Origin: Pseudooceanicola marinus
GTDB taxonomy: Bacteria; Pseudomonadota; Alphaproteobacteria; Rhodobacterales; Rhodobacteraceae
NCBI RefSeq assembly: GCF_002786295.1
Contig: NZ_PGTC01000009.1
Span: forward strand, 248,001 to 312,000
Direction of reading: 5' to 3'
DNA length: 64,000 nt
Shown here: in pieces, positions 1 to 64,000 of the stretch
Position numbering within the stretch: position 1 is the stretch's first letter
How the letters are laid out: the number at the start of each line of letters is the position of its first letter
The notes under the pieces: model-generated
Database searches by the model: none
The model's input: the letters and a program-made list of their open reading frames with translations, nothing else
Told to the model about the DNA's origin: nothing
Position numbers and translations under genes: made by a program

Positions 1-307
1 GCAAGTGCCAGCACCGGGCGGCCGGTGCGGCGGGCAGGGACAGCCAGTCGTGGCTGTCCAGCAGGGCGCGCGCGGCGCTTTGGACCTGGGCGGCGGGCTG
101 TTCCCGAGGATCGAGGCGCAGCAGGACCGAGGCCGGGGCCGGAACGACCTCCGTCACGCCGTCCAGCGCCGCGGCCTCTGCCGCGAAGGCGCGGGCGGCC
201 CGGTTTCCCTCTTCGGTGAAGGTGGTGCCGAAGCGCACGAGCACCCCGTCCAGGCCGAGCGGCAGAAGCGCGGGCAGGGCAACAGGATCACGGGCGGCGG
301 CGGGCAT
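1..307 (-). CDS. pxpB: 5-oxoprolinase subunit B / KipI family, 5' part only
   Basis: This leftward gene starts at an ATG at 307 and runs off the left edge, so only about 102 N-terminal residues are visible. It reads MPAAARDPVALPALLPLGLD, then a GVLVRFG strand, a DGVTEVVPAPASVLLRLDP block, and ends in CWHL. That is just where family members continue into the PVCYGGEFGPDL-type motif. These features match allophanate hydrolase subunit 1 / KipI / PxpB proteins, which work with PxpC and PxpA in ATP-dependent opening of 5-oxoproline to glutamate in the cytoplasm. It diverges from amiC. Whether pxpC and pxpA follow lies outside the window. KipI (a sporulation kinase inhibitor in Bacillus) is the alternative name for the fold, but in Proteobacteria the oxoprolinase role is the usual one. 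Confidence 0.75.
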   Translation of the reverse strand, partial: MPAAARDPVALPALLPLGLDGVLVRFGTTFTEEGNRAARAFAAEAAALDGVTEVVPAPASVLLRLDPREQPAAQVQSAARALLDSHDWLSLPAAPAARCWHL

Positions 308-474
308 CGGGGTGGGCTCCGGCAGGGGGCGGACGGGGAGGGGCACAGGTTGCAATTCCGCTCCCCGTTGTCAACGTGGCGTGCCCGACGGCGGCGGCTG
401 GCCCAGGGGGCCGCCGGGGCTTCGATCCGCCGCCGGGATCGGATAGGATGGGCCAGAGCAGACGAGGTGGGTGC

Positions 475-1740
475 ATGAGAAAGAGACCGGACGGCGCGGG
501 GGCCCTGCGCCGGATCGCCCTGTGGCTGGTGGTGACCGCCGGCATGACGCTGGCCGGCGTTTCCGGCAGCACCGCGATGGCACAGGACTTCACCGCGCGC
601 GCCACGGTCCTGCCGGGCGACAGCGGGATCCGCGACCGGCGCGGCCGGCTGGAGCTGTCACTGCACCTCAGCCAGGGGGTGCCCTACCGCATTTTCACGC
701 TGGAGGACCCGCGTCGCATCGTGCTGGACTTCCGCGAGGTTGACTGGCGCGGCGTCGATCCGGCGGTCCTGCTGAAATCTGACCTGGCGACGGCGGTGCG
801 CATGGGGCAGTTCCGCCCCGGCTGGTCGCGCATGGTGATCGACCTGGCAGAGCCCCTGGCGCTGGAGGAGGCGGACCTGCGCCTGACCGAGGACAGCGGT
901 CGCGCCCGGCTGACCGCGCGGTTCGGCCCCGTGGCGGCGGAGGAGTTCACCCGGCTCTCGGGCTATCCCGCAACCCCGGGCTGGGGCCGCGAGGGTCTGG
1001 TTGCCCTGCCGATGCAGGTGCCGCCCAAGGCACCTGACGGGCCGATGCGCATCCTGCTGGACCCGGGCCATGGCGGCATCGACCCGGGCGCCGAGCGTGC
1101 GGGCGTGGTCGAGGCCGACCTGATGCTGACCTTCGCCCGCGAGTTGCAGGAGGCGCTGGTGCGCTCCGGTGCCGAGGTCTATCTGACGCGCGAGGACGAC
1201 AGCTTCGTCAGCCTGGAAGGGCGGGTCGCCATGGCCCATGCGCTGGAGGCGGACCTGTTCCTGTCGCTTCACGCGGACGCCTTGGCCTCCGGCCGGGCGC
1301 TTGGCACCACGGTGCATACCCTTGCGCGGTCGGCCAGCGACGAGGCCAGCCGCCTGCTGGCGGAACGTCACGACCGCGCGGACCTGCTGGCGGGGATCGA
1401 CCTGAGCGACAGCGACGACCAGGTGGCCGGCGTGCTGATGGACCTGGCCCGGACCCAGACGCAGCCGCGCAGCGAGCAACTGGCCGATGCCATCGTCCTT
1501 GCGCTGCGCAGCGAGGGGATGCCGCTGAACACCCGCCCGCGCCGCGCTGCCGGCTATTCGGTGCTGAAGGCGCCCGATGTGCCGTCGGTCCTGATCGAGA
1601 CGGGCTTCCTCTCGTCGCCCCGGGACCGGGAGAACCTGGTTGACCCGGTGTTCCGTGCGCGCCTTGCCAATGCGATCCGCGACGGCATCCAGGCCTGGAA
1701 GATCGCCGATGACACCCTGGCGCCCCTGCGGCTGAAGTAG
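475..1740 (+). CDS. amiC: N-acetylmuramoyl-L-alanine amidase, AMIN + Amidase_3
   Basis: Periplasmic zinc amidase of about 421 residues that cleaves the lactyl–L-Ala bond of peptidoglycan, usually during cell separation. ATG 475 is preferred over in-frame upstream codons because GAGGTGGG lies just upstream and the product then opens with a basic stretch and a hydrophobic signal segment ending STAMAQ. An AMIN-like targeting domain covers roughly residues 35–160. The catalytic domain begins at ILLDPGHGGIDPGA (first Zn His), followed by the Glu in VVEADLML, the second His in LFLSLHADA and the catalytic Glu in VLIETGFLSS. It sits directly before a class A PBP on the same strand, a pairing common in Rhodobacterales. 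Complete and unremarkable. Confidence 0.93.
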   Translation: MRKRPDGAGALRRIALWLVVTAGMTLAGVSGSTAMAQDFTARATVLPGDSGIRDRRGRLELSLHLSQGVPYRIFTLEDPRRIVLDFREVDWRGVDPAVLLKSDLATAVRMGQFRPGWSRMVIDLAEPLALEEADLRLTEDSGRARLTARFGPVAAEEFTRLSGYPATPGWGREGLVALPMQVPPKAPDGPMRILLDPGHGGIDPGAERAGVVEADLMLTFARELQEALVRSGAEVYLTREDDSFVSLEGRVAMAHALEADLFLSLHADALASGRALGTTVHTLARSASDEASRLLAERHDRADLLAGIDLSDSDDQVAGVLMDLARTQTQPRSEQLADAIVLALRSEGMPLNTRPRRAAGYSVLKAPDVPSVLIETGFLSSPRDRENLVDPVFRARLANAIRDGIQAWKIADDTLAPLRLK

Positions 1741-1909
1741 CAGGGCGGGGCGGATCCGCCTCCGCCCGTCCATGGCGGGGTGGGGAGGCTGCGCGCGCGG
1801 CAGTAGCGGCAGCATCGGACCGCCGGTGACGCCTCCTTGCGGGGATGTGTTTTGACCGTCATGGGCACGCGGTCTATATGGTCGAGCCTAATCAGAGAGG
1901 CCCGGGCGC

Positions 1910-4441
1910 GTGATCAGATTCGTACTTTCCTTCCTCGGCGGTATTTTCACCCTGGTGACCGCCGGCATTGCCATGGTGGCCCTGTCGGTGGGCGCCATCT
2001 TCTGGGTCTATGGCCGGGATCTGCCCAGCCACGAAGCCCTGGCGCGGTATCAGCCGAAATCCATCTCCCGGATCTATTCCGGCGAGGGGCAGCTGATCGA
2101 CGAATTTGCCCGCGAACACCGCCTCTATACCCCCACGGAGGAGATCCCCGACCTGGTGAAGAACGCCTTCATCTCGGCGGAGGACAAGAACTTCTACACC
2201 CACGCGGGCTATGACCCGCGCGGCATCGCCGCCGCGATCTTCGAGGCGATCCAGACCCGCGGCGAAAGTGTGCGCGGCGCCTCGACCATTCCGCAGCAGG
2301 TGGCCAAGAACCTGTTCCTGTCCGGTGACCGGCGGATCGAGCGCAAGGTGAAGGAGGTCATCCTGGCCTCGCGCCTGGTGGAAAGCCTGCCCAAGGACGA
2401 GATCCTTGGCATCTATCTGAACGAGATCTTCCTCGGCCAGAACTCCTACGGGGTGACGGCTGCCGCACGGGTCTATTTCAACAAGTCCCTGACGGAATTG
2501 GCCCCGCATGAGGCCGCGACGCTGGCGGCCATGCCGCAGGCGCCCAGCAACTACCATCCCGTGCGTGCGCGTGAACGGGTCACGCAGCGCCGCAACTATG
2601 TGCTGCGCGAGATGCTGGAAAACGGCTATATCGACCAGGCGACCTACGAGACTGAGGTGGCGCAGCCGCTGCGCTCCGTTCAGGCGGGCGATTTCGAGCC
2701 CTACCGCAACCAGCTGCCGCCGCGCGACTACTTCACCGACGAGATCCGCCGCCAGCTCTCCGATGACTTCGGCGAGGAAGAGTTCTTCTCCGGCGGCTAC
2801 ACCGTGCGCGCCACGGTCGATCCCGACATGCAGGACGTCGCGGCCCGGGCGCTGCGTCACAAGCTGGAAGAGGTGGACCGCAACCTGGGCGTCTGGCGGG
2901 GCACCGGCGCGGCGCTGACCGAAGATCAGCTGGCCAGCGAAGAGGCCTGGCGTGCGGCGCTGGACAGTGCCGACGTGCCGCGCGACATCGACCTGGGCGG
3001 CCAGTGGCGGCCGGCGGTGGTGCGCGAGATCGCGGCCCAGAGCCTGACCATCGGGATTGAGGACGTGGCGCTGGACGATCCGCGCGGCACCTCCGTCCCC
3101 CGCAGCGACATCCAGTGGCTGCGCGGCGACTTCTTCGACAACTTCGAGGTCGGCGACGTCGTCCTGGTGCGCGAGGTGAAGACCAGCGGCGGCGAGTTCG
3201 ACCACTGGTCGCTGCGTCAGGTGCCCGAGGTGCAGGGCGGCTTCATGGCGATGGACGTCAACAACGGCCGCGTCATCGCCATGCAGGGCGGCTTCAGCTA
3301 CCAGGACTCGGTCTTCAACCGTGCCACCCAGGCGCGTCGCCAGCCTGGGTCTAGCTTCAAACCTTTCGTCTATGCCTCGGCGCTGGACAGCGGATATACC
3401 CCCGCCACGATCGTCATCGACGCCCCGATCGAGATCGACACCGGCGAGGGCCTGTGGCGGCCCAAGAACTCGTCGAACAAGTTCTACGGACCCACGCCCC
3501 TGCGCACCGGGATCGAGATGTCGCGGAACCTGATGACCGTGCGCCTGGCGCGCGAGGTGGGCATGGACGTGGTCGCGGAATACGCCGAACGCTTCGGCGT
3601 CTACGACGATATGAGCCCCTATCTCGCCAACTCCCTCGGCGCGGAGGAAACCACGCTTTACAAGATGGTGGCGGCCTACGCGATGTTCGCCAACGGTGGC
3701 GAGCGGGTGGAACCCACCCTGGTCGACCGGGTGCAGGACCGCTACGGCAAGACCATCTATCGCCACGACCAGCGGATCTGCGTCGACTGCGAGGATCTGT
3801 CCCTGACGCCCAGCCAGAGCCCGCGGATCCTGCCCAACCGCCAGCGGGTGATGGATGCCATCACCGCCTATCAGCTGACCTCGATGATGCAGGGCGTGGT
3901 GCAGCGCGGCACGGCGGCCCGCGTCGTCAACCTGCCGGTGCCCACGGCGGGCAAGACCGGGACGTCGAACGACGCCCGCGACGCCTGGTTCGTCGGCTTC
4001 ACCTCCAACATCGTGGCGGGCTGCTACATCGGCTACGACACCCCCCGGCCCATGCTGGGCGGGCGCGGCTATGGCGGCACGCTCTGCGGTCCGGTCTTCC
4101 AGGAGTTCATGACCGAGGCCGTTAAGGAATTCGGTGGCGGGCCCTTCGAGATCCCCGAGGGTGGGCATTTCATCAAGATCGACCGCTACACCGGTGCGCG
4201 TCTGCCGCAGGAGGCGTCGGGTGCCAATGTCGTCGCCGAATACTTCCGCGATGGCGAGGAGCCGATCTTCGGCATCTTCTACGATGGCGGCTTCGCCATG
4301 GGGTCTGACCTGCCGTTGTTCGACAGCGCCGCAGAGGCGCGCAACCAGGCGCAGCGCCAGGTGACGACGTCGACGGGCGAAACGGCCACCGTGGGTCCGA
4401 ACGCAGGCTTCGGTACGCTGTCCTCGGGCGGGTTGTACTGA
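1910..4441 (+). CDS. mrcA: Penicillin-binding protein 1A (bifunctional transglycosylase/transpeptidase)
   Basis: Inner-membrane peptidoglycan polymerase of 843 residues that polymerises and cross-links lipid II. The start is a GTG at 1910 with AGAGAGG about 10 nt upstream. Residues 1–32 form the single membrane anchor. The GT51 domain carries the catalytic Glu in SAEDKNFYTHAGYD (about E91) and GASTIPQQVAKNLFL. An OB-like insert follows at about 310–430. The transpeptidase domain has S481-x-x-K484 (GSSFKPF), S538-R-N and K682-T-G. Length fits proteobacterial PBP1A. It lies 169 bp after amiC, so the two may share transcription. A copy of the dispersed hairpin repeat begins about 30 nt after the stop codon. 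Confidence 0.95.
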   Translation: MIRFVLSFLGGIFTLVTAGIAMVALSVGAIFWVYGRDLPSHEALARYQPKSISRIYSGEGQLIDEFAREHRLYTPTEEIPDLVKNAFISAEDKNFYTHAGYDPRGIAAAIFEAIQTRGESVRGASTIPQQVAKNLFLSGDRRIERKVKEVILASRLVESLPKDEILGIYLNEIFLGQNSYGVTAAARVYFNKSLTELAPHEAATLAAMPQAPSNYHPVRARERVTQRRNYVLREMLENGYIDQATYETEVAQPLRSVQAGDFEPYRNQLPPRDYFTDEIRRQLSDDFGEEEFFSGGYTVRATVDPDMQDVAARALRHKLEEVDRNLGVWRGTGAALTEDQLASEEAWRAALDSADVPRDIDLGGQWRPAVVREIAAQSLTIGIEDVALDDPRGTSVPRSDIQWLRGDFFDNFEVGDVVLVREVKTSGGEFDHWSLRQVPEVQGGFMAMDVNNGRVIAMQGGFSYQDSVFNRATQARRQPGSSFKPFVYASALDSGYTPATIVIDAPIEIDTGEGLWRPKNSSNKFYGPTPLRTGIEMSRNLMTVRLAREVGMDVVAEYAERFGVYDDMSPYLANSLGAEETTLYKMVAAYAMFANGGERVEPTLVDRVQDRYGKTIYRHDQRICVDCEDLSLTPSQSPRILPNRQRVMDAITAYQLTSMMQGVVQRGTAARVVNLPVPTAGKTGTSNDARDAWFVGFTSNIVAGCYIGYDTPRPMLGGRGYGGTLCGPVFQEFMTEAVKEFGGGPFEIPEGGHFIKIDRYTGARLPQEASGANVVAEYFRDGEEPIFGIFYDGGFAMGSDLPLFDSAAEARNQAQRQVTTSTGETATVGPNAGFGTLSSGGLY

Positions 4442-4472
4442 CTAGCCTGCAGCGCCGCGCAGCCGAATGACG

Positions 4473-4545
4473 GCGCGGGGGGCTTTGCGCCCCCCGGTCC
4501 CCAGGCTGGCGACTCCCCGGGGGTATTTTCGGCGAAGAGAAGACG
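4473..4545 (+). repeat. Multi-hairpin intergenic repeat, copy A
   Basis: The element follows mrcA. Hairpin 1 is GGGGGGC (4477–4483) pairing with GCCCCCC (4489–4495). Hairpin 2 pairs GTC-CCA with TGG-GAC around a GGC loop. Then come ACTCCCCGGGGGT (4512–4524) and a TATTTT tract. The same architecture recurs at 8355, 41058 and, inverted, at 32908. The short last hairpin plus T-tract looks like an intrinsic terminator for mrcA; that role is inferred. Confidence 0.7.
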
Positions 4546-4662
4546 GGGCCGGGCGCGTGGCTGCAAGGGGCTGCGCGCCGCGTGCGGCGATGCGGCCCGC
4601 TCTTGTTCCGCCCCGGGCCATGGGATACACCCCGGGCTCAGACCTGCCAGTAAGGAACCACG

Positions 4663-5784
4663 ATGCGCGCCGAGGCACAGAACACCGTCACCGAGATCGA
4701 GAAATCCCTGGAGCTGCTGCGCCAGCGGGTGGATTGGGACACGGCCCAGCACCGCCTGGAGGAGTTCAACGCCCGGGTCGAGGACCCGAACCTCTGGGAT
4801 GATCCCGCCAAGGCCCAGGCCCTGATGAAGGACCGCCAGGCCCTGGTCGATGCCATCGACACCCATAATGCCCTGCAGCAGGAGCTATCGGACAACGTCG
4901 AGCTGATCGAGCTGGGCGAGATGGAAGAGGACGAGGAGGTCGTCACGGAGGCCGAGCAGGCGCTGAAGGCGCTGAAGGAGAAAGCCGCCGAGAAGGAGCT
5001 GGAAGCCCTGCTGAACGGCGAGGCCGATGCCAACGACACCTTCCTGGAGATCAACGCCGGCGCCGGCGGCACCGAGGCCTGCGACTGGGCCTCGATGCTG
5101 CAACGGATGTACGTCCGCTGGGCCGAGAAGCGCGGCTACAAGGTGGAGCTGCAGTCGGAGGAAGCCGGCGGCGAGGCGGGCATCAAGTCCTGCTCCTACA
5201 AGATTTCCGGCCACAATGCCTATGGCTGGCTGAAGTCGGAAAGCGGCGTGCACCGGCTGGTGCGCATCTCGCCTTTCGGCAAGGGCACGCGCGAGACCTC
5301 CTTTGCATCCGTCTGGGTCTATCCGGTGGTCGACGACAATATCGAGATCGAGGTGAACCCCGCCGACATCCGCATCGACACCTACCGGTCGTCGGGCGCG
5401 GGCGGTCAGCACGTGAACACCACCGACTCCGCCGTGCGGATCACCCACCACCCCACGGGGATCGTGGTGACCAGCTCGGAGAAGTCGCAGCACCAGAACC
5501 GCGACATCGCCATGAAGGCGCTGAAATCGCGCCTCTACCAGCTGGAGCTGGATCGCCGCAACGCGGCCATCAACGAGGCCCACGACAGCAAGGGCAGCGC
5601 CGGCTGGGGCAACCAGATCCGCAGCTACGTCCTGCAGCCCTACCAGATGGTGAAGGACCTGAGGACCAACCACGAGACCTCCGACACTTCCGGCGTGCTG
5701 GACGGCGCCCTGGACGGTTTCATGGCGGCCACCCTGGCGCAGAACGTCGCCGGCAAGAGCCGCGCCGAGGCTGCGGGCGAGTAA
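4663..5784 (+). CDS. prfB: Peptide chain release factor 2
   Basis: Class I release factor of 373 residues that recognises UGA and UAA and triggers peptidyl-tRNA hydrolysis on the ribosome. The ATG at 4663 is preceded by TAAGGA. The RF2 codon-recognition tripeptide S203-P-F205 sits in VRISPFGKG, and the catalytic G247-G-Q249 in [10 protein letters not shown]. The C-terminal block around [20 protein letters not shown] is typical. The frame is continuous. Where the E. coli gene carries its internal UGA frameshift site (before DYDAKKERLEE), this gene reads [16 protein letters not shown] with no stop, so the autoregulatory programmed frameshift is absent. Confidence 0.97.
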
Positions 5785-6234
5785 GCCCCGGCGCGAGGCC
5801 CGGGCCGCCTGGCCCGGTGCCTTTACGGCGTCGCTGCGGCAATGCGGTGAGCCCCTGAAATTCAGTCCCTATTTACATTACCTTATGGTCACGGTTGCGA
5901 ATCTCAATTCAATGTATTGGGACGGGTCGAGACTTTTGGGCGCCGAACCTGATCAAATTCGCCATTCCCTCTGGCAATAACGCCTGAAAGGTTGCGTCAT
6001 CGGGTCACAATTTCGTTCCCACGCGGCGGAGGTCGCGCGACAGGACGGGGGAATGGGGTAGATTGATCCGGTACTGCGTGAAATCCATTTGATTTCGTCG
6101 GGACGTTGCGCGACGCCGCCGGATGCGTGTCGGGGCACGTTCCGGGGCTGCGCGCCGTGCAGTGTTTGTGTGTGGGCGGGGCTGGCCAAGCTCTCTTTCG
6201 ATCCCGCCCGTGGGTTTTCTGAAAAGGTGGGGCA
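5785..6234. other. Intergenic region, 450 bp
   Basis: No convincing gene is visible between prfB and the small gene at 6235. About 5865–5990 is clearly more AT-rich than the surroundings, suggesting promoter DNA for the downstream gene. The rest is ordinary GC-rich sequence. No tRNA-like cloverleaf or riboswitch could be recognised. Confidence 0.5.
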
Positions 6235-6450
6235 ATGAACCGGAAAGTAGTGATCAAGGGCCATTTCGGCACCATGCACAAAGGCGGCTGGACCCGCTCC
6301 TTTCCTCCGGGAAGTGTGAACGGCGGCAGCTGGATGCTCGACGTGGTCGAGGACATGAAGGCCTATGCCGCCCATCACGACATGGAAGAGGCTGAACAGA
6401 TCCTGGCCGACACCCAGGCGCGCCTGTCGCGGGTCGTCTTCACGGGCTGA
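6235..6450 (+). CDS. Small hypothetical protein, 71 aa
   Basis: The family is not recognised. The ATG at 6235 is preceded by a strong AAGGTGGGG ribosome-binding site about 5 nt away, and an AT-rich promoter-like stretch lies further upstream, so the gene is probably real. The product starts MNRKVVIKGHFGTMHKGG, has a Gly/Ser-rich central turn (SVNGGSWMLDVVEDM) and ends in a predicted amphipathic helix (EEAEQILADTQARLSRVV). There is no signal peptide, membrane segment or cysteine, so it is probably cytoplasmic. It converges on the lytic transglycosylase gene across a short hairpin. Confidence 0.65.
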   Translation: MNRKVVIKGHFGTMHKGGWTRSFPPGSVNGGSWMLDVVEDMKAYAAHHDMEEAEQILADTQARLSRVVFTG

Positions 6451-6451
6451 G

Positions 6452-6471
6452 GCCCGGCAACTGCGCCGGGC
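6452..6471. terminator. Hairpin between convergent genes
   Basis: GCCCGGC (6452–6458) pairs perfectly with GCCGGGC (6465–6471) around a 6-nt loop. It lies exactly between the convergent stop codons at 6450 and 6481. There is no strong T-run, so termination efficiency is uncertain. Confidence 0.5.
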
Positions 6472-6480
6472 GCAACTGTT

Positions 6481-7305
6481 TCAGCCGTCGATCCGGGCGG
6501 CCGCATAGGCGATGGCCTGCTGATAGACCGTGGCCGCGTTCCAGTCGTTCAGCACCCGGAAATTCGCCGTGCCCTCGTGGTAGGGCTGACCGGGCTGCCA
6601 GCCGTGGCCGCGCAGGTAGTTCGCCGTCGAGGCCAGCGCATCCGCCGCGTCGTAAAGGTTGACCCGCCCGTCGCCATTGCCGTCGCGACCATATTTCACC
6701 ACATTGCCGGCCAGGAACTGCGTATGGCCAATCTCGCCGTGGGCGGCGCCGATGGCATCGGCGGGCAGCCAGCCGCGATCAACCATTTTCAGCGCGGACA
6801 GCAGATGCGCGGTAAAGAACTCCGACCGACGGCAATCATAGGCCACCGTCGCATTGGAGGAAATCACCGGGTATTTTCCGAAAAACTGGCCAAAGCCGCT
6901 TTCCATCCCGTGAATGGAAATGAGGATCCCGGCAGGCACCCCGTATTCCGCTTCCAGCGCATCGAAGAAGGCCGCATTGCGGGCGCGACGTTTCCGGCCC
7001 TCGGCGGCGATGTAGTCAACGCCGCGGATCCGTTTGAACTCTTCGAAGGAATAGCGCACGCCGGTCTGCTTGCGGTCGGCGCCGATGGTGCCATGGGAAT
7101 ATTGCGTGGCGGCCAGGGCCGAAAGTCCGGCCGGCCCGATGCCGGCAGCGCGGGCCTCCTCCGCGAAGGCGCTCTTCCAGGCGGCGAAGCCGGCGGAGGT
7201 GTCACCACAGGGCGCGGCAGACAGCGGTGCGGCCAGGGCCAGAAGGCCGGCAAGCGTGGGGGCAAGGGCAGGGGCAAGGCGGCGGAACGAGGGAAAAGCG
7301 ATCAT
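6481..7305 (-). CDS. Lytic murein transglycosylase, MltB-like (SLT_2)
   Basis: Periplasmic enzyme of 274 residues that cleaves MurNAc–GlcNAc bonds to give 1,6-anhydromuropeptides. A signal peptide ends near LSAAPCG. The catalytic Glu is E135 in HGMESGFGQFFGKYPV. Downstream blocks typical of the MltB family are GEIGHTQFLAGNVVKYG, DGDGRVNLYD and a C-terminal ANYLRGHGW. The C-terminal peptidoglycan-binding domain of longer family members is absent. No lipobox is seen, so it is probably soluble rather than a lipoprotein. It faces a DUF2189 gene across a 207-bp divergent spacer. Confidence 0.88.
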   Translation of the reverse strand: MIAFPSFRRLAPALAPTLAGLLALAAPLSAAPCGDTSAGFAAWKSAFAEEARAAGIGPAGLSALAATQYSHGTIGADRKQTGVRYSFEEFKRIRGVDYIAAEGRKRRARNAAFFDALEAEYGVPAGILISIHGMESGFGQFFGKYPVISSNATVAYDCRRSEFFTAHLLSALKMVDRGWLPADAIGAAHGEIGHTQFLAGNVVKYGRDGNGDGRVNLYDAADALASTANYLRGHGWQPGQPYHEGTANFRVLNDWNAATVYQQAIAYAAARIDG

Positions 7306-7512
7306 GAAAAACCTGCGGAAATCTTCGGATAAGGCGAAAGAAGCCTAGGCTGCGCCGGGTAACGGGGCAAGCCTGCGCGCGTCCCCGGCCGGTTGCGCCC
7401 CGTACGGAAAGCTTGATCGGCGCGGCAGAAGGGGGGCATCCTGTCGCCGCGCCCGGGAGGCGGCCGGATGAGGGTCGGGGCGCGCCGTTGCAGGTGAGGG
7501 AGGAGGAAACGG

Positions 7513-8316
7513 ATGGACACCATGACGCCGGGCGCACGGCCCGAAGACGCGATGCCCGAAGAGGGTGTGCCGCCGCTGCGCCCCGTGACCGCCGGAATGC
7601 TGCGCGAAGCGCTGCGCCGGGGCTGGGCGGACCTGACACGCGCGCCGGTCTGGGGGCTGTTCTTCGCCGGGGTCTACGTGGTGATCGGATGGCTCCTGGC
7701 CTGGGTGACCCTGGCCACCGGGCAAAGCTACTGGCTGATCTTCGCGGCCCTGTCCTTCCCGCTGGCCGGTCCCTTCGCCGCGGTCGGTCTTTATGAGGTG
7801 TCGCGCCGGCTGGAACGCGGGCAGCCGCTGGATCGCCGCGCGATCCTGACGGTGGTGCTGCGCCAGTCGCGGCGGCAACTGCCGTCGATCTGCGCCATCA
7901 TCATCTTTCTGCTGCTCTTCTGGTTCTTCCTCGGCCACATGATCTTTGCCCTCTTTCTGGGGCTTTCGGTGATGACCAATGTCTCCAGCTCGGTCGAAGT
8001 CTTCCTGGCGCCGGAGGGGCTGATGATGCTGGGCTTCGGCTCGGTCGTGGGGGCGGGGTTTGCCCTGTTGCTCTACATGATCACGGTGATCGCCCTGCCG
8101 CTGCTGCTGGATCGCGAGGTGGATTTCGTCACCGCGATGATCACCAGCTTCGGCACCGTGACCGCGAATCCCGGTCCGATGATGGGCTGGGGGATCTTCA
8201 TTGCCGTCGCGACCTTCCTGGCGTTGATCCCGGCCTTCCTGGGTCTCTTCCTGGTGCTGCCGCTTCTGGGTCACGCCACCTGGCATCTCTACGATCAGAT
8301 CGTGGGCGAGGGCTGA
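7513..8316 (+). CDS. DUF2189 domain integral membrane protein
   Basis: Predicted inner-membrane protein of 267 residues with five or six hydrophobic segments (about 47–70, 75–95, 120–160, 175–200 and 230–255). Conserved family blocks are [38 protein letters not shown] and a C-terminal [13 protein letters not shown]. The start has a good GGAGGAGG site a few bases upstream. The biochemical role of DUF2189 proteins is not established, and the neighbours here (a lytic transglycosylase divergently, tamB convergently) do not settle it. It is monocistronic and ends just before copy B of the hairpin repeat. Confidence 0.85.
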
Positions 8317-8354
8317 AGGGCCGCGCCGTCGCGCAAGATGCGAGACGTAGAGGG

Positions 8355-8430
8355 GGGCGGGGGGCTCTGCCCCCCTTGAGCCCTGGCGGGCTCAATTCCC
8401 CCCGGGATATTTTTGGCCAACAAATGGAGA
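8355..8430 (+). repeat. Multi-hairpin intergenic repeat, copy B
   Basis: The element follows the DUF2189 gene. Hairpin 1 is GGGGGGC (8359–8365), loop TCT, GCCCCCC (8369–8375). Hairpin 2 is GAGCCC (8378–8383), loop TGGC, GGGCTC (8388–8393). It ends in CCCGGGATATTTTTGG. Arm sequences of hairpin 2 differ from the other copies but remain perfectly paired. It is probably a terminator for the DUF2189 gene. Confidence 0.7.
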
Positions 8431-8511
8431 GATGGGGGAGGCGCATGATGGGGAGCGGCGCGCCCGGGGGACCGGGCCGCCGTTTCGTTGTCGAACCCGG
8501 GCGTGAGGGGA

Positions 8512-11500
8512 TCAGTAATCCTTCTCGAAGAAGACGCCCAGCCCGGTGCCGCCGTCGGTATCGACGGAGCCCTTGGCGCGGATGTTGTCCGTCAGGTCGA
8601 GGTTGATCGACAGAGAGGTCTCGCCCTCTGCCGTGACCTCGGTTTCCGTGTAGACGTTTTCCGACAGATACTTGCCCGCGGTGAGCGAGGCCGAGCCATC
8701 GGAGTCGGTCGCCACGTCCAGGTTGTCCAGCCCGGTGCTTTCGCGCAGGCGACCCAGGACGCCGCCACCGCCTTGGCCGGTCAGCGTGGCGACTGCGGCG
8801 GCCAGCTGGGCGGCCTGCACCGCCGACAGCTCCGACAGGGGCCGGTCGAAGAAGAGGCGCGACAGGATCTCGTCCTCGGGCAAGCCGGGGTTGGAGGAGA
8901 AGGTGATTTCCGGTTCCGACGCCGTGCCGGAGATTCCGATCTGGTAGACGTAGCTGCCCGATTGCGAGGTGGCGACGAAGCGCAGGATCGGCTCGAAGCC
9001 GCCCGCCAGGCGCAGCTCGCCTTCCGACAGGTCGAGGCGCTTGGTGAGGATCGACAGGCGGCCGCGCACCAGCTCGAACTGTCCCACGGGGCGCGGATCG
9101 GAGGTGGTGCCGCCGACCGTCAGGTCGCCGCGCAGCTCGGCGTCGAGGCCGCGGCCGCGAATGAAGACCGAGCCGTCGGTGATCACCCGGATGTCGAGGC
9201 CGAGGCCCCGCGATCCGCCGCTGCCGGAGGAGACGACCGAGGCGCCATCGCCCGAGCCGGTCAGCCCGGCCCGGTCGCGCGTGATGCGGCTCGCGGCAGG
9301 CTCGGCCACATGGGTCATCTCGGGGATGGCTTCCTGGCCGCCGAAACCGCCGGAGGGCACGCGCACCTCGGTGTCCGTCAGGCCGATGCGGCCGGAGATC
9401 GCGCCATTGCCGGTCAGCGGGCCGGAGACGTCCAGCGTTCCGTTCAGCGTCGTCGTCAGCAGGCCCGCCTGGGTAAAGATCACCCCGTCGATGCCGACGT
9501 CGAGGCCCGCGGTATAGGGCGCCGAGAGGGCGAGCGGGCCGGAGACGGTGAGCCGGCCACCCTCGGCGGGGCGTGCCGACAGGTCGAGCCGCGCCTGGCC
9601 GCCGGACAGCTGCACGCTGCCCGAGATCCCCTCGATCACCTGGCTGAGGCTGGGGGCGATCAGGCGCCCGTCCGACAGGGTGATCTGGCCGGAGACCGAC
9701 GAAAGTGCCGGCTGGCCCGCGACCGAAAGATCGAACCGCGCCAGCCCCGCGACGGAGCGCGGCGCGACGAAGGGATTGGCCAGGCCGAGCGGGGCCGAGC
9801 CGCGCAGGGTGATGTCGACGGAGCCGTCAGGCCGCGCCACCAGACCCGACAGGGTCGCGTCGGAGCCGGCGGGGCCCGTCGCCTGGGCCGCGACCCGCAG
9901 CGCGCCGTCGGGGCCGGGGGCCACGTTGCCGGTGATTTCCAGCGGGCCGGAGAAACCGTCGGCCAGCCGTGCGACGTTGTCGAGGCCGGCGGAGAAATCC
10001 ATCTCGATCTCGCTGCCCGCCACGGTGCCCGAGGCGGAGGCATCCAGCGCGGTCGAGGCGACCTGCGCGGTCTCCACGGTCAGGACACCGTCGGGGGCCA
10101 GTGACAACAGGGCCGAAAGCGTCGTGTCACCCGCGAAAAGCGCGTCGATCTGCGGGTTGCCGATGCCGATGTTGCGCCCCTCACCACGCGCGTCGATCCG
10201 GTAGGCGCCCCTGTCGTCGGCGCTGACGTTGGCCGTCAGCTCCAACGGGCCGGCGGAGGCGCCCAGGGGGGCGGCGGAGTTGGGCAGCGTCAGGGCCAGG
10301 TCCAGCGCGGTGTCGGCGCCGGCAACGAGGCCCGAGGCGGTCAGGTCCAGCCCGCCCGCGTCCAGATCGGCGCGGCTGACGGTGATCCTTTCGCCGGCGA
10401 GGGTCACATCCGCGTCCAGCCGCGTCGGGCCGGTCAGCAGGGCGTCCACCGCCTCGATGCCGGTGCCGATGCGGTCGCCGCCACCCGAAAGCGTGGCGCG
10501 CAGGGCCTCGCCCTCGCTGGTCAGGCGGCCCGACAGCTCCAGCGGGCCGGCAGTGCCGCCGGTGAAGGTGGCGGAATTCGCCAGCCAGGCGCCGAAGTCC
10601 AGCGCCATCTCGCTGTCCGCGCCGGCCAGCGGCCCGGAGGCGGTCAGGCGCAGGGCGTCGTTCTCGATCCGGGCGCGGTCGATGCGCGGGGCGCCGTCGC
10701 CGGGCAGGGTCACCAGCGCGTCCAGCGACAGGCCCGAGGACAGCAGGTCGTCCAGCGCCTCGATCCCGAGGGCCAGGCGGTCGCCGCCGCCCTGGGCGGT
10801 CAGGGTCATCGCTTCGGGCGTCTGGGTAATGGCGCCCGCAACGGCGAAGGGCGCGGGATCGCCCGCAGCGCCCGTCAGCAGGTTGGCATCCGTCAGCGAC
10901 AGCTCATAGGTGATCTGGCCATCGTCGGAGGCCAGTCGGCCCTCGCCGGTCAGGGACATCTCGTCGGTGCCGATGGTCAGTTCCGACAGGGTGATGCCGG
11001 TCTCATCGCGGGTCAGGTCCAGCGCCAGCGTCGCAGGGGAAGCCAGCAGGGCGTCGGCCTGGGGGATGCCGGTGGCCAGGTTCTCGCCCGTGCCCTCGGC
11101 GGTGATGCGCCCGGTGCCGGCGGGCAGCTGAATGTCGGCGGTGACCGACAGATCGGCCTGGCCAGCCAGCTCCAACCCGGTGAGGGAGGCGAAGGCCGCC
11201 AGATCCGCGACCTCGGCACCAGCCTCGACGGTCAGCCCGGCCTGTTCGCCCGCCTCGGTGGTGCCGTCATAGCGCGCCGCGCCGGTCAGACGCAGGGCGG
11301 GGCCTTCGACCACCAGGTTCTCGATGCTGACCGGGCCTTCGCCAAAGGTGATGTCGGCGGCGCCGGTGATGCGGTTGCCCAGGGCCTCGGCCACGGCGGG
11401 ATCCTCGGCGGAGAGGCCCGAGGCCTCTAGCGCCAGGGCCAGGTCGCTGGCGCGACCCTGGCGCAGCGGGCCCGAAAGGCTCAGCGACAGGGTGTCGGCG

Positions 11501-12681
11501 GAGAAGCCGGTGGCGCGTGCGGCACTGGCATCCAACCGCGCCTCCATCTGGTTGGAATTGTCCCGGTCGAAGGTGGCGGTCAGTTCGCCCGAGGCCAACG
11601 AGAGGCCGTCGCCCATGGGCAGATCCAGCCGGTCGGAGCCGTCGGGCGCGGCCATCAGGCCCCGCAGGTCGAAGCTCTGCGGGCTGCCCTCGGCGTCCAG
11701 CGCCAGTCGCCCTTCGAGGTTCACCGAGGCCGAGCGAAGGCGGAACAGTTGCAGGTCCAGCGCGCCGTCAGCCGCGGCCGTGCCGGTGGCCGTCAGGCCG
11801 ATGTCGGCCCCCAGGAACTCGCGGTAGTCGGGCGCCAGCAGGGCGGTCAGGTCGCCGCCCAGATCGGCGGTGAATTCGCGCCCGCCATCGTCGCGGCCGC
11901 GCAGGGCCACCTGGCCGGTCAGCCGTTCCTCGCCATCGGTCAGCAGCAGCAGGTTCGCGTCGTAGTCGTCCAGAGGGCCGGCGCCGGCAACGGTCAGTTC
12001 GACCGAGGGGGTGCCCGGCAGCCCCATGAGGGAGGCCACCAGCCCGCCCTGGGGTTCGGAGGCGCTGATGTCCACCGCCAGGCGTTCGTCCTCGGGGGCG
12101 TAGTCGGCGGAGATGGCGATCTGGCCGGGCCGGTCGAGGCGGTTGATCGCCAGGTCCGTGGCCAGCGCGCCGCCGGCTAGGCTGGCCGAGCCGTTCAGCG
12201 ACAGTTCCGCGGCCTGGCCCACCACGGCCTCTCGCATGTCGAAACGGCCGATCGACAGCTCGCCGATGTCGATGGCGACCGGCAGGTCGGGAATGGCAAA
12301 GCCCGAGGCCTCGGGCGAGGGGGGGGTAGGCTCGCTTTCGGGCAGGCGGGTCAGGGTGATGCTGTCCGCCGACAGGGTGTTCACGTCCAGCCGTCCGCGC
12401 AGCAGCGCGGAGCGGTTCCAGTCCAGCGTGGCGCCTTCCAGGTCCAGCCAGATGCCGTCCTCATCCGCGATGGTCAGGCGCTGCATCGTGGCCTGCGACG
12501 ACAGCGCGCCCTCGAAGCCGGTGATGTCCACCGTCATGCCGTCCGAGGACAGCGCGTTCTGCAGGGTGCGGGTCAGGAAACCCTCGCCGTCGTCATCGGC
12601 CGAAGGGGTCTGCTGAGCCGCGGCGGGCGTCAGGGCGAGGGCGGCGCAGGTGGCCAGCGCAAGGGAGCGGGAAAAACGCAT
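8512..12681 (-). CDS. tamB: Translocation and assembly module subunit TamB
   Basis: Very long periplasm-spanning protein (1389 residues) of the AsmA/TamB superfamily, anchored in the inner membrane and partnered with TamA. It is implicated in outer-membrane protein insertion and in lipid transport between membranes. ATG 12681 is chosen because it overlaps the tamA stop by one base and gives a signal/anchor MRFSRSLALATCAALALTPA. The body is a long run of repeating beta-strands of the GDRLxxGxxxxDALL type, consistent with a beta-taco groove. The C-terminal DUF490 region includes LVRGRLSILTKRLDLSEGEL, YQIGISGTASEPEITFSS and a terminal GLGVFFEKDY. Co-transcribed with tamA. Confidence 0.93.
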   Translation of the reverse strand: MRFSRSLALATCAALALTPAAAQQTPSADDDGEGFLTRTLQNALSSDGMTVDITGFEGALSSQATMQRLTIADEDGIWLDLEGATLDWNRSALLRGRLDVNTLSADSITLTRLPESEPTPPSPEASGFAIPDLPVAIDIGELSIGRFDMREAVVGQAAELSLNGSASLAGGALATDLAINRLDRPGQIAISADYAPEDERLAVDISASEPQGGLVASLMGLPGTPSVELTVAGAGPLDDYDANLLLLTDGEERLTGQVALRGRDDGGREFTADLGGDLTALLAPDYREFLGADIGLTATGTAAADGALDLQLFRLRSASVNLEGRLALDAEGSPQSFDLRGLMAAPDGSDRLDLPMGDGLSLASGELTATFDRDNSNQMEARLDASAARATGFSADTLSLSLSGPLRQGRASDLALALEASGLSAEDPAVAEALGNRITGAADITFGEGPVSIENLVVEGPALRLTGAARYDGTTEAGEQAGLTVEAGAEVADLAAFASLTGLELAGQADLSVTADIQLPAGTGRITAEGTGENLATGIPQADALLASPATLALDLTRDETGITLSELTIGTDEMSLTGEGRLASDDGQITYELSLTDANLLTGAAGDPAPFAVAGAITQTPEAMTLTAQGGGDRLALGIEALDDLLSSGLSLDALVTLPGDGAPRIDRARIENDALRLTASGPLAGADSEMALDFGAWLANSATFTGGTAGPLELSGRLTSEGEALRATLSGGGDRIGTGIEAVDALLTGPTRLDADVTLAGERITVSRADLDAGGLDLTASGLVAGADTALDLALTLPNSAAPLGASAGPLELTANVSADDRGAYRIDARGEGRNIGIGNPQIDALFAGDTTLSALLSLAPDGVLTVETAQVASTALDASASGTVAGSEIEMDFSAGLDNVARLADGFSGPLEITGNVAPGPDGALRVAAQATGPAGSDATLSGLVARPDGSVDITLRGSAPLGLANPFVAPRSVAGLARFDLSVAGQPALSSVSGQITLSDGRLIAPSLSQVIEGISGSVQLSGGQARLDLSARPAEGGRLTVSGPLALSAPYTAGLDVGIDGVIFTQAGLLTTTLNGTLDVSGPLTGNGAISGRIGLTDTEVRVPSGGFGGQEAIPEMTHVAEPAASRITRDRAGLTGSGDGASVVSSGSGGSRGLGLDIRVITDGSVFIRGRGLDAELRGDLTVGGTTSDPRPVGQFELVRGRLSILTKRLDLSEGELRLAGGFEPILRFVATSQSGSYVYQIGISGTASEPEITFSSNPGLPEDEILSRLFFDRPLSELSAVQAAQLAAAVATLTGQGGGGVLGRLRESTGLDNLDVATDSDGSASLTAGKYLSENVYTETEVTAEGETSLSINLDLTDNIRAKGSVDTDGGTGLGVFFEKDY

Positions 12682-14543
12682 CAGAAGCTCTGTCCAATTC
12701 CGACATAGACCGAAACCGAATCCACCGAGCCGGTGACCGGCACGGCGAGATCGGCGCGGATCGGCCCGATGGAGGTGAAGTAGCGCACGCCGACACCGGC
12801 GCCGCCCTGCCATTCGCCGCCCGCGAAATCGGGATCGGCGGAGACATATCCGTAATCGACGAAGGCCGCCGCGCCCCAGCTTTCGCCGATCCGCGTGCGT
12901 AGCTCGGTCGAGACGGCGGCGAAGCCGCGCCCGCCGGTGGCGGTGTTGCCTGACCCGACGCCCAGCGACTGATAGCCCTGGCCGCGCACCGTGTCGCCGC
13001 CGCCCGACCAGAACAGCCAGTCTGCGGGCACCTCCTCGATCTCCGGGCCGGCGACCACGCCCATCTGAAGCCGTGCCGCCAGCACGAAGCGTCCCTCGGC
13101 AAAGCCGCGGTAGCCGCGCAGGTCGGCGGTGCCCAGTACGCCGCTTTCGGTATCCGACACCCCGAGGAAGGGCATCGCCGTCACCTCGGCATAGGCGCCG
13201 TCGGTGGGGTTGGTGCTGTTGTCGCGGTTGTCCCAGGTCAGCCCGCCGGTCAGCAGCAGGTGGGTGAAGTCGCGGGTGCCGTTGGCATCCTCGGTTTCCG
13301 AGATGCGGAAGCCCAGCTCGTAGTTGGCCGACAAGGTCTCGGTCAGGTAGCGGTCGACGCCCACCGAGGCCTCGGCGAAGGTCGAGATGTAGTTCGGCTC
13401 ATCCTCGCGCGCCAGGTCGAGGCCGAAGATCAGGCTGCGGTCCGGGCTGAGGAAGGCGGGGTAGGTGTAGGTGGCGCCCAGGGCATAGTCGATGCCGCCG
13501 GTCTCACCGCCGATGCCTGCCACCTCTGCGTCGAAGCGCAGCCGGTCGGCGGCGCCGGAGATATTGCGGTGCAGCCAGTAGCCCGACAGGGTCAGCCCGT
13601 CGGTAGTGGCGTATTCGATGCCGGCGCCCAGGCGGCGGGGCTTGGCGTCCTCCACCTCCAGCGTCATCGGCAGGGTGTTGTTGGGCCCGATCTCCTCGGC
13701 CTCCGTCACCACGGCGCTGGCGAAGGCGCCGGCGGTGCGCAGGCGGGACTCGGCGCGGTCGATCTCGGAGGGCGCATAGACCTCTCCCTCGGGGAGGCCC
13801 GCGATGGCGCGGATGCGCTCGGGGCGGACCGCGCTCATCCGTGCGGTTTCCGACAGCAGGGTCGGGCCGAAGGTCAGCCGGGGACCCGGGGCGATGGTGA
13901 AGGCCGCGTCGACGCGGCGGTCGGCGTGATCGGCGGTGATGCGTTGCTCGGTGATCTGGGCCTTGGCGTGGCCACGCTCGGCCCAGGCCGTGCGGCCCGC
14001 TTGGGCGGCCTGGCGCATGACGACGGTGCCGGCCGGGTCGCCGGTGGCGAAGCCCTCGGGCGGGCTGACGCCCTCGGGCAGGGGCGCGACGGATGTGGCG
14101 CCGAAGCTGAAACGCGGCCCGGGCGTCACGGAAATGTCGATCCGGTTCACCTGGGCGTCGCGGTCCAGCACCGACATCGAGGAGGCTTCGCGCCCGTCGA
14201 TGCGGATAGAGATCGCGCCGGAAAAATAGCCATCCTCGTAAAGAGCGGCCAGCAGCCGGCGGTAGTCGGCCTGAGCCGCTGCGATCAGTTCCTGCGCGTC
14301 GGTGGTGCCTTCGTCCTCGGCCGAGACCGCAAGAGAGGCCGCGCGCATCCGGCCCTCCAGATCCTCGTCGCCTGCAACGCTGACAGAGACATCGGCCGCC
14401 GACAGCGGGCCGGGCAGGGGCAGCGTCAGGGTGGCGGCCCCTAATGTCGTGGCCCAGAGCGCGGCGCGCAGGGCGCTGCGGCGGCCGGACCGTTGGCGGC
14501 GGGACGAGGCAGGTGCGGGGGCAGCGGGGCAGCGAGGCGTCAT
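12681..14543 (-). CDS. tamA: Outer-membrane TamA (BamA/Omp85 family)
   Basis: Omp85-type barrel of about 620 residues with N-terminal POTRA domains, partner of TamB. ATG 14543 is chosen because AGGAAAGG lies upstream and the product then has a basic n-region and a hydrophobic stretch (ALWATTLGAATLTLPLPG) ending at LSA. In-frame starts at 14588 (ATG) or 14675 (TTG) cannot be excluded. POTRA-like repeats span about residues 55–300. The barrel region has LSGYWLHRNISG, WDNRDNSTNPTDGAY and the Omp85 signature around GGDTVRGQGYQS. It ends in Phe (YVGIGQSF), as expected for a Bam substrate. The tamA stop and tamB start overlap as TGATG. Confidence 0.9.
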   Translation of the reverse strand: MTPRCPAAPAPASSRRQRSGRRSALRAALWATTLGAATLTLPLPGPLSAADVSVSVAGDEDLEGRMRAASLAVSAEDEGTTDAQELIAAAQADYRRLLAALYEDGYFSGAISIRIDGREASSMSVLDRDAQVNRIDISVTPGPRFSFGATSVAPLPEGVSPPEGFATGDPAGTVVMRQAAQAGRTAWAERGHAKAQITEQRITADHADRRVDAAFTIAPGPRLTFGPTLLSETARMSAVRPERIRAIAGLPEGEVYAPSEIDRAESRLRTAGAFASAVVTEAEEIGPNNTLPMTLEVEDAKPRRLGAGIEYATTDGLTLSGYWLHRNISGAADRLRFDAEVAGIGGETGGIDYALGATYTYPAFLSPDRSLIFGLDLAREDEPNYISTFAEASVGVDRYLTETLSANYELGFRISETEDANGTRDFTHLLLTGGLTWDNRDNSTNPTDGAYAEVTAMPFLGVSDTESGVLGTADLRGYRGFAEGRFVLAARLQMGVVAGPEIEEVPADWLFWSGGGDTVRGQGYQSLGVGSGNTATGGRGFAAVSTELRTRIGESWGAAAFVDYGYVSADPDFAGGEWQGGAGVGVRYFTSIGPIRADLAVPVTGSVDSVSVYVGIGQSF

Positions 14544-14973
14544 CGGGCGCGGGGCCTTTCCTGTCGGCACGAGGCCGGTGGTCGTCATCGGCGACGCCCG
14601 ACCGCGCCGGGGGCAGATCCCTGTCCCGCGCAGGATTGAACGGCGGGACGGCGCAGAGAGAGCATCAGGGAGCAAGCTAGTTTGATTGAGGGTAAATGGC
14701 CAGCTTCAGAGGGGCTGGAAGGTGCGGTGAAAGCGGAAAATCGCGGTGGTGGCGAGAGCGGTCCTGACCACGCAACCCAGAGTGTTCGCTTCGCCGTAGC
14801 GCGGGTGCCACATCGGGTGCGAAGCGGGCCGCGCAGGGCGGGAATACCGGACTTGCGGCCCGAAAACCGGGCTGACGCAGGTGACAAAAGCCGTCAGGCC
14901 GGGAAAAGTTATCTCCGGGACGGCGCTTTTTCGCCTATCCTACCTCGGAGTACAGATTCTGACCGGTGCGATT
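14544..14973. other. Divergent intergenic region, 430 bp
   Basis: This spacer separates tamA (leftward) from the cytochrome gene (rightward). Up to 14675 it could encode an N-terminal extension of TamA if an earlier start is used. A more AT-rich patch lies at about 14675–14700 and another at about 14925–14960, where promoters could sit. A distant inverted pair CGCTTCGC/GCGAAGCG is present near 14790–14825. Nothing firm can be assigned. Confidence 0.4.
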
Positions 14974-17900
14974 ATGCCAAAAGCAAGTTCTTCAGCCCGG
15001 CCCTTCTGGGTCATCGCCTGTCTCGGAGCCGCCCTGCCGGGTGGTGCCCTGGCCGAGCCCTTCGAGGCCGGCGCCTTCGACAGCTATCAGCCCGACATGG
15101 TTCGGGGCGAACGTTTGTTCCAGTTGGGCGCCTGCGCCTCCTGTCACCAGGATCCGGCCGCGGCGCTGGACCCGGCGGCGCCTCTTCTGGCGGGGGGGAT
15201 GAAGATCGACAGCCCGAACTACGGCCTGATCTCCGTGCCCAATATCACCGGCAGCGCGGCGGGCCTCGGGGACTGGTCCCGGGCCGATTTCCTCAACGCG
15301 ATGCTCTATGGCCTGTCGCCGGACGGGGGCGAGTATACGCCGCTCTTTCCCTATGAGTTCTATTCGGGGATGAAGCCCGAGCATGTGGTGGATCTGTTCG
15401 AATACCTGAAGGCCGAGGCGCCCAGGTCCGACCGGCCCAGCGAGGATCACGAGCTGACCCTGCGCTACCGGCTGAAACGGTCGAACCCCTGGCGCTATTC
15501 CTTTGAACCCGCGAGCTACGACGGCGCGGGCGACAGCCAGGCCGATCCGGTCGCCTGGGGGCAATACATTGTGGAAAACGTCGCCGCCTGCGGCAGTTGC
15601 CACACGCCGCGCAACTCGGCCTTCATCCTTCAGGAAGACCAGGCGCTGACCGGCGGGATTTCCGTGCTGGGCGAAGTCGCGGGCGACATCACGAAGGGGG
15701 CCGTCTCCGGCCTGGCGCCGGAAGATTTCGTGGCCCATGTGCTGGGCGATGGCATGGGGCTGGACCTGACGACGCCGGTCAAGGGGTCGATGGCGCGGGT
15801 CGCGGGGCAGCTTGGCCAGGCACCGGAAGAGCACCGGCAGGCGATCTTCCAGTACCTCGCGGACATGCCGGAGCTGCCGAAACCCGTGATCGAGATGGAA
15901 TGCGCGGCGCCCACGCCGCTGGTGCAGACCGCCTCGCCGGACCTGACGGCGCGGGTCGATGCCTATTTCAATTCCGACTGCAAGGCCTGCCACGCGCGGG
16001 GGGGATCGGCGGCGGCCCAGGCCACGTTGGTCTCGGCCGCCAAGACCGCCGCCGACAGTTCGTTGGTGGTGCCGGGCGACCCGGGCGCCTCGGCCCTCTA
16101 CAAGTCGCTGAACCGCATGCCCACGAGCCAGGCGGCGAGCGATGCCGACCGCGCGCTGATCGCCGACTGGATCGAAAGCCTGGCGGTCAACAAGGAGCTG
16201 CTGACGGCCGAGGTGAAGCCGCCGCCGCGTGACCCCAGCCGGATGCATGAGGGCTTTGCCGCCGAGTTTGCCGCCGTCCAGGGCCACCTGACCGCCCAGG
16301 ATCAGCTGGACCGTCCCTTCCTGCGCTACTTCTCCTTCGGCCATCTGGAAAACGGCCAGCTGCCGTGCCAGTCGATGGACGACTTCCGCATGCAGCACCT
16401 GTCGGGCTACGTGGCGGCGCTGAACAAGATGGTGAACTCCCTGTCGTGGGAGCCGCGCATCACCCGGGTCGAACCGATCGCCGAAGGGGCCTCGATCTTC
16501 GTCATCGACATCCGCGATTTCGGTTGGACGCCCTTCCAGTGGGAAGTGCTGGTCTCCGGCCAGATCCCCGGGATCGAGACGGCGCGTCCCTATCCCTACG
16601 GCATGGACCCGCAGGGCCTGAACGCCGACCCCAACCTGAAGATGCTGGCCTCGGTCACCGGGACGCAGGTGCCGGTGATGCGCGGCGACTGGTTCGTGTC
16701 GAACGCCGGTCTGCCCTTCACCTACAAGTTCATGCTGGGTCTGCCCGATGATGTCGCCACGCTGGAGGCCACGCGCCTGCGCGTCGACCGCATCGCCGAC
16801 ATCCGCAATTTCGACGTGATGCGGGCGGGCTTCCTCGAAGGGGCCTCGGCGGTCAGCCAGAACAACCGCCTGATCGAGCGGCTGGAACAGCCCGCGGGCG
16901 GCTACTACTGGACCTCCTACGATTTCGACCGCGGTGTCGACCCGTCGCGGCGGCTGAAGGAAACGCCCCTGGGGCCGGCGGCGGCCTTCCCCAACTCGCC
17001 GCATTTCGAGGAAGACGGGGGCGAGATGATCTTCTCGCTGCCCAACGGGATGCAGGGCTACTACCTGACCGACCCGGCAGGGGGCTATCTGGACAAGGGG
17101 CCGACGGCGGTGGTCTTCCTGAAAGATCCCAGCCCGATCTACGGCACCACCATTTCTAATGGCAAGGCCTGCATGGTCTGCCATACGCGCGGCCCGATCG
17201 AGGCCTATGACAACCTGCGCGAGGCGGTGGAGGCGACCGGGGCCGATGCGCTGACCCTGATGGCGGTGCAGCGGCTGCATCCCGAGGACGACGTGCTGGA
17301 GGCGGCCTATGCCGAGGATACCGACCGCTACCTGACGGCCCTGTCGCGCGCCGGCGCCGACATGACGATCATGGAAGGGCCGGGCCGGTTCCACCCCGAA
17401 CCCGTCACCCACACCGCCAGCGTCTATGCCGAGAACCTCGACCGCGACCTGCTGGCGGCGCAGTTCGGCCTGACCTGGGAGGCGTTCCAGCAACAGATCC
17501 TGTCCCTGCCGCGCCACAGCGAGGCCTTCGCCCGCGTCTCCGGCTGGCTGGCGGAGATCGACACCCGGGGCGAGGTGGAACGGCTGGATGTCGAACTGGC
17601 CTGGCAACAGGTGGCGGCGGGCCTCTACCTGACTTCGCCGCGTGGGCATCCGGGCGTCGACGCGCAGGAGATCCAGCAGCATCTGGCCGCCTATGTGCCG
17701 GGACATGCCGGCGCTGGCGCTGAGACTGGCACCGCCCCGGCCCAGCCGGTGCAGGCCGCCGCCCATGTGCCCGCGCCCGCGCCGAAACCCGTCGCGCAGG
17801 ATCGCCAGACCGTCACCAGCGCCCCCGGCGCGGTGAAGGCGGGCCGCCCTGGCCTGACCATCAACGTGGCCAACCCGCACCTTAAGGTCTGCGAGGGCGT

Positions 17901-18360
17901 CAGCTTCACCGTGCAGACCGACCAGGCCTGCCTGCTGGACGTGATCTATCCCGACACCTCCGTCGGCAGCTTCTTCCGCCTCAGCCCGGCGGCCATCGGC
18001 AACCCGGTGCTGCAACCGGGCGAGGTGCGCCAGGTGCCCCAGCCGGGACGCGAACTGCAATCGCATACGCCGTCCACCGGCGTCGATATCGCGGTGAACT
18101 GCTACCCGGGCCTGACCAGCTATGACCAGCTGGGCACCGACCTGATGAAGACGCTGGAGGACTACCAGCGCAGGGCGCCGACCCAGACCAAGAACTTCTC
18201 CGAGGTGGTCAGCACCGTGACCGAACAGACCCTGGCGCCGGCCCGGGAGGGCCAGCGCGATCCGCTGGCGGCGTCCCAGGTGCCGATCACCTCGGTGCTG
18301 CGGTTCACCATCGCCGAGGACCGCTCGGCGCTGGATGCCAACGGATCCTGCCTGCCGTGA
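14974..18360 (+). CDS. Exported tetraheme-type cytochrome c with C-terminal DUF4384-like domain
   Basis: Large protein of 1128 residues, predicted periplasmic. ATG 14974 gives a signal peptide (FWVIACLGAALPGGALA); an upstream in-frame GTG at 14881 would hide it. Four heme c motifs are visible: C54ASCH, C206GSCH, C336KACH and C733MVCH. The first two lie in cytochrome c-like folds (YGLISVPNITGS, YIVENVAACGSC) and the third in a short CXXCH domain. The fourth follows a conserved-looking region (GGEMIFSLPNGMQGYYLTD). After an Ala/Pro linker (about 905–955), residues about 960–1065 resemble DUF4384 (SFTVQTDQACLLDVIYPD), a domain often fused to bacterial caspase-fold proteases. A caspase gene follows 127 bp downstream. 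Substrate and redox partner are unknown. Confidence 0.72.
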   Translation: MPKASSSARPFWVIACLGAALPGGALAEPFEAGAFDSYQPDMVRGERLFQLGACASCHQDPAAALDPAAPLLAGGMKIDSPNYGLISVPNITGSAAGLGDWSRADFLNAMLYGLSPDGGEYTPLFPYEFYSGMKPEHVVDLFEYLKAEAPRSDRPSEDHELTLRYRLKRSNPWRYSFEPASYDGAGDSQADPVAWGQYIVENVAACGSCHTPRNSAFILQEDQALTGGISVLGEVAGDITKGAVSGLAPEDFVAHVLGDGMGLDLTTPVKGSMARVAGQLGQAPEEHRQAIFQYLADMPELPKPVIEMECAAPTPLVQTASPDLTARVDAYFNSDCKACHARGGSAAAQATLVSAAKTAADSSLVVPGDPGASALYKSLNRMPTSQAASDADRALIADWIESLAVNKELLTAEVKPPPRDPSRMHEGFAAEFAAVQGHLTAQDQLDRPFLRYFSFGHLENGQLPCQSMDDFRMQHLSGYVAALNKMVNSLSWEPRITRVEPIAEGASIFVIDIRDFGWTPFQWEVLVSGQIPGIETARPYPYGMDPQGLNADPNLKMLASVTGTQVPVMRGDWFVSNAGLPFTYKFMLGLPDDVATLEATRLRVDRIADIRNFDVMRAGFLEGASAVSQNNRLIERLEQPAGGYYWTSYDFDRGVDPSRRLKETPLGPAAAFPNSPHFEEDGGEMIFSLPNGMQGYYLTDPAGGYLDKGPTAVVFLKDPSPIYGTTISNGKACMVCHTRGPIEAYDNLREAVEATGADALTLMAVQRLHPEDDVLEAAYAEDTDRYLTALSRAGADMTIMEGPGRFHPEPVTHTASVYAENLDRDLLAAQFGLTWEAFQQQILSLPRHSEAFARVSGWLAEIDTRGEVERLDVELAWQQVAAGLYLTSPRGHPGVDAQEIQQHLAAYVPGHAGAGAETGTAPAQPVQAAAHVPAPAPKPVAQDRQTVTSAPGAVKAGRPGLTINVANPHLKVCEGVSFTVQTDQACLLDVIYPDTSVGSFFRLSPAAIGNPVLQPGEVRQVPQPGRELQSHTPSTGVDIAVNCYPGLTSYDQLGTDLMKTLEDYQRRAPTQTKNFSEVVSTVTEQTLAPAREGQRDPLAASQVPITSVLRFTIAEDRSALDANGSCLP

Positions 18361-18487
18361 GGCGGCACGGGACGAAAACAAGCCTTTGCGGCGCTGCCGG
18401 TGGCACCGGCGACGCTCGTGCCATTTGCGCCCAGACGACCTGCCGCCGGTTCTGCCCCGGTGGTCCGAAGACCATGGAGAGAGACGG

Positions 18488-21055
18488 ATGACCCCGCTGC
18501 CCGCCGCCCGCCGCCTTCTGATGCGGCCTGTCCTTGCCCTTGCGGCGCTGCTGCTGGCCCCCTTCGCCGCGCCCGCCCAGGCCCAGGATGTGGCCTTCAA
18601 GAACTTCTCGGAGGTGCGCGTCACCGGCCCCGTCACCCGCGAGGCCAGCGTCGACAATTACGCCCTGATCGTCTACAACTCGACCTACGACGACGATGCG
18701 ATCAGCGACCTGGCGGTGACCGAGCTGGACGCAAAGGCGATGCAGAAGCTGTTCATCGACATGGGCTATCCCGAAGAGAACATCATGCTGGTCGGCGACG
18801 GCACCAAGCAGGAGATCGAGGACCAGGTCTATTTCTTCGCCGAGAAGCTGGATGCCGATAGCACCGTCGTCATCTACTACTCGGGCCACGGGATCACCTT
18901 CGAGGGCGATCCGTCGAACTACATCGTGCCGGTCAACATGACCGCCAGCGCGCCGGGCGCCGAACGGGCCACGCGCGAGGCCTTCTTCAAGCGCCGCGCG
19001 GTGAACTTCAATCGCGACATCCTGGGGGTGGTGAAGGCCGCGGGGCCGAAGGGCGTGGTGGTCTTCTACGATGCCTGTCGCAACTCGCCGCTGGCCTCCG
19101 CCGATCCCACCAAGGCCGTGGGCCAGGAACAGGGGTTCGTGCCGGCCAAGGTCGAGGGCACCGCGATCTTCTATTCCGCCCGCAACGGCGAGACCTCGCT
19201 GGCGGCCCTGTCGACGGACGATGACGTGCGCCTGTCGGTCTATACCCGCGTTCTGGTCACCCAGCTGTCGCGCAACCCCACCATCCGCCTGTCGGACCTG
19301 CACCGAGAGCTGCAATCCAGCGTCGCCCGCATGGCCCGCAACAAGCCCGGCGGGTCCCATTCACAGAACCCGGTGATGGAAAATGGCCTCGATTACTCGC
19401 GCTCTGAACGCAACGAGTTCTGCCTGGCAGTGGCCAATATCAACGGCGCCCCGGGCTGCACCGGGCCGGGCGGCGTGCCCGCGCCGATCGCCCCGGGGGC
19501 GCTGGATGCGGTCTGCACCTCGGCGCCCATTCGCGGCGCGATCGACGCCATTGCCACCATCGAACAGGCCCGGGCCGAGCGCGACCGTTACATCCAGTGC
19601 GATGACCTACGCGAGCAGATCAACGCCCGCATCGCCACGCTGGCCTGGGAGGAGACCAAGGCCGAGAACACCTGCGCCGCCTACCGCGCCTATCTGACCT
19701 TCCACGAGGGCAGCGCCCATACCGAGGCCGCCCGCGCCGCCGAGGCAGAGGCCTGCCGCCAGATGACCCGGGAGGAGATCAACGCCCATGTCGTGCGCTG
19801 TGAAACCACCGCCGCGCGGCTCGGCTCCGTCTTCTCCACCGTCGACGCCGCCACCCTGGCCGAGGCCGACCAGAGCTGCGCCATTGCCGCCACCGCCGAT
19901 ACGGTGGACGGTCGGGCGATTGCCTTCAGCCGGGCCCTGATCCTGCTGGAGCAGGGGGAACAGGCGCGCGGGCTGGACGCGTTGAAGTTTGCCGCCGGCA
20001 CCGTGCCCCGCGCGGCGCTGAAGCTGGGCGACGTGTTGTCTTCGCCCGAGATCCCGCTGCCGCAGCGCGACCTGAACGAGGCGCTTTTCTGGTACGAACG
20101 GGCCGCCAACTCCTCCACCATCTCCTCCGAGGACCAGCGCCGGGCGCTGTTCCGGGTGATCGAGCTGCAGAACGAGATGGGCAATCCGGCGGCGGCGATG
20201 GATGCCTATGCCCTGCTGATCAACCGCGCCAGCGAGGCGCGCCAGGTCATGGCCCACCTGCGCCAGTTCCCAGAAGGGCAGGCGGGCAAGCTCTCACCCT
20301 CGGACGTCTACGAGATCCTGTTCTTCCGCTTCCAGGACGGCAACCTGGCCTACCAGATCGGCGAGGCCTGGGAGACCGGCGTGCATGGCGGGCAGAACCT
20401 GGAACAGGCGCGGATCTGGTACACCCGCGCGCAGGAACGCGGCAACATGCGCGCCCAGGCGGCGCTGGAGCGGGTCGGCGCGGGCGGCGGTGGCGCGGTG
20501 GACGCCGAAAGCCTCTGGTCCGAGCTGATCTCCTGCCTGCAACAGGCGGAGCAGTCCCTCAGCGAGGAAAGCAAGCTGGAGAAGGGGGTGGACTGCACCG
20601 ACAGCTGGCTGACCCGCGCAGGCCGTGACGACCACCGCCGACCGGAGGTCGAGGAACACCGCGAGACCCTGCAGATGGATCTGGCGGCCATTGCCCGCCC
20701 GGCCAGCGGCGGGGGCAGCCTCGACCAGTTCCGCCAGTCCTCCGACCCCTGGGACGGGCGCAACGGCAGCTATGCCGGCCAGCGCGGCTATACCGACAAC
20801 GGGCGCCGCAGCCCCTCGGTGGAATGCAAGAAACGCTATGATTTCACCGCCGAGGTGGACAATGGCACGATCACCTTCTGGTCCGATGGGCGGACCTTCA
20901 CCGGCCAGATCGACCTTGCCGGCAATATCTCCCTGGATCGCAACGGCCTCAGCCCTAGGTCGCGCACCGATTTCTGGATCCAGGGGCATGTCGGCAATGC
21001 GGCGATGTACTCTGGCTATTGCGGCAACGGCTATTTCCGCCTGAGCGGGTATTGA
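18488..21055 (+). CDS. Exported caspase-fold (C14/metacaspase-like) protease with Sel1-like repeats
   Basis: Protein of 855 residues. ATG 18488 is preceded by GGAGAGAG and gives a clear signal peptide ending APAQAQD. The caspase-like domain covers about residues 50–310, with catalytic His134 in YYSGHG and Cys197 in VVFYDACRNSP. Helical, TPR-like segments with several cysteines follow (about 340–520). Sel1-like repeats then occur around ALFWYERAANSS and QARIWYTRAQERGNMRAQAALERVG (about 525–665). A small C-terminal beta domain (about 775–855) begins SVECKKRYDFTAEV and ends YCGNGYFRLSGY. Caspase-like proteases cut after Lys/Arg or Asp; specificity here cannot be read. Sandwiched between the DUF4384-bearing cytochrome and an M14-like gene on the same strand, suggesting a joint periplasmic function. 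Confidence 0.82.
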   Translation: MTPLPAARRLLMRPVLALAALLLAPFAAPAQAQDVAFKNFSEVRVTGPVTREASVDNYALIVYNSTYDDDAISDLAVTELDAKAMQKLFIDMGYPEENIMLVGDGTKQEIEDQVYFFAEKLDADSTVVIYYSGHGITFEGDPSNYIVPVNMTASAPGAERATREAFFKRRAVNFNRDILGVVKAAGPKGVVVFYDACRNSPLASADPTKAVGQEQGFVPAKVEGTAIFYSARNGETSLAALSTDDDVRLSVYTRVLVTQLSRNPTIRLSDLHRELQSSVARMARNKPGGSHSQNPVMENGLDYSRSERNEFCLAVANINGAPGCTGPGGVPAPIAPGALDAVCTSAPIRGAIDAIATIEQARAERDRYIQCDDLREQINARIATLAWEETKAENTCAAYRAYLTFHEGSAHTEAARAAEAEACRQMTREEINAHVVRCETTAARLGSVFSTVDAATLAEADQSCAIAATADTVDGRAIAFSRALILLEQGEQARGLDALKFAAGTVPRAALKLGDVLSSPEIPLPQRDLNEALFWYERAANSSTISSEDQRRALFRVIELQNEMGNPAAAMDAYALLINRASEARQVMAHLRQFPEGQAGKLSPSDVYEILFFRFQDGNLAYQIGEAWETGVHGGQNLEQARIWYTRAQERGNMRAQAALERVGAGGGGAVDAESLWSELISCLQQAEQSLSEESKLEKGVDCTDSWLTRAGRDDHRRPEVEEHRETLQMDLAAIARPASGGGSLDQFRQSSDPWDGRNGSYAGQRGYTDNGRRSPSVECKKRYDFTAEVDNGTITFWSDGRTFTGQIDLAGNISLDRNGLSPRSRTDFWIQGHVGNAAMYSGYCGNGYFRLSGY

Positions 21056-21135
21056 GGCGCGCCGATGACGCGGCCCAAGAACTGCCCTCCAGGCGCTTGG
21101 AGGGCAGCCAGACAGCAGAAAGCGAGACGACCCAG

Positions 21136-22494
21136 ATGACCCCGTCCAAGGATTCGGCCCGGCCTCTCCCTTCGTCGCGACGCCGGTTTGGCCCGGCGGC
21201 CCTGGCGTGCCGCCTTTCCGTTCTGTCGGCCCTGGGCCCGACCGCCAGCGCCATGGTGCTGCCCCTGGCGCTGGCCGCAGGCGTGCCTGCCTGGGACATG
21301 GCCCGCGCGCAGGCGGCTGGCGCCGCCTCGCTCGTGCCGCTGACCTCGGCGGGGGAGACGCCCGCCGTCCTGCGTCCCGTGGCCCGGCCCGCCGAATTGG
21401 TCGGGACCCCGGCCTCTGCCACCACCAGCCTGGCCGCGGCCGCCGTGGAGGCCCCCGATCCCGAAAGCCGCAGCCTGGCGCGCTCGGTCATGGGCGTGCT
21501 CTCGACCACCACCGCGCCCGGGCGTGACGGTGTGGTGGCCGCAGCCCTGGCCGTCGAAAGCGCCCTGAACCCCGTGGCCGAGGGGGTGTCCCCCGCCGAA
21601 GCCGTCGCCGCCGTGACGCCGCTGCGCCCCCGCGCCCGGCCCGAGGGGCTGGCCGCCACGCCGGCCGCCTGGTTCAGCAAGCCCGATGCGCCCTGCCTGC
21701 CGGCGGCGGGCTTTCCGGATCCGGACGTGCGCCGCAACCTGGCCAGTTTCCAGGCCGATGCCGGCCTCTGCCTGTCCCGCGCGGGCTTCACCGAACATGG
21801 CCGCACCTGGCAGCTGACCGTGGTGCGCAACCTCTCGGCCCGGCGCGGGCCGGTCTGGGCGGTACTTCATGACAATGAAAACGCGGCCTTCGACAGCGCG
21901 CTTTACGCCGTGCGACGCTACGGTGGCGCGCTGGTCGCGGTGGAAGCCGGCGAAAGCCGCACCTTCCAGGGGCAGGACCCGAACCGCAACTTCTCCCTCT
22001 CCGCCTCCAGGGCGGCAACCTGTCGGGACATCTCGGCCAAGCCCACACCTGGCTTCACACGCGCGATCACCAGCTTCTTCTCCGACCGTTACCCGGTTCT
22101 GACGCTGCACAACAACGACGAGGGCTATTCCGGCGCGGGCGGGCGCGGGCATATCTCGGCCCGGCGCAGCTCAGCCTCGATGACGGGAATGATGACGCCC
22201 ATGCCGCAGGGCGCCCTGTCGGACGAGGACAACGCGATCCTGCTGGCCGACACGCGCCCCTTTGCGCAGAGCCCAGCCTCGCGCAAGGCGACGGCGGCCT
22301 TCCATGCCCAAGGGGTCAACGTGATCTACGAACACGTCCGGCCGGAGCGGAACGATTGCTCCTTCTCCTTCTTCACCCGGATGAACGGGCTGGGGGACTA
22401 CTACAATATCGAGGCGCAGTTCGGTGCGGGCGAGGCGCAGCGGCGGATGGTCGATGTGCTGATGGCCTACCTGGGGATCGCACCGTTGCGCTAG
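21136..22494 (+). CDS. Exported M14-like zinc metallopeptidase/deacylase domain protein
   Basis: Protein of 452 residues. ATG 21136 gives a long basic N-region followed by a hydrophobic segment ending near ARAQAAG, probably a signal peptide. Residues about 60–190 are Ala/Pro-rich and contain two similar blocks, LRPVARPAEL (about 79) and LRPRARPEGL (about 163). The C-terminal domain shows an M14 carboxypeptidase pattern: H245-D-N-E248 (HxxE zinc motif), D281PNRNF286 (like the substrate-binding NRN of carboxypeptidases) and His325 in LTLHNNDE as third ligand. YEHVRPERNDCSFSF near the end could supply the catalytic acid. Family assignment is by motif only. It starts 80 bp after the caspase gene and is probably co-transcribed. 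Possible substrates are peptidoglycan peptides or protease products. Confidence 0.62.
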   Translation: MTPSKDSARPLPSSRRRFGPAALACRLSVLSALGPTASAMVLPLALAAGVPAWDMARAQAAGAASLVPLTSAGETPAVLRPVARPAELVGTPASATTSLAAAAVEAPDPESRSLARSVMGVLSTTTAPGRDGVVAAALAVESALNPVAEGVSPAEAVAAVTPLRPRARPEGLAATPAAWFSKPDAPCLPAAGFPDPDVRRNLASFQADAGLCLSRAGFTEHGRTWQLTVVRNLSARRGPVWAVLHDNENAAFDSALYAVRRYGGALVAVEAGESRTFQGQDPNRNFSLSASRAATCRDISAKPTPGFTRAITSFFSDRYPVLTLHNNDEGYSGAGGRGHISARRSSASMTGMMTPMPQGALSDEDNAILLADTRPFAQSPASRKATAAFHAQGVNVIYEHVRPERNDCSFSFFTRMNGLGDYYNIEAQFGAGEAQRRMVDVLMAYLGIAPLR

Positions 22495-22511
22495 GGTGCC
22501 CCACGCCACGG

Positions 22512-22528
22512 CCCCGCTCGATGCGGGG
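22512..22528. terminator. Hairpin between convergent genes
   Basis: CCCCGC (22512–22517) and GCGGGG (22523–22528) pair around TCGAT. Flanking ACGCC and GGGGCGT can extend the stem. It lies between the stop codons at 22494 and 22563. There is no T-run, so this is a tentative bidirectional terminator. Confidence 0.45.
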
Positions 22529-22562
22529 ACGGGGCGTCCCTCCGGTGTCGCCGGGCGGGGGA

Positions 22563-23795
22563 TCAGAACTCGAAATACTCGAAATGCAGTTTGCGGCCGA
22601 AGCGTTTGCGCAGGGCGTCGCGCACCATTGGCGGGCCGCAGAAGAGGACGGCGCGCAGGTCCGCAGGCGTTTCTTCGGGGGCTTGCCAGCGGCCCTTCTC
22701 CTTCGAGGGATGCAGGGTGAAGGAGAAGTTGGGCACCCGCGCCGCTGCCGCCTCCAGCTCATCCAGGGCCAGGGCCTCGTCCCGGGTGCGGACCAGATAG
22801 ACCATCTCCACCTCGCCCTTCAGATCCTCGGGCAGGGAGCGGACGAAGCTGAGGAAGGGCGTCACCCCGATCCCGGCGGCGATCCACAGCTGGCGCCCGT
22901 CGCGGGCGGGGTAGCGGAAGTGGCCATAGGGCCCTTCGACGGTCAGCCGGTCGCCCGGTTGCAGGTCGGGCAGCCGCCCGGTGAAATCGCCCAGAGCCTT
23001 GATGTTGAACTGCAGCTCTCCGTCACGGCCTTCGCCGCCGGAAATGGAGAAGGGATGCGCCTCGCGCAGGCCGGCGCGGTTGGCGCGGATATAGGCGAAT
23101 TGCCCGGCGCGGTGTTTGAGCGGTCGTCCCAGGGGGCGGGCACGGATGCCAGTCACGTCGCCCAGGCGTGTGACCTCGACCACCTCGTACTTGCGCGCGC
23201 AGATCATCCGCCAGGCGAAGCTGACGATCCACAGCAGCGCACAGATCGCGCCGAGCGCGGCAAAACCTTCGGCCAGGGTTTGGTAGGTCACCGGCATCTT
23301 CATGTTGAAGGCCAGGTGGAAGGTGGCCGCGCCGAAGGGCAGCAGCATCAGGTAGTGCGTCCGCTTCCACCAGTGATAGGGCAGGCCGTGGCCGCGGATC
23401 TTCACCCGGCGCAGGGCGCTGACCAGACCCAGCACGATCAGCCAGTTGAAGGCCAGCTCACCCCCCTCGATCGCCGCCTTGCAGCTGTCGTCGCAGGGGT
23501 AGAGGCGCCCGGAGAAGTCCGGCGGGCCGATCCAGTGCAGCGCGGCGGCGATCAGCGCCAGGTAGCCGAACTGCCGGTGTTGTAGGAACATCTTGTCCAT
23601 CCCGCCGAAGGCCCGTTCGATGGGCCGCACCCGGGCGCCCAGCAGGATGTTCAGCGCCATGGCGGCGTAGGTCACCAGCCCGGCATAGACCGCCCCGATG
23701 GCGTCCAGGTCGCCGGTGGGGTTCACCGCCAGAAGCACGGCGCCGACGATCAGCACCAGCATGATCTGCGGCAGCAGCCGCCTTGCCCAATCCAT
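22563..23795 (-). CDS. Ferric-reductase-like transmembrane flavocytochrome
   Basis: Protein of 410 residues combining a heme-binding membrane domain with a ferredoxin-reductase-type FAD/NAD(P)H domain, as in bacterial NOX-like and ferric reductase proteins. Hydrophobic helices fill residues about 8–200. Candidate heme ligands are in MFLQHRQFGYLALIAAALHW and the RTHYLMLLPFGAATFHLAF helix. FAD contact is suggested by REAHPFSISGGEG and the NAD(P) site by IAAGIGVTPFLSF and LFCGPPMVRD. It ends in Phe, as this family often does. It would pass electrons from cytosolic NAD(P)H across the membrane to iron, oxygen or another acceptor. Monocistronic; the relation to the cytochrome cluster upstream is only proximity. 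Confidence 0.85.
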   Translation of the reverse strand: MDWARRLLPQIMLVLIVGAVLLAVNPTGDLDAIGAVYAGLVTYAAMALNILLGARVRPIERAFGGMDKMFLQHRQFGYLALIAAALHWIGPPDFSGRLYPCDDSCKAAIEGGELAFNWLIVLGLVSALRRVKIRGHGLPYHWWKRTHYLMLLPFGAATFHLAFNMKMPVTYQTLAEGFAALGAICALLWIVSFAWRMICARKYEVVEVTRLGDVTGIRARPLGRPLKHRAGQFAYIRANRAGLREAHPFSISGGEGRDGELQFNIKALGDFTGRLPDLQPGDRLTVEGPYGHFRYPARDGRQLWIAAGIGVTPFLSFVRSLPEDLKGEVEMVYLVRTRDEALALDELEAAAARVPNFSFTLHPSKEKGRWQAPEETPADLRAVLFCGPPMVRDALRKRFGRKLHFEYFEF

Positions 23796-23822
23796 TGCCT
23801 GAAATCCCCCGGCGTCGCTGCG

Positions 23823-24335
23823 TCAATATCCGTCGCTCACCGGGCATGTCGGTCCGGTGCGAGGGCAGGATAGGCGGACAGTCGCTGATCGCGCAAAGCT
23901 TTTCCGGCCCGGGTGCTGCACCTGGAGCCCGTCAAAGCGCAGCGGCGCGGCGCCCTGCAATCGCCAGGCCGGGGCCGTTTCCCCCGACTTCAGGCGGCAG
24001 GCGGTGTCGCAGCCCGCCCCGCCATAGAGCCGGTTTGCCAGGGTGATGAAGCCGGTCTCGTGCATGTGGCGGCTGTCCGACCCGCAGGCATCCTTGACCA
24101 GCAGCACCCGGTATCCGGCCGCCACCGCATCGCGGCAGCTGGCGGCGACGCAGGCCTCGGTCCACACGCCGCAGATCACCACCCATTCGGGCGCCGTTCC
24201 GGTGACGGCCGCGCGGTAGCCCTCGTCGGTGAAGCAGGTAGTGTCCCGGGTGGTGGTGTAGGAGGCCGCGCGCGGAGCCGGGGGCGGAAAAGGCGGGCGT
24301 GCCTCAGGGCAGGCATGGCCCGGGACAGGGCGCAA
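23823..24335 (-). pseudogene. Isochorismatase-family cysteine hydrolase, truncated remnant
   Basis: The open frame encodes the C-terminal half of an isochorismatase-like hydrolase: TTTRDTTCFTDEGYRAAV, then VVICGVWTEACVAASCRDA with the catalytic Cys context (TEACV), then LLVKDACGSDSRHMHETG and LANRLYGGAG. The N-terminal half of the fold, which carries the catalytic Asp (xxDMQ/DIQ strand) and Lys, is missing. The first ~25 residues are Pro-rich and not family-like, and no matching N-terminal fragment was seen upstream on either strand. The last ~25 residues also look divergent. Enzyme activity is therefore unlikely. An alternative is a short functional paralogue, considered less likely. Coordinates are those of the open frame; the recognisable part is about 23850–24275. 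Confidence 0.55.
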
Positions 24336-24854
24336 GCGGCTGGTGGGGCAGGGCGGGCATTGTCATGGGCGGCGGTTCCTCTGGAGGCGTGCGGTCAGGC
24401 TGGCCGGTGCCGCGCTGCAGTGCTGCGCCGGATACCCCATCAGGCGGGCGGGACACGGCGCGTTTCGGATGCTCTGTCAGGACCTTGCCGTGGCGTCCGG
24501 CGGCCTCGCGCCCCGGCGCGCTTGCCCAAACCCTTGACCTTTGATGCCAAAACGCGCCTCCTTGGATCAACCGCATGGCTGGTGGGAGTGATGAGGCGCG
24601 ACAGACCCACAGGACCGGAGCCAACCGGGCCGGGGGACGAGCGCCCGAGAATTGGGCACAGGCCCGGATTTTCACCGACCCGCAGACGACATGCGGTGAT
24701 CCGCCCCTCGCTTCGCCTCCGGGGCTCTGCGAGGATCGGGGTCCGGACGCCGCGGCTAGAACCGTGGCGCCGGGGTCGGGTGAGAGTGACGGTTGGCTGG
24801 CCCGCCTGCCGCATCTGGGTGCCGTGACAGGGACAGCAAGGGCTGAGGGAGACC
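24336..24854. other. Intergenic region, 519 bp
   Basis: This stretch separates the isochorismatase remnant from the Anbu operon. All frames that stay open here have biased, low-complexity Arg/Pro/Gly composition and no recognisable domain. It must hold the operon promoter; a GAGGGAGAC ribosome-binding site for the ATP-grasp gene lies at its end (about 24846–24853). It may also contain further decayed sequence from the lost hydrolase gene. Confidence 0.4.
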
Positions 24855-26282
24855 ATGACCGACAATCGGTTCTTTGACGAGATGCTGACCGGCGCCGGCG
24901 ATGCGCGGGTCCCCTATTCCGAATACGCCAAGTGGTTTTCCGGCGAGGACCCCAAGGTCCTGCTGAAGAAATCCAACGAGGCCGAGACGTTCTTTCGACG
25001 CATCGGGATCACCTTCAATGTCTATGGCCAGAAGGAGGCGCAGGAACGCCTGATCCCCTTCGACATCGTGCCCCGGATCATCGCCGCCCGCGAATGGCGC
25101 CTGCTGGAGAAGGGCATCGAACAGCGGGTGCGGGCGCTGAACGCCTTCCTGGCCGACATCTATCACCGGCAGGAGATCATCAAGTCCGGACGCCTGCCGG
25201 AGCATATCATCTCCCGCAATGACGCCTTCCTGCCGCAGATGGTGGGCATGACGCCCCCGGGTGGGGTCTATACCCATATCGTCGGCACCGACCTGGTGCG
25301 CACCGGCGAGAACGAATTCTACGTGCTGGAAGACAACGCCCGCACGCCCTCGGGCGTCTCCTACATGCTGGAGAACCGGGAAACGATGCTGCAGATGTTC
25401 CCCGAGCTCTTCACCAAGATGAAGGTGCGGCCCGTCTCCGGCTATCCGGCCGAGCTGCGCCGGTCGCTGTCGGAATGCGCGCCGCCCAACTTCGACCGCG
25501 CGAAGCCGCGGGTGGCGGTGCTGACGCCCGGCATCCACAATTCGGCCTACTTCGAGCACAGCTTCCTGGCGGACCAGATGGGCGCCGAACTGGTCGAGGC
25601 GGGCGATCTGCGGGTCGTGGACGGCAAGGTGCAGATGCGCACGACCATGGGCTACAAGCCGATCGACGTGATCTATCGCCGTGTCGACGACGATTTCCTC
25701 GATCCGCTGTCGTTCAACCCCGACAGCATGCTGGGCGTGCCGGGCATCATGGATGTCTACCGCGCCGGCAACATCACCATCGCCAACGCCCCCGGCACCG
25801 GGATCGCCGACGACAAGGCGCTGTATTCCTACATGCCCGACATCGTCGAATTCTACACCGGAGAGAAGGCCATCCTGAAGAACGTGCCGACCTGGCGCTG
25901 CTCGGAACCCGACAGCCTGCAGTACGTGCTGGATAACCTGAATGAGCTGGTGGTGAAGGAGGTGCATGGCTCCGGCGGCTACGGCATGCTGGTCGGACCC
26001 GCGGCCTCGAAGAAGGAACTGGCGGAGTTCGGCGCCAAGCTGCGCGCCAAGCCCGACAACTACGTGGCCCAGCCGACGCTGGCGCTGTCGACCGTGCCGA
26101 TCATGACCAAGAAGGGGCTGGCGCCGCGCCACGTGGACCTGCGGCCCTATGTGCTGGTGGCGCCCGGACGGGTGCATATCACGCCCGGTGGGCTGACCCG
26201 CGTGGCGCTGAAGGAAGGCTCGCTGGTGGTGAATTCCAGCCAGGGCGGCGGCACCAAAGATACCTGGGTTCTGGGGGACTGA
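24855..26282 (+). CDS. Circularly permuted ATP-grasp protein (Anbu operon)
   Basis: Cytoplasmic protein of 475 residues of the COG2308 / DUF404–DUF407 type. Diagnostic stretches are VPYSEYAKWFSGEDPKVLL, FFRRIGITFNVYG, EFYVLEDNARTPSGVSYMLE, VDVIYRRVDDDFLDPLSF-like text and LVVKEVHGSGGYGMLVGP. These correspond to the permuted ATP-grasp fold used to make carboxylate–amine (peptide-like) bonds. It is the first gene of the conserved set ATP-grasp / alpha-E / transglutaminase / Anbu, with only 5 bp to the next gene. The product may be a small peptide or tag acted on by the other members; the natural substrate is not known. Confidence 0.93.
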   Translation: MTDNRFFDEMLTGAGDARVPYSEYAKWFSGEDPKVLLKKSNEAETFFRRIGITFNVYGQKEAQERLIPFDIVPRIIAAREWRLLEKGIEQRVRALNAFLADIYHRQEIIKSGRLPEHIISRNDAFLPQMVGMTPPGGVYTHIVGTDLVRTGENEFYVLEDNARTPSGVSYMLENRETMLQMFPELFTKMKVRPVSGYPAELRRSLSECAPPNFDRAKPRVAVLTPGIHNSAYFEHSFLADQMGAELVEAGDLRVVDGKVQMRTTMGYKPIDVIYRRVDDDFLDPLSFNPDSMLGVPGIMDVYRAGNITIANAPGTGIADDKALYSYMPDIVEFYTGEKAILKNVPTWRCSEPDSLQYVLDNLNELVVKEVHGSGGYGMLVGPAASKKELAEFGAKLRAKPDNYVAQPTLALSTVPIMTKKGLAPRHVDLRPYVLVAPGRVHITPGGLTRVALKEGSLVVNSSQGGGTKDTWVLGD

Positions 26283-26287
26283 CGACA

Positions 26288-27229
26288 ATGCTGGGACGGA
26301 CCGCAGGCGGACTCTTCTGGATGTTCCGCTATCTCGAACGCAGCGAAAACACCGCGCGTCTTCTGGAAACCGGCTTTCGCATGGCGCTGACCGTGCAGGA
26401 CAATGCCGAAAGCGAATGGGAAAGCATCGTCACCACCGCCGGCGCGCGGGAGGAGTTCCTGGAGAAATACGAGGACTTCGACCAGGCCAGCGTGACCAAC
26501 TTCCTGTTGCGCGACCGCGACAACCCCTCGTCGGTGATGTCCTGCATCGAGGCGGCGCGATCCAACGGGCGGATGGTGCGCACGGCGCTGTCGACCGAGG
26601 TCTGGGAGGCCGTGAACGAGGCCTGGATGATCCTCAAGGAAGAGCTGAAACGACCTGTTTCGGTGAAGAACCTGGCGGAGATCCTGACCACGATCCGCCA
26701 GCATTCCAGCCTGGTGCGCGGCGCGCTGCACGGCACGATGCTGCGCAATGACATCTTCGATTTCTGCCGCCTGGGCACTTTCATCGAGCGGGCCGACAAC
26801 ACGGCGCGGATCCTCGATGTGAAATACTACGTCCTGCTGCCCTCGGCGGCGCATGTGGGCTCTCGCATGGACAACATCCAGTGGGAGACGATCCTGCGCT
26901 CCGTCTCTGCCTTCCGCAGCTATCGCTGGCTGCACGAGGGCGAGGTCAGCCCCAACACGATCGCCGACTTCCTGATCCTGGACCGGCGGATGCCGCGCAG
27001 CCTGGCCTTCTGCTATTCCAAGATCGTGGGCAACCTGAACTACCTCAACGGGCCGGATGCGCCCGAATTGCCCTGCCTGCGGATGGCGACCCAGACCCAT
27101 GCCCGGCTGTCGGGGCGCAACATCGACCGGGTGATCGACGACGGGCTGCACGAGTTCCTGAAGGTGGCGATCAGCGAGACCGGGCGACTGGGCAGCCAGA
27201 TCCAGGAAGATTTCAGGTTCTACGGGTGA
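26288..27229 (+). CDS. Alpha-E domain protein (Anbu operon)
   Basis: All-helical cytoplasmic protein of 313 residues, COG2307. It opens with MLGRTAGGLFWMFRYLERSE, with ENTARLLETGFRMAL following, and later has GTFIERADNTARILDVKYY, both hallmark helices of the family. It has no known catalytic motif and always travels with the ATP-grasp gene, sometimes fused to it, so it is thought to act in the same complex. It starts 5 bp after the ATP-grasp stop and ends 4 bp before the transglutaminase gene, so translation is probably coupled. Confidence 0.93.
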   Translation: MLGRTAGGLFWMFRYLERSENTARLLETGFRMALTVQDNAESEWESIVTTAGAREEFLEKYEDFDQASVTNFLLRDRDNPSSVMSCIEAARSNGRMVRTALSTEVWEAVNEAWMILKEELKRPVSVKNLAEILTTIRQHSSLVRGALHGTMLRNDIFDFCRLGTFIERADNTARILDVKYYVLLPSAAHVGSRMDNIQWETILRSVSAFRSYRWLHEGEVSPNTIADFLILDRRMPRSLAFCYSKIVGNLNYLNGPDAPELPCLRMATQTHARLSGRNIDRVIDDGLHEFLKVAISETGRLGSQIQEDFRFYG

Positions 27230-27233
27230 CATC

Positions 27234-28040
27234 ATGCGGCTGAAGATTTCCCACACCACCACCTACGCCTACGACCGTCCGGTCGACTACGCCCTGTTGC
27301 AGCTGCGCCTGACACCGCGCGGCGGGGTCGCGGGGCAGAACGTGCTATCGTGGTCGACGCGCTACGAGGGCGCCACCCTGCAGGTCGCCTACGAGGACCA
27401 CTTCCGCAACGCGGTCGAGATGGTCCAGATGGACGACGGCAGCCAGAGCGTCAGCATCCACTGCTCGGGCGAGATCGAGACCGAGGACCGCACCGGCGTG
27501 GTCGGCCCCGGCTGCGGGCTGGCGCCGCTCTGGCTCTACCGTCAGCCGACCAAGGCCACCACCGCCGGCCCGGTGATCCGCAAGCTGGCCGCTGGCGCCA
27601 AGGACACCCTGGCGGAGAACGCGCTGTCGGGCGTGCACGACCTGTCGGATCGCGTGGCCGAGGCCGTGTCCTATGCCAAGGGCACCACCCATGTTGCCAC
27701 CTCCGCCGAGGAGGCCGCCAGTGCGGGGCAGGGGGTCTGCCAGGACCACGCGCAAATCCTGATTTCCGCCGCCCGCCACTTGGGCCTGCCGGCGCGCTAC
27801 GTCTCGGGCTACCTGCTGCTGTCGGACCGGATCGACCAGGAGGCCGCCCACGGCTGGGCCGAGGTCTGGCTGGAGGGGCTGGGATGGGTCGGTTTCGACG
27901 TCTCCAACGCCATCTGCCCCGATGATCGCTACGTACGTGTGGCCGTCGGTCGCGACTATTCCGAGGCGGCCCCGGTGCACGGGCTGCGCCAGGGCGGCGC
28001 CTCGGAAGAGCTTTGCGTTTCCTTGCAGGTTCAGCAATAG
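27234..28040 (+). CDS. Transglutaminase-like cysteine peptidase (Anbu operon)
   Basis: Cytoplasmic protein of 268 residues, COG1305. The N-terminal beta domain (MRLKISHTTTYAYDRPVDYA, then QLRLTPR) precedes the papain-like core. Catalytic Cys is in GVCQDHAQILISAARHLG, His in DQEAAHGWAEVWLEGLGW and Asp in FDVSNAICPDDRYVRVAVG, followed by GRDYSEAAPV. Members of this group may hydrolyse or transfer amide bonds; with the ATP-grasp enzyme it forms a ligase/hydrolase pair. It lies 4 bp after the alpha-E gene and 52 bp before the Anbu gene. Confidence 0.93.
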   Translation: MRLKISHTTTYAYDRPVDYALLQLRLTPRGGVAGQNVLSWSTRYEGATLQVAYEDHFRNAVEMVQMDDGSQSVSIHCSGEIETEDRTGVVGPGCGLAPLWLYRQPTKATTAGPVIRKLAAGAKDTLAENALSGVHDLSDRVAEAVSYAKGTTHVATSAEEAASAGQGVCQDHAQILISAARHLGLPARYVSGYLLLSDRIDQEAAHGWAEVWLEGLGWVGFDVSNAICPDDRYVRVAVGRDYSEAAPVHGLRQGGASEELCVSLQVQQ

Positions 28041-28092
28041 AGTGACGCTGCCCGATTCCCTCGCGGGCCTGCTATCGGAGCTTTGACGCCAG

Positions 28093-28863
28093 ATGACCTA
28101 TTGCGTTGCCCTGCAACTGGATCGTGGCCTGCTGTTCATGTCGGACACGCGGACCAACTCCGGCGTCGACAACATCTCCACCTTCCGCAAGATGGTGCAC
28201 TTCGAGGTGCCGGGGGAACGCTGCATCACGCTGATGACGGCGGGCAACCTGGCCACCACCCAGGCGGTGGTCAGCCTGTTGCAGGAACGCTCCAAGAGCC
28301 CCGACGAACGCAGCCCCGACATCCTCCAACTGCCGACCATGTTCCAGGTCGCCGGGTTGATCGGGCAGACCCTGCGCGAGGTGATCTCGCGCCATGACGA
28401 CAACGGGCAGAAGGCCAGCTCGACCTTCTCTGCCACCATCCTGCTGGGGGGGCAGATCGCCGGGGGAGAACCGCGGATCTACCTGATCTACCCCGAGGGC
28501 AATTTCATCGAAGCCTCTGCCGACACACCGTTTTTCCAGATCGGAGAGACCAAGTACGGCCGCCCGATCCTGGTGCGCGCCTATGAGGCCGACATGTCCT
28601 TCGAAGATGCGATGAAGCTGGTTCTGGTCAGTTTCGACAGCACCATTAAGGCCAACCTTTCGGTCGCCCTGCCGCTGGATTACCACGTCTACGAGGCCGA
28701 CAGCCTGCACCTTGGCCGCACGGGCCGGATCGAGGCCGACGATCCCTATTTCCAGGACATCTCCTCCGGTTGGGGCGTGGCCCTGCGCGATGCCTTTGCT
28801 GCGCTGCCCGAGTTCAGTTTCGAGGACAGTGCCGCGCCGCATGAGGACACCGGCGGCGCCTGA
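28093..28863 (+). CDS. Anbu, bacterial proteasome-like peptidase (COG3484)
   Basis: Protein of 256 residues of the ancestral beta-subunit (Anbu) family, an Ntn hydrolase related to HslV and 20S beta subunits that assembles into helical or ring oligomers. It begins MTYCVALQLDRGLLFMSDTR. After Met removal Thr2 would be the N-terminal nucleophile, with Asp18, Arg20 and Lys near FRKMVHF as expected. Other family blocks are MTAGNLATTQAVVSLL, ATILLGGQIAGGEPRIYLIY and a C-terminal RTGRIEADDPYF. No gene for a recognised AAA+ unfoldase adjoins it. It is the last gene of the operon, with a GGAG site upstream. Confidence 0.94.
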   Translation: MTYCVALQLDRGLLFMSDTRTNSGVDNISTFRKMVHFEVPGERCITLMTAGNLATTQAVVSLLQERSKSPDERSPDILQLPTMFQVAGLIGQTLREVISRHDDNGQKASSTFSATILLGGQIAGGEPRIYLIYPEGNFIEASADTPFFQIGETKYGRPILVRAYEADMSFEDAMKLVLVSFDSTIKANLSVALPLDYHVYEADSLHLGRTGRIEADDPYFQDISSGWGVALRDAFAALPEFSFEDSAAPHEDTGGA

Positions 28864-28909
28864 GCCGGCCCCTCGTCCGACACCTTCCGCTGTCTGACCC
28901 GTTGCGCGT

Positions 28910-28926
28910 CCCCGCCATCAGCGGGG
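28910..28926 (+). terminator. Hairpin after the Anbu gene
   Basis: CCCCGC (28910–28915), loop CATCA, GCGGGG (28921–28926), about 47 nt past the Anbu stop. No T-tract follows, so termination is plausible but unproven. Confidence 0.4.
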
Positions 28927-29082
28927 CGGAGGCAGGCCGGAATAGCCTCGAAGCCGCATCCGCCCCCTGTTCAGCAGCGCTGTCCCGGGGGAGACGCGAC
29001 ACGGGCTGACGCAGCGACATCTTCACATGGAAGGCCGGCGCCCTCGTTGGGTGACTGTTTTCAGGGCATTCGCGGCAAAACC

Positions 29083-29099
29083 TGCATGTTAAATGTGCA
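29083..29099 (+). promoter_or_regulatory. NtrC-like palindromic site
   Basis: TGCATGTTAAATGTGCA is an imperfect 17-bp palindrome (TGCA, 9 nt, TGCA) resembling the NtrC consensus TGCACC-N5-GGTGCA in its outer arms. It lies 270 bp upstream of urtA, the substrate-binding protein gene of a nitrogen-source transporter, where NtrC control is expected. Rhodobacter NtrC is known to activate sigma-70 promoters, so the missing sigma-54 box is not disqualifying. Confidence 0.45.
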
Positions 29100-29368
29100 A
29101 TTGCCCGCGAGGCCCGGGCTTTCACGCGGTCACTTGGCCGTGAATGTAGGAAAAAACTGCCGAACCGGCGTTCATCGAAACGCGCCGCGCAAGACGGCGT
29201 GAAAGCAAAATGTGCGGTGGCTTCCAATCTGGCGGTTCGGTCACCATCGCACGGAGAAGCAACTTTTATAAAAAGTCGCTCGGGGAGATATAGGACGGTT
29301 AGCCCGCGGTTCCAACCGTGGCCGATCCCCTGTGCCCGAGGCGGCACCATGAAGGGGAATACCATCCA

Positions 29369-30652
29369 ATGTCGCATTTCAAGAAAATGATGCTGAGCGC
29401 GACCGCGGCCACGGCCCTGATGTCGGGCGCGGCGATGGCGCAGGACGACACGATCAAGGTCGGCATCCTGCACTCGCTTTCCGGCACGATGGCGATCTCG
29501 GAAACCACGCTGAAGGACACCATGCTGATGCTCATCGAGCAGCAGAACGCCAAGGGCGGCGTCATGGGCAAGCAGCTGGAAGCGGTGGTTGTCGATCCTG
29601 CCTCCGACTGGCCGCTCTTCGCCGAAAAGGCGCGCGAGCTGCTGACCGTGTCCGATGTCGACGTGATATTCGGCTGCTGGACCTCCGTCAGCCGCAAATC
29701 CGTCCTGCCGGTGATCGAGGAACTGAACGGCCTGCTGTTCTACCCGGTCCAGTACGAGGGCGAGGAAAGCTCCTACAACGTGTTCTACACCGGCGCCGCG
29801 CCGAACCAGCAGGCGATCCCGGCCACGGATTACTACCTGGAGGAACTGGGCGTCGAGAAGTTCGCCCTGCTGGGCACCGACTACGTCTATCCCCGCACCA
29901 CCAACAACATTCTCGAATCCTACCTGATGGACAAGGGGATCGCGGAGGAAGACATCTTCGTCAACTACACCCCCTTCGGCCATTCCGACTGGTCCAAGAT
30001 CGTGTCGGACGTCGTGGCCCTGGGCGCTGACGGCAAGAAGGTCGGCGTGATCTCGACCATCAACGGCGACGCCAACGTGGGCTTCTACAAGGAACTGGCC
30101 GCGCAGGGCGTCTCGGCCGAGGATATCCCCGTTGTCGCCTTCTCCGTGGGCGAAGAGGAACTGTCGGGCTTCGACACCTCTGAGCTGGTCGGCCACCTGG
30201 CCGCCTGGAACTACTTCCAGTCCGCCGACACCGCTGAGAACGAAGAGTTCATCGCCGCGTGGAAGGACTTCGCCGGTGAGGACCGCGTGACCAACGACCC
30301 GATGGAAGCCCATTACATCGGCTTCAACATGTGGGCGAACGCGGTCGAGGAATCGGGCACCACCGATGTCGACACGGTGATCGAGGCGATGGTCGGCCAG
30401 ACCTTCCCGAACCTCACCGGCGGCACCGCGGAAATGCTGCCGAACCACCACCTGACCAAGCCGGTGCTGATCGGTGAGATCCTCGAAGACGGCCAGTTCG
30501 ACATCATCTCGGAAACCGATCCGGTGCCGGGCGACGCCTGGACCGACTTCCTGCCGGAATCCGCGGTGCTGACCTCCGACTGGCCGGGCCTCGACTGCGG
30601 TATGTACAACACCGAGACCGAAACCTGCGTGCAGAAACAATCCAACTACTGA
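29369..30652 (+). CDS. urtA: Urea ABC transporter, substrate-binding protein
   Basis: Periplasmic binding protein of 427 residues for high-affinity urea uptake. ATG 29369 (MSHFKKMMLSATAATALMSG) gives a signal peptide ending AAMAQDD; an upstream in-frame codon at 29318 would spoil it. Family blocks are IKVGILHSLSGTMAISE, VVDPASDWPLFAEKARELL, FGCWTSVSRKSVLPV, GLLFYPVQYEGEESS, NYFQSADTAENEEF and VEAMVGQTFPNLTGG-like text. It is the first gene of urtABCDE. An expected intercistronic hairpin follows at 30668, consistent with higher expression of the binding protein than of the permease. Confidence 0.95.
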   Translation: MSHFKKMMLSATAATALMSGAAMAQDDTIKVGILHSLSGTMAISETTLKDTMLMLIEQQNAKGGVMGKQLEAVVVDPASDWPLFAEKARELLTVSDVDVIFGCWTSVSRKSVLPVIEELNGLLFYPVQYEGEESSYNVFYTGAAPNQQAIPATDYYLEELGVEKFALLGTDYVYPRTTNNILESYLMDKGIAEEDIFVNYTPFGHSDWSKIVSDVVALGADGKKVGVISTINGDANVGFYKELAAQGVSAEDIPVVAFSVGEEELSGFDTSELVGHLAAWNYFQSADTAENEEFIAAWKDFAGEDRVTNDPMEAHYIGFNMWANAVEESGTTDVDTVIEAMVGQTFPNLTGGTAEMLPNHHLTKPVLIGEILEDGQFDIISETDPVPGDAWTDFLPESAVLTSDWPGLDCGMYNTETETCVQKQSNY

Positions 30653-30667
30653 TCTGACCCCGAACGT

Positions 30668-30692
30668 CCCGGGCGGAACTTCTTCGCCCGGG
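30668..30692 (+). promoter_or_regulatory. Intercistronic stem-loop urtA–urtB
   Basis: CCCGGGCG (30668–30675) pairs perfectly with CGCCCGGG (30685–30692) around a 9-nt loop, 15 nt after the urtA stop. It has no T-run. Such stem-loops after binding-protein genes commonly stabilise the upstream mRNA and dampen downstream expression; that role is inferred here. Confidence 0.55.
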
Positions 30693-30764
30693 TGGTCCGG
30701 GCGGGCCGGCACCCTCCTCCCTGCCGTCCCGCCCGGCTCGCTGACCTTCCGCCGCAGGACCAAA

Positions 30765-32762
30765 ATGCCCAAACGTCTCATTCAGGTTGTCGCGACGCTG
30801 CTGATCGCGTGTGCCGCCTTCGTCCTGCCGGTGCCGTCGGCCCTGGCCCAGACTGACAGCGCCGAGGACGCCGCCTCGCTCCAGCCGATCCTGCAGGAGC
30901 AGGCGGAGCTTTTCCTCGACAGCTCCCGCCGTACGATCCAGCCCGCCATCGACGCCGTGGCCGCATCCGGCCTGCCGCAGGCGCCGGATTTCCTGGTCGC
31001 CTGGGCGGAGCGCGAGATCTGGGTGAACGAGGCCGACCTGACCTTCTACCGCGTGACCCGTGACGACGACCGCATCTATCACCTCTTCGACGTCGATACC
31101 GGCGCCGAGGTGATGACGCTGGAGGACGACGATGGCTACGAGGACCTGCGCCCAAATTCCGGCATCCGGGGCCTGATCGGGGCCGCGCTGGTGCGCTTCC
31201 AGCTGGAGGATCCCGATCCGGCCATCCGCGCCGAGGCGCTGGACAGCATCGACCGCAACGGCGAGGCCAGCCACCTTGGCCCCCTGCGCGCCTCCATCGA
31301 CAGTGAGACGGACCAGGGCCTGCGCGCCCGCAAGGAACAGCTGCTGACCCTGCTGACCATCGGCTATGCCGACGACAAGGTCGACCGGATCGCGGCCATC
31401 GAAAGCGTCGCGGGCAACCTGGATGTTGCGGTGCGCGCGGCGTTGAACCCGCTGGTCGCCACCACCCGCAGCGCGGCCACGGATCTGCCCGAGGGCCGCA
31501 ACATCGCCCGAGAGCTGCGTCCCGGCTCCGAGGCGCTCCCCCGCACCGAAGCCTACCAGTTGCTGGTCGACGAGGGGCTGGCGCCGCCGCTGGTCTCCTC
31601 CGACGATCTGCGCAGCACCCTGGCCGATCATATCGAGGACGGCGCCGTGGCCGGCGTTCCGCTCTCCGAACTCTCGAATCCGGCCGCCCGCGATCGGGCC
31701 TTCGACGCGCTGGTGGCCGAGGGGCTGGTGGAGCCGGCGGCGACCGAGGCCGACATCGACAGCTCCCTGGCCGATCATGTCTTCTATGAAACCTATGCCG
31801 AAGCCGATGCCGAGGTGACCGGCGCCGCCAATGCCGCGCTGGCCTCGATCTCGCGCATGGTGGCGCTGAACCAGGTGTTGGACCTGGCGCTGGATGCGTT
31901 GTCGCTCGGTTCGATCTACTTCCTGGCGGCCATCGGCCTGGCCATCACCTTCGGCGTGATGGGGGTCATCAACATGGCCCATGGCGAGTTCATCATGATG
32001 GGCGCCTATACCGGCTACGTGCTGCAACAGGTGATCCCCGATTATACCGTGTCGATCCTCGTCGCGATCCCTACGGCCTTCGCGGTGACCTTCGCCGCCG
32101 GCGTCGCCATGGAGCGGCTGGTGATCCGCTGGCTCTACTCCCGCCCGCTGGAAACCCTGCTGGCCACCTTCGGCGTCTCCATCGCGCTGCAACAGCTGGC
32201 CAAGAACATCTTCGGCACCCAGGCCCGCCCGCTGACCTCGCCCGACTGGCTGAACGGATCCTGGGTGATGAACGACATCGTCGGCATCAGCTACATCCGC
32301 ATCGCCATCTTCGTGCTGGCGCTGATCTTCCTCGCTCTCTTCCTCTTCATGATGAAGAAGACGCGCCTTGGCCTGGAAACCCGCGCGGTGACCCAGAATC
32401 CGAAGATGGCCGCCTCCATGGGGATCAACCCCGACCGGGTGAACATGCTGACCTTCGGCCTGGGCTCCGGCATCGCCGGCATCGCGGGCGTCGCCATCGG
32501 GCTCTATGCTCAGGTCACCTCGGAAATCGGCCAGCAGTACATCGTGCAGAGCTTCATGACCGTGGTCGTGGGCGGTGTCGGCAACATCTGGGGCACGCTT
32601 CTGGGCGCCACGATGATCGGCTTCCTGCAGAAGGGGATCGAGTGGGTCTACCCGTCCAACACCCTGGCGGCCCAGACCTACATGATCGTCTTCATCATCA
32701 TCTTCATCCAGTTCCGCCCCCGCGGCATCATCGCCCTCAAGGGCCGCGCAGCCGGAGATTGA
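30765..32762 (+). CDS. urtB: Urea ABC transporter permease UrtB
   Basis: Inner-membrane permease of 665 residues, LivH-type. It has a signal peptide (LLIACAAFVLPVPSALAQ), then a long periplasmic N-terminal region (about 30–365) with HEAT-like helical repeats (AIRAEALDSIDRNGEA, DDKVDRIAAIESVAGN). This extension is a known feature of many UrtB proteins. The permease part has FLAAIGLAITFGVMGVINMA, HGEFIMMGAYTGYVLQ, a cytoplasmic loop with TRAVTQNPKMAASMGI-like text and GGVGNIWGTLLGATMIGF. It pairs with UrtC. Confidence 0.94.
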   Translation: MPKRLIQVVATLLIACAAFVLPVPSALAQTDSAEDAASLQPILQEQAELFLDSSRRTIQPAIDAVAASGLPQAPDFLVAWAEREIWVNEADLTFYRVTRDDDRIYHLFDVDTGAEVMTLEDDDGYEDLRPNSGIRGLIGAALVRFQLEDPDPAIRAEALDSIDRNGEASHLGPLRASIDSETDQGLRARKEQLLTLLTIGYADDKVDRIAAIESVAGNLDVAVRAALNPLVATTRSAATDLPEGRNIARELRPGSEALPRTEAYQLLVDEGLAPPLVSSDDLRSTLADHIEDGAVAGVPLSELSNPAARDRAFDALVAEGLVEPAATEADIDSSLADHVFYETYAEADAEVTGAANAALASISRMVALNQVLDLALDALSLGSIYFLAAIGLAITFGVMGVINMAHGEFIMMGAYTGYVLQQVIPDYTVSILVAIPTAFAVTFAAGVAMERLVIRWLYSRPLETLLATFGVSIALQQLAKNIFGTQARPLTSPDWLNGSWVMNDIVGISYIRIAIFVLALIFLALFLFMMKKTRLGLETRAVTQNPKMAASMGINPDRVNMLTFGLGSGIAGIAGVAIGLYAQVTSEIGQQYIVQSFMTVVVGGVGNIWGTLLGATMIGFLQKGIEWVYPSNTLAAQTYMIVFIIIFIQFRPRGIIALKGRAAGD

Positions 32763-32767
32763 CCCCC

Positions 32768-32863
32768 ATGTTCCAGTACCACCCCCCCGCCAATCTCGAC
32801 CGCCCGCCGCTGCCCGTCATCGACGGCGGCCGCCCGGACAATGATGAGGAGGGCAGCTCGTGA
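32768..32863 (+). CDS. Possible 31-aa small ORF between urtB and urtC
   Basis: It begins MFQYHPPANLDRPPLPVIDG and ends with an acidic tail (DNDEEGSS). The ATG is 5 nt after the urtB stop, with GGAG about 8–10 nt upstream, so ribosomes could load by coupling. It has no membrane segment or cysteine. Family not recognised. It may be a real micro-protein or chance; codon use is in keeping with neighbours. Confidence 0.4.
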   Translation: MFQYHPPANLDRPPLPVIDGGRPDNDEEGSS

Positions 32864-32907
32864 TCTCCCTCACCACCCCTTTGGCGGGCCTGATCTTCGC
32901 GCCCCTC

Positions 32908-32976
32908 CCTGTTCATCCGACGGCCGGAAATACTCCGGGGTGCGGCGCCCCCGGCGCCGGGGGGCAGCGCCCCCCC
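32908..32976 (-). repeat. Multi-hairpin intergenic repeat, copy D (inverted)
   Basis: On the plus strand, hairpin 1 is GGGGGGC (32959–32965), loop AGC, GCCCCCC (32969–32975). Hairpin 2 is GGCGCC (32944–32949), loop CCC, GGCGCC (32953–32958). AAATACTCCGGGG (32928–32940) is the reverse of the GAGTATTT end of other copies. Unlike the other copies it lies inside an operon (urtB–urtC) and points against transcription. Confidence 0.65.
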
Positions 32977-33002
32977 GCGACCCCCGCGACGGAGGCCCCC
33001 GC

Positions 33003-34232
33003 ATGAGACAGAGCTTCATCGCCCGCAACCCGTCGGTCCTGATCTTCCTCGCCTGCCTCGCGGTCTTCACCCTCGCGGTGACGCTGATGTCGCACGCGCT
33101 CGGCGCCGAGATGATCTCGACCTCCTTCATCAAGACGCTGGGCCGCACCCTCTGCCTCTGCCTCGTGGCCATCGCCATGGATCTGGTCTGGGGCTACTGC
33201 GGGATCCTGTCGCTCGGCCATTTTGCCTTCTTCGGGCTGGGCGGCTACATGATCGGCATGTGGCTGATGTACGCCCGGACCGAGATCATCGTGGCCGAAA
33301 GCCTGGCCAATGCCGCCATACCACCCACGCCGGATGAGGTGCGCGATGCCATCGGCAGCCAGATCTTCGGCGTCGTCGGCAGCTCGGACTTCCCCGCGAT
33401 CTGGGCCTTCGCCCATTCCCTGCCGCTGCAACTGGCGCTGGTGGTGCTGGTGCCGGGGCTGCTGGCGCTGGTGTTCGGCTGGCTGGCCTTCCGCTCGCGC
33501 GTCACCGGCGTCTATCTGTCGATCCTGACCCAGGCGATGACCCTGGCCCTGTCGCTCTACCTCTTCCAGAACGAAAGCGGGCTGCGCGGCAACAATGGCC
33601 TGTCGGGTCTGCAGAACCTGCCGGGCGTGGAGGCGGGGCAGGACTGGATCTCCCTGTGGTTCCTCTGGGCCTCCGCGCTGGCGCTCGGCCTGGGCTATGT
33701 GCTCTGCGCCTGGGTGGTCTCGGGCAAATTCGGCTCGGTAGTGCGCGGCATCCGCGATGACGAGGCACGGGTGCGCTTCCTCGGCTACTCGGTCGAGGGC
33801 TACAAGCTCTTCATCTTCACCTTCACGGCCATCATCGCCGCCGTGGCCGGCGCCCTCTACTACCCGCAGGCGGGCATCATCAACCCGGGCGAAGTGGCGC
33901 CCATTGCCTCGATCTACTTGGCGGTCTGGGTCGCCATCGGCGGGCGCGGGCGGCTCTACGGCGCGGTGATCGGCGCGGCGGTGGTCAGCCTCGTCTCAAC
34001 CTGGTTCACCGGCGGCATGGTGCCCTCGATCCCGCTGGGGGTCTACACCGTCGACTGGGTGGACTGGTGGCTGGTCCTGCTGGGCCTCAGCTTCGTTCTG
34101 GTCACGCTCTTTGCGCCCAAGGGCATCGGCGGGCTGGTCGATCTGGTCTCGGCCCGCGTGGCCCCTGATCGCCACGGCGCCGACTACGGCCCCGACAAGG
34201 GCGCCCTGCGCGAAGAGGAGGGCCGGAAATGA
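33003..34232 (+). CDS. urtC: Urea ABC transporter permease UrtC
   Basis: LivM-type inner-membrane permease of 409 residues. ATG 33003 is used because the in-frame sequence upstream translates the GC-rich repeat and is not protein-like. Membrane helices run from VLIFLACLAVFTLAVTLM onwards. Family motifs are MDLVWGYCGILSLGHFAFFG, GVYLSILTQAMTLALSLYLF, VRGIRDDEARVRFLGYSVEG and the C-terminal FAPKGIGGLVDL. It overlaps urtD by 4 bp (ATGA), so they are translationally coupled. It is separated from urtB by 240 bp holding a small ORF and an inverted repeat copy. Confidence 0.94.
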   Translation: MRQSFIARNPSVLIFLACLAVFTLAVTLMSHALGAEMISTSFIKTLGRTLCLCLVAIAMDLVWGYCGILSLGHFAFFGLGGYMIGMWLMYARTEIIVAESLANAAIPPTPDEVRDAIGSQIFGVVGSSDFPAIWAFAHSLPLQLALVVLVPGLLALVFGWLAFRSRVTGVYLSILTQAMTLALSLYLFQNESGLRGNNGLSGLQNLPGVEAGQDWISLWFLWASALALGLGYVLCAWVVSGKFGSVVRGIRDDEARVRFLGYSVEGYKLFIFTFTAIIAAVAGALYYPQAGIINPGEVAPIASIYLAVWVAIGGRGRLYGAVIGAAVVSLVSTWFTGGMVPSIPLGVYTVDWVDWWLVLLGLSFVLVTLFAPKGIGGLVDLVSARVAPDRHGADYGPDKGALREEEGRK

Positions 34233-34969
34233 GCGCGCTTCTAGAAGTCTCCGGCGTCTCCGTCAGCTTCGACGGGTTCAAGGCGATCAACAACCTCAGC
34301 TTCTCTATCGGTGAGGCGGAGCTGCGCGCCATCATCGGCCCCAATGGGGCCGGCAAGACCACCTTCATGGATATCGTCACCGGCAAGACGAAACCGGATG
34401 AGGGCAAGGTGCTGTGGGGGGAGCTGTCGCGCAACCTGCTGAAGATGCGGGAATCGAAGATCGCCCAGGCCGGGCTGGGGCGGAAATTCCAGCGTCCCAC
34501 GGTCTTCGAGGACCAGTCGGTCTTCGACAACCTGCTGATGGCGCTGAAGAACCCGCGCGGCGCCTTCGCCTGCCTCTTCTACCGCCCGACCCGCGCCGAC
34601 CGCGCCCGGGTGGGCGAACTGGCCGAAGAGGTGGGCCTGGCCGCCTTCCTGTCGCGCACCTCTGGTGAGCTGTCGCACGGACAGAAGCAATGGCTGGAGA
34701 TCGGCATGCTGCTGGCGCAGGAGCCGCGCCTGATGCTGGTCGACGAACCCGCCGCCGGCATGACGCTGGCGGAACGCGAACATACGACTGACCTGCTGGT
34801 GTCGCTGGCCAGGACCCGCGCCGTGGTGGTTGTGGAACATGACATGGAATTCGTCCGCCGCCTCGGTTGCAAGGTGACCGTACTGCACGAGGGATCGGTG
34901 CTGGCCGAAGGCTCTATCGATCATGTCACCGCCGACCCGCGGGTCATCGAAGTTTACCTGGGGCGCTGA
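34229..34969 (+). CDS. urtD: Urea ABC transporter ATP-binding protein UrtD
   Basis: Cytoplasmic ATPase subunit of 246 residues, LivG-like. Walker A is GPNGAGKTT, the Q-loop region FQRPTVFEDQSVFDN, the signature LSHGQKQWLEIGM, Walker B LMLVDEPAAG and the H-loop VVVEHDMEFV. The ABC signature LSHGQ is the usual UrtD variant. Start overlaps the urtC stop; stop is 1 bp before urtE. Confidence 0.96.
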   Translation: MSALLEVSGVSVSFDGFKAINNLSFSIGEAELRAIIGPNGAGKTTFMDIVTGKTKPDEGKVLWGELSRNLLKMRESKIAQAGLGRKFQRPTVFEDQSVFDNLLMALKNPRGAFACLFYRPTRADRARVGELAEEVGLAAFLSRTSGELSHGQKQWLEIGMLLAQEPRLMLVDEPAAGMTLAEREHTTDLLVSLARTRAVVVVEHDMEFVRRLGCKVTVLHEGSVLAEGSIDHVTADPRVIEVYLGR

Positions 34970-34970
34970 G

Positions 34971-35666
34971 ATGCTGGAAGTGAACGGACTGACCCTCCAC
35001 TACGGTCAAAGCCAGATCCTGAACGGGATCGACCTCTCTGCCGCCCAGGGGCAGGTGACCTGCATCATGGGCACCAACGGGGTGGGCAAGACCTCTCTGC
35101 TGAAGGCCATTTCGGGGACGCACCCGCGCTCGGGCGGAACCATGGCGCTGGATGGCGAGGATCTGGGGCGGCTGCCCGCCCATATGTTGGCGCAGAAGGG
35201 GATCGGCTATGTGCCCCAGGGGCGGATGATCTTCCCGCTCTTGACGGTGCAGGAGAACATGGAGACGGCCTATGCCTGCCTGCCGCGGTCCGAACACCAC
35301 ATACCCGACGAGATCTACGAGCTGTTTCCGATCCTGAAGGATTTCCTGAACCGGCGCGGCGGCGACCTGTCGGGCGGGCAGCAGCAACAGCTGGCCATCG
35401 CCCGGGCCATGCTGACCAAGCCGAAGCTGCTGCTGCTGGACGAACCGACGGAGGGGATCCAGCCCAACATCATCCAGCAGATCGGCCGGGTCATCGAATA
35501 CCTGCGCGACCGGGGGGACATGGCGATCGTGCTGGTCGAGCAGTATTTCGAGTTCGCCTATGGACTGGCGGACAAGTTCTACGTGCTGCGCCGTGGCGCG
35601 GTCACGGCGTCGGGCAGCAAGTCCGAGCTGACCAAGGACGAGCTGATGGCCGAGGTGTCCGTCTGA
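34971..35666 (+). CDS. urtE: Urea ABC transporter ATP-binding protein UrtE
   Basis: Second ATPase subunit, 231 residues, LivF-like. Walker A is GTNGVGKTS, the signature LSGGQQQQLAIARAM, Walker B LLLLDEPTEGI and the H-loop VLVEQYFEF. The ATG at 34971 follows the urtD stop by one base. It is the last gene of the transporter; no urease genes follow in the window, so urea hydrolysis must be encoded elsewhere. Confidence 0.96.
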   Translation: MLEVNGLTLHYGQSQILNGIDLSAAQGQVTCIMGTNGVGKTSLLKAISGTHPRSGGTMALDGEDLGRLPAHMLAQKGIGYVPQGRMIFPLLTVQENMETAYACLPRSEHHIPDEIYELFPILKDFLNRRGGDLSGGQQQQLAIARAMLTKPKLLLLDEPTEGIQPNIIQQIGRVIEYLRDRGDMAIVLVEQYFEFAYGLADKFYVLRRGAVTASGSKSELTKDELMAEVSV

Positions 35667-35690
35667 AGTGACGCCCGGGCGCTCCGCTCC

Positions 35691-35707
35691 GTCGCGCGGT
35701 GCGCGAC
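35691..35707. terminator. Hairpin between urtE and dtd
   Basis: GTCGCGC (35691–35697), loop GGT, GCGCGAC (35701–35707), between convergent stops at 35666 and 35742. No T-run. Confidence 0.5.
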
Positions 35708-35741
35708 ACCCCCACCGGGCGGATCGGGCGCGAAGACGATA

Positions 35742-36182
35742 CTAGACTTCCACCCAGATTGTCACCGGGCCGTCGTTCGTGAGACTGACCTGCATGTCGG
35801 CGCCGAAACGGCCCGTCTCGACGGGGATGCTCTCCTGCTCCGCCAGCGCCTTGGCGAAATGCTCGTACAAGGCGCGGCCGTCCTCCGGCGCGGCGGCCGC
35901 GGAAAAGCCGGGGCGGTTGCCGCGCGAGGTGTCGGCGGCCAGGGTGAACTGGCTGACCACCAGCGCTGACCCCTCGATGTCCCGGAGGGAGCGGTTCATC
36001 TTGCCGGCCTCATCCTCGAAGATGCGCAGCTTTGCGACCCGCGCCGCCAGCTTCTCCGCCTGGGCCGTCGTGTCGCCCTGCATGGCGCAGACCAGGATCA
36101 TCAGGCCGCGCCCGCAGCGTCCCACCGTTTCGCCGTCGATCTCGACCTTCGCCTCGTTCACCCGTTGCAGCAATGCCCGCAT
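35742..36182 (-). CDS. dtd: D-aminoacyl-tRNA deacylase
   Basis: Cytoplasmic quality-control enzyme of 146 residues that removes D-amino acids (and Gly from mischarged tRNA-Ala) from tRNA. It begins [18 protein letters not shown], has the active-site SQFTL motif in [20 protein letters not shown] and ends with the cross-subunit Gly-cisPro loop ([11 protein letters not shown]). Length and both motifs are typical of Dtd1. Monocistronic, convergent with urtE and divergent from the CZB-like gene. Confidence 0.96.
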
Positions 36183-36328
36183 CGCATCTCTCCTTCTTTT
36201 TCCAAGGCCTAGCCGATCCGGGGAGGCGGCGCGAGGGGGGCGCCGCGGGCGAAATGCCCGGGGTTCAAGATCGGGGAAAGGAAAAGCGCCGAGGATGCTT
36301 GCATGTTGCCGTGATGAGGAGGTGTGAC

Positions 36329-36712
36329 ATGTTCTATCGACCCGACCTGATCGACGAACTGGAAGCGGCGCGAGATGCGCTGGACCGCTGGCGCGACCTG
36401 CATCTGGAAATGGCCCTGCGCCTGCGGCGCGGACGCCGCTCTGGCCTGGTGCATCTGCGCTCGCAGGATGAAAGCCAGTGCCGGCTGGGACGGTGCCTGG
36501 GGGAGATGCGGCGGCAGGCCCCCTCCGATCCCTATGTGGCCGAGCTTTGCCTGCTGCACGATGATTTCCACGCCTATGCCGGCGCGGTGCAGCGCATGAT
36601 CGAGCAGGGCCGGGCCGACGCGGCGATTGCGGCCCTGACGGGGATGGAATTCGAGGGGCGGCGTGGCGCGCTGACCGATCGGATCACCGAACTTCTGGCC
36701 GAAGCCGCCTGA
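36329..36712 (+). CDS. Solo CZB-like (chemoreceptor zinc-binding) protein
   Basis: Protein of 127 residues. ATG 36329 has an AGGAGG site 8–13 nt upstream. The pattern H25 … C51RLG … H77DDFH81 matches the 3His/1Cys zinc ligand arrangement of CZB domains, with the usual CxLGxW position reading CRLGRC. The domain fills most of the protein and there is no methyl-accepting or GGDEF partner in the gene. CZB domains sense zinc or hypochlorous acid when fused to receptors or cyclases. A free-standing one might act as a partner for another protein. Assignment is by motif only and could be wrong; the alternative is a generic four-helix bundle. Confidence 0.5.
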
Positions 36713-36723
36713 CCCGGTGCCCC

Positions 36724-36745
36724 CCGCAGGCTGGTAAGCCTGCGG
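36724..36745. terminator. Perfect hairpin between convergent genes
   Basis: CCGCAGGCT (36724–36732), loop GGTA, AGCCTGCGG (36737–36745). Nine base pairs fill nearly all the spacer between the stops at 36712 and 36746. Probably a bidirectional terminator. Confidence 0.65.
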
Positions 36746-37825
36746 TCAGAGCGTGCTGGCGTCCGCGGTGACCTCCGGCATCAGCTCTGCCGCGATCTGC
36801 TCGATGATCGGGTGGGCTTCGTCCAGCGACATGCCCGGGCGCAGTCGGCTGTCGTAGAGGATCTCCAGCATCATCTCGTCCTGAGCCGTCAGCAAGGCGA
36901 ACTCGCCATCGTCGTTGAAGATGGAGGGACGCGCGGCACGGCTGTCGTTGCGCAGGCCAAGGCCCTGGGCGATCTCCTCGTGGAAACAGGCGCGGCGCAT
37001 CAGCTCCGGCAGCTCAGCCCGCACCAGGGCGACTGCCAGGTCATAGGTCGCAGGGTTGCCCGCCGCGGCAAAGCCCATCACCAGGCAGGGGATGTCGCGG
37101 GGCAGGGTGCGCAGGGTGTTCCTCGTGCTTGCCGACAGGTTGGGCACGAGGCTGCGTAGCTCGGCAATGGCCTCTTCGCGGTCGTCTTCGCCCATCACCA
37201 GCACGTGGAAATTGCCGCCCGGACCGGTGCCCAGTCCGATCGAATGGCCCGTGGCGTGGGCCAGGCGGCGGGCGTAGCCGCGCAGGACCGCGCGGTCATC
37301 GTCCCGGGTCGCCTCGTCGACGGAGGTGCCGAAGGTGACCCGCATCCGCACAGGTTGCTGCCAGCGCAGCAACTGGCCCGGCATGCCGTCGCCGGCGGCC
37401 AGCCCGGCCCCGGGGCGGTGTTCGCTGTAGAAGGCGATCCGTTCGAAGTTGCGCACCAGGTCGTCGCGATCATGGGCCGCTTCGGCGTCGCCGCCGCCGT
37501 CCTGGCGCAACAGCCCGGCGGCCAGATCCCGGGTCTGGGCCTCGGCGTAATAGGCCGCCAGCAGGCGGCTTTCGACCGAGGCGACCTCGGGCCGTGCGGC
37601 GGTTTCGGTGCGCGGAACGGGGCGCAGGCTTTCCTGTGGCGGGCCCTTCGGGCCGAAGAGGTCGGCCATGTCGGTACAGCCCGACAGCAGAAGCGGCAGG
37701 GTCAGGCCGAGGGCCAGCGGACGGATCCGCGAGGACCAGCGCTCGGCGCCCCTCCGCCGCCCGGATGAGCGCGGATCTGCGGACCGCGAAAGACCGCCTG
37801 CGGGCGGCTCTGCCTTGTCTGTCAT
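36746..37825 (-). CDS. DUF2927 lipoprotein
   Basis: Predicted lipoprotein of 359 residues. After a long basic N-region the hydrophobic segment ends in a lipobox, LLLSGC. A shorter start is possible but not evident. The DUF2927 region includes CLVMGFAAAGNPATYDLAVAL, MRRACFHEEIAQGLGLRND and RPSIFNDDGEFALLTAQDEM, the conserved core of the family. HEEIAQGLGL resembles a zincin HExxH-type region in which the third position is not His (CFHEEIAQ), so protease activity cannot be claimed. It follows the TelA-like gene on the same strand across a 161-bp gap that contains a CCGCCC/GGGCGG hairpin (37896–37912). Confidence 0.8.
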   Translation of the reverse strand: MTDKAEPPAGGLSRSADPRSSGRRRGAERWSSRIRPLALGLTLPLLLSGCTDMADLFGPKGPPQESLRPVPRTETAARPEVASVESRLLAAYYAEAQTRDLAAGLLRQDGGGDAEAAHDRDDLVRNFERIAFYSEHRPGAGLAAGDGMPGQLLRWQQPVRMRVTFGTSVDEATRDDDRAVLRGYARRLAHATGHSIGLGTGPGGNFHVLVMGEDDREEAIAELRSLVPNLSASTRNTLRTLPRDIPCLVMGFAAAGNPATYDLAVALVRAELPELMRRACFHEEIAQGLGLRNDSRAARPSIFNDDGEFALLTAQDEMMLEILYDSRLRPGMSLDEAHPIIEQIAAELMPEVTADASTL

Positions 37826-37986
37826 GACCGTTCGGCCCCCACCGAGTACGATTTACACGCTTCCCCATACGACAGGACGGCCTTTGTGGAAAGGACCGCC
37901 CCCCTCGGGCGGGGTGCCGTCGCCCCCTGTCTGGGCGGGGTTTCGCCGGTCCGTGAACGTATCGGGAGGCGCCGGGCGGGACGGGG

Positions 37987-38979
37987 TCAGGGTTTCGGCG
38001 GATGGCCGCCGGCGGACAGGTCGGCCAGCGCCTGTGCCATCTGATGCAGGGCCTCTCGCGCCATCTCCTGACGGGCCTGTCCCTGTTCGGCGAGGGCCTG
38101 GCCCTGCAGAAGGGCGGTCAGGCAATGGTCGTGGCGCGCTATCTCCTGTGGGCCGGGCTGGGTGGTTTCTGCGGCGCGGGCGCAGTCAGGCAGCGCGCGG
38201 CTCAGAAGGTCCGAGAGATGCCCCAGCAGGCGCTTGTCTTCCTCCTGCGCCAGCCGCACCAGCGGCAGCGCCTGCGCCACCCGGTGACGTGTGGCGGCCA
38301 TCTCCTCCAGCCGCCGTTCCAGCACGTCGCAGCAGGGCGGGGGCACCGCTAGGGTGGCTGGGTCCGGCTGGCGGGGCATGGCCAGTTCCAGCCGCGCCAG
38401 GCGCAGGCATTCCTTCCCGGCGGCCAGGTCCAGGGCCAGGGCGTCGTAGTGGTCCAGCCCCTGTTCATAGAGCATATCCAGCCGCCGCAGGCGCGCCATC
38501 AGGTCACGGTGTCGCCGAAGCAGGTCCTCGGCCAGCCGCCCGACCTGGCGCCAGGCCTCCGCCGCCTGCCGGCCTGCGCGGGGCGCGGGGCGGCGGCGCA
38601 GCCTTTGCCACAGCGTGAGGCGGGCTGACGCGGTATCGGGCGCAGAGGCGGCGCCGGACTGGGTCGCGGCCAGCGCCCGGGCCAGGGCCGTCAGGTCCCC
38701 CGCGATATGGGTATTCTCCCCGGCGTCCAGGGCGAGCAGCATTTCGCGGCTGATCCGCCCCAGCCCGTCATCCCCGGCGCGCCCGAACCCGCGCAGGGCC
38801 TCGGCATCTGCCATGTCCAGATCGGCCATCCGCGCACGGATCTGGTCGGCAAAGGCATCGCTGACCGCCTCCAGCGACAGGGCACTGTGCGCGGGGGAGG
38901 GTTCGGGCAATTCCAGCGCCGAGACGGCGTCGACCTCGGATCGGGTCGCACTGGCGGCCTGGCGGAGGGCCTCCAACAT
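37987..38979 (-). CDS. TelA-like (toxic anion resistance family) protein, divergent
   Basis: Largely helical cytoplasmic protein of 330 residues. The central part (AWRQVGRLAEDLLRRHRDLM, LDMLYEQGLDHYDALALDL, AGKECLRLARLEL) resembles the helical core of TelA/YceG-type proteins. The following LERRLEEMAATRHRVAQALP and LVRLAQEEDKRL align in order with the TelA LxxRxxDLxxLRxVxLQxxPQI region. It is shorter and more divergent than typical TelA (about 380 residues). The family is linked to tellurite and envelope-stress resistance in some bacteria, with unclear mechanism. Upstream of a DUF2927 lipoprotein gene on the same strand. Assignment moderate. Confidence 0.55.
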   Translation of the reverse strand: MLEALRQAASATRSEVDAVSALELPEPSPAHSALSLEAVSDAFADQIRARMADLDMADAEALRGFGRAGDDGLGRISREMLLALDAGENTHIAGDLTALARALAATQSGAASAPDTASARLTLWQRLRRRPAPRAGRQAAEAWRQVGRLAEDLLRRHRDLMARLRRLDMLYEQGLDHYDALALDLAAGKECLRLARLELAMPRQPDPATLAVPPPCCDVLERRLEEMAATRHRVAQALPLVRLAQEEDKRLLGHLSDLLSRALPDCARAAETTQPGPQEIARHDHCLTALLQGQALAEQGQARQEMAREALHQMAQALADLSAGGHPPKP

Positions 38980-39256
38980 CTGCTGCTCTCCTCCTGTTCA
39001 TCGCGCCCGACGGAGGGCCGGCCCCCCGGCCTTCGCGGCGCGCGGGATGGACCGACACCTCTCGCGGGTGTCTCACAGCCAAAGCACCGGAATGTAACAA
39101 ATCCTTGGTCGATGTCCGGCGCTGCGGTGTCGGAGCAGGTTAGCCCCTGACCACGGGCAGGTGAAACCCCTGGCCCGCCGGAAACCGGGCCAGACGGGGC
39201 GCACCAGGAGGATTGTCACCAAACTGTCAGAAGAGGGGCCCCGGACGGAGCGGCGC

Positions 39257-40525
39257 CTAGCGCGATCCGCGCGGCGGCTTTCCGTTGCCGGGCCGTCCCT
39301 TGTGGGGGCCGCTGCGCGGGCCCGAGGGGCCGCCGGTGTCGCGGCGCGGGCTACCCTTGCCGCCCTGCGGCCTGCCGGCATCGCCCTTGCCACCGAAGGG
39401 CGCGGCGCCACCGGGCTTGCGGCCCGACCGTCCATCCTCCCGCGCGCTGTCCGCAGATCGCCCGTCACGGGCGCCGCCCTTGCCACCGCGCAGCTCGGCG
39501 CGGCCGATCAGCCCGCCTTTGCCGCCGCGCGTCCCCTTGCCTGCGCGGGTCTCCTTGGCGCCGGACCGGGGGCCTTGCCCGGCAAAGCCGCGCGTGCCGC
39601 TGTCGGCCTCCGCGCCCTTGCGGGGCAAGCGTTTCGGGCGGGGGGCGGCGTCGGGGTCGATCTCCAGCCCCAGCTGGTCACGCAGGACGCGCGGGCGCAG
39701 CTCCTCGACCTCACCGGCCTTCAGGGTGCCTAGCTGGAAGGGGCCGTAACTCACGCGGATCAGCCGGTTCACCGTCAGGCCGATGTTTTCCATGGCGCGG
39801 CGGATCTCGCGGTTGCGGCCCTCGCGCAGGCCGACGGTCAGCCAGGCATTGGCGCCCTGCTGCCGGTCCAGGGTGACCTGCATGGGCTGGAAGTGTTCGC
39901 CGTCGACCACTACGCCGTCGCGCAGGGGGGCGAGGGTGGCATCGGTCGGCGCGCCCTTGACCCGCACGCGGTACTTGCGCACCCAGCCGGTCTCGGGCAG
40001 CTCCAGCCGCCGTTTCACCTCACCGTCGTTGGTCAGCAGCAGCAGCCCTTCGGAGTTGAGGTCGAGCCGGCCCACGCTCATCACCCGGGGCAGATCCTCG
40101 GGCAGGGCGTCGAAGACGGTCTCGCGGCCCTGTTCGTCCTTTGCGGTGGTCACCAGCCCCGTGGGCTTGTGGTAGAGCCAGACGCGCGGCGGTTCCGCCG
40201 GGCCGAGCGGCTTGCCGTCCACCACGATCTTGTCTTTGCCGGTGACGTTCAGCGCCGGGCTGGTGATGACCTTGCCGTTCACGCTGACGCGGCCTGCCTC
40301 GATGATCTTCTCCGCATCGCGACGGCTGGCCACGCCCGCGCGCGCCATGACCTTGGCGATCCGGTCGGATCCGCTGCCCTGCGGGGCGGCGGCGACAGGG
40401 GCGCTGTCGGCGGTGGTTGCCCCTTTCGGGCCGGGGCGCCGGGGGCGGCCGGGTTTGGCGGGACGGTCAGGGCGGGGGCTGCCGGGGCGGGGGCCGCCGG
40501 GGCGCGTCGGTTTTTTCGGGCTCAT
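39257..40525 (-). CDS. rluB: rRNA pseudouridine synthase, RluB/RsuA family, with basic tails
   Basis: Enzyme of 422 residues that isomerises uridine in 23S rRNA. A Pro/Arg/Lys-rich N-terminal tail (about 1–50) precedes an S4 RNA-binding domain (RIAKVMARAGVASRRDAEKI). The catalytic domain follows, with Asp in VGRLDLNSEGLLLLTNDG and the C-terminal core motif GRNREIRRAMENIG … RLIRVSYGPFQLG. The enzyme core ends near residue 290; the last ~130 residues are a Gly/Arg/Lys/Ser-rich low-complexity tail. RluB and RluE/RluF cannot be fully separated by eye, but the RsuA-family assignment is firm. Divergent from tadA with a 61-bp spacer. Confidence 0.88.
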   Translation of the reverse strand: MSPKKPTRPGGPRPGSPRPDRPAKPGRPRRPGPKGATTADSAPVAAAPQGSGSDRIAKVMARAGVASRRDAEKIIEAGRVSVNGKVITSPALNVTGKDKIVVDGKPLGPAEPPRVWLYHKPTGLVTTAKDEQGRETVFDALPEDLPRVMSVGRLDLNSEGLLLLTNDGEVKRRLELPETGWVRKYRVRVKGAPTDATLAPLRDGVVVDGEHFQPMQVTLDRQQGANAWLTVGLREGRNREIRRAMENIGLTVNRLIRVSYGPFQLGTLKAGEVEELRPRVLRDQLGLEIDPDAAPRPKRLPRKGAEADSGTRGFAGQGPRSGAKETRAGKGTRGGKGGLIGRAELRGGKGGARDGRSADSAREDGRSGRKPGGAAPFGGKGDAGRPQGGKGSPRRDTGGPSGPRSGPHKGRPGNGKPPRGSR

Positions 40526-40586
40526 GTCCCGGCTCTAGCGCAGCTTGGGCGCTTGCGAAAGCATTCATCGCGCGCCAGACAGGGGC

Positions 40587-41051
40587 ATGAGCGTCACGCA
40601 GCCCCCCTTCACCTCCCACATGGACGCGGCCCTGGACGAGGCCAGTGCGGCTGCGGCGCGCGGCGAGGTCCCCGTGGGCGCGGTGCTGGTCGCCCCCGAT
40701 GGGCGGGTCGTGGCCCGGGCCGGCAACCGTACGCGGGAGCTGTCGGATCCCACGGCCCATGCCGAGGTCCTGGCGATCCGCGCCGCCTGTGCCGCTGCCG
40801 GGTCGGAGCGGCTGCCGGGCCATGTGCTCTACGTCACGCTGGAGCCCTGCCCCTTCTGTGCTGCGGTGATTTCCGCGGCCCGGATCGCGCGTGTGGTCTA
40901 TGGGGCAGCGGATCCCAAGTCCGGTGGGGTGGCCCAGGGGCCGCGCATCTTCGCCCACCCCCAGGCGCATCACGTGCCGGAGGTGATCGACGGAATCGCC
41001 GCCGCCGAGGCCGAAGCCCTGTTGAAGAACTTCTTCGCGGCGAAGCGGTGA
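40587..41051 (+). CDS. tadA: tRNA-specific adenosine deaminase
   Basis: Zinc deaminase of 154 residues that converts A34 to inosine in tRNA-Arg(ACG). Zinc ligands and catalytic Glu lie in DPTAHAEVLAIRAA (HAE) and TLEPCPFCAAVISAARI (PCxxC). VYGAADPKSGGVAQGPRIF is typical. Start at ATG 40587 (MSVTQPPFTSHMDAAL); its AGGGG is very close, so ATG 40620 is an alternative. Ends immediately before copy C of the hairpin repeat. Confidence 0.94.
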   Translation: MSVTQPPFTSHMDAALDEASAAAARGEVPVGAVLVAPDGRVVARAGNRTRELSDPTAHAEVLAIRAACAAAGSERLPGHVLYVTLEPCPFCAAVISAARIARVVYGAADPKSGGVAQGPRIFAHPQAHHVPEVIDGIAAAEAEALLKNFFAAKR

Positions 41052-41057
41052 GGGGAA

Positions 41058-41125
41058 GGGGGGCTCTGCCCCCGTCCGCTGACGCGGACTCCCCCGGAGT
41101 ATTTTTGACGACGTGAAGGAACAGG
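41058..41125 (+). repeat. Multi-hairpin intergenic repeat, copy C
   Basis: Best-formed copy, starting 7 nt after the tadA stop. Hairpin 1 is GGGGGC (41059–41064), loop TCT, GCCCCC (41068–41073), with one further G upstream. Hairpin 2 is GTCCGC (41074–41079), loop TGAC, GCGGAC (41084–41089). Hairpin 3 is ACTCC, CCC, GGAGT (41088–41100), directly followed by ATTTTT. The last part is a compact intrinsic terminator. The conserved tail continues GACGACGTGAAGGAACAGG. Confidence 0.75.
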
Positions 41126-41187
41126 GGAGGTGTTTGACCGGTGCCTGTGGCGCGGGGGGCGGAGGTTGCACGCTCTCCATTAAAAAA

Positions 41188-41215
41188 GGAGGGCGCCACT
41201 GCGGCGGCGCCCTCC
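41188..41215 (-). terminator. Intrinsic terminator of prs
   Basis: Perfect 10-bp stem GGAGGGCGCC (41188–41197) / GGCGCCCTCC (41206–41215) with an 8-nt loop. On the minus strand the stem is followed by TTTTTTA, giving a textbook intrinsic terminator downstream of prs. Confidence 0.85.
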
Positions 41216-41250
41216 TGTCTTCACCTTGTTTCAAATACTCATGGCGTGCC
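41216..41250 (-). repeat. Tail of the hairpin repeat, copy E (partial)
   Basis: Read on the minus strand this is GGCACGCCATGAGTATTTGA followed by AACAAGGTGAAGACAGG. It matches the conserved 3' tail of copy C (GAGTATTTTTGA, GTGAAG, CAGG) but lacks the upstream hairpins. It lies between the prs stop and its terminator, facing copy C. Confidence 0.5.
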
Positions 41251-41310
41251 GGGGCAGCCCGTCTCAACGGATCCGTTCGGGGGCAACCGTCGAGCCGGGC
41301 GACTGGCGCC

Positions 41311-42327
41311 TCAGCCGCGGAAGAAGCCTTCGTAGATCGGCTCCAGCGTGCCCTGCTCGAAGAGCGAGGAGACGGAGGTGCCGTTCCAGATGTTCAGGAT
41401 CGCCTGGGCGAACATCGGGGCGGTCGGCAGCACGCGGATCTTCTCACATGCGGCGACCGGTTCGGTGGCGGCGATGGAATCGGTGATCACCAGGTTCTCC
41501 ATCACGGAGTTGGTGATCCGCTGCACCGCGGGGCCGGACAGAACGCCGTGGGAGATATAGGCGTGCACTTCCTTCGCGCCGAAGTCGAGCAGAAGCTCTG
41601 CCGCCTTGCACAGGGTGCCGGCGGTGTCGCACATGTCGTCGACGATGACGCAGATCTTGTCCTTCACATCGCCGATGACGGTCATCTCGGCCACTTCGCC
41701 GGGCTTCTCGCGGCGCTTGTCGACGATGGACAACGGCGCATTGATCCGCTTGGCCAGTTCGCGGGCGCGGGCCACGCCGCCGACGTCCGGGGACACGACC
41801 ATGATCTCGTCGATGCGGTCCTTGAACTTCTCCTTGATGTCCAGGGCGAAGATCGGGCTCGCGTAGAGGTTGTCGACCGGAATGTCGAAGAAGCCCTGGA
41901 TCTGCGCGGCGTGCAGGTCCATGGTCAGGACACGTTCCACGCCGGCCTCGACCAGCATGTTGGCGACCAGCTTGGCCGAGATGGGCGTGCGGGCCTTGGT
42001 GCGGCGGTCCTGGCGGGCATAGCCGAAGTAGGGGATCACGGCGGTGATGCGGCTGGCCGAGGAGCGACGCAGGGCGTCGGTCATGATCAGCAGTTCCATC
42101 AGGTTGTCGTTGGCGGGGTTCGAGGTCGACTGGATCACGAACATGTCCTCGCCGCGGACGTTCTCGAAGACCTCGACGAAGATCTCGCCGTCGTTGAAGC
42201 GTTCGACCCGCGCGTCGACCAGGCCGACGTTCATGCCGCGGTGCATCGACATGCGGCGCGCGATCGAGGTCGCAAGCGGCATGTTCGAATTCCCCGCGAT
42301 CAGCTTGGGTTCGATGATATTCGGCAT
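41311..42327 (-). CDS. prs: Ribose-phosphate pyrophosphokinase
   Basis: Cytoplasmic PRPP synthase of 338 residues, supplying PRPP for nucleotide, His, Trp and NAD synthesis. ATG 42327 ([15 protein letters not shown]) is preferred: CGGAGA precedes it, and the in-frame extension to 42393 is not family-like. Motifs are FNDGEIFVE, the ATP-binding [39 protein letters not shown] and the PRPP loop [13 protein letters not shown]. Its product feeds upp in the nucleoside salvage cluster. Ends in a strong terminator. Confidence 0.96.
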
Positions 42328-42449
42328 GAGGATGTCTCCGGGAGGCAGCAGGCCCGACAGGGCAGGGGATGACAGATTCGTGACGTTGAACACGCCTTAG
42401 CACCCCGGTAACGTCTTGCCAAACCACGCTGCAGGGGAGGGCCGCCAGG

Positions 42450-43055
42450 ATGTCGCGGACCATTGACTACTATTTCACGACGATCTCGCCTTGGGCCTAT
42501 CTGGCCGGCGACGGGTTGGAACGGATCGCGGCCGAGCATGAGGCCCAGATCCGCTACAAACCCGTTGATCTGATGGCGGTTTTTGCCCGCAGCGGCGGGC
42601 AGCCCTTGGGCGAGCGGCCACCCGCGCGGCAGGCGTACCGGATGCAGGAGTTGCGCCGGGCCAAGGCGAAGACGGGTATGGACCTGGTGCTGGAGCCGGC
42701 GTTTTTCCCGACCAACCCCGCGCCGTCCTGCTACGCCATCATCGCCGCGGATCGGGCGGGCGGCGGTGACACTGGCCTGCTGGTGCGTCTTCTGATGCGC
42801 GCCTGCTGGGCGGAGGAAAAGAACATTGCCGAGGATGACGTGATCCGTGCGGCCCTGGAGGCGGCGGGGTTTGATCCCGGCCTGGCCGACAGCGGGCTGC
42901 TGACCGGGGCCGAAACCTTCCTGCGCTACACCGAGGAGGCGGTGACGGAGGGGGTGTTCGGCTCCCCCTTCTACATCGTCGACGGGACCGAGCGGTTCTG
43001 GGGTCAGGACCGGCTGGCGGACCTGGACGCCTACCTTGCGGGGCGGCTGGGATGA
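42450..43055 (+). CDS. 2-hydroxychromene-2-carboxylate isomerase-like (DsbA fold)
   Basis: Kappa-GST/DsbA-fold protein of 201 residues. It starts MSRTIDYYFTTISPWAYLAG, where the Ser of TISPW is at the glutathione-activating position. RYKPVDLMAVF, FFPTNPAPSCYAIIAA and the C-terminal GVFGSPFYIVDGTERFWGQD are characteristic of HCCA isomerases. True substrates outside naphthalene pathways are unknown; a glutathione-dependent isomerase or oxidoreductase role is likely. Overlaps the downstream alpha/beta hydrolase by 4 bp (ATGA), implying a coupled pair. Divergent from prs. Confidence 0.88.
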   Translation: MSRTIDYYFTTISPWAYLAGDGLERIAAEHEAQIRYKPVDLMAVFARSGGQPLGERPPARQAYRMQELRRAKAKTGMDLVLEPAFFPTNPAPSCYAIIAADRAGGGDTGLLVRLLMRACWAEEKNIAEDDVIRAALEAAGFDPGLADSGLLTGAETFLRYTEEAVTEGVFGSPFYIVDGTERFWGQDRLADLDAYLAGRLG

Positions 43056-43894
43056 GTGACGCCTTGGACGGGATCGGCCTGCGCACCTGGGGGCAGACGG
43101 GCCGCAAGCTGTTGATGATCCACTGTTCCCTGGCGCATTCCGGGGCTTGGGGCGGGGTCGCCCAAGCGCTGGACGGGCTGGCGCAGATGCGCGCCTTCGA
43201 CCTGCCGGGGCACGGGCGCAGTGCCGATTGGGACCCCGCGCAGAGTTTCCAGGAACAGGCCCGTGACATGGCGGTGCGGGTGATCGAGGACTGGGGCGGC
43301 GGGCCGGTGGACCTGGTCGGCCACAGTTTCGGGGCCACCGTGGCGCTTCGGCTGGCGGTGGACCGGCCGGACCTGGTGCGCTCTCTGGCGCTGTACGAAC
43401 CCGTCTTCTTCACCGCGGCCTTCCGGGCCTTTCCGGGCATGGAGGCGCAGCATGATCGCGACCTCGCCGATTTCGCCACTGCCTTTGCCGCAGGCGACCG
43501 GGAAGGGGCTGCGCGGGCCTTCATGCGGGTCTGGGGCGATGGTCGCCCCTGGGCGTCGCTGCCCGAGGCGCAACGGGCTGGCTTCGTGGCGCGCATCCAT
43601 CTGATCGACGCGATCCGGGATACGAATTACGGCGATCCGGCCGGTATGCTGTCTGAAGGCAAGCTGGCCGCCCTGGACCTGCCGGTGTTGCTGATGGATG
43701 GCGCCGACAGCCCGATCTTCGCGCCGCGGATCAACGAGGCGCTGCTGGCCGAGATCCCCGGCGCGCGGCGCCAGGTGGTGGCCGGGGCGGCGCACATGGG
43801 GGTGCTGACTGCGCCCGAGGCGGTGGCTTCGCTGCTCAAGGCGTTCCTTGATCTCGAAGGCGCTGCGCCGTCGGCCCTGCCTGCGGGTGCCTGA
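43052..43894 (+). CDS. Alpha/beta hydrolase
   Basis: Cytoplasmic hydrolase of 280 residues with the nucleophile elbow G90-H-S92-F-G, an oxyanion-region HCSLAHSGAWGGV, Asp in VLLMDGADSPIFAP and His in VVAGAAHMGVLTAPE. These complete a Ser-Asp-His triad. A cap region lies at about 130–200. The substrate is not evident. Translationally coupled to the isomerase-like gene, so the two may act in the same minor catabolic or detoxification route. Confidence 0.87.
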   Translation: MSDALDGIGLRTWGQTGRKLLMIHCSLAHSGAWGGVAQALDGLAQMRAFDLPGHGRSADWDPAQSFQEQARDMAVRVIEDWGGGPVDLVGHSFGATVALRLAVDRPDLVRSLALYEPVFFTAAFRAFPGMEAQHDRDLADFATAFAAGDREGAARAFMRVWGDGRPWASLPEAQRAGFVARIHLIDAIRDTNYGDPAGMLSEGKLAALDLPVLLMDGADSPIFAPRINEALLAEIPGARRQVVAGAAHMGVLTAPEAVASLLKAFLDLEGAAPSALPAGA

Positions 43895-44040
43895 TTGGGG
43901 GGCAGAGCCTGCGACTGGCGGCAGAAACCATTTTCACTTTCTATACATTCTCGACGAAAAGCGAAAACGGTTGCTTGTTGAGGCTTTAGATGAACTCAAG
44001 ACGACAAGGGGTTTTACTTTCAGGATGAATCTACGCAAAG

Positions 44041-44069
44041 GGCGCGCGACCTGCTGTCGTGCGCCTTTT
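44041..44069 (+). terminator. Intrinsic terminator after alpha/beta hydrolase
   Basis: GGCGCGCGAC (44041–44050), loop CTGCT, GTCGTGCGCC (44056–44065), one G·U pair, followed by TTTTC. It lies between convergent genes and could serve both. The 146 bp before it (43895–44040) contain an AT-richer patch with no supported gene. Confidence 0.8.
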
Positions 44070-44109
44070 CAAATCTTGATCTGACGCGATGAAGCCGGTC
44101 CTTGGCGGC

Positions 44110-45147
44110 TCAGCCCGCGGCGATGTTGAGGAAACGGGTGATTTCCTCTTCCGGCAGGGACCAGTCGCAGACGAAACGCGCCTGCAGCATGGTGTCATCC
44201 GGACCCTCGACCGACCCGTCCAGGTAGTAGACGGCCCCGGCTTCCTGCAGGCGGCGATGCATCGCGCGTGGCAAGGAGGCGAAGAGGATGTTGGCCTGCG
44301 GCTCCTGCAGGAAGGAGGCGCCCAGGGCGCGAAGCCCCTCAGCCAGCAGTCCCATCCGCGCGTTGGAGCGGCGGGCCAGGTCCAGCCAGAGGTCGTCAGC
44401 CAGGTAGGCCTCCATCTGGGCGGAGAGGTAGCGGTGCTTGGAGAAGAGGTGGGCGCCACGCTTGCGCCGCAGCTCGAACTCCCAGGCCTTCTCGGGATCG
44501 AAGAAGATCACCGCCTCGACACCCACGCAGCCGTTCTTGGTGCCGCCAAAGCTGACGGCGTCGACACCGGCGCGCCAGGTCATTTCGGCCGGGGTGCAGC
44601 CCAGGGCGACCAGCGCATTGGCGAACCGCGCCCCGTCGAGGTGCGTCGGCTGGCCGGCGCGGCTGGCGATGCTGGCCAGGTCCGCGATCTCGGCACAGGT
44701 GTAGATCCGGCCCTTCTCGGTCGCCTGGGTGATCGACAGCGGCCCGGGCTGGGCGCTGTGCACGGTGATGTCCGGGCTGCCGCCCATGGCGGCGGCCAGA
44801 AGTGCCGGGTCGATCTTGTCGCTGTCACCGACAGGGCAGAGCTTGCCGGCGCCCATGTAGAACTCGGGCGCGTTGCACTCGTCCTCGTTGATATGGGCCA
44901 CGGGAGTGCAGAAGACCTGCTGCCAGGGCTGAGACAGCGTAGCCAGCGCCAGGGAATTGGCGGCGGTGCCGGTGGCGACCAGGTGCACAACGGCGTCCGG
45001 AGCCTCGAAGATTTCGCGCAGGCGGGCGCGCACACGGGTCATGATCTCGTCATTGCCGTAGGGCATGGCGAAGCCCTCGTTGGCGCGGATCATCGCCTCG
45101 GTGATCGAGGGGTGGGCGGGCCCGGCGTTGTCGGATGCAAAGAACAT
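44110..45147 (-). CDS. ltaE: Low-specificity threonine aldolase (PLP beta-eliminating lyase family)
   Basis: PLP enzyme of 345 residues that cleaves L-threonine/allo-threonine to glycine and acetaldehyde. Opening MFFASDNAGPAHPSITEAM and MPYGNDEIMTRVRARLREIF are typical. The cofactor-binding Asp is in PTHLDGARFANALVALG and the Schiff-base Lys in AVSFGGTKNGCVGVEAV. Overlaps the YcgN stop by one base (TGATG), so it lies in a leftward operon ribF–ycgN–ltaE. Links to glycine/one-carbon metabolism with glyA close by. Confidence 0.92.
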   Translation of the reverse strand: MFFASDNAGPAHPSITEAMIRANEGFAMPYGNDEIMTRVRARLREIFEAPDAVVHLVATGTAANSLALATLSQPWQQVFCTPVAHINEDECNAPEFYMGAGKLCPVGDSDKIDPALLAAAMGGSPDITVHSAQPGPLSITQATEKGRIYTCAEIADLASIASRAGQPTHLDGARFANALVALGCTPAEMTWRAGVDAVSFGGTKNGCVGVEAVIFFDPEKAWEFELRRKRGAHLFSKHRYLSAQMEAYLADDLWLDLARRSNARMGLLAEGLRALGASFLQEPQANILFASLPRAMHRRLQEAGAVYYLDGSVEGPDDTMLQARFVCDWSLPEEEITRFLNIAAG

Positions 45148-45617
45148 CAGAGCGGCTCCTCTATGATGTGGTCCTCCCAGTCGTCGTCATCCACCTCGAA
45201 CTCGGGCACGGTCAAGTTGCGGACCGAGACCCCGGCGCGATGCACGCTTTCTGGATCGCCGGAAATCAGAGGATGCCAGTCGTATAGCGGCTGACCTTCA
45301 TGCAGCAGGCGGTAGGCGCAGGTCTGCGGCATCCAGTAGAGATGGCTTTCCAGCGTCTTGGCCGTCAGGGTGATGCATTCGGGGACGAACTGGTGGCGGA
45401 TCGGGTACTGCGAGCAGAGGCAGCTTTCCCCGTCCAGCAGGCGGCAGGCCACGCGGGTCAGGGCCACGTCGCCCGTTTCCTCGTCTTCCAGCTTGTTCAG
45501 ACAGCACTTGCCGCAGCCGTCGCACAGCGCTTCCCATTCGCGCTGCGTCATCTTCTTCAGGGGCACGTGCTCCCAGAAGCGGTCGCGCAGGCCGGTGCGG
45601 TCGATGGCATCGCTCAT
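45147..45617 (-). CDS. YcgN family cysteine-cluster protein
   Basis: Protein of 156 residues, UPF0260/YcgN. A zinc- or Fe-S-type cysteine cluster is visible: CDGCGKCCLNKLED, then VACRLLD, SCLCSQYPIRHQFVPEC and MPQTCAYRLL. HPLISGDPESVHRAGVSV is a highly conserved family block. Function is not established. It overlaps ribF by 4 bp upstream and ltaE by 1 bp downstream, so all three are probably translated from one mRNA. Confidence 0.9.
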   Translation of the reverse strand: MSDAIDRTGLRDRFWEHVPLKKMTQREWEALCDGCGKCCLNKLEDEETGDVALTRVACRLLDGESCLCSQYPIRHQFVPECITLTAKTLESHLYWMPQTCAYRLLHEGQPLYDWHPLISGDPESVHRAGVSVRNLTVPEFEVDDDDWEDHIIEEPL

Positions 45618-46552
45618 AGCGCCGCCAGGATCTCGCGCGCCTGGGCGCAGTCGCGGTCCATCTGATCTATAAGCGCCTGAATCCCGTCGAATTTCATCTC
45701 TGGACGCAGGAAGTCGACCAGGCCTACGGAAATCTCGCAGCCATAAAGGTCACCGCGGAAATCGAAGAGGTAGCTTTCCAGGTTCGGCTCTTCTCCGTCG
45801 AACATCGGTCGCATGCCGAGGTTGGCGGCGGAGAGGTAGCTGCCCTTATGCGGGCCGGTCAGCACGTCAACCAGCGCGGCGTAGATGCCGAAGCGCGGAC
45901 GGTGCAGGCCGCTGATCGCCATGTTGGCGGTCGGGAAGCCCAGGTCGCGCCCACGCTGGTCGCCGCGAATGACGGTGCCCTCGATCCGGTGCCAGTGGCC
46001 CAGCATGGCGGCGGCGTCACGCGGGCGGCCCTCGGCCAGGGCCGTGCGGATCTCTGTCGACGAAATCTCCCGTTCGCCACTTTCCAAAAGCTGCGCAACG
46101 GAGACGCCGAAACCGTACTTCTTGCCGAATTCTTTCAGTATTTCCACATTTCCGGCGCGCTTGGCGCCGAAGTGGAAATCGGCGCCCACGACGACGTGGC
46201 GCAGGCCCAGGCCGTTCACGATCACCTTTTCGACGAAGTCCTGCGGCGACAAGGCAGCCAGGGCGTGGGTGAAGCTGAGCTCGTAGAGCATGTCGACCCC
46301 CAGCTTTTCCAGCCGGTGCGCGCGGGACGCGGCGTTGGTCAGGCGGAAGGGGGGGCTGTCGGGGGCGAAGACCTGCCGCGGGTGCGGCTCGAAGGTCATG
46401 ACTCCGAGCGGCGCGCCCAGCGTCTCTGCCTCGGCCCGCGCGATGTCGATCACCGCCTGGTGGCCCAGGTGGACGCCATCGAAATTGCCGATCGCGGCGA
46501 CGGCGCCCCGGTCGGCATCGGAAACGAAAATGTAATCCCGGACGGTCTTCAT
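45614..46552 (-). CDS. ribF: Bifunctional riboflavin kinase / FAD synthetase
   Basis: Cytoplasmic enzyme of 312 residues making FMN and FAD from riboflavin. ATG 46552 (MKTVRDYIFVSD) is preferred over an upstream in-frame codon. The nucleotidyltransferase half has AAIGNFDGVHLGHQAVI (GxFDGxHxGH), MTFEPHPRQVF and the EISSTEIR motif. The kinase half has GRDLGFPTANMAI (PTAN), FGIYAALVDV and LESYLFDFRGDLYG. All catalytic motifs are intact. First gene of the ribF–ycgN–ltaE run. Confidence 0.96.
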   Translation of the reverse strand: MKTVRDYIFVSDADRGAVAAIGNFDGVHLGHQAVIDIARAEAETLGAPLGVMTFEPHPRQVFAPDSPPFRLTNAASRAHRLEKLGVDMLYELSFTHALAALSPQDFVEKVIVNGLGLRHVVVGADFHFGAKRAGNVEILKEFGKKYGFGVSVAQLLESGEREISSTEIRTALAEGRPRDAAAMLGHWHRIEGTVIRGDQRGRDLGFPTANMAISGLHRPRFGIYAALVDVLTGPHKGSYLSAANLGMRPMFDGEEPNLESYLFDFRGDLYGCEISVGLVDFLRPEMKFDGIQALIDQMDRDCAQAREILAAL

Positions 46553-46588
46553 GCGCTTTCGCCTACCCCCGAAACCCGGACAAGGCAA

Positions 46589-46610
46589 GGGGCGGGCAAA
46601 GGCCCGCCCC
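46589..46610 (-). terminator. Hairpin terminator of glyA
   Basis: GGGGCGGGC (46589–46597), loop AAAG, GCCCGCCCC (46602–46610), 46 nt past the glyA stop. On the minus strand it is followed by a T-rich TTGCCTTGT. The ribF promoter must lie between this hairpin and 46552. Confidence 0.7.
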
Positions 46611-46655
46611 CCTTATGCTTTGCGCAGAGGCGCACAGTGCCTCCGCAAGCCGCTC

Positions 46656-47939
46656 TTACATCTCGGGATAGAGCGGGAAGTTGGCGCAAAGAGCCTCGAC
46701 TTCGGCCTTCACCTTGGCCTCGACCTCGGCGTTGCCGTCCTCACCGTTCGCGGCCAGCCCATCGACCGCTTCGACGATCCAGTCGGCGATCTGGCGGAAC
46801 TCGGCTTCCTTGAAGCCGCGGGTGGTGCCGGCCGGAGCGCCCAGGCGGATGCCGCTGGTGACAAAGGGCTTTTCCGGGTCAAACGGCACGCCGTTCTTGT
46901 TGCAGGTGATGTTGGCACGGCCCAGGGCGGCCTCGGCGGCCTTGCCGGTCACGCCCTTGGGGCGCAGGTCGGCCAGGCACAGGTGGTTGTCGGTGCCGCC
47001 CGAGACGATGTTGATCCCGCCCTTCATCAGCTGGTCGGCCATCGCCTGGGCGTTCTTGACGACCTGGGCCGCGTAGTCCTTGAACTCGGGGCGCAGCGCC
47101 TCGCCGAAGGCCACGGCCTTGCCGGCGATCACATGCATCAGCGGGCCACCCTGCAGGCCGGGGAAGACGGCGGAGTTGACCTTCTTGGCGATCGCCTCGT
47201 CGTTGGTCAGGATCATGCCGCCGCGCGGGCCGCGCAGGGATTTGTGGGTGGTGGTGGTGACCACGTCCGCGATCCCGATGGGCGAGGGGTGCTGGCCGCC
47301 GGCCACGAGGCCCGCGATATGGGCCATGTCGACCATCAGGTAGGCGCCGACCTCATCCGCGATCTCGCGGAAGGCCTGCCAGTCCCAGACGCGGGAATAG
47401 GCGGTGCCGCCGGCGACGATCAGCTTGGGCTTGTGTTCCCGTGCCTTTGCCCGGATGTCGTCCATGTCCAGCAGCTCGTCCTGCTGACGCACGCCGTAGG
47501 AAACGACGTTGAACCATTTGCCCGACATGTTGACCGGGCTGCCGTGGGTCAGGTGACCGCCGGAGTTCAGGTCGAGACCCATGAAGGTGTCGCCGGGCTT
47601 CAGCAGGGCCAGGAAGACGGCCTGGTTCATCTGGCTCCCGGAGTTCGGCTGGACGTTGGCGAAGTTGCAGCCGAACAGCTCTTTCGCGCGCTCGATCGCC
47701 AGCTCTTCGGCGATGTCGACGAACTGGCAACCGCCGTAGTAGCGCTTGCCCGGGTAGCCTTCGGCGTATTTGTTCGTCATCACCGAGCCCTGTGCCTGCA
47801 GCACGGCCAGGGAGACGATGTTCTCCGAGGCGATCAGCTCGATCTCATGGCGCTGGCGGCCCAGCTCCTTGGTGATGGCGCCGAAGATCTCGGGGTCGCG
47901 GGCTTCGAGGGTCTCGGTGAAAAAGCCGGTGTCCGACAT
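46656..47939 (-). CDS. glyA: Serine hydroxymethyltransferase
   Basis: PLP enzyme of 427 residues converting serine and tetrahydrofolate to glycine and methylene-THF. Motifs are [52 protein letters not shown], the PLP-Lys in [16 protein letters not shown] and [12 protein letters not shown]. Start ATG 47939 has AAGGAGAACG upstream and a perfect GCGCTA-GT-TAGCGC inverted repeat 25 nt further up. Divergent from nadK. Confidence 0.97.
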
Positions 47940-47963
47940 GGGCGTTCTCCTTGGTCAGGTTCA

Positions 47964-47977
47964 GCGCTAGTTAGCGC
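47964..47977 (-). promoter_or_regulatory. Inverted repeat in the glyA leader
   Basis: GCGCTA (47964–47969), GT, TAGCGC (47972–47977): a perfect 6+2+6 palindrome centred about 31 nt upstream of the glyA start codon. Could be an operator or overlap the promoter; no regulator can be named. Confidence 0.35.
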
Positions 47978-48157
47978 GCAAGAGGCGCGGTCGGAAGGCC
48001 CCAAATCGTCATGATGATCATGAAAAGCGGCGTCGGGCGCAGGTTTCCCGGCGGGGCTGGTGCCTCCGGGACATTTATGCTTGTTTCGGAACCGGATGAG
48101 GGCTTTCGGAAACCGGCGTGCGCCGGGGCCCCCGGCCCGCGCTGGAGACGACGACGC

Positions 48158-48922
48158 ATGCCCATCAAGATTGCCTTTACCGCCAGCCGGGGCCAGACCG
48201 CCCAGGCCGCGCGCAAGTTGCTGTCGGCGCGCTACGGGACGGTGCCGGAGGCCGAGGCGGACGTGATCGTGGCGCTTGGTGGTGATGGTTTCATGCTGGC
48301 CACGTTGCATCGCACCCAGGCGCTGTCAGCTCCGGTCTACGGGATGAATCGCGGCACCATCGGATTTCTGATGAACGCCTTTTCCGAGGACGACCTGGTC
48401 GAACGCCTGTCGGGCGCCGAGGAAGAGGTCATCAACCCGCTGCTGATGCGCGCCACCCGGGCCGATGGCAAGGTGCAGGAGGCGCTGGCGATCAACGAGG
48501 TCTCGCTGCTGCGCGCCGGGCCCCAGGCGGCGAAACTGCGGATCTCGGTCGATGGCCGCGTGCGCATGGAGGAGCTGGTCTGCGACGGGGCGCTGGTGGC
48601 CACGCCCGCGGGCTCGACCGCCTACAACTATTCCGCCCATGGGCCGATCCTGCCCATCGGGTCGGACGTGCTGGCGCTGACGGCCATCGCCCCCTTCCGC
48701 CCGCGTCGCTGGCGCGGCGCCTTGCTGCCGAAGGAGGCGACGATCCGCTTCGACATCCTGGAGCCGGAAAAGCGCCCGATCATGGCGGATGCGGACAGCC
48801 GCCGCTCCGTCTCCAACGTGCTGTCGGTGGAGATCGGCTCGGAGCCGCGGGTGGAGCATCGCATTCTCTTCGACCCCGGCCACGGGTTGGAAGAACGGCT
48901 GATCCGCGAACAGTTTTCCTGA
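48158..48922 (+). CDS. nadK: NAD kinase
   Basis: Enzyme of 254 residues that phosphorylates NAD to NADP. ATG 48158 ([12 protein letters not shown]) with GGAG about 12 nt upstream; the longer in-frame reading begins in non-coding-like sequence. Motifs are ALGGDGFML (GGDG, residues 41–44), [37 protein letters not shown] and [12 protein letters not shown]. It is short but within the alphaproteobacterial range. Confidence 0.95.
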
Positions 48923-48986
48923 CCGAGGGCTCATCGGAAGGCGGCCATTTCCGGCCGATTCCGGCGCCGCGTCATCGAACCGTCAC

Positions 48987-49012
48987 GGAACCTGTCGGGC
49001 GGGTGTCGGGTT
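48987..49012 (+). promoter_or_regulatory. Possible EcfG-type stress promoter for csbD
   Basis: GGAAC (48987–48991), 17-nt spacer, GGTT (49009–49012), 57 nt upstream of the csbD ATG. The alphaproteobacterial general-stress sigma EcfG recognises GGAAC-N16/17-CGTT, and csbD-type genes are typical members of stress regulons. The -10 differs by one base, and EcfG systems are not universal in Rhodobacterales, so this is tentative. Confidence 0.35.
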
Positions 49013-49069
49013 GATAGGGTGACGGAGGCCGGGACCTCCCGCCACAGATGACCCGAAAGGAGAATTCCG

Positions 49070-49273
49070 ATGAATTGGGATCGTATCGAAGGCAACTGGA
49101 AACAGATCAAGGGCGAGGCCATCTCGCAGTGGGGCAAGCTGACCGACGACGACGTGGATGTCGCCAACGGCGATCGCCAGAAACTGGTGGGCCTGGTGCA
49201 GGAACGCTACGGCGTGGCCAAGGACGAGGCGGAGCGCCAGGTGGATGAATTCGCGGCCAAGCACGGCGCCTGA
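49070..49273 (+). CDS. CsbD family stress protein
   Basis: Small hydrophilic protein of 67 residues. MNWDRIEGNWKQIKGEAISQ, then WGKLTDDDVDVANGDRQKLV and KDEAERQVDEF are the standard CsbD pattern. Start has AAAGGAGAA 5–13 nt upstream. CsbD proteins are general-stress induced in many bacteria, with unknown molecular role. Monocistronic with its own terminator. Confidence 0.95.
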   Translation: MNWDRIEGNWKQIKGEAISQWGKLTDDDVDVANGDRQKLVGLVQERYGVAKDEAERQVDEFAAKHGA

Positions 49274-49304
49274 TCGGCGCTTGGACGCAAGCTGGTGTGA
49301 GAAC

Positions 49305-49330
49305 GGGCGGCCCCAAGGGGTCGCCCTTTT
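49305..49330 (+). terminator. Intrinsic terminator of csbD
   Basis: GGGCGGCCCC (49305–49314), loop AA, GGGGTCGCCC (49317–49326), then TTTT. One internal mismatch; otherwise a strong stem, 32 nt after the csbD stop. Confidence 0.85.
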
Positions 49331-49398
49331 GCTGTTCGGCGTCCCGGGGCAGGGTCGTCCAGACTGGCAATGCTGCTGGTGGCCCGACCCTGACGGAA

Positions 49399-49428
49399 GA
49401 AGGAGGGCCCAGGTGGGCGCCCTCCTTC
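49399..49428 (-). terminator. Hairpin terminator of prpE
   Basis: GAAGGAGGGC (49399–49408), loop of 10 nt, GCCCTCCTTC (49419–49428); perfect 10-bp stem downstream of the prpE stop (49456) on the minus strand. Confidence 0.7.
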
Positions 49429-49455
49429 GCTGCCTTGGTCATGCAGGGGCGCCTC

Positions 49456-51360
49456 TCAGGCGTCCTGCGGTTCGGGGGCGAAGCCGATGGTCTTCAGCGC
49501 GGTGGCGATCTCATCCAGGATGGCGGGATCGTCGATGGTCGCCGGCATCTTGAAACTGTCGCCGTCGGCGATTTTCACCATCGTGGCGCGCAGGATCTTG
49601 CCCGAGCGGGTCTTGGGCAACCTGTCGACCACGACCGCCTGCTTGAAGGCCGCGACCGGGCCGATCTGATCGCGGACCATGGCCACGCATTCCTTCACGA
49701 TTTCCGCGTGTTCGCGGGTCACGCCTGCGCTGAGGCAGAGGAAGCCGAGCGGCACCTGGCCCTTCAGCGCGTCCGCGGCACCGATCACTGCGCATTCGGC
49801 CACGTCGGGGTGGTTGGCCAGGACCTCTTCCATGGCGCCGGTCGACAGGCGGTGACCGGCCACGTTGATCACGTCATCGGTGCGCGCCATGATGTAGAGA
49901 TAGCCATCCTCGTCGATCATGCCCGCATCGCCGGTCTCATAATACCCGGGGAAGGTGGTCAGGTAGCTCTTCTTGAACCGGTCTTCGGCATTCCACAGCG
50001 TCGGCAGGGTGCCCGGCGGCAGCGGCAACTTGATCGCGATGGCACCCAGTTCGCCCGCGGGCAGGGGGCTGCCGCCCTCGTCCAAGACCTGCACGTCGTA
50101 GCCCGGCATCGGCACCGAGGGGCTGCCCGGTTTCACCGGCAGCAGTTCGATCCCCAGCGGGTTGGCCGCGATGGCCCAGCCGGTTTCCGTCTGCCACCAG
50201 TGGTCGATCACCGGCACGCCGAAATGTTTCTCGGCCCATTCGATGGTGGCCGGATCGGCGCGTTCGCCCGCCAGGAAGATCGCCTGCAGATCGTGTTTCG
50301 CATAGCGCCGGATCCATTCGCCGTCGGGGTCCTCGCGGCGGATGGCACGCAGCGCCGTGGGGGCGGTGAAGAAGCTCTTGATGCGGTTATTCTGGATGAT
50401 CCGCCAGAAGACGCCCGGGTGGGGCGTGCCGACAGGCTTGCCCTCGAAGACCACGGTGGTGGCTCCCGCGATCAGCGGCCCATAGCAGATATAGCTGTGG
50501 CCCACGACCCAGCCCACGTCCGAGGCGGCCCAGAAGCGGTCGCCGGCCTCGATGTTGTAGATGTTCTTCATCGACCAGTTCAGCGCGACCAGATGGCCGG
50601 CGGTATGGCGCACGACGCCCTTCGGCTGGCCGGTCGTGCCGGAGGTATAGAGGATATAGGCCGGGTGGTTGCCCTCGACCGGCACGCAATCGGCCGGTTT
50701 CACCCCGTACTGGAAGCCGTGCCAGGAGAAGTCGCGCCCCTCGATCAGCTTGGCAACCTCTTGTTCGCGCTGGAAGATTACGCAGAACTCGGGCTTGTGG
50801 TCAGCCTGGTCTATGGCGTCGTCCAGCAGCGGCTTGTAATGCACGACCCGGTTGGGCTCCAGGCCGCAGGAGGCCGCGATGATCGCCTTGGGGGTGCAGT
50901 CGTTGATCCGCACCGCCAGTTCATGGGCGGCAAAGCCACCGAAGACCACGGAATGCACGGCGCCCAGGCGCGCGCAGGCCAGCATGGCTTCCAGCGCCTC
51001 GGGGATCATCGGCATGTAGATGATGACCCGGTCGCCCTTTTCCACCCCGCGCATGCGCAGCGCGCCGGCGAGGCTCGCCACGCGTTTCTGCAGCTCGGCA
51101 TAGGTGATGCCCTTGGTGGCGTGGGTGATCGGGCTTTCGTGCTGGATCGCGATCTGATCGCCGCGACCGGCCTCGACATGGCGGTCCACCGCGTTCCAGC
51201 AGGTGTTCACCATGCCGTCGGCGAACCATTCGCCCGCCGGTTCGGCATCGGCAAAACAGGCCTTGCTGGGCGCCTCAGCCCAGTCGATGCTCTGCGCGGC
51301 GTCCATCCAGAATGCTTCGGGGTCCGCCTTCCAGGCGGCATAGACCTCGGAATAGGTCAT
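49456..51360 (-). CDS. prpE: Propionate–CoA ligase (propionyl-CoA synthetase)
   Basis: Acyl-CoA synthetase of 634 residues activating propionate (and related short acids) via an acyl-adenylate. ATG 51360 has a strong AAGGAGGAGGAGG site. Motifs are VPVEGNHPAYILYTSGTTGQ with PKGVVRH (P-loop), HWWQTETGWAIAANP, GYYETGDAGMIDEDGYLYI, DDVINVAGHRLSTGAMEE and the C-terminal Lys in LPKTRSGKILRATM. The C-terminal shape and DVGWVVGHSYICYGPL fit PrpE rather than Acs. Upstream lies a cluster of TTTGCAAA-like sites; malic enzyme precedes it on the same strand, fitting propionyl-CoA entry to C4 metabolism. Confidence 0.92.
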   Translation of the reverse strand: MTYSEVYAAWKADPEAFWMDAAQSIDWAEAPSKACFADAEPAGEWFADGMVNTCWNAVDRHVEAGRGDQIAIQHESPITHATKGITYAELQKRVASLAGALRMRGVEKGDRVIIYMPMIPEALEAMLACARLGAVHSVVFGGFAAHELAVRINDCTPKAIIAASCGLEPNRVVHYKPLLDDAIDQADHKPEFCVIFQREQEVAKLIEGRDFSWHGFQYGVKPADCVPVEGNHPAYILYTSGTTGQPKGVVRHTAGHLVALNWSMKNIYNIEAGDRFWAASDVGWVVGHSYICYGPLIAGATTVVFEGKPVGTPHPGVFWRIIQNNRIKSFFTAPTALRAIRREDPDGEWIRRYAKHDLQAIFLAGERADPATIEWAEKHFGVPVIDHWWQTETGWAIAANPLGIELLPVKPGSPSVPMPGYDVQVLDEGGSPLPAGELGAIAIKLPLPPGTLPTLWNAEDRFKKSYLTTFPGYYETGDAGMIDEDGYLYIMARTDDVINVAGHRLSTGAMEEVLANHPDVAECAVIGAADALKGQVPLGFLCLSAGVTREHAEIVKECVAMVRDQIGPVAAFKQAVVVDRLPKTRSGKILRATMVKIADGDSFKMPATIDDPAILDEIATALKTIGFAPEPQDA

Positions 51361-51451
51361 TGGCCTCCTCCTCCTTAAACCCAATGTCCGGAAGGGTACG
51401 GGAGGAGTTCGGCGCGCGGCAAGCGTGCAGGCGCCCCCTGCGGCAACATGG

Positions 51452-51572
51452 TATGCAGAATTTGCAGGTCCGCCATGTTAGCGCCTGCAAATTTTTGCAA
51501 AGTCATTGGGTCTATGCAGAAATCGGCAAAGTCAGCGGGGTTTTGCAAAGTCTGCAAAGTCCTGGCTGCAAA
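51452..51572 (-). promoter_or_regulatory. prpE: Array of TTTGCAAA-like sites in the prpE upstream region
   Basis: At least nine related 8-mers lie in about 120 bp: TATGCAGA 51452, TTTGCAGG 51461, CCTGCAAA 51484, TTTGCAAA 51494, TATGCAGA 51513, TCGGCAAA 51523, TTTGCAAA 51542, TCTGCAAA 51551 and GCTGCAAA 51565. Several are paired at 9–10 bp start-to-start. The ScfR/RamB family regulator PccR of Rhodobacter sphaeroides is known to use paired TTTGCAAA boxes to control propionyl-CoA assimilation. The spacing differs from its N4 arrangement. The rest of 51361–51632 holds nothing else recognised. Confidence 0.65.
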
Positions 51573-51632
51573 TCCTGCGCGGCGAAAGGCATATCTGCCG
51601 CGCAGGGATTCGGGTCGGGATGGCCGACGGGA

Positions 51633-53924
51633 TCAGCCGTAGTGGGCGACCGGGGTGCCGGCGATGGCGGCCATGTTCAGCAGCCCGCGTGCAGTGATCG
51701 AGGGGCTGACGATATGGGCGCAGTTGCCCATGCCCATCAGGATCGGCCCCACTTCCAGCGCGCCGCCCTTCATCTTCAGGATGTTGCGCACGCCCGAGGC
51801 CGCATCGGCCTGGCCAAAGATCAGCACATTGGCAGGCCCCTGGATGCGCGCGCCGGGCAGGACGCGGTCACGCAGCTCCGGATCCAGGGCCGTGTCCACG
51901 TTCATCTCGCCCTCGTAGGCGAAATCGCGGGGCTTGGCGTCCAGGATTTCCATCGCGCCACGCAGGCGGCGGGCGGTTTCAGTATCCTGGTTGCCGAACT
52001 GCGACCGGCCGCACAGGGCGATCTGCGGGACCAGGCCGAACCGTTTGACGTGACGCGCGGCGCCGATGGCGGATTGCGCGATCTCTTCCGCCGTGGGGTC
52101 GGACCAGACATGGGTGTCAGCCAGGAACAGCGGCCCGTCTTCCATGATCATCAGCGACAGGGCGCCGTGCGGCGTGCGATCGGGCCGGCCCAGGATCTGT
52201 TCGATGTACTTCAGGTGCCAGCGGTATTCGCCGAAGGTGCCGCAGATCAGGCTGTCGGCCTCACCGCGATGGACCATCACCGCGCCGATGGCGGTGGTGT
52301 TGGTGCGCATGATCGCCTTGGCGAGGTCCGGCGTCACGCCACGGCGGGCCATGATCTTGTGATAGGTCTGCCAGTAGTCGCGATAACGCGGGTCGTTTTC
52401 CGGGTTCACCACGTGGAAATCCTCGCCCGGGCGGACGGTCAGCCCGGCGCGTTCGCAGCGCGCGGCGATCACGTCGGGACGACCGATCAGGATCGGCTGT
52501 TCCGGGGTCTCTTCCAGGATGGCCTGGGCGGCGCGCAGCACGCGGTCGTCTTCCCCATCGGCAAAGACGATGCGCCGCGCGGCGGTGCTGGCGGCCTCGA
52601 AGACCGGGCGCATCAGCAGGGCGGACTTGAAGACCGACGAGTTCAGCTTCGCCTTGTAGGCGCTCATGTCCTCGATCGGACGCGTCGCCACGCCGGTTTC
52701 CATCGCGGCCTTCGCCACGGCGACGGACACGACGCCCGACAGGCGCGGGTCGAAGGGTTTGGGGATCAGGTAGTCGGCGCCGAAGGTCAGCCGCTCGCCC
52801 TGGTAGGCGGCGGACACCTCGGCCGAGGTGGTGGCGCGAGCCAGCGCCGCGATCCCCTCGATACAGGCGATCTGCATCTCGTCGTTGATCTCGGTCGCGC
52901 CCACGTCCAGCGCGCCCCTGAAGATGAAGGGGAAGCACAGGACGTTGTTGACCTGGTTGGGAAAATCGCTGCGGCCCGTGGCGATGATCGCATCGGGGGC
53001 GACGGCGCGGGCCTCGTCCGGCATGATCTCGGGGGTGGGGTTGGCCAGGGCGAAGATGATCGGGCGCGCCGTCATCTTCTTCACCAGCTCGGGTTTCAGC
53101 ACACCGGGGCCGGAGAGACCCAGGAACATGTCCGCGCCCTCGATCACCTCCTCCAGCGACCGCTTGTCAGAGGGCTGCGCGAAGGCCGCCTTCTGCGGGT
53201 TCATGTCCTCCTCTCGGCCCTCGTAGACCAGCCCGTGGATATCACAGAGCCAGACGTTTTCCCGCTTCACCCCCAGTTTCAGCAGCATGTTCAGACAGGC
53301 GATGCCCGCCGCACCACCACCGGTGGAGACGATCTTGATGTCCTCGAACTTTTTGCCGGCCACGCGCAGGGCATTGGTGGCGGCGGCGCCGACGACGATC
53401 GCGGTGCCGTGCTGGTCGTCATGGAAGACGGGGATATTCATCCGATCGCGGCACAGCTTTTCAACGATGAAGCAGTCGGGCGCCTTGATGTCTTCGAGGT
53501 TGATCGCGCCGAAGGTCGGCTCCAGCGCGCAGACGATCTCGGCCAGCTTCTCGGGGTCAGGCTCGTTCACTTCGATGTCGAAACAGTCGATGCCGGCGAA
53601 CTTCTTGAAGAGGACGGCCTTGCCTTCCATCACCGGTTTCGACGCCAGCGCGCCGATGTTGCCCAGGCCCAGAACGGCAGAGCCGTTGGACACCACGGCC
53701 ACCAGATTGCCGCGCGAGGTGTAGCGCGAGGCGGCCTGCACGTCCGCCTTGATCTCCAGACAGGCCTCGGCCACGCCGGGGGAATAGGCCAGAGACAGGT
53801 CGCGGCCATTGGCCAGCGGCTTGGTCGCGCGCACTTCCAGTTTCCCGGGCTTGGGGTTCTCGTGGTAGCCTAGGGCGGCGGCGCGGAAGGTCGATTTGTC
53901 GGTGTTCGGGCCGGTGTCGGACAT
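51633..53924 (-). CDS. maeB: NADP-dependent malic enzyme with C-terminal phosphotransacetylase domain
   Basis: Protein of 763 residues. The malic enzyme part (about 1–430) has ANGRDLSLAYSPGVAEAC, GLGNIGALASKPVMEGKA, the metal-binding EDIKAPDCF and FHDDQHGTAIVVGAAATNAL, and a nucleotide-binding STGGGAAGIACLNMLLKLG. The C-terminal ~320 residues form a PTA_PTB-like domain (RRIVFADGEDDRVLRAAQAI, TNTTAIGAVMVHRGEADSL), which in MaeB acts as an allosteric acetyl-CoA sensor rather than a transferase. It decarboxylates malate to pyruvate with NADPH. GAGAGAGG lies upstream of ATG 53924, and a TAGTTT/AAACTA operator-like repeat sits 24 nt upstream. Confidence 0.95.
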   Translation of the reverse strand: MSDTGPNTDKSTFRAAALGYHENPKPGKLEVRATKPLANGRDLSLAYSPGVAEACLEIKADVQAASRYTSRGNLVAVVSNGSAVLGLGNIGALASKPVMEGKAVLFKKFAGIDCFDIEVNEPDPEKLAEIVCALEPTFGAINLEDIKAPDCFIVEKLCRDRMNIPVFHDDQHGTAIVVGAAATNALRVAGKKFEDIKIVSTGGGAAGIACLNMLLKLGVKRENVWLCDIHGLVYEGREEDMNPQKAAFAQPSDKRSLEEVIEGADMFLGLSGPGVLKPELVKKMTARPIIFALANPTPEIMPDEARAVAPDAIIATGRSDFPNQVNNVLCFPFIFRGALDVGATEINDEMQIACIEGIAALARATTSAEVSAAYQGERLTFGADYLIPKPFDPRLSGVVSVAVAKAAMETGVATRPIEDMSAYKAKLNSSVFKSALLMRPVFEAASTAARRIVFADGEDDRVLRAAQAILEETPEQPILIGRPDVIAARCERAGLTVRPGEDFHVVNPENDPRYRDYWQTYHKIMARRGVTPDLAKAIMRTNTTAIGAVMVHRGEADSLICGTFGEYRWHLKYIEQILGRPDRTPHGALSLMIMEDGPLFLADTHVWSDPTAEEIAQSAIGAARHVKRFGLVPQIALCGRSQFGNQDTETARRLRGAMEILDAKPRDFAYEGEMNVDTALDPELRDRVLPGARIQGPANVLIFGQADAASGVRNILKMKGGALEVGPILMGMGNCAHIVSPSITARGLLNMAAIAGTPVAHYG

Positions 53925-53947
53925 GTCGTGCCTCTCTCTCCGAAAAG

Positions 53948-53965
53948 TAGTTTGGCGTTAAACTA
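53948..53965 (-). promoter_or_regulatory. Operator-like inverted repeat upstream of maeB
   Basis: TAGTTT (53948–53953), GGCGTT, AAACTA (53960–53965): a perfect 6-bp inverted repeat with 6-nt spacer, 24 nt upstream of the maeB ATG, with further partial symmetry outside. The AT-rich palindrome is of the kind bound by dimeric MarR-like regulators; the actual regulator is unknown. It could equally serve the divergent cdd operon. Confidence 0.4.
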
Positions 53966-54168
53966 TCTTGGCGCCGGGGGGAAGCCCCGCCTTTGGTCCT
54001 GCCCCTGACGCAGGGGCATTCCGCCGGTTTATCCGGCCCGGACCTGCCCTGCCGAGGGGTCCCCCCTTGCAAACCCCGGCAGCCCCCGAAAGACTGCGCC
54101 GAACAATGCCGGCGCGCCGCTTGTCGCGTGCCGATGTTTCAGGACAGTGAAGATCACGGGAGACAGTG

Positions 54169-54561
54169 ATGAAGGATCTGCTTACGGCGGCAACGGCCGT
54201 CTACGAAAAGGCCTATGCCCCCTATTCCCGGTTCAAGGTCGGTGCCGCCGTGCGCACGCCCTCGGGCGCGATCTATTCGGGCTGCAACGTGGAAAACGTG
54301 GCCTACCCGGAAGGCACCTGTGCGGAGGCCGGCGCCCTGGCCGCCATGGTCGCGGGCGGCGAGACGGAGATCGTCGAGGTCGCGGTCATCGCTGATGCCA
54401 CCGCCCCCGTGCCCCCCTGCGGTGGCTGCCGGCAGAAGCTGGCGGAGTTCGGCAAGCCCGACATCAAGGTGACCATGTACACGCTGACCGGCGACCGGCT
54501 GGAGACGACGCTGGCCGACCTGCTGCCGGGCAAGTTCACCAAGGACCACATGAAAGACTGA
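54169..54561 (+). CDS. cdd: Cytidine deaminase
   Basis: Small tetrameric-type deaminase of 130 residues converting (deoxy)cytidine to (deoxy)uridine. ATG 54169 is used; the GTG at 54166 is in frame and directly abuts it. GGGAG lies upstream. Zinc/catalytic motifs are TCAEAGALAAMV (CAE) and PVPPCGGCRQKLAEF (PCxxC); YAPYSRFKVGAAVRT and SGCNVENVAYP are also diagnostic. First gene of the salvage operon, 2 bp before deoA. Confidence 0.95.
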   Translation: MKDLLTAATAVYEKAYAPYSRFKVGAAVRTPSGAIYSGCNVENVAYPEGTCAEAGALAAMVAGGETEIVEVAVIADATAPVPPCGGCRQKLAEFGKPDIKVTMYTLTGDRLETTLADLLPGKFTKDHMKD

Positions 54562-54563
54562 TC

Positions 54564-55877
54564 ATGGACGCGCGCCACATCATCGCCACGCTGCGCGACG
54601 GCCATGTGCCGCGCGACGGCGAGATCCGCTGGTTTGCCCAGGGATTGGCCGACGGCACCGTGACCGACGCCCAGGCGGGCGCCTTCGCCATGGCCGTGCT
54701 GCTGCGCGGGCTGGGCGAGGAAGGGCGCGTGGCCCTGACCCGGGCCATGCGCGATTCGGGCCGGGTGCTGAGCTGGAATCTGCCCGCGCCCGCGCTGGAC
54801 AAGCATTCCACCGGCGGGGTGGGCGATTGCGTCTCCCTCGTGCTGGCACCGATGCTGGCGGCCTGCGGCGCCTACGTCCCGATGATCTCGGGCCGGGGGC
54901 TGGGGCACACGGGCGGCACGCTGGACAAGATGGAGGCGATCCCGGGGCTGTCGACCGAGCTGACGGAAACGGCTTTTCGTGGCGTGACGGCGGAGGCGGG
55001 CTGCGCCATCGTCGCCGCCTCCACCGACATCGCGCCGGCCGACCGCCGGCTTTACGCGATCCGCGACGTGACCGGCACGGTAGAAAGCCTGGATCTGATC
55101 ACCGCCTCGATCCTGTCGAAGAAGCTGGCGGCGGGGCTGGATGCGCTGGTGCTGGACGTGAAATGCGGCGCGGGCGCCTTCATGAAGACCGAGGAGGACG
55201 CGGCGAAACTGGCCCGCGCGCTGGTCTCCACCGCCAATGCCGCCGGTTGCCCGACCGAGGCCCTGCTGACGGACATGAGCCAGCCCCTCGCGCCCGCCCT
55301 TGGCAATGCGCTGGAGGTGGCGGAAAGCATGGCGGTGCTCTCTGGCACGAAACGCGGGCGGCTGGCCGAGCTGTCCATCGCCCTGGGCGCGGGCCTGCTG
55401 GTGCAGGGCGGCCTGGCCGCTACACCGGAAGAGGGCGCGGCGACGCTGGAAGAGGCGCTGACCAGCGGCGCGGCGATGGAGCGGTTCGGGCGCATGGTGG
55501 CCCTGATGGGCGGTCCCGTCCGCTTTGCCGAGGACTGGCAGCGCCTGCTGCCCGAGGCCAACGTGATCCTGGAGGTCACGGCCCAGGGTCCCGGCCATGT
55601 CACCGCCATGGATGGCGAGGCCCTGGGCCTGACGGTCGTCGCCCTGGGCGGCGGGCGCCAGGTGGAAAGCGACCGGATCGAGCCCTCCGTGGGCCTGTCG
55701 GACCTGGTGCGGATCGGCCAGCCGGTGGAGAAGGGCCAGGTGTTGGCCCGCGTCCATGCCGCGCGGATCGAGGCGGCAGAGGCCGCCGTGGCCGAGGTGC
55801 GCGCTGCCATCACAATTTCCGAAACCACCACAGCGCCCGCCCCGGCGCCGCTGGTTCTGCAAAGGATCACCGCATGA
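54564..55877 (+). CDS. deoA: Thymidine phosphorylase
   Basis: Enzyme of 437 residues cleaving thymidine/deoxyuridine to base and deoxyribose-1-phosphate. Motifs are DKHSTGGVGDCVSLVLAPML, GRGLGHTGGTLDKMEAIPG, YAIRDVTGTVESLDLITASI, KKLAAGLDALVLDVKCGAGA and ALTSGAAMERFGRMV. Overlaps deoB by 4 bp. Release of deoxyribose-1-phosphate feeds DeoB directly. Confidence 0.96.
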   Translation: MDARHIIATLRDGHVPRDGEIRWFAQGLADGTVTDAQAGAFAMAVLLRGLGEEGRVALTRAMRDSGRVLSWNLPAPALDKHSTGGVGDCVSLVLAPMLAACGAYVPMISGRGLGHTGGTLDKMEAIPGLSTELTETAFRGVTAEAGCAIVAASTDIAPADRRLYAIRDVTGTVESLDLITASILSKKLAAGLDALVLDVKCGAGAFMKTEEDAAKLARALVSTANAAGCPTEALLTDMSQPLAPALGNALEVAESMAVLSGTKRGRLAELSIALGAGLLVQGGLAATPEEGAATLEEALTSGAAMERFGRMVALMGGPVRFAEDWQRLLPEANVILEVTAQGPGHVTAMDGEALGLTVVALGGGRQVESDRIEPSVGLSDLVRIGQPVEKGQVLARVHAARIEAAEAAVAEVRAAITISETTTAPAPAPLVLQRITA

Positions 55878-57091
55878 CCCGCGCTTTTCTCGTCGTCATG
55901 GACAGCGTCGGCATCGGCGGCGCGCCGGATGCCGACCGCTTTTTCAACGGCTCCACCCCCGACACCGGCGCCAATACCCTGGCTCATATCGCCGAGGCCT
56001 GTGCCTCTGGTCGTGCCGAGGAGGGGCGAAGCGGCCCCCTGTCGCTGCCCAACCTGGCCGCGCTTGGCCTGGGCGAGGCGGTGAAACTGGCCTCCGGCGC
56101 CGTGGCACCGGGGGTCGAGGCCGAGGTGACGGGACGCTACGCCGCCGCCGCCGAGGTGTCGCCCGGCAAGGATACCCCCTCTGGCCACTGGGAGCTGGCG
56201 GGTGTGCCGGTGCCCTGGGACTGGCACTATTTCCCCGACACGCAGCCGGCCTTCCCCGAAGAACTGGTGGCGAAGGTCTGCGAGCTGGCGGGCACCGACG
56301 GCATTCTGGGCAACTGCCATGCCTCGGGCACGCAGATCATCGCGGAACTGGGGGAGGAGCACATGCGGACGGGTTGGCCCATCTGCTACACCTCCGCTGA
56401 CAGCGTCTTCCAGATCGCCGCGCATGAGGACAGCTTCGGCAACGACCGCCTGCAAAAGCTCTGCAAGGATCTGGCGCCGACCCTGCACGCGATGAAGGTG
56501 GGGCGCGTCATTTCCCGCCCCTTCGTCGGCACGCCCGGCCAGTTCATCCGCACCGGCAACCGCCGCGACTATGCGGTGGCGCTGCCCAGCCCGGGCCTGT
56601 GCGACTGGGCGCAGGCGGCGGGGCGCAAGGTGCACGCCGTGGGCAAGATCGGCGACATCTTCTCGATGGCGGGTATCGACGATGTGGTGAAAGGCTCGGA
56701 CGCCGAGCTGATGGACCACCTCGACCGGCTGCTGGGAGAGGCGCAGGACGGCTCTCTGACCTTCGCCAATTTCGTGGAATTCGACAGCCTCTATGGACAT
56801 CGGCGCGATATTTCGGGATATGCCCGCGCGCTGGAATGGTTCGACGCCCGGATCGGCCAGGTGATCGCGGCCCTGCGCCCCGGCGACCTGCTGCTGGTCA
56901 CCGCCGATCATGGCAACGACCCCAGCTGGACCGGATCGGACCACACCCGCGAACGCGTGCCGGTGCTGATCGCCGGTCTCGACGGGGCGGGGGAGCTTTC
57001 TCCGGGCCTGTGCCAGTTCACCGACGTGGCCGCGACCGTGGCCGCGCATCTGTCGATCCCGGCCGAGGGGCCGGGCAGGAGCCTGATATGA
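55874..57091 (+). CDS. deoB: Phosphopentomutase
   Basis: Mn-dependent alkaline-phosphatase-superfamily mutase of 405 residues interconverting (deoxy)ribose-1- and 5-phosphate. ATG 55874 overlaps the deoA stop. Metal/phospho-Thr motifs are LVVMDSVGIGGAPDA, GKDTPSGHWE (active-site Thr), VGKIGDIFSMAGI, NFVEFDSLYGHRRD and LLLVTADHGNDPSWTGSDHT with RERVPVL. Overlaps add by 4 bp. Confidence 0.96.
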   Translation: MTRAFLVVMDSVGIGGAPDADRFFNGSTPDTGANTLAHIAEACASGRAEEGRSGPLSLPNLAALGLGEAVKLASGAVAPGVEAEVTGRYAAAAEVSPGKDTPSGHWELAGVPVPWDWHYFPDTQPAFPEELVAKVCELAGTDGILGNCHASGTQIIAELGEEHMRTGWPICYTSADSVFQIAAHEDSFGNDRLQKLCKDLAPTLHAMKVGRVISRPFVGTPGQFIRTGNRRDYAVALPSPGLCDWAQAAGRKVHAVGKIGDIFSMAGIDDVVKGSDAELMDHLDRLLGEAQDGSLTFANFVEFDSLYGHRRDISGYARALEWFDARIGQVIAALRPGDLLLVTADHGNDPSWTGSDHTRERVPVLIAGLDGAGELSPGLCQFTDVAATVAAHLSIPAEGPGRSLI

Positions 57092-58098
57092 GCCTCACCC
57101 AAGAGGGTGCCGATTTCGCCGCCATCCCCAAGCTGGAACTGCACCTGCACCACGAAGGGGCAGCGCCGCCTGCCTTCATCCGGGGCCTGGCCTCCGAGAA
57201 GAAGGTGAACATCGACAAGGTCTTCGACGAGAGGGGCCATTACGCCTACGACGACTTCTGGCACTTCCTGCAGGTCTACGAGGCCGCGACCTCGGTGCTG
57301 AAGACGCCGGAGGACTACGCGCGTCTGACCACTGCCGTGCTGGAGGAAAGCGCGGCCTCGGGCGTGATCTATACCGAGACCTTCCTGTCCCCCGATTTCT
57401 GCGGCGGTCGGGACGTGGGGGCCTGGCGCGAATACCTGCATGCCATCCGCGAGGCCGCCGACGCGGCGGAACGCGACATGGGGATCGTCACCCGGGGCAT
57501 CATCACCTGCATCCGCCACTTCGGCCCCGACAAGGCCAAGGAAACCGCGCTCTGCGCCGCCGAGACCGCGGGCGACTGGATCGTCGGCTTCGGCATTGCC
57601 GGTGACGAGAAGGCCGGCAAGCCCCGTGATTTCGCCTACAGTTTCGACATGGCGCGCGAGGCAGAGCTGGCTCTGACCGCCCATGCGGGCGAATGGGGCG
57701 GCCCGCAATCGGTGCGCGACGCGCTGGAGGCGCTGCGGCCCGCACGCATCGGCCACGGCGTGCGCGCCATTGAGGACCTGGAACTGGTTGACCGCCTGGC
57801 GGAAGAGGGCGTGGTGCTGGAGGTCTGCCCGGGGTCCAATGTCACCCTGGGGATCTACCCCGACGTCGCACGCCACCCCATCGAGATGCTGCGAGAACGC
57901 GGCGTGAAGGTCACCGTGTCCACAGATGACCCGCCCTTCTTCCACACCACCATGGCGAAGGAATACGAAGCGTTGCATCATGCCTTCGGCTGGGAGGAGG
58001 AGGTCTTTGCCCAGATCAACCGCACCGCCCTGGATGCCGCTTTCTGCGACCAAGCCACCAAAGACACACTCGCCAAACGCCTGGAGATATCCGCATGA
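57088..58098 (+). CDS. add: Adenosine deaminase
   Basis: Zinc amidohydrolase of 336 residues converting adenosine/deoxyadenosine to inosine forms. Motifs are [15 protein letters not shown] (HxH), [31 protein letters not shown] and [20 protein letters not shown] and [14 protein letters not shown]. The HLHHEGA opening replaces the more usual HLHLDGA, which occurs in related Add/ADE subfamilies, so an adenine-deaminase-like specificity cannot be fully excluded; the salvage-operon context favours adenosine. Overlaps both neighbours by 4 bp. Confidence 0.9.
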
Positions 58099-58727
58099 CC
58101 GATCATCTGACCGTCGTCACTCACCCGCTGGTCCAGCACAAGCTGACCCTGATGCGCGAGCAGGAGACCTCCACCGCGAAGTTCCGCCAGCTGCTGCGCG
58201 AGATTTCCCAGCTGCTGGCCTATGAAGTCACCCGCGAGCTGGAGATGACGACGAAGACCATCCAGACGCCGATGCAGGAAATGGATGCGCCGCTGCTGGA
58301 CGGCAAGAAGCTGGCGCTGATCTCGATCCTGCGGGCGGGCAACGGCCTGCTGGACGGCATCCTGGAACTGGTGCCGGCCGCGCGCGTGGGCTTCGTCGGC
58401 CTCTACCGCGACGAGGAAACGCTGCAGCCGGTGCAATACTACTTCAAGGTGCCCGAGCACCTGGAGGACCGTTTGGTGATCGCTGTCGACCCGATGCTGG
58501 CGACCGGCAACAGCTCCGTCGCGGCCATCGACCTGCTGAAGAAGGCGGGCGCGACGAACATCCGCTTCCTCTGCCTGCTGGCGGCGCCCGAGGGCGTGGC
58601 CCGGATGAAGGAGGCGCACCCCGATGTGCCGATCGTCACCGCCGCGCTGGATGAGAAGCTGAATGAGCATGGGTATATCGTTCCGGGCCTAGGGGATGCG
58701 GGCGACCGCATGTTCGGCACAAAATAA
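58095..58727 (+). CDS. upp: Uracil phosphoribosyltransferase
   Basis: Enzyme of 210 residues making UMP from uracil and [24 protein letters not shown] is the typical start. PRPP loop and uracil site are [20 protein letters not shown] and [17 protein letters not shown] at the C terminus. Last gene of cdd-deoA-deoB-add-upp; uses the uracil produced by Cdd plus DeoA. Confidence 0.97.
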
Positions 58728-58793
58728 GCCGTCCCGGCTTTACTCGGGCCGTGACCTGCGGCAGAGTCGGGCGAGCATCTGTCGGGGGACACG

Positions 58794-60125
58794 ATGAAGC
58801 TGCTGCACAAGACCTATCTGCCCTTTGCCTGCCTGGCCCTTGGCCTGCTGCTCGATCCCGTTGCGGGGTCGGCACAGAGCCTGCGTCGCGATGACGGACC
58901 GGCGGAATATCCGCCGGCCTCCTACCGGGGCAGCCAGTATGTCGACAGCGAGGGCTGCATCTATATCCGCGCGGGCGTTGACGGATCGACCACCTGGGTC
59001 CCGCGCGTCAGTCGCGACCGCAAGGTGGTCTGCGGCTACCAGCCGACCCAGGTCGCCGGTGCCCGCAGCGCGGCCCCAGGCGGCGCCTCCGCCGATGCGG
59101 CCCCGGTGACGATCACCGCCGCCCAGCCCGAGAACACCGCGCCCGCCCCGGCCCCCGCCGCCTCCGCGCAGGCGCGGGCGGAGACGACTGCGACATCAGC
59201 GGCGCCGGCTACACAACAGGCCCGGGCCGCGACGCAAAGCGCGCAGGTGCCGCGCACGACCCGCCCGGCCAGCAGCGGCGGCGTGCGCTATGCCGCCCGC
59301 CCGGTGACGGAACGTCGCCCCGTGTTGCCCGCCGCGATCACCCCGGCACCGCGGCCCCAGGTGATCCGCCCTGCGCCCACCTCCGGCACGACGGCCTGCC
59401 CGAACCTTTCGGCCGTCGGACAGAAGTATGTCCGCCCCGGCCCCTACGAGATCAGCTGCGGCCCCTCGGGCTACACCCCGCCGCAGATGCAGACCACCAG
59501 CTACCGCCGTCCCTCCGGCGCCGTCGTCGTGACGCCGCCCGTGCAAGTGGTGACACCGGGGCAGGTGCCACCGGGCACCCGGGTGGTGCCGAAGCATGTC
59601 TACGAGAACCGCTACGTCGCGCAGGGCGCCAACGCCCCGCAGGTGCCCGAGGGGTATCAGCGCGTCTTCGACGACGGTCGCCTGAACCCGCATCGCGCGG
59701 AACAGACCTTTGACGGCAAGGCCCGGATGGAGCTGATTTGGACCAACACCGTGCCACGCCGCCTGGTCGAGGTCCGCACGGGTCGTGACGTGACCGCGCA
59801 GTTTCCGCACCTTCGCCCCGGGCAGACCGGGCGGGTGATGGGGCCGGTGATCTCCACCCAGACCCGTGCGCCGGCCGCGGCCCCGGCCCGGCCCGCGCAG
59901 GGACAGCGGGCGGCGGCCTATCGCTATGTCCAGGTGGGCAGTTTCACCGAGGCCGGCAATGCCAGCAGCACCGCGCGCGCCTTCGGGGCCTATGGCGGCC
60001 GGGTCGTCAACAGCGGGCGCTACAACGTGGTTCTGCTCGGGCCCTTCGGCTCCGAGGCGGACATGGCCCATGCCCTGTCGGCGGCGCGGCGCGCGGGCTT
60101 CGACGACGCCTACCCGCGGAACTGA
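58794..60125 (+). CDS. SPOR domain protein, secreted, Ala/Pro-rich
   Basis: Protein of 443 residues with a signal peptide (LPFACLALGLLLDPVAGSAQ). Residues about 45–80 hold a conserved-looking segment (QYVDSEGCIYIRAGVDGSTT, WVPRVSRDRKVVCGY). A long Ala/Pro/Thr-rich linker follows (about 85–200), then a Cys pair region (TACPNLSAVGQKYVRPGPYE) and a central basic domain with VVPKHVYENR. The C-terminal ~70 residues form a SPOR domain (YRYVQVGSFTEAGNASSTAR to GFDDAYPRN), which binds denuded septal peptidoglycan. It likely acts in the periplasm at division sites. Followed by an intrinsic terminator. Confidence 0.85.
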   Translation: MKLLHKTYLPFACLALGLLLDPVAGSAQSLRRDDGPAEYPPASYRGSQYVDSEGCIYIRAGVDGSTTWVPRVSRDRKVVCGYQPTQVAGARSAAPGGASADAAPVTITAAQPENTAPAPAPAASAQARAETTATSAAPATQQARAATQSAQVPRTTRPASSGGVRYAARPVTERRPVLPAAITPAPRPQVIRPAPTSGTTACPNLSAVGQKYVRPGPYEISCGPSGYTPPQMQTTSYRRPSGAVVVTPPVQVVTPGQVPPGTRVVPKHVYENRYVAQGANAPQVPEGYQRVFDDGRLNPHRAEQTFDGKARMELIWTNTVPRRLVEVRTGRDVTAQFPHLRPGQTGRVMGPVISTQTRAPAAAPARPAQGQRAAAYRYVQVGSFTEAGNASSTARAFGAYGGRVVNSGRYNVVLLGPFGSEADMAHALSAARRAGFDDAYPRN

Positions 60126-60169
60126 GGCCCGGGCCCGCAGGACGGGTCCCCGATCTGACAAACGACAAG

Positions 60170-60196
60170 AGGACCGCGCGCTGCACGGTCCTTTTT
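60170..60196 (+). terminator. Intrinsic terminator of the SPOR gene
   Basis: AGGACCG (60170–60176), loop CGCGCTGCA, CGGTCCT (60186–60192), followed by TTTTCTTTT; 44 nt after the stop codon. Confidence 0.85.
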
Positions 60197-60225
60197 CTTT
60201 TGCCGAAGGGGAAGGGTCCCGTGCC

Positions 60226-61254
60226 TCAGCCGCCGCAGATCGCCTGCAGGCGCAGCCAGTCACTGTCGCGCAAAACGGGTTCGGGCGCGCCGGAGGGGTA
60301 GGGATCCGCCTCGATTAGGGGCAGGGTGCTTTCGCCCGTGATGTCAACGGCGTAGCCATAGGGGCGGGTCTGGATCCCGGCGGCGGCAAAGCCCGCAATC
60401 AAGGCATCGGCGGGCAGGGCGCGCGGCTCGGCACCGACCAGGGTGCGGGCGTGGTCGCCCAGGGTGTCCTGGGTCAGCTCGCCGGTGGTCAGCAGGCGCA
60501 GCACGGCGCCCGTGCCGGCCTCGTCCAGCAGACGGTCCACCGGGTCCTGGGCGCGGGCGCGCAGATATTCGGCCACGACGAAACCCGCAGCGATCTCGGG
60601 ATCCTCGTAATCCTCCACCACGCTGCGCGACAGCAGCAACAAGTTGCCCGGCAGATGCAGGCTGTCCCGCAAGCCGGTGCGCATGACGTAGAGATCGGGC
60701 GGCGTACCGCCCTCTGGGGTGATCCGGTTGGCCAGCAGGGCCAGCGCCTCAGCACCGCCCGGTCCGGCGCAGGGAGGCCCGGTCAGGGTCTGGACCTCGT
60801 CGAAGAGCTTGCGCCCGATCTCGTCGCGTTTCACCTGGGGCAGCACTGACAGGGCATGGGATTGCAGCGCGCCCGGCAGCCAGAACAGGCCAAGCGCCAG
60901 GATGCCGGCGGCAAAGCCCCCCACGACGCCCAGGCGCACGCGCCCCTTCTGGGGACGGCGGCGGGCGACGGCGCTGCGCAGCTGTTCCAGCGCGTCGATC
61001 ATCTGACCCTCGTCCTCGGCCAGTTCCAGCGTTTCGTCCGGGTCGCCGTCGGGGTGGTAGATCGCGGGCAGGGCCCCGGGGTTGGCGCGGGTCAGGGCGG
61101 AGATCGACCAATGGGTCAGTGGCCGGTCCTGGCGATCGGAAATGGTGATCGTCGCCTCGCCGATCGACAGGATCACGTCGCGACGCTGGCCGTCCGGACC
61201 TTCGCGCCACAGGGCGGCGGCCTCCAGCCGCTGATACTTCTCCAATGCCGTCAT
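60226..61254 (-). CDS. M48-like membrane protein lacking the HExxH zinc motif
   Basis: Protein of 342 residues; ATG 61254 (MTALEKYQRLEAAALWREG) is preferred to a longer frame that reads GC-rich leader. Residues 1–100 form a cytoplasmic domain (DVILSIGEATITISD), 108–128 a membrane helix, and 140–342 a domain resembling M48 peptidases: LHLPGNLLLLSRSVVEDYED and PEIAAGFVVAEYLRARAQDP align in order with the M48 PGGxxxxxxGLL and HExxHxxxxDP blocks. At the metal site it reads A228-E-Y-L-R232, so both zinc histidines are lost while the Glu remains. Likely an inactive homologue with a binding or scaffold role. Fold assignment is moderate. Confidence 0.5.
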   Translation of the reverse strand: MTALEKYQRLEAAALWREGPDGQRRDVILSIGEATITISDRQDRPLTHWSISALTRANPGALPAIYHPDGDPDETLELAEDEGQMIDALEQLRSAVARRRPQKGRVRLGVVGGFAAGILALGLFWLPGALQSHALSVLPQVKRDEIGRKLFDEVQTLTGPPCAGPGGAEALALLANRITPEGGTPPDLYVMRTGLRDSLHLPGNLLLLSRSVVEDYEDPEIAAGFVVAEYLRARAQDPVDRLLDEAGTGAVLRLLTTGELTQDTLGDHARTLVGAEPRALPADALIAGFAAAGIQTRPYGYAVDITGESTLPLIEADPYPSGAPEPVLRDSDWLRLQAICGG

Positions 61255-61432
61255 GGGCGTATTGCGTCCGGCCTGCTCATCGAGGGGGAGGGCGGTCGCG
61301 CCCCTCTGAAGGGGGCTTGCATCCAGCCTCTGGCCTCTGGTTTCGGCGGACAATAGCACGAGCCGACGAAGACCCGCAATTGCGCAGCGTGACCGCCTTC
61401 CCCGGGGCCGCCCCCTGCGCTAGCCTCCGACC

Positions 61433-62086
61433 ATGATCCTATCGCGCGGGCGCCGCTACATCTTCATTCACATTCCCAAGACCGGCGGCACCTCCATGGC
61501 GCTCGCACTGGAAAGCCGCGCGATGAAGGACGACGTGATGCTGGGCGACACGCCCAAGGCGCGCCGCAGGCGGCACCGGGTGCGCGACGTGACGGCGCGG
61601 GGGCGGCTGTGGAAGCACTCAACCCTGGCGGATATCGAAGGGTTGGCAACGCCGGAGGAAATCGACGACTTCTTCGTCTTCACCCTGGTGCGCAACCCCT
61701 GGGACCGGGTCGCGAGCTACTACCTTTGGTTGCAGGGGCAGGGGTTTTCCCACCCCGCTGTCGAGCGTGCCAGGCGTCTGTCCTTCAGTGCCTTCATCCG
61801 CGATCCGCTGATCGCCCGGAGCCTCGAATCGTCGCCCTACGGGAGCTATGTGCGCGAATCATCGGGGCGTGAGAAATGCAGTGTTTTCATTCGATTGGAA
61901 TGGTTTTCCGAAGATGCAGATCCTCTTTGGCGTCATCTTGGGTTTCAGTTGACGCTGCCGCGCGTCAATCAGGTTGACGTGCATGTCAAGTCGCAACTTG
62001 TATACCGCGACGAAGATCGTAATTTCATCGCGGATCTCTGTGCGGAAGACATTCAGCGCTTCGGATACGATCGGTTGGAAGGTTGA
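61433..62086 (+). CDS. Sulfotransferase family 2-like protein
   Basis: Protein of 217 residues. The PAPS 5'-phosphosulfate loop is visible at YIFIHIPKTGGTSMALAL (about 10–27) and the 3'-phosphate site at FTLVRNPWDRVASYYLWL (about 83–100). The fold would sulfate a sugar or glycan acceptor, and such genes are common near roseobacter surface polysaccharide loci. The 3' quarter (from about 61860) is visibly more AT-rich than the 5' part, although the frame remains open to the end. No neighbouring polysaccharide genes are seen here. Confidence 0.82.
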   Translation: MILSRGRRYIFIHIPKTGGTSMALALESRAMKDDVMLGDTPKARRRRHRVRDVTARGRLWKHSTLADIEGLATPEEIDDFFVFTLVRNPWDRVASYYLWLQGQGFSHPAVERARRLSFSAFIRDPLIARSLESSPYGSYVRESSGREKCSVFIRLEWFSEDADPLWRHLGFQLTLPRVNQVDVHVKSQLVYRDEDRNFIADLCAEDIQRFGYDRLEG

Positions 62087-62267
62087 AAACGACACCTTTG
62101 ATCCCATTCTGGGGACAAATTTACTAAATTTAAATAACTGTCGCCCGAAATTGCGGATTGCCCCTTTCCTGCCTGATTTCGCCCCAAGACCCGTCTTAGT
62201 TGTGTTGCGAAATGCACGTCATAAGCGAGCTGCAGAAGCAGCGAATGCGAAATCGGGAAACGACAGA

Positions 62268-63002
62268 ATGTTTGACATCAAGACACGGCGCGACGCGTCG
62301 AGAAGATCCGAGGAGGCCGAGGTGGGATACGGCTCCGACACGGATCTCGGGCCGGAAACGGCGTTGTCCGGGATCGTCGCAGGGACACGCGTGGCCACCG
62401 CCGTCGGCTGGCGCAATGTCGAGGACCTTGAAGCCGGCGATGCCGTGCTGACCTTCGACAGCGGCCTGAAGACCGTTCAGAACATCAAGCGCAAGGCGCT
62501 GTGGGATGGCAACGGGGCCTGCCCGTCGCGCTTCCAGCCGCTGCATGTGCCGCGTGGGGCCATCGGCAACCGCGAAGAGATGCTGTTGTTGCCGCGCCAG
62601 GGCGTCCTGGTCGAAAGCGACATCGCCGAGGAAGAACTGGGCGATCCCTTTGTCCTGATCCGCGCCGAGGCGCTGGACGGGGTCTGCGGCATAGCCCGCC
62701 GTCGTCCGATTTTCGCGCCCGAAGTCTTCGTTCTGGAGTTCGAGGAAGACCAGGTGATCTTCGCCAGTTCCGGGGCGCTCTGCGTCTGCCCTGCAGCCGG
62801 CGACATGTTCAGCCGCCTGTTCAGCCGCAGCCAGGAAGCCACCAGCGATTACACCATTCTCAGCCAGGAAACCTCCCGCGAGCTGATCGAGAAGATCACC
62901 TGGGAACTGGAAGAGAAATGGGCCTTCGCCCTGGCCCGCAGTGGGCAGGCGGAAGGGGGCCGCAGCGCGGCACGTCAGCAGGAAATGCGCACGTCCCGCT
63001 AG
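62268..63002 (+). CDS. Stand-alone Hint domain protein
   Basis: Protein of 244 residues. ATG 62268 is used because the upstream in-frame sequence runs antisense-like through AT-rich intergenic DNA. The Hint (hedgehog/intein) fold is recognised from SGIVAGTRVATAVGWRNVED, LEAGDAVLTFDSGLKTVQNI, LLLPRQGVLVESDIAEEELG and QVIFASSGALCVCP. The usual N-terminal splice/cleavage Cys before the PGT-like turn is absent (SGIVAGT), so autocatalytic cleavage is doubtful. Similar solo Hint proteins are frequent in roseobacters, with unknown function. The 181 bp upstream (62087–62267) are AT-rich with no other gene. A GC-rich hairpin-like stretch lies at about 63111–63150. Confidence 0.78.
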   Translation: MFDIKTRRDASRRSEEAEVGYGSDTDLGPETALSGIVAGTRVATAVGWRNVEDLEAGDAVLTFDSGLKTVQNIKRKALWDGNGACPSRFQPLHVPRGAIGNREEMLLLPRQGVLVESDIAEEELGDPFVLIRAEALDGVCGIARRRPIFAPEVFVLEFEEDQVIFASSGALCVCPAAGDMFSRLFSRSQEATSDYTILSQETSRELIEKITWELEEKWAFALARSGQAEGGRSAARQQEMRTSR

Positions 63003-63273
63003 GCCGGGAGGTCATCACCGCCACGTCCGGGTCGCTGGGGCCGGGGCGTGCGCGACGACATCAGGCCGGGGGGCTGCCGATCGGGATCCGGAAGGGATCC
63101 AGCCGCCATCTGCGGCGCCGGCCCCTTGCGAATGGCGGGGCCCGGCATCTTCCCGTCAGACAAGCTCACCGTGGGCCGCATGGCCCGCATGAACCTCGCC
63201 CCGTCTGCTGACCGGGTGCCCTGCGTGACCGGATGTGTCCCCCGTCCGGTTCGTTTCCCCAACAGGGCCTCGG

Positions 63274-64000
63274 TTAGAACACGTGCAGTGAAAGGCCAGT
63301 GGCAGCGGAGGCGATGAGCGTGCCGGCGGTCAGTTCGACCAAGGCGAGAAGCGGAGCGGACCCTTTGTCCCAACTGTCCTGCTCCGTGGATCTGTCGAGC
63401 GCGCCGGTGCGCAGAAATACCGAGGCCAGCGCCACCGTCACGGTGACGCTGGCCACACCCAGCCCCATGGCGAAGGCCCCGGCCACGCCAGAGGCGAAGA
63501 TATCCATCCGCCAGGTCAGGATCAGCAGGAAGAGCGCGCCGGTACAGGGCCGGATTGCCACCGCGCCGATCAGCAGCAGTGCATCACGCACCGAGCTTAG
63601 CCGGGCGGCCTCTTCCACCGTTGGCCCGTGACGGTGCCCGCAGGCGCAGGTGCCCTCGGCGCCATGGTCGTGGGTGTGATCGTGACCACGGTCCTGCCCT
63701 TGGCCCGCGGTCTCGGAGGGAGTGGGCCGATCTTGCCGCAGCCGACGCACCGCCTGCCACAGGTGCCGCAGCCCGCGCAGCGCCAGCCACAGGCCGACCA
63801 GCCCGATCGCCGCGTAAGAGAGCGGCGCCAGCCATTCCTCGGCCATGCCCACCATATGGGCCCGGCTCCAGTCGAACAGCAGCACGCCCGCACCCACCAT
63901 GAGGACGGCGGTGGCCGATTGCGCCAGCGAAGAGGCCAGTGCCAGTCCCGACAGGCGCAGCGCGGTGACACGCTGCGAGACGCCGTAGCCGCCGATCAGG
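63274..64000 (-). CDS. Nickel/cobalt transporter, NicO/RcnA family, 3' part
   Basis: The gene reads in from the right edge, so the N terminus is missing; about 241 residues are visible. It begins LIGGYGVSQRVTALRLSGLA and continues through hydrophobic helices. A His/Cys-rich cytoplasmic or periplasmic loop (GHDHTHDHGAEGTCACGHRH) follows, then the conserved LLIGAVAIRPCTGALFLLI helix, FAMGLGVASVTVTVALAS and a final LIASAATGLSLHVF. The His-rich loop and RPCTG motif are characteristic of NicO exporters, which expel Ni2+ and Co2+. Several in-frame ATGs inside (for example 63900) are not the true start. Confidence 0.88.
   Translation of the reverse strand, partial: LIGGYGVSQRVTALRLSGLALASSLAQSATAVLMVGAGVLLFDWSRAHMVGMAEEWLAPLSYAAIGLVGLWLALRGLRHLWQAVRRLRQDRPTPSETAGQGQDRGHDHTHDHGAEGTCACGHRHGPTVEEAARLSSVRDALLLIGAVAIRPCTGALFLLILTWRMDIFASGVAGAFAMGLGVASVTVTVALASVFLRTGALDRSTEQDSWDKGSAPLLALVELTAGTLIASAATGLSLHVF

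Follow-up and report, generated by a model that had tools for sequence, protein, structure and literature searches.

The window, a stretch of 64,000 nucleotides in contig 9 of a 4.5-Mb genome, carries three consecutive rightward genes for proteins with signal peptides. Reading of the open reading frames confirms this part of the original prediction, with gaps of 127 bp between the cytochrome and caspase genes and 80 bp between the caspase and M14 genes. In addition, a fourth gene converges on the M14 gene, with 68 bp between their ends. The features are as follows.

14974..18360, + strand: tetraheme c-type cytochrome, 1128 aa, signal peptide, three-part (open reading frame, four CXXCH motifs, homologues)
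15046..16173, + strand: N-terminal arm of the cytochrome, three CXXCH motifs (residues 54, 206 and 336)
16246..17688, + strand: middle domain of the cytochrome, one CXXCH motif (residue 733), 39 invariant columns
17839..18327, + strand: DUF4384-like beta sandwich, C-terminal in the cytochrome
18488..21055, + strand: caspase-fold (C14) protease, predicted exported, 855 aa (Pfam C14)
21136..22494, + strand: M14-fold metallopeptidase, predicted exported, Pro/Ala-rich stalk, 452 aa
22563..23795, − strand: NOX/ferric-reductase-type oxidoreductase (haem b, FAD, NAD(P)H; Pfam, structure match, His pairs)

The first open reading frame does contain the four CXXCH motifs claimed for it, and Cytochrom_C of Pfam matches its product (E 1.2e-10). 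The arm resembles the cytochrome subunit of the membrane-bound fructose, alcohol and aldehyde dehydrogenases, over residues 25–376 by sequence and residues 42–299 by fold, and is homologous to the subunits in 7w2j, 8gy2 and 8gy3. These are electron-carrying subunits. In contrast to them, the window arm continues into a protein with a fourth haem domain and a DUF4384-like domain, and the triad showed no dehydrogenase gene. Neither Pfam nor NCBIfam has a model that matches the middle domain at E ≤ 1. It has 39 invariant columns, many of them charged or aromatic, and 32 such columns in a wider set; the alignments comprised the window with 58 of the 94 cytochrome homologues (A1) and with 20 of the 94 core homologues (A4). 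The predicted structure of this domain has pLDDT values mostly above 90, and values of 54–62 at residues 711–730, just before the CXXCH motif. In a search with one genome per species, the core of the window cytochrome shares 98% identity with the core found in Pseudooceanicola marinus.

The C-terminal domain of the cytochrome scores 12.4 bits with the Pfam DUF4384 model (PF14326), below the cut-off of 27, and has a profile probability of 74–80%. The cytochrome relative P0008 has no DUF4384 match in the Pfam test, and more distant relatives exceed the cut-off. In all four common-type operons tested (L061, L065, L067 and L073), the second caspase carries DUF4384 above the cut-off, and the cytochromes score 24.8–26.4 bits, just under it. 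The suggested move of DUF4384 onto a cytochrome is not confined to the window, since relatives across Rhizobiales have the same core with DUF4384. The planctomycete protein P0047 combines a caspase fold and the core in a single chain; its caspase domain may be inactive, because the His motif reads GQG.

The second protein matches Pfam C14 with an E value of 4.3e-21 (76.1 bits against a cut-off of 21.4). The dyad residues His134 (18887–18889) and Cys197 (19076–19078) are invariant in the 26 rows of alignment A3, which holds 25 of 32 caspase homologues and the window, and the His-Cys dyad is intact in 151 of 155 caspases (L033–L125 and the window). The Pfam match and this invariance bear out the proposed caspase fold with its intact dyad. 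By domain and dyad, the window caspase is a C14 caspase-fold peptidase, and proteolysis is predicted. With the EACC1-associated caspase model (NCBIfam NF047832), it scores 48.9 bits, below the cut-off of 140. Its expected C-terminal beta domain is present, whereas the expected Sel1-like repeats amount to one weak repeat.

The third protein matches no Pfam or NCBIfam family at E ≤ 1. The proposed HxxE...H zinc ligands, together with the NR motif and the catalytic Glu, are invariant in the 56 rows of alignment A2 (55 of 56 M14 homologues and the window), and the fold comparison also places the protein with M14; the earlier motif-based readings of the DUF4384-like, caspase and M14 folds were right. 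E399 is probably the catalytic Glu. By fold and motifs, the protein is M14-like, a divergent relative. The Csd4 D,L-carboxypeptidase of Helicobacter pylori (4wcl) shares 15% identity with it, and many other carboxypeptidases score within 1 Z.

The fourth protein matches Ferric_reduct, FAD_binding_8, FAD_binding_6 and NAD_binding_1 of Pfam above their cut-offs. Its closest solved relative is 8qt6 (E 7.7e-36, residues 43–400), which, like 8qq7 and 8qta, we take to be SpNOX. The haem His pairs H73-x13-H87 and H147-x12-H160 have the spacings of the NOX superfamily, 13 and 12, and are conserved in 85–86 of 86 sequences; the HPF, GxGxTPF and CGP motifs are conserved in 84–85 of 86. A simple hydropathy scan flagged only three stretches; in the superfamily, six transmembrane helices hold the haems. 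Judged by its domains, motifs and structure match, the product of the fourth gene is a NOX/ferric-reductase-type NAD(P)H oxidoreductase. It has in common with the bacterial SpNOX type the H-x13-H and H-x12-H pairs and the FAD and NAD domains. SpNOX-type proteins reduce O2; in contrast, this gene belongs with that of a periplasmic cytochrome, which it adjoins in relatives, and therefore its acceptor may be other than O2.

How widely are these genes kept together? A search with the core, one genome per species, returned 455 stretches matching the pattern and 432 relatives, of which the best 80 were kept, a set that leans towards kin of the query. HMMs made from Pfam-typed loci served to label the neighbours (E ≤ 1e-5), with spot checks by Pfam, and distances were taken between gene midpoints. 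Among these best 80 of 432, a C14 caspase lies within 8 kb of the core in 70 loci, and C14 or CHAT (also caspase-fold) in 74, the four C14-less loci with CHAT being L053 and L071 (by Pfam) and L054 and L121 (by likeness to L053). NOX lies within 8 kb in 73 loci, or 76 with L049–L051, which are just outside the cut; an OmpA-family gene lies within 8 kb in 73, and a trypsin-like protease in none. The exact order NOX-CYT-OmpA-C14-C14, on one strand and with the labelled genes within 6.5 kb, occurs in 43. Packing is tight: 141 of 177 downstream gaps are at most 20 nt and 42 are exactly −4, as measured with first-start frames, which understate gaps. Six of the 80 loci have no protease, two of them being contigs under 6 kb, and four of the 75 NOX loci (L055, L059, L064 and L068) have NOX but no protease, L059 being a 6-kb contig. 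NOX is accompanied by a protease in 19 of 22 taxon groups, including Rhizobiaceae, Stappiaceae, Chelatococcaceae, Methylopilaceae, Xanthobacteraceae, Devosiaceae, Pleomorphomonadaceae and Rhodobacterales. Among all the loci read, three are duplicates of others (L050/L033, L123/L037 and L152/L116).

For comparison, 22 of these genomes (about 107 Mb) contain 89 C14 matches, those of the clusters included, which corresponds to about 0.013 chance neighbours per 16 kb, or about 1 in 80 loci, an estimate that ignores the clustering of caspase genes and genome kinship. Among the closer relatives of the cytochrome, chance falls far short of explaining the link with caspase, NOX and OmpA. The triad, put forward originally as a unit, gives way to a different set: M14 is near only 6 of the 80 loci, credible M14 relatives occur in three of the 198 family genomes, the window's included (a fourth match covers the stalk only), and the two frequent neighbours, NOX (76) and OmpA (73), had gone unlisted. 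The window genes are the local form of a larger cluster that occurs in many alphaproteobacteria. The OmpA label was given to no gene of the window and to none lying up to 8 kb away in L046–L051. Since no OmpA-family gene lies beside the caspase, the window cluster falls outside the known metacaspase–OmpA operon type.

Less selective samples gave a looser picture. The family sample (198 genomes) yielded, among the matches listed, 12 further places matching beyond the arm, leaving out two long frames that match the arm only (G128:C15 and G107:C17). Five of these cytochromes, among the matches listed, are arm-fused, and all have NOX and a caspase; the other seven are shorter (768–872 aa, two CXXCH motifs), each accompanied by a trypsin-like protease and by OmpA but not by NOX. 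The order sample comprised 297 Hyphomicrobiales genomes; the core occurs in 39, and 37 loci of 35 genomes were read, excluding G602 (a weak partial match) and G591, G585 and G597, which were already among the 80. A caspase is near 15 of the 37; at the other 22, none of these protease classes was found within 8.7 kb, and the core can therefore do without them. Including the loci of the latter three genomes (L067, L056 and L095), all with NOX and a caspase, gives 18 of 40. The predicted association of cytochrome and caspase thus holds in 74 of the 80 closest loci (C14 or CHAT within 8 kb) and in 15 of 37 order-wide; across the whole order, the link is looser than among close relatives. NOX is near three of the 37, each arm-fused and with a caspase, and 12 of the 15 caspase loci have no NOX. 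In one clade, seven arm-fused loci are without both NOX and a protease, although contig ends truncate three of these. At six caspase loci of this sample, a separate diheme gene within the same gene run encodes the arm, and four protease-free loci also have a separate arm gene; L126, for example, reads cytochrome c', diheme cytochrome, C14, C14, core, OmpA.

We then placed 127 cores on a tree, made by a quick method and having many open forks and some long branches. Contig-cut loci were left out of its trait counts: in the fourteen concerned, missing traits were scored as unknown, and these loci were kept in the 80-locus and order counts. This tree shows a single change for NOX and one for arm fusion, seven for caspase presence and eight for protease class, and the trypsin-paired loci form a single clade. 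All 83 NOX loci counted for the tree are arm-fused, and NOX was never seen with an unfused core. NOX thus appears to have joined about once and then mostly stayed with the cytochrome and the caspase, while the core appears to have persisted as its protease came, went or was swapped. Covariation of NOX and protease is untestable on this tree, because NOX and arm fusion leave one independent pair.

Together, the gene content suggests that electron flow and protein cutting work together in this cluster, whose parts look exported. We propose, with a probability of roughly 0.4, that the window holds the Pseudooceanicola form of an extracytoplasmic redox–protease module, in which protease activity or substrate choice is redox-dependent. 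The NOX-type protein, in the inner membrane, would draw electrons from NAD(P)H in the cytosol and pass them, by way of FAD and two b haems, to the outer side of that membrane, where the N-terminal arm of the cytochrome would accept them and hand them to the middle domain; gene order, the homology of the arm and the arm fusion of all 83 NOX loci point to this path. The middle domain and the DUF4384-like domain would form a platform in contact with exported proteases, usually caspase-fold, and the envelope redox state would set the activity or substrate choice of these proteases. Such a platform is suggested by the four peptidase types found beside the core, which include exported peptidases other than caspases (trypsin-like at seven loci and M14 at L141), by DUF4384 on the second caspase and near the cut-off on the cytochrome, and by P0047. 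We infer from this arrangement that redox state may control proteolysis, as the original prediction had it. In most relatives, the set would be anchored to peptidoglycan through the OmpA-family protein; the Pseudooceanicola cluster has no OmpA gene beside it, and there the M14 carboxypeptidase-like enzyme would have joined, perhaps acting on peptides or peptidoglycan stems. Several observations go against the module: 22 of the 37 order-sample core loci and four of the 75 NOX loci have no such protease nearby, seven arm-fused loci lack both NOX and a protease, trypsin-type partners need no thiol chemistry, and the window has no OmpA gene and carries NOX on the opposite strand.

In another reading, the core itself would be a haem oxidoreductase enzyme, and the proteases would be maturation or quality-control partners or independent envelope proteases. 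The many charged or aromatic residues among the 39 invariant middle-domain columns (32 in the wider set), the 22 of 37 order-sample loci without these proteases and the seven shifts of caspase presence favour it. However, the core pairs with C14, CHAT, trypsin-like and M14 peptidases, DUF4384 occurs on both cytochrome and caspase, and P0047 joins the two folds in one chain, albeit with GQG at the His motif; we consider this reading rather unlikely. Alternatively, the NOX–cytochrome chain might serve upkeep and no signalling, keeping the caspase Cys or partner disulfides reduced in the oxidising periplasm. Among the matches listed for the family and order samples, every one of the eight loci with NOX has a caspase-fold cysteine protease, and the seven trypsin-paired loci lack both NOX and the arm, but those seven form one clade, 12 of 15 order-sample caspase loci have no NOX, and electron transfer from haem c to a thiol is unusual; we regard upkeep as distinctly improbable. 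MsrQ feeds electrons to MsrP; in MsrPQ, as proposed for NOX here, a haem-b membrane protein feeds a periplasmic partner, although that partner is a methionine sulfoxide reductase and in the window cluster a protease. Iron or oxidant handling, with NOX as a ferric reductase, the cytochrome spreading electrons to Fe(III) or H2O2 and the caspases as co-regulated stress genes, is very unlikely: the membrane part bears the Pfam name Ferric_reduct and L054 has a siderophore-interacting protein after the cytochrome, but this is the sole iron-related neighbour met, in passing rather than by systematic search, and SpNOX-type relatives reduce O2.

As for the M14 gene, it could be a passenger, in the operon by chance and with no role in the system. 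We consider this somewhat less likely than not. In its favour, M14 is near just 6 of the 80 loci, all in the window's clade, and short relatives of about 290 aa exist in Roseovarius and others. Against it, the order cytochrome–caspase(s)–M14–NOX is kept in all six clade members, and at L141, outside the clade, the core gene is followed by an M14 relative, the two overlapping by 4 bp. In a bolder reading, the redox–protease module might act as a cytochrome c–caspase switch, in which the redox state of the cytochrome, set by NOX, would hold or release active envelope caspases; this we regard as improbable. Mitochondria derive from the class Alphaproteobacteria, and the switch, if true, would parallel apoptosis independently and need not be ancestral to it.

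Exported caspases are common in alphaproteobacteria, and we know of no trigger or substrate of exported bacterial caspases. A candidate trigger is provided by a conserved operon in which these caspases are linked with a putative membrane-spanning electron donor and a multiheme cytochrome. The cluster also offers a haem domain without a family model, and tractable genes in culturable genera (Ensifer, Shinella, Rhizobium and Pseudooceanicola) for asking what activates a bacterial caspase outside the cytoplasm.

OmpA beside metacaspases was described in 2012, whereas no NOX–cytochrome–caspase cluster was found in the published literature searched. In the parts of Asplund-Samuelsson et al. (2012; PMC3501461) compared, OmpA appears in 14 metacaspase operons, and a conserved operon of protease and protease inhibition in four Rhizobium strains and multi-metacaspase operons are described. 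As in the window cluster, alphaproteobacterial caspase homologues stand in operons there; in contrast, the word 'cytochrome' is absent from the text, and the parts compared contain no NOX, multiheme cytochrome or core domain. A 2019 survey (PMC6426788), in the parts compared, reports Rhizobiales QC pseudo-orthocaspases that combine a trypsin-like domain and DUF4384. The caspase fold, trypsin-like domain and DUF4384 are thus combined in alphaproteobacteria, as around the core, but in one polypeptide with a Gln-Cys dyad, while here the caspases are His-Cys, the genes are separate and haem proteins lie alongside. Neither 'cytochrome' nor 'OmpA' occurs in the text of a 2016 paper on aquatic metacaspases or a 2021 paper on cyanobacterial orthocaspases, and a 2020 review mentions cytochrome c, both in its text and among its references, solely for plant mitochondria.

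A short motif is shared by the two proteins. KNFSEV occupies residues 38–43 of the caspase, right after the signal peptide, and KNF.EV is found in 26 of 26 aligned caspases. The same KNFSEV recurs in the cytochrome tail, at residues 1073–1078, where KNFSE[VI] is present in the window and its seven closest relatives shown and absent from the next 16 rows. Under the improbable switch reading, the motif could, in the Pseudooceanicola clade, be a shared docking strand of caspase and cytochrome.

The core of the cytochrome and its three-CXXCH N-terminal arm also occur in other arrangements. In loci L147 and L149, the core proteins consist of 703–715 amino acids with zero CXXCH motifs, and a separate diheme cytochrome gene lies directly upstream of each core gene. 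There are also two long open frames of 1178 and 1186 amino acids in other genomes (G128:C15:4419-5417 and G107:C17:64710-65651, respectively), in which the cytochrome match, among the matches listed, covers the N-terminal arm only; these frames are predicted to be other arm fusions. The split-arm caspase operon of L126 starts with a cytochrome c′ gene, a family usually linked to NO and stress:

L126 15874-16302, cytochrome c′ gene (PF01322, E 7.5e-30)

The C-terminal beta domain of the caspase is found beside an M14 relative in genome G025, where the sole C14 match resides on a different contig:

L040 2744-4358, 225-aa frame matching this beta domain only and, directly after it, the M14 relative

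The caspase and the cytochrome of the window have a hexapeptide in common:

18599-18616, KNFSEV immediately C-terminal of the caspase signal peptide
18190-18207, KNFSEV within the low-confidence tail of the cytochrome

In the alignment, KNF.EV is present in all 26 of the 26 caspases; the cytochrome-tail copy is carried by the window and seven close relatives. KNFSEV also occurs in P0032, a trypsin-like protein sharing the C-terminal domain.

In Ensifer, the His-Cys dyad of some second caspases is incomplete, with either H replaced by R or C replaced by G, so that there are pairs in which an intact caspase accompanies a probably inactive one. Second caspases lacking one dyad residue are encoded at:

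L067 14434-15957
L108 14417-15937

The cluster in the window is flanked by the following genes:

24855-28863, four-gene set
8512-14675 (-), Omp85/POTRA protein (Pfam) and 1433-aa partner

The former is presumably a set that combines ATP-grasp, alpha-E and transglutaminase proteins with an NTN-type protease; relatives of some or of all four genes adjoin the cytochrome–caspase cluster in L037/L123 (duplicates), L119, L046-L048, L056, L058, and L160. The latter pair, which we take to be TamA/TamB-like, is divergent from the cytochrome gene.
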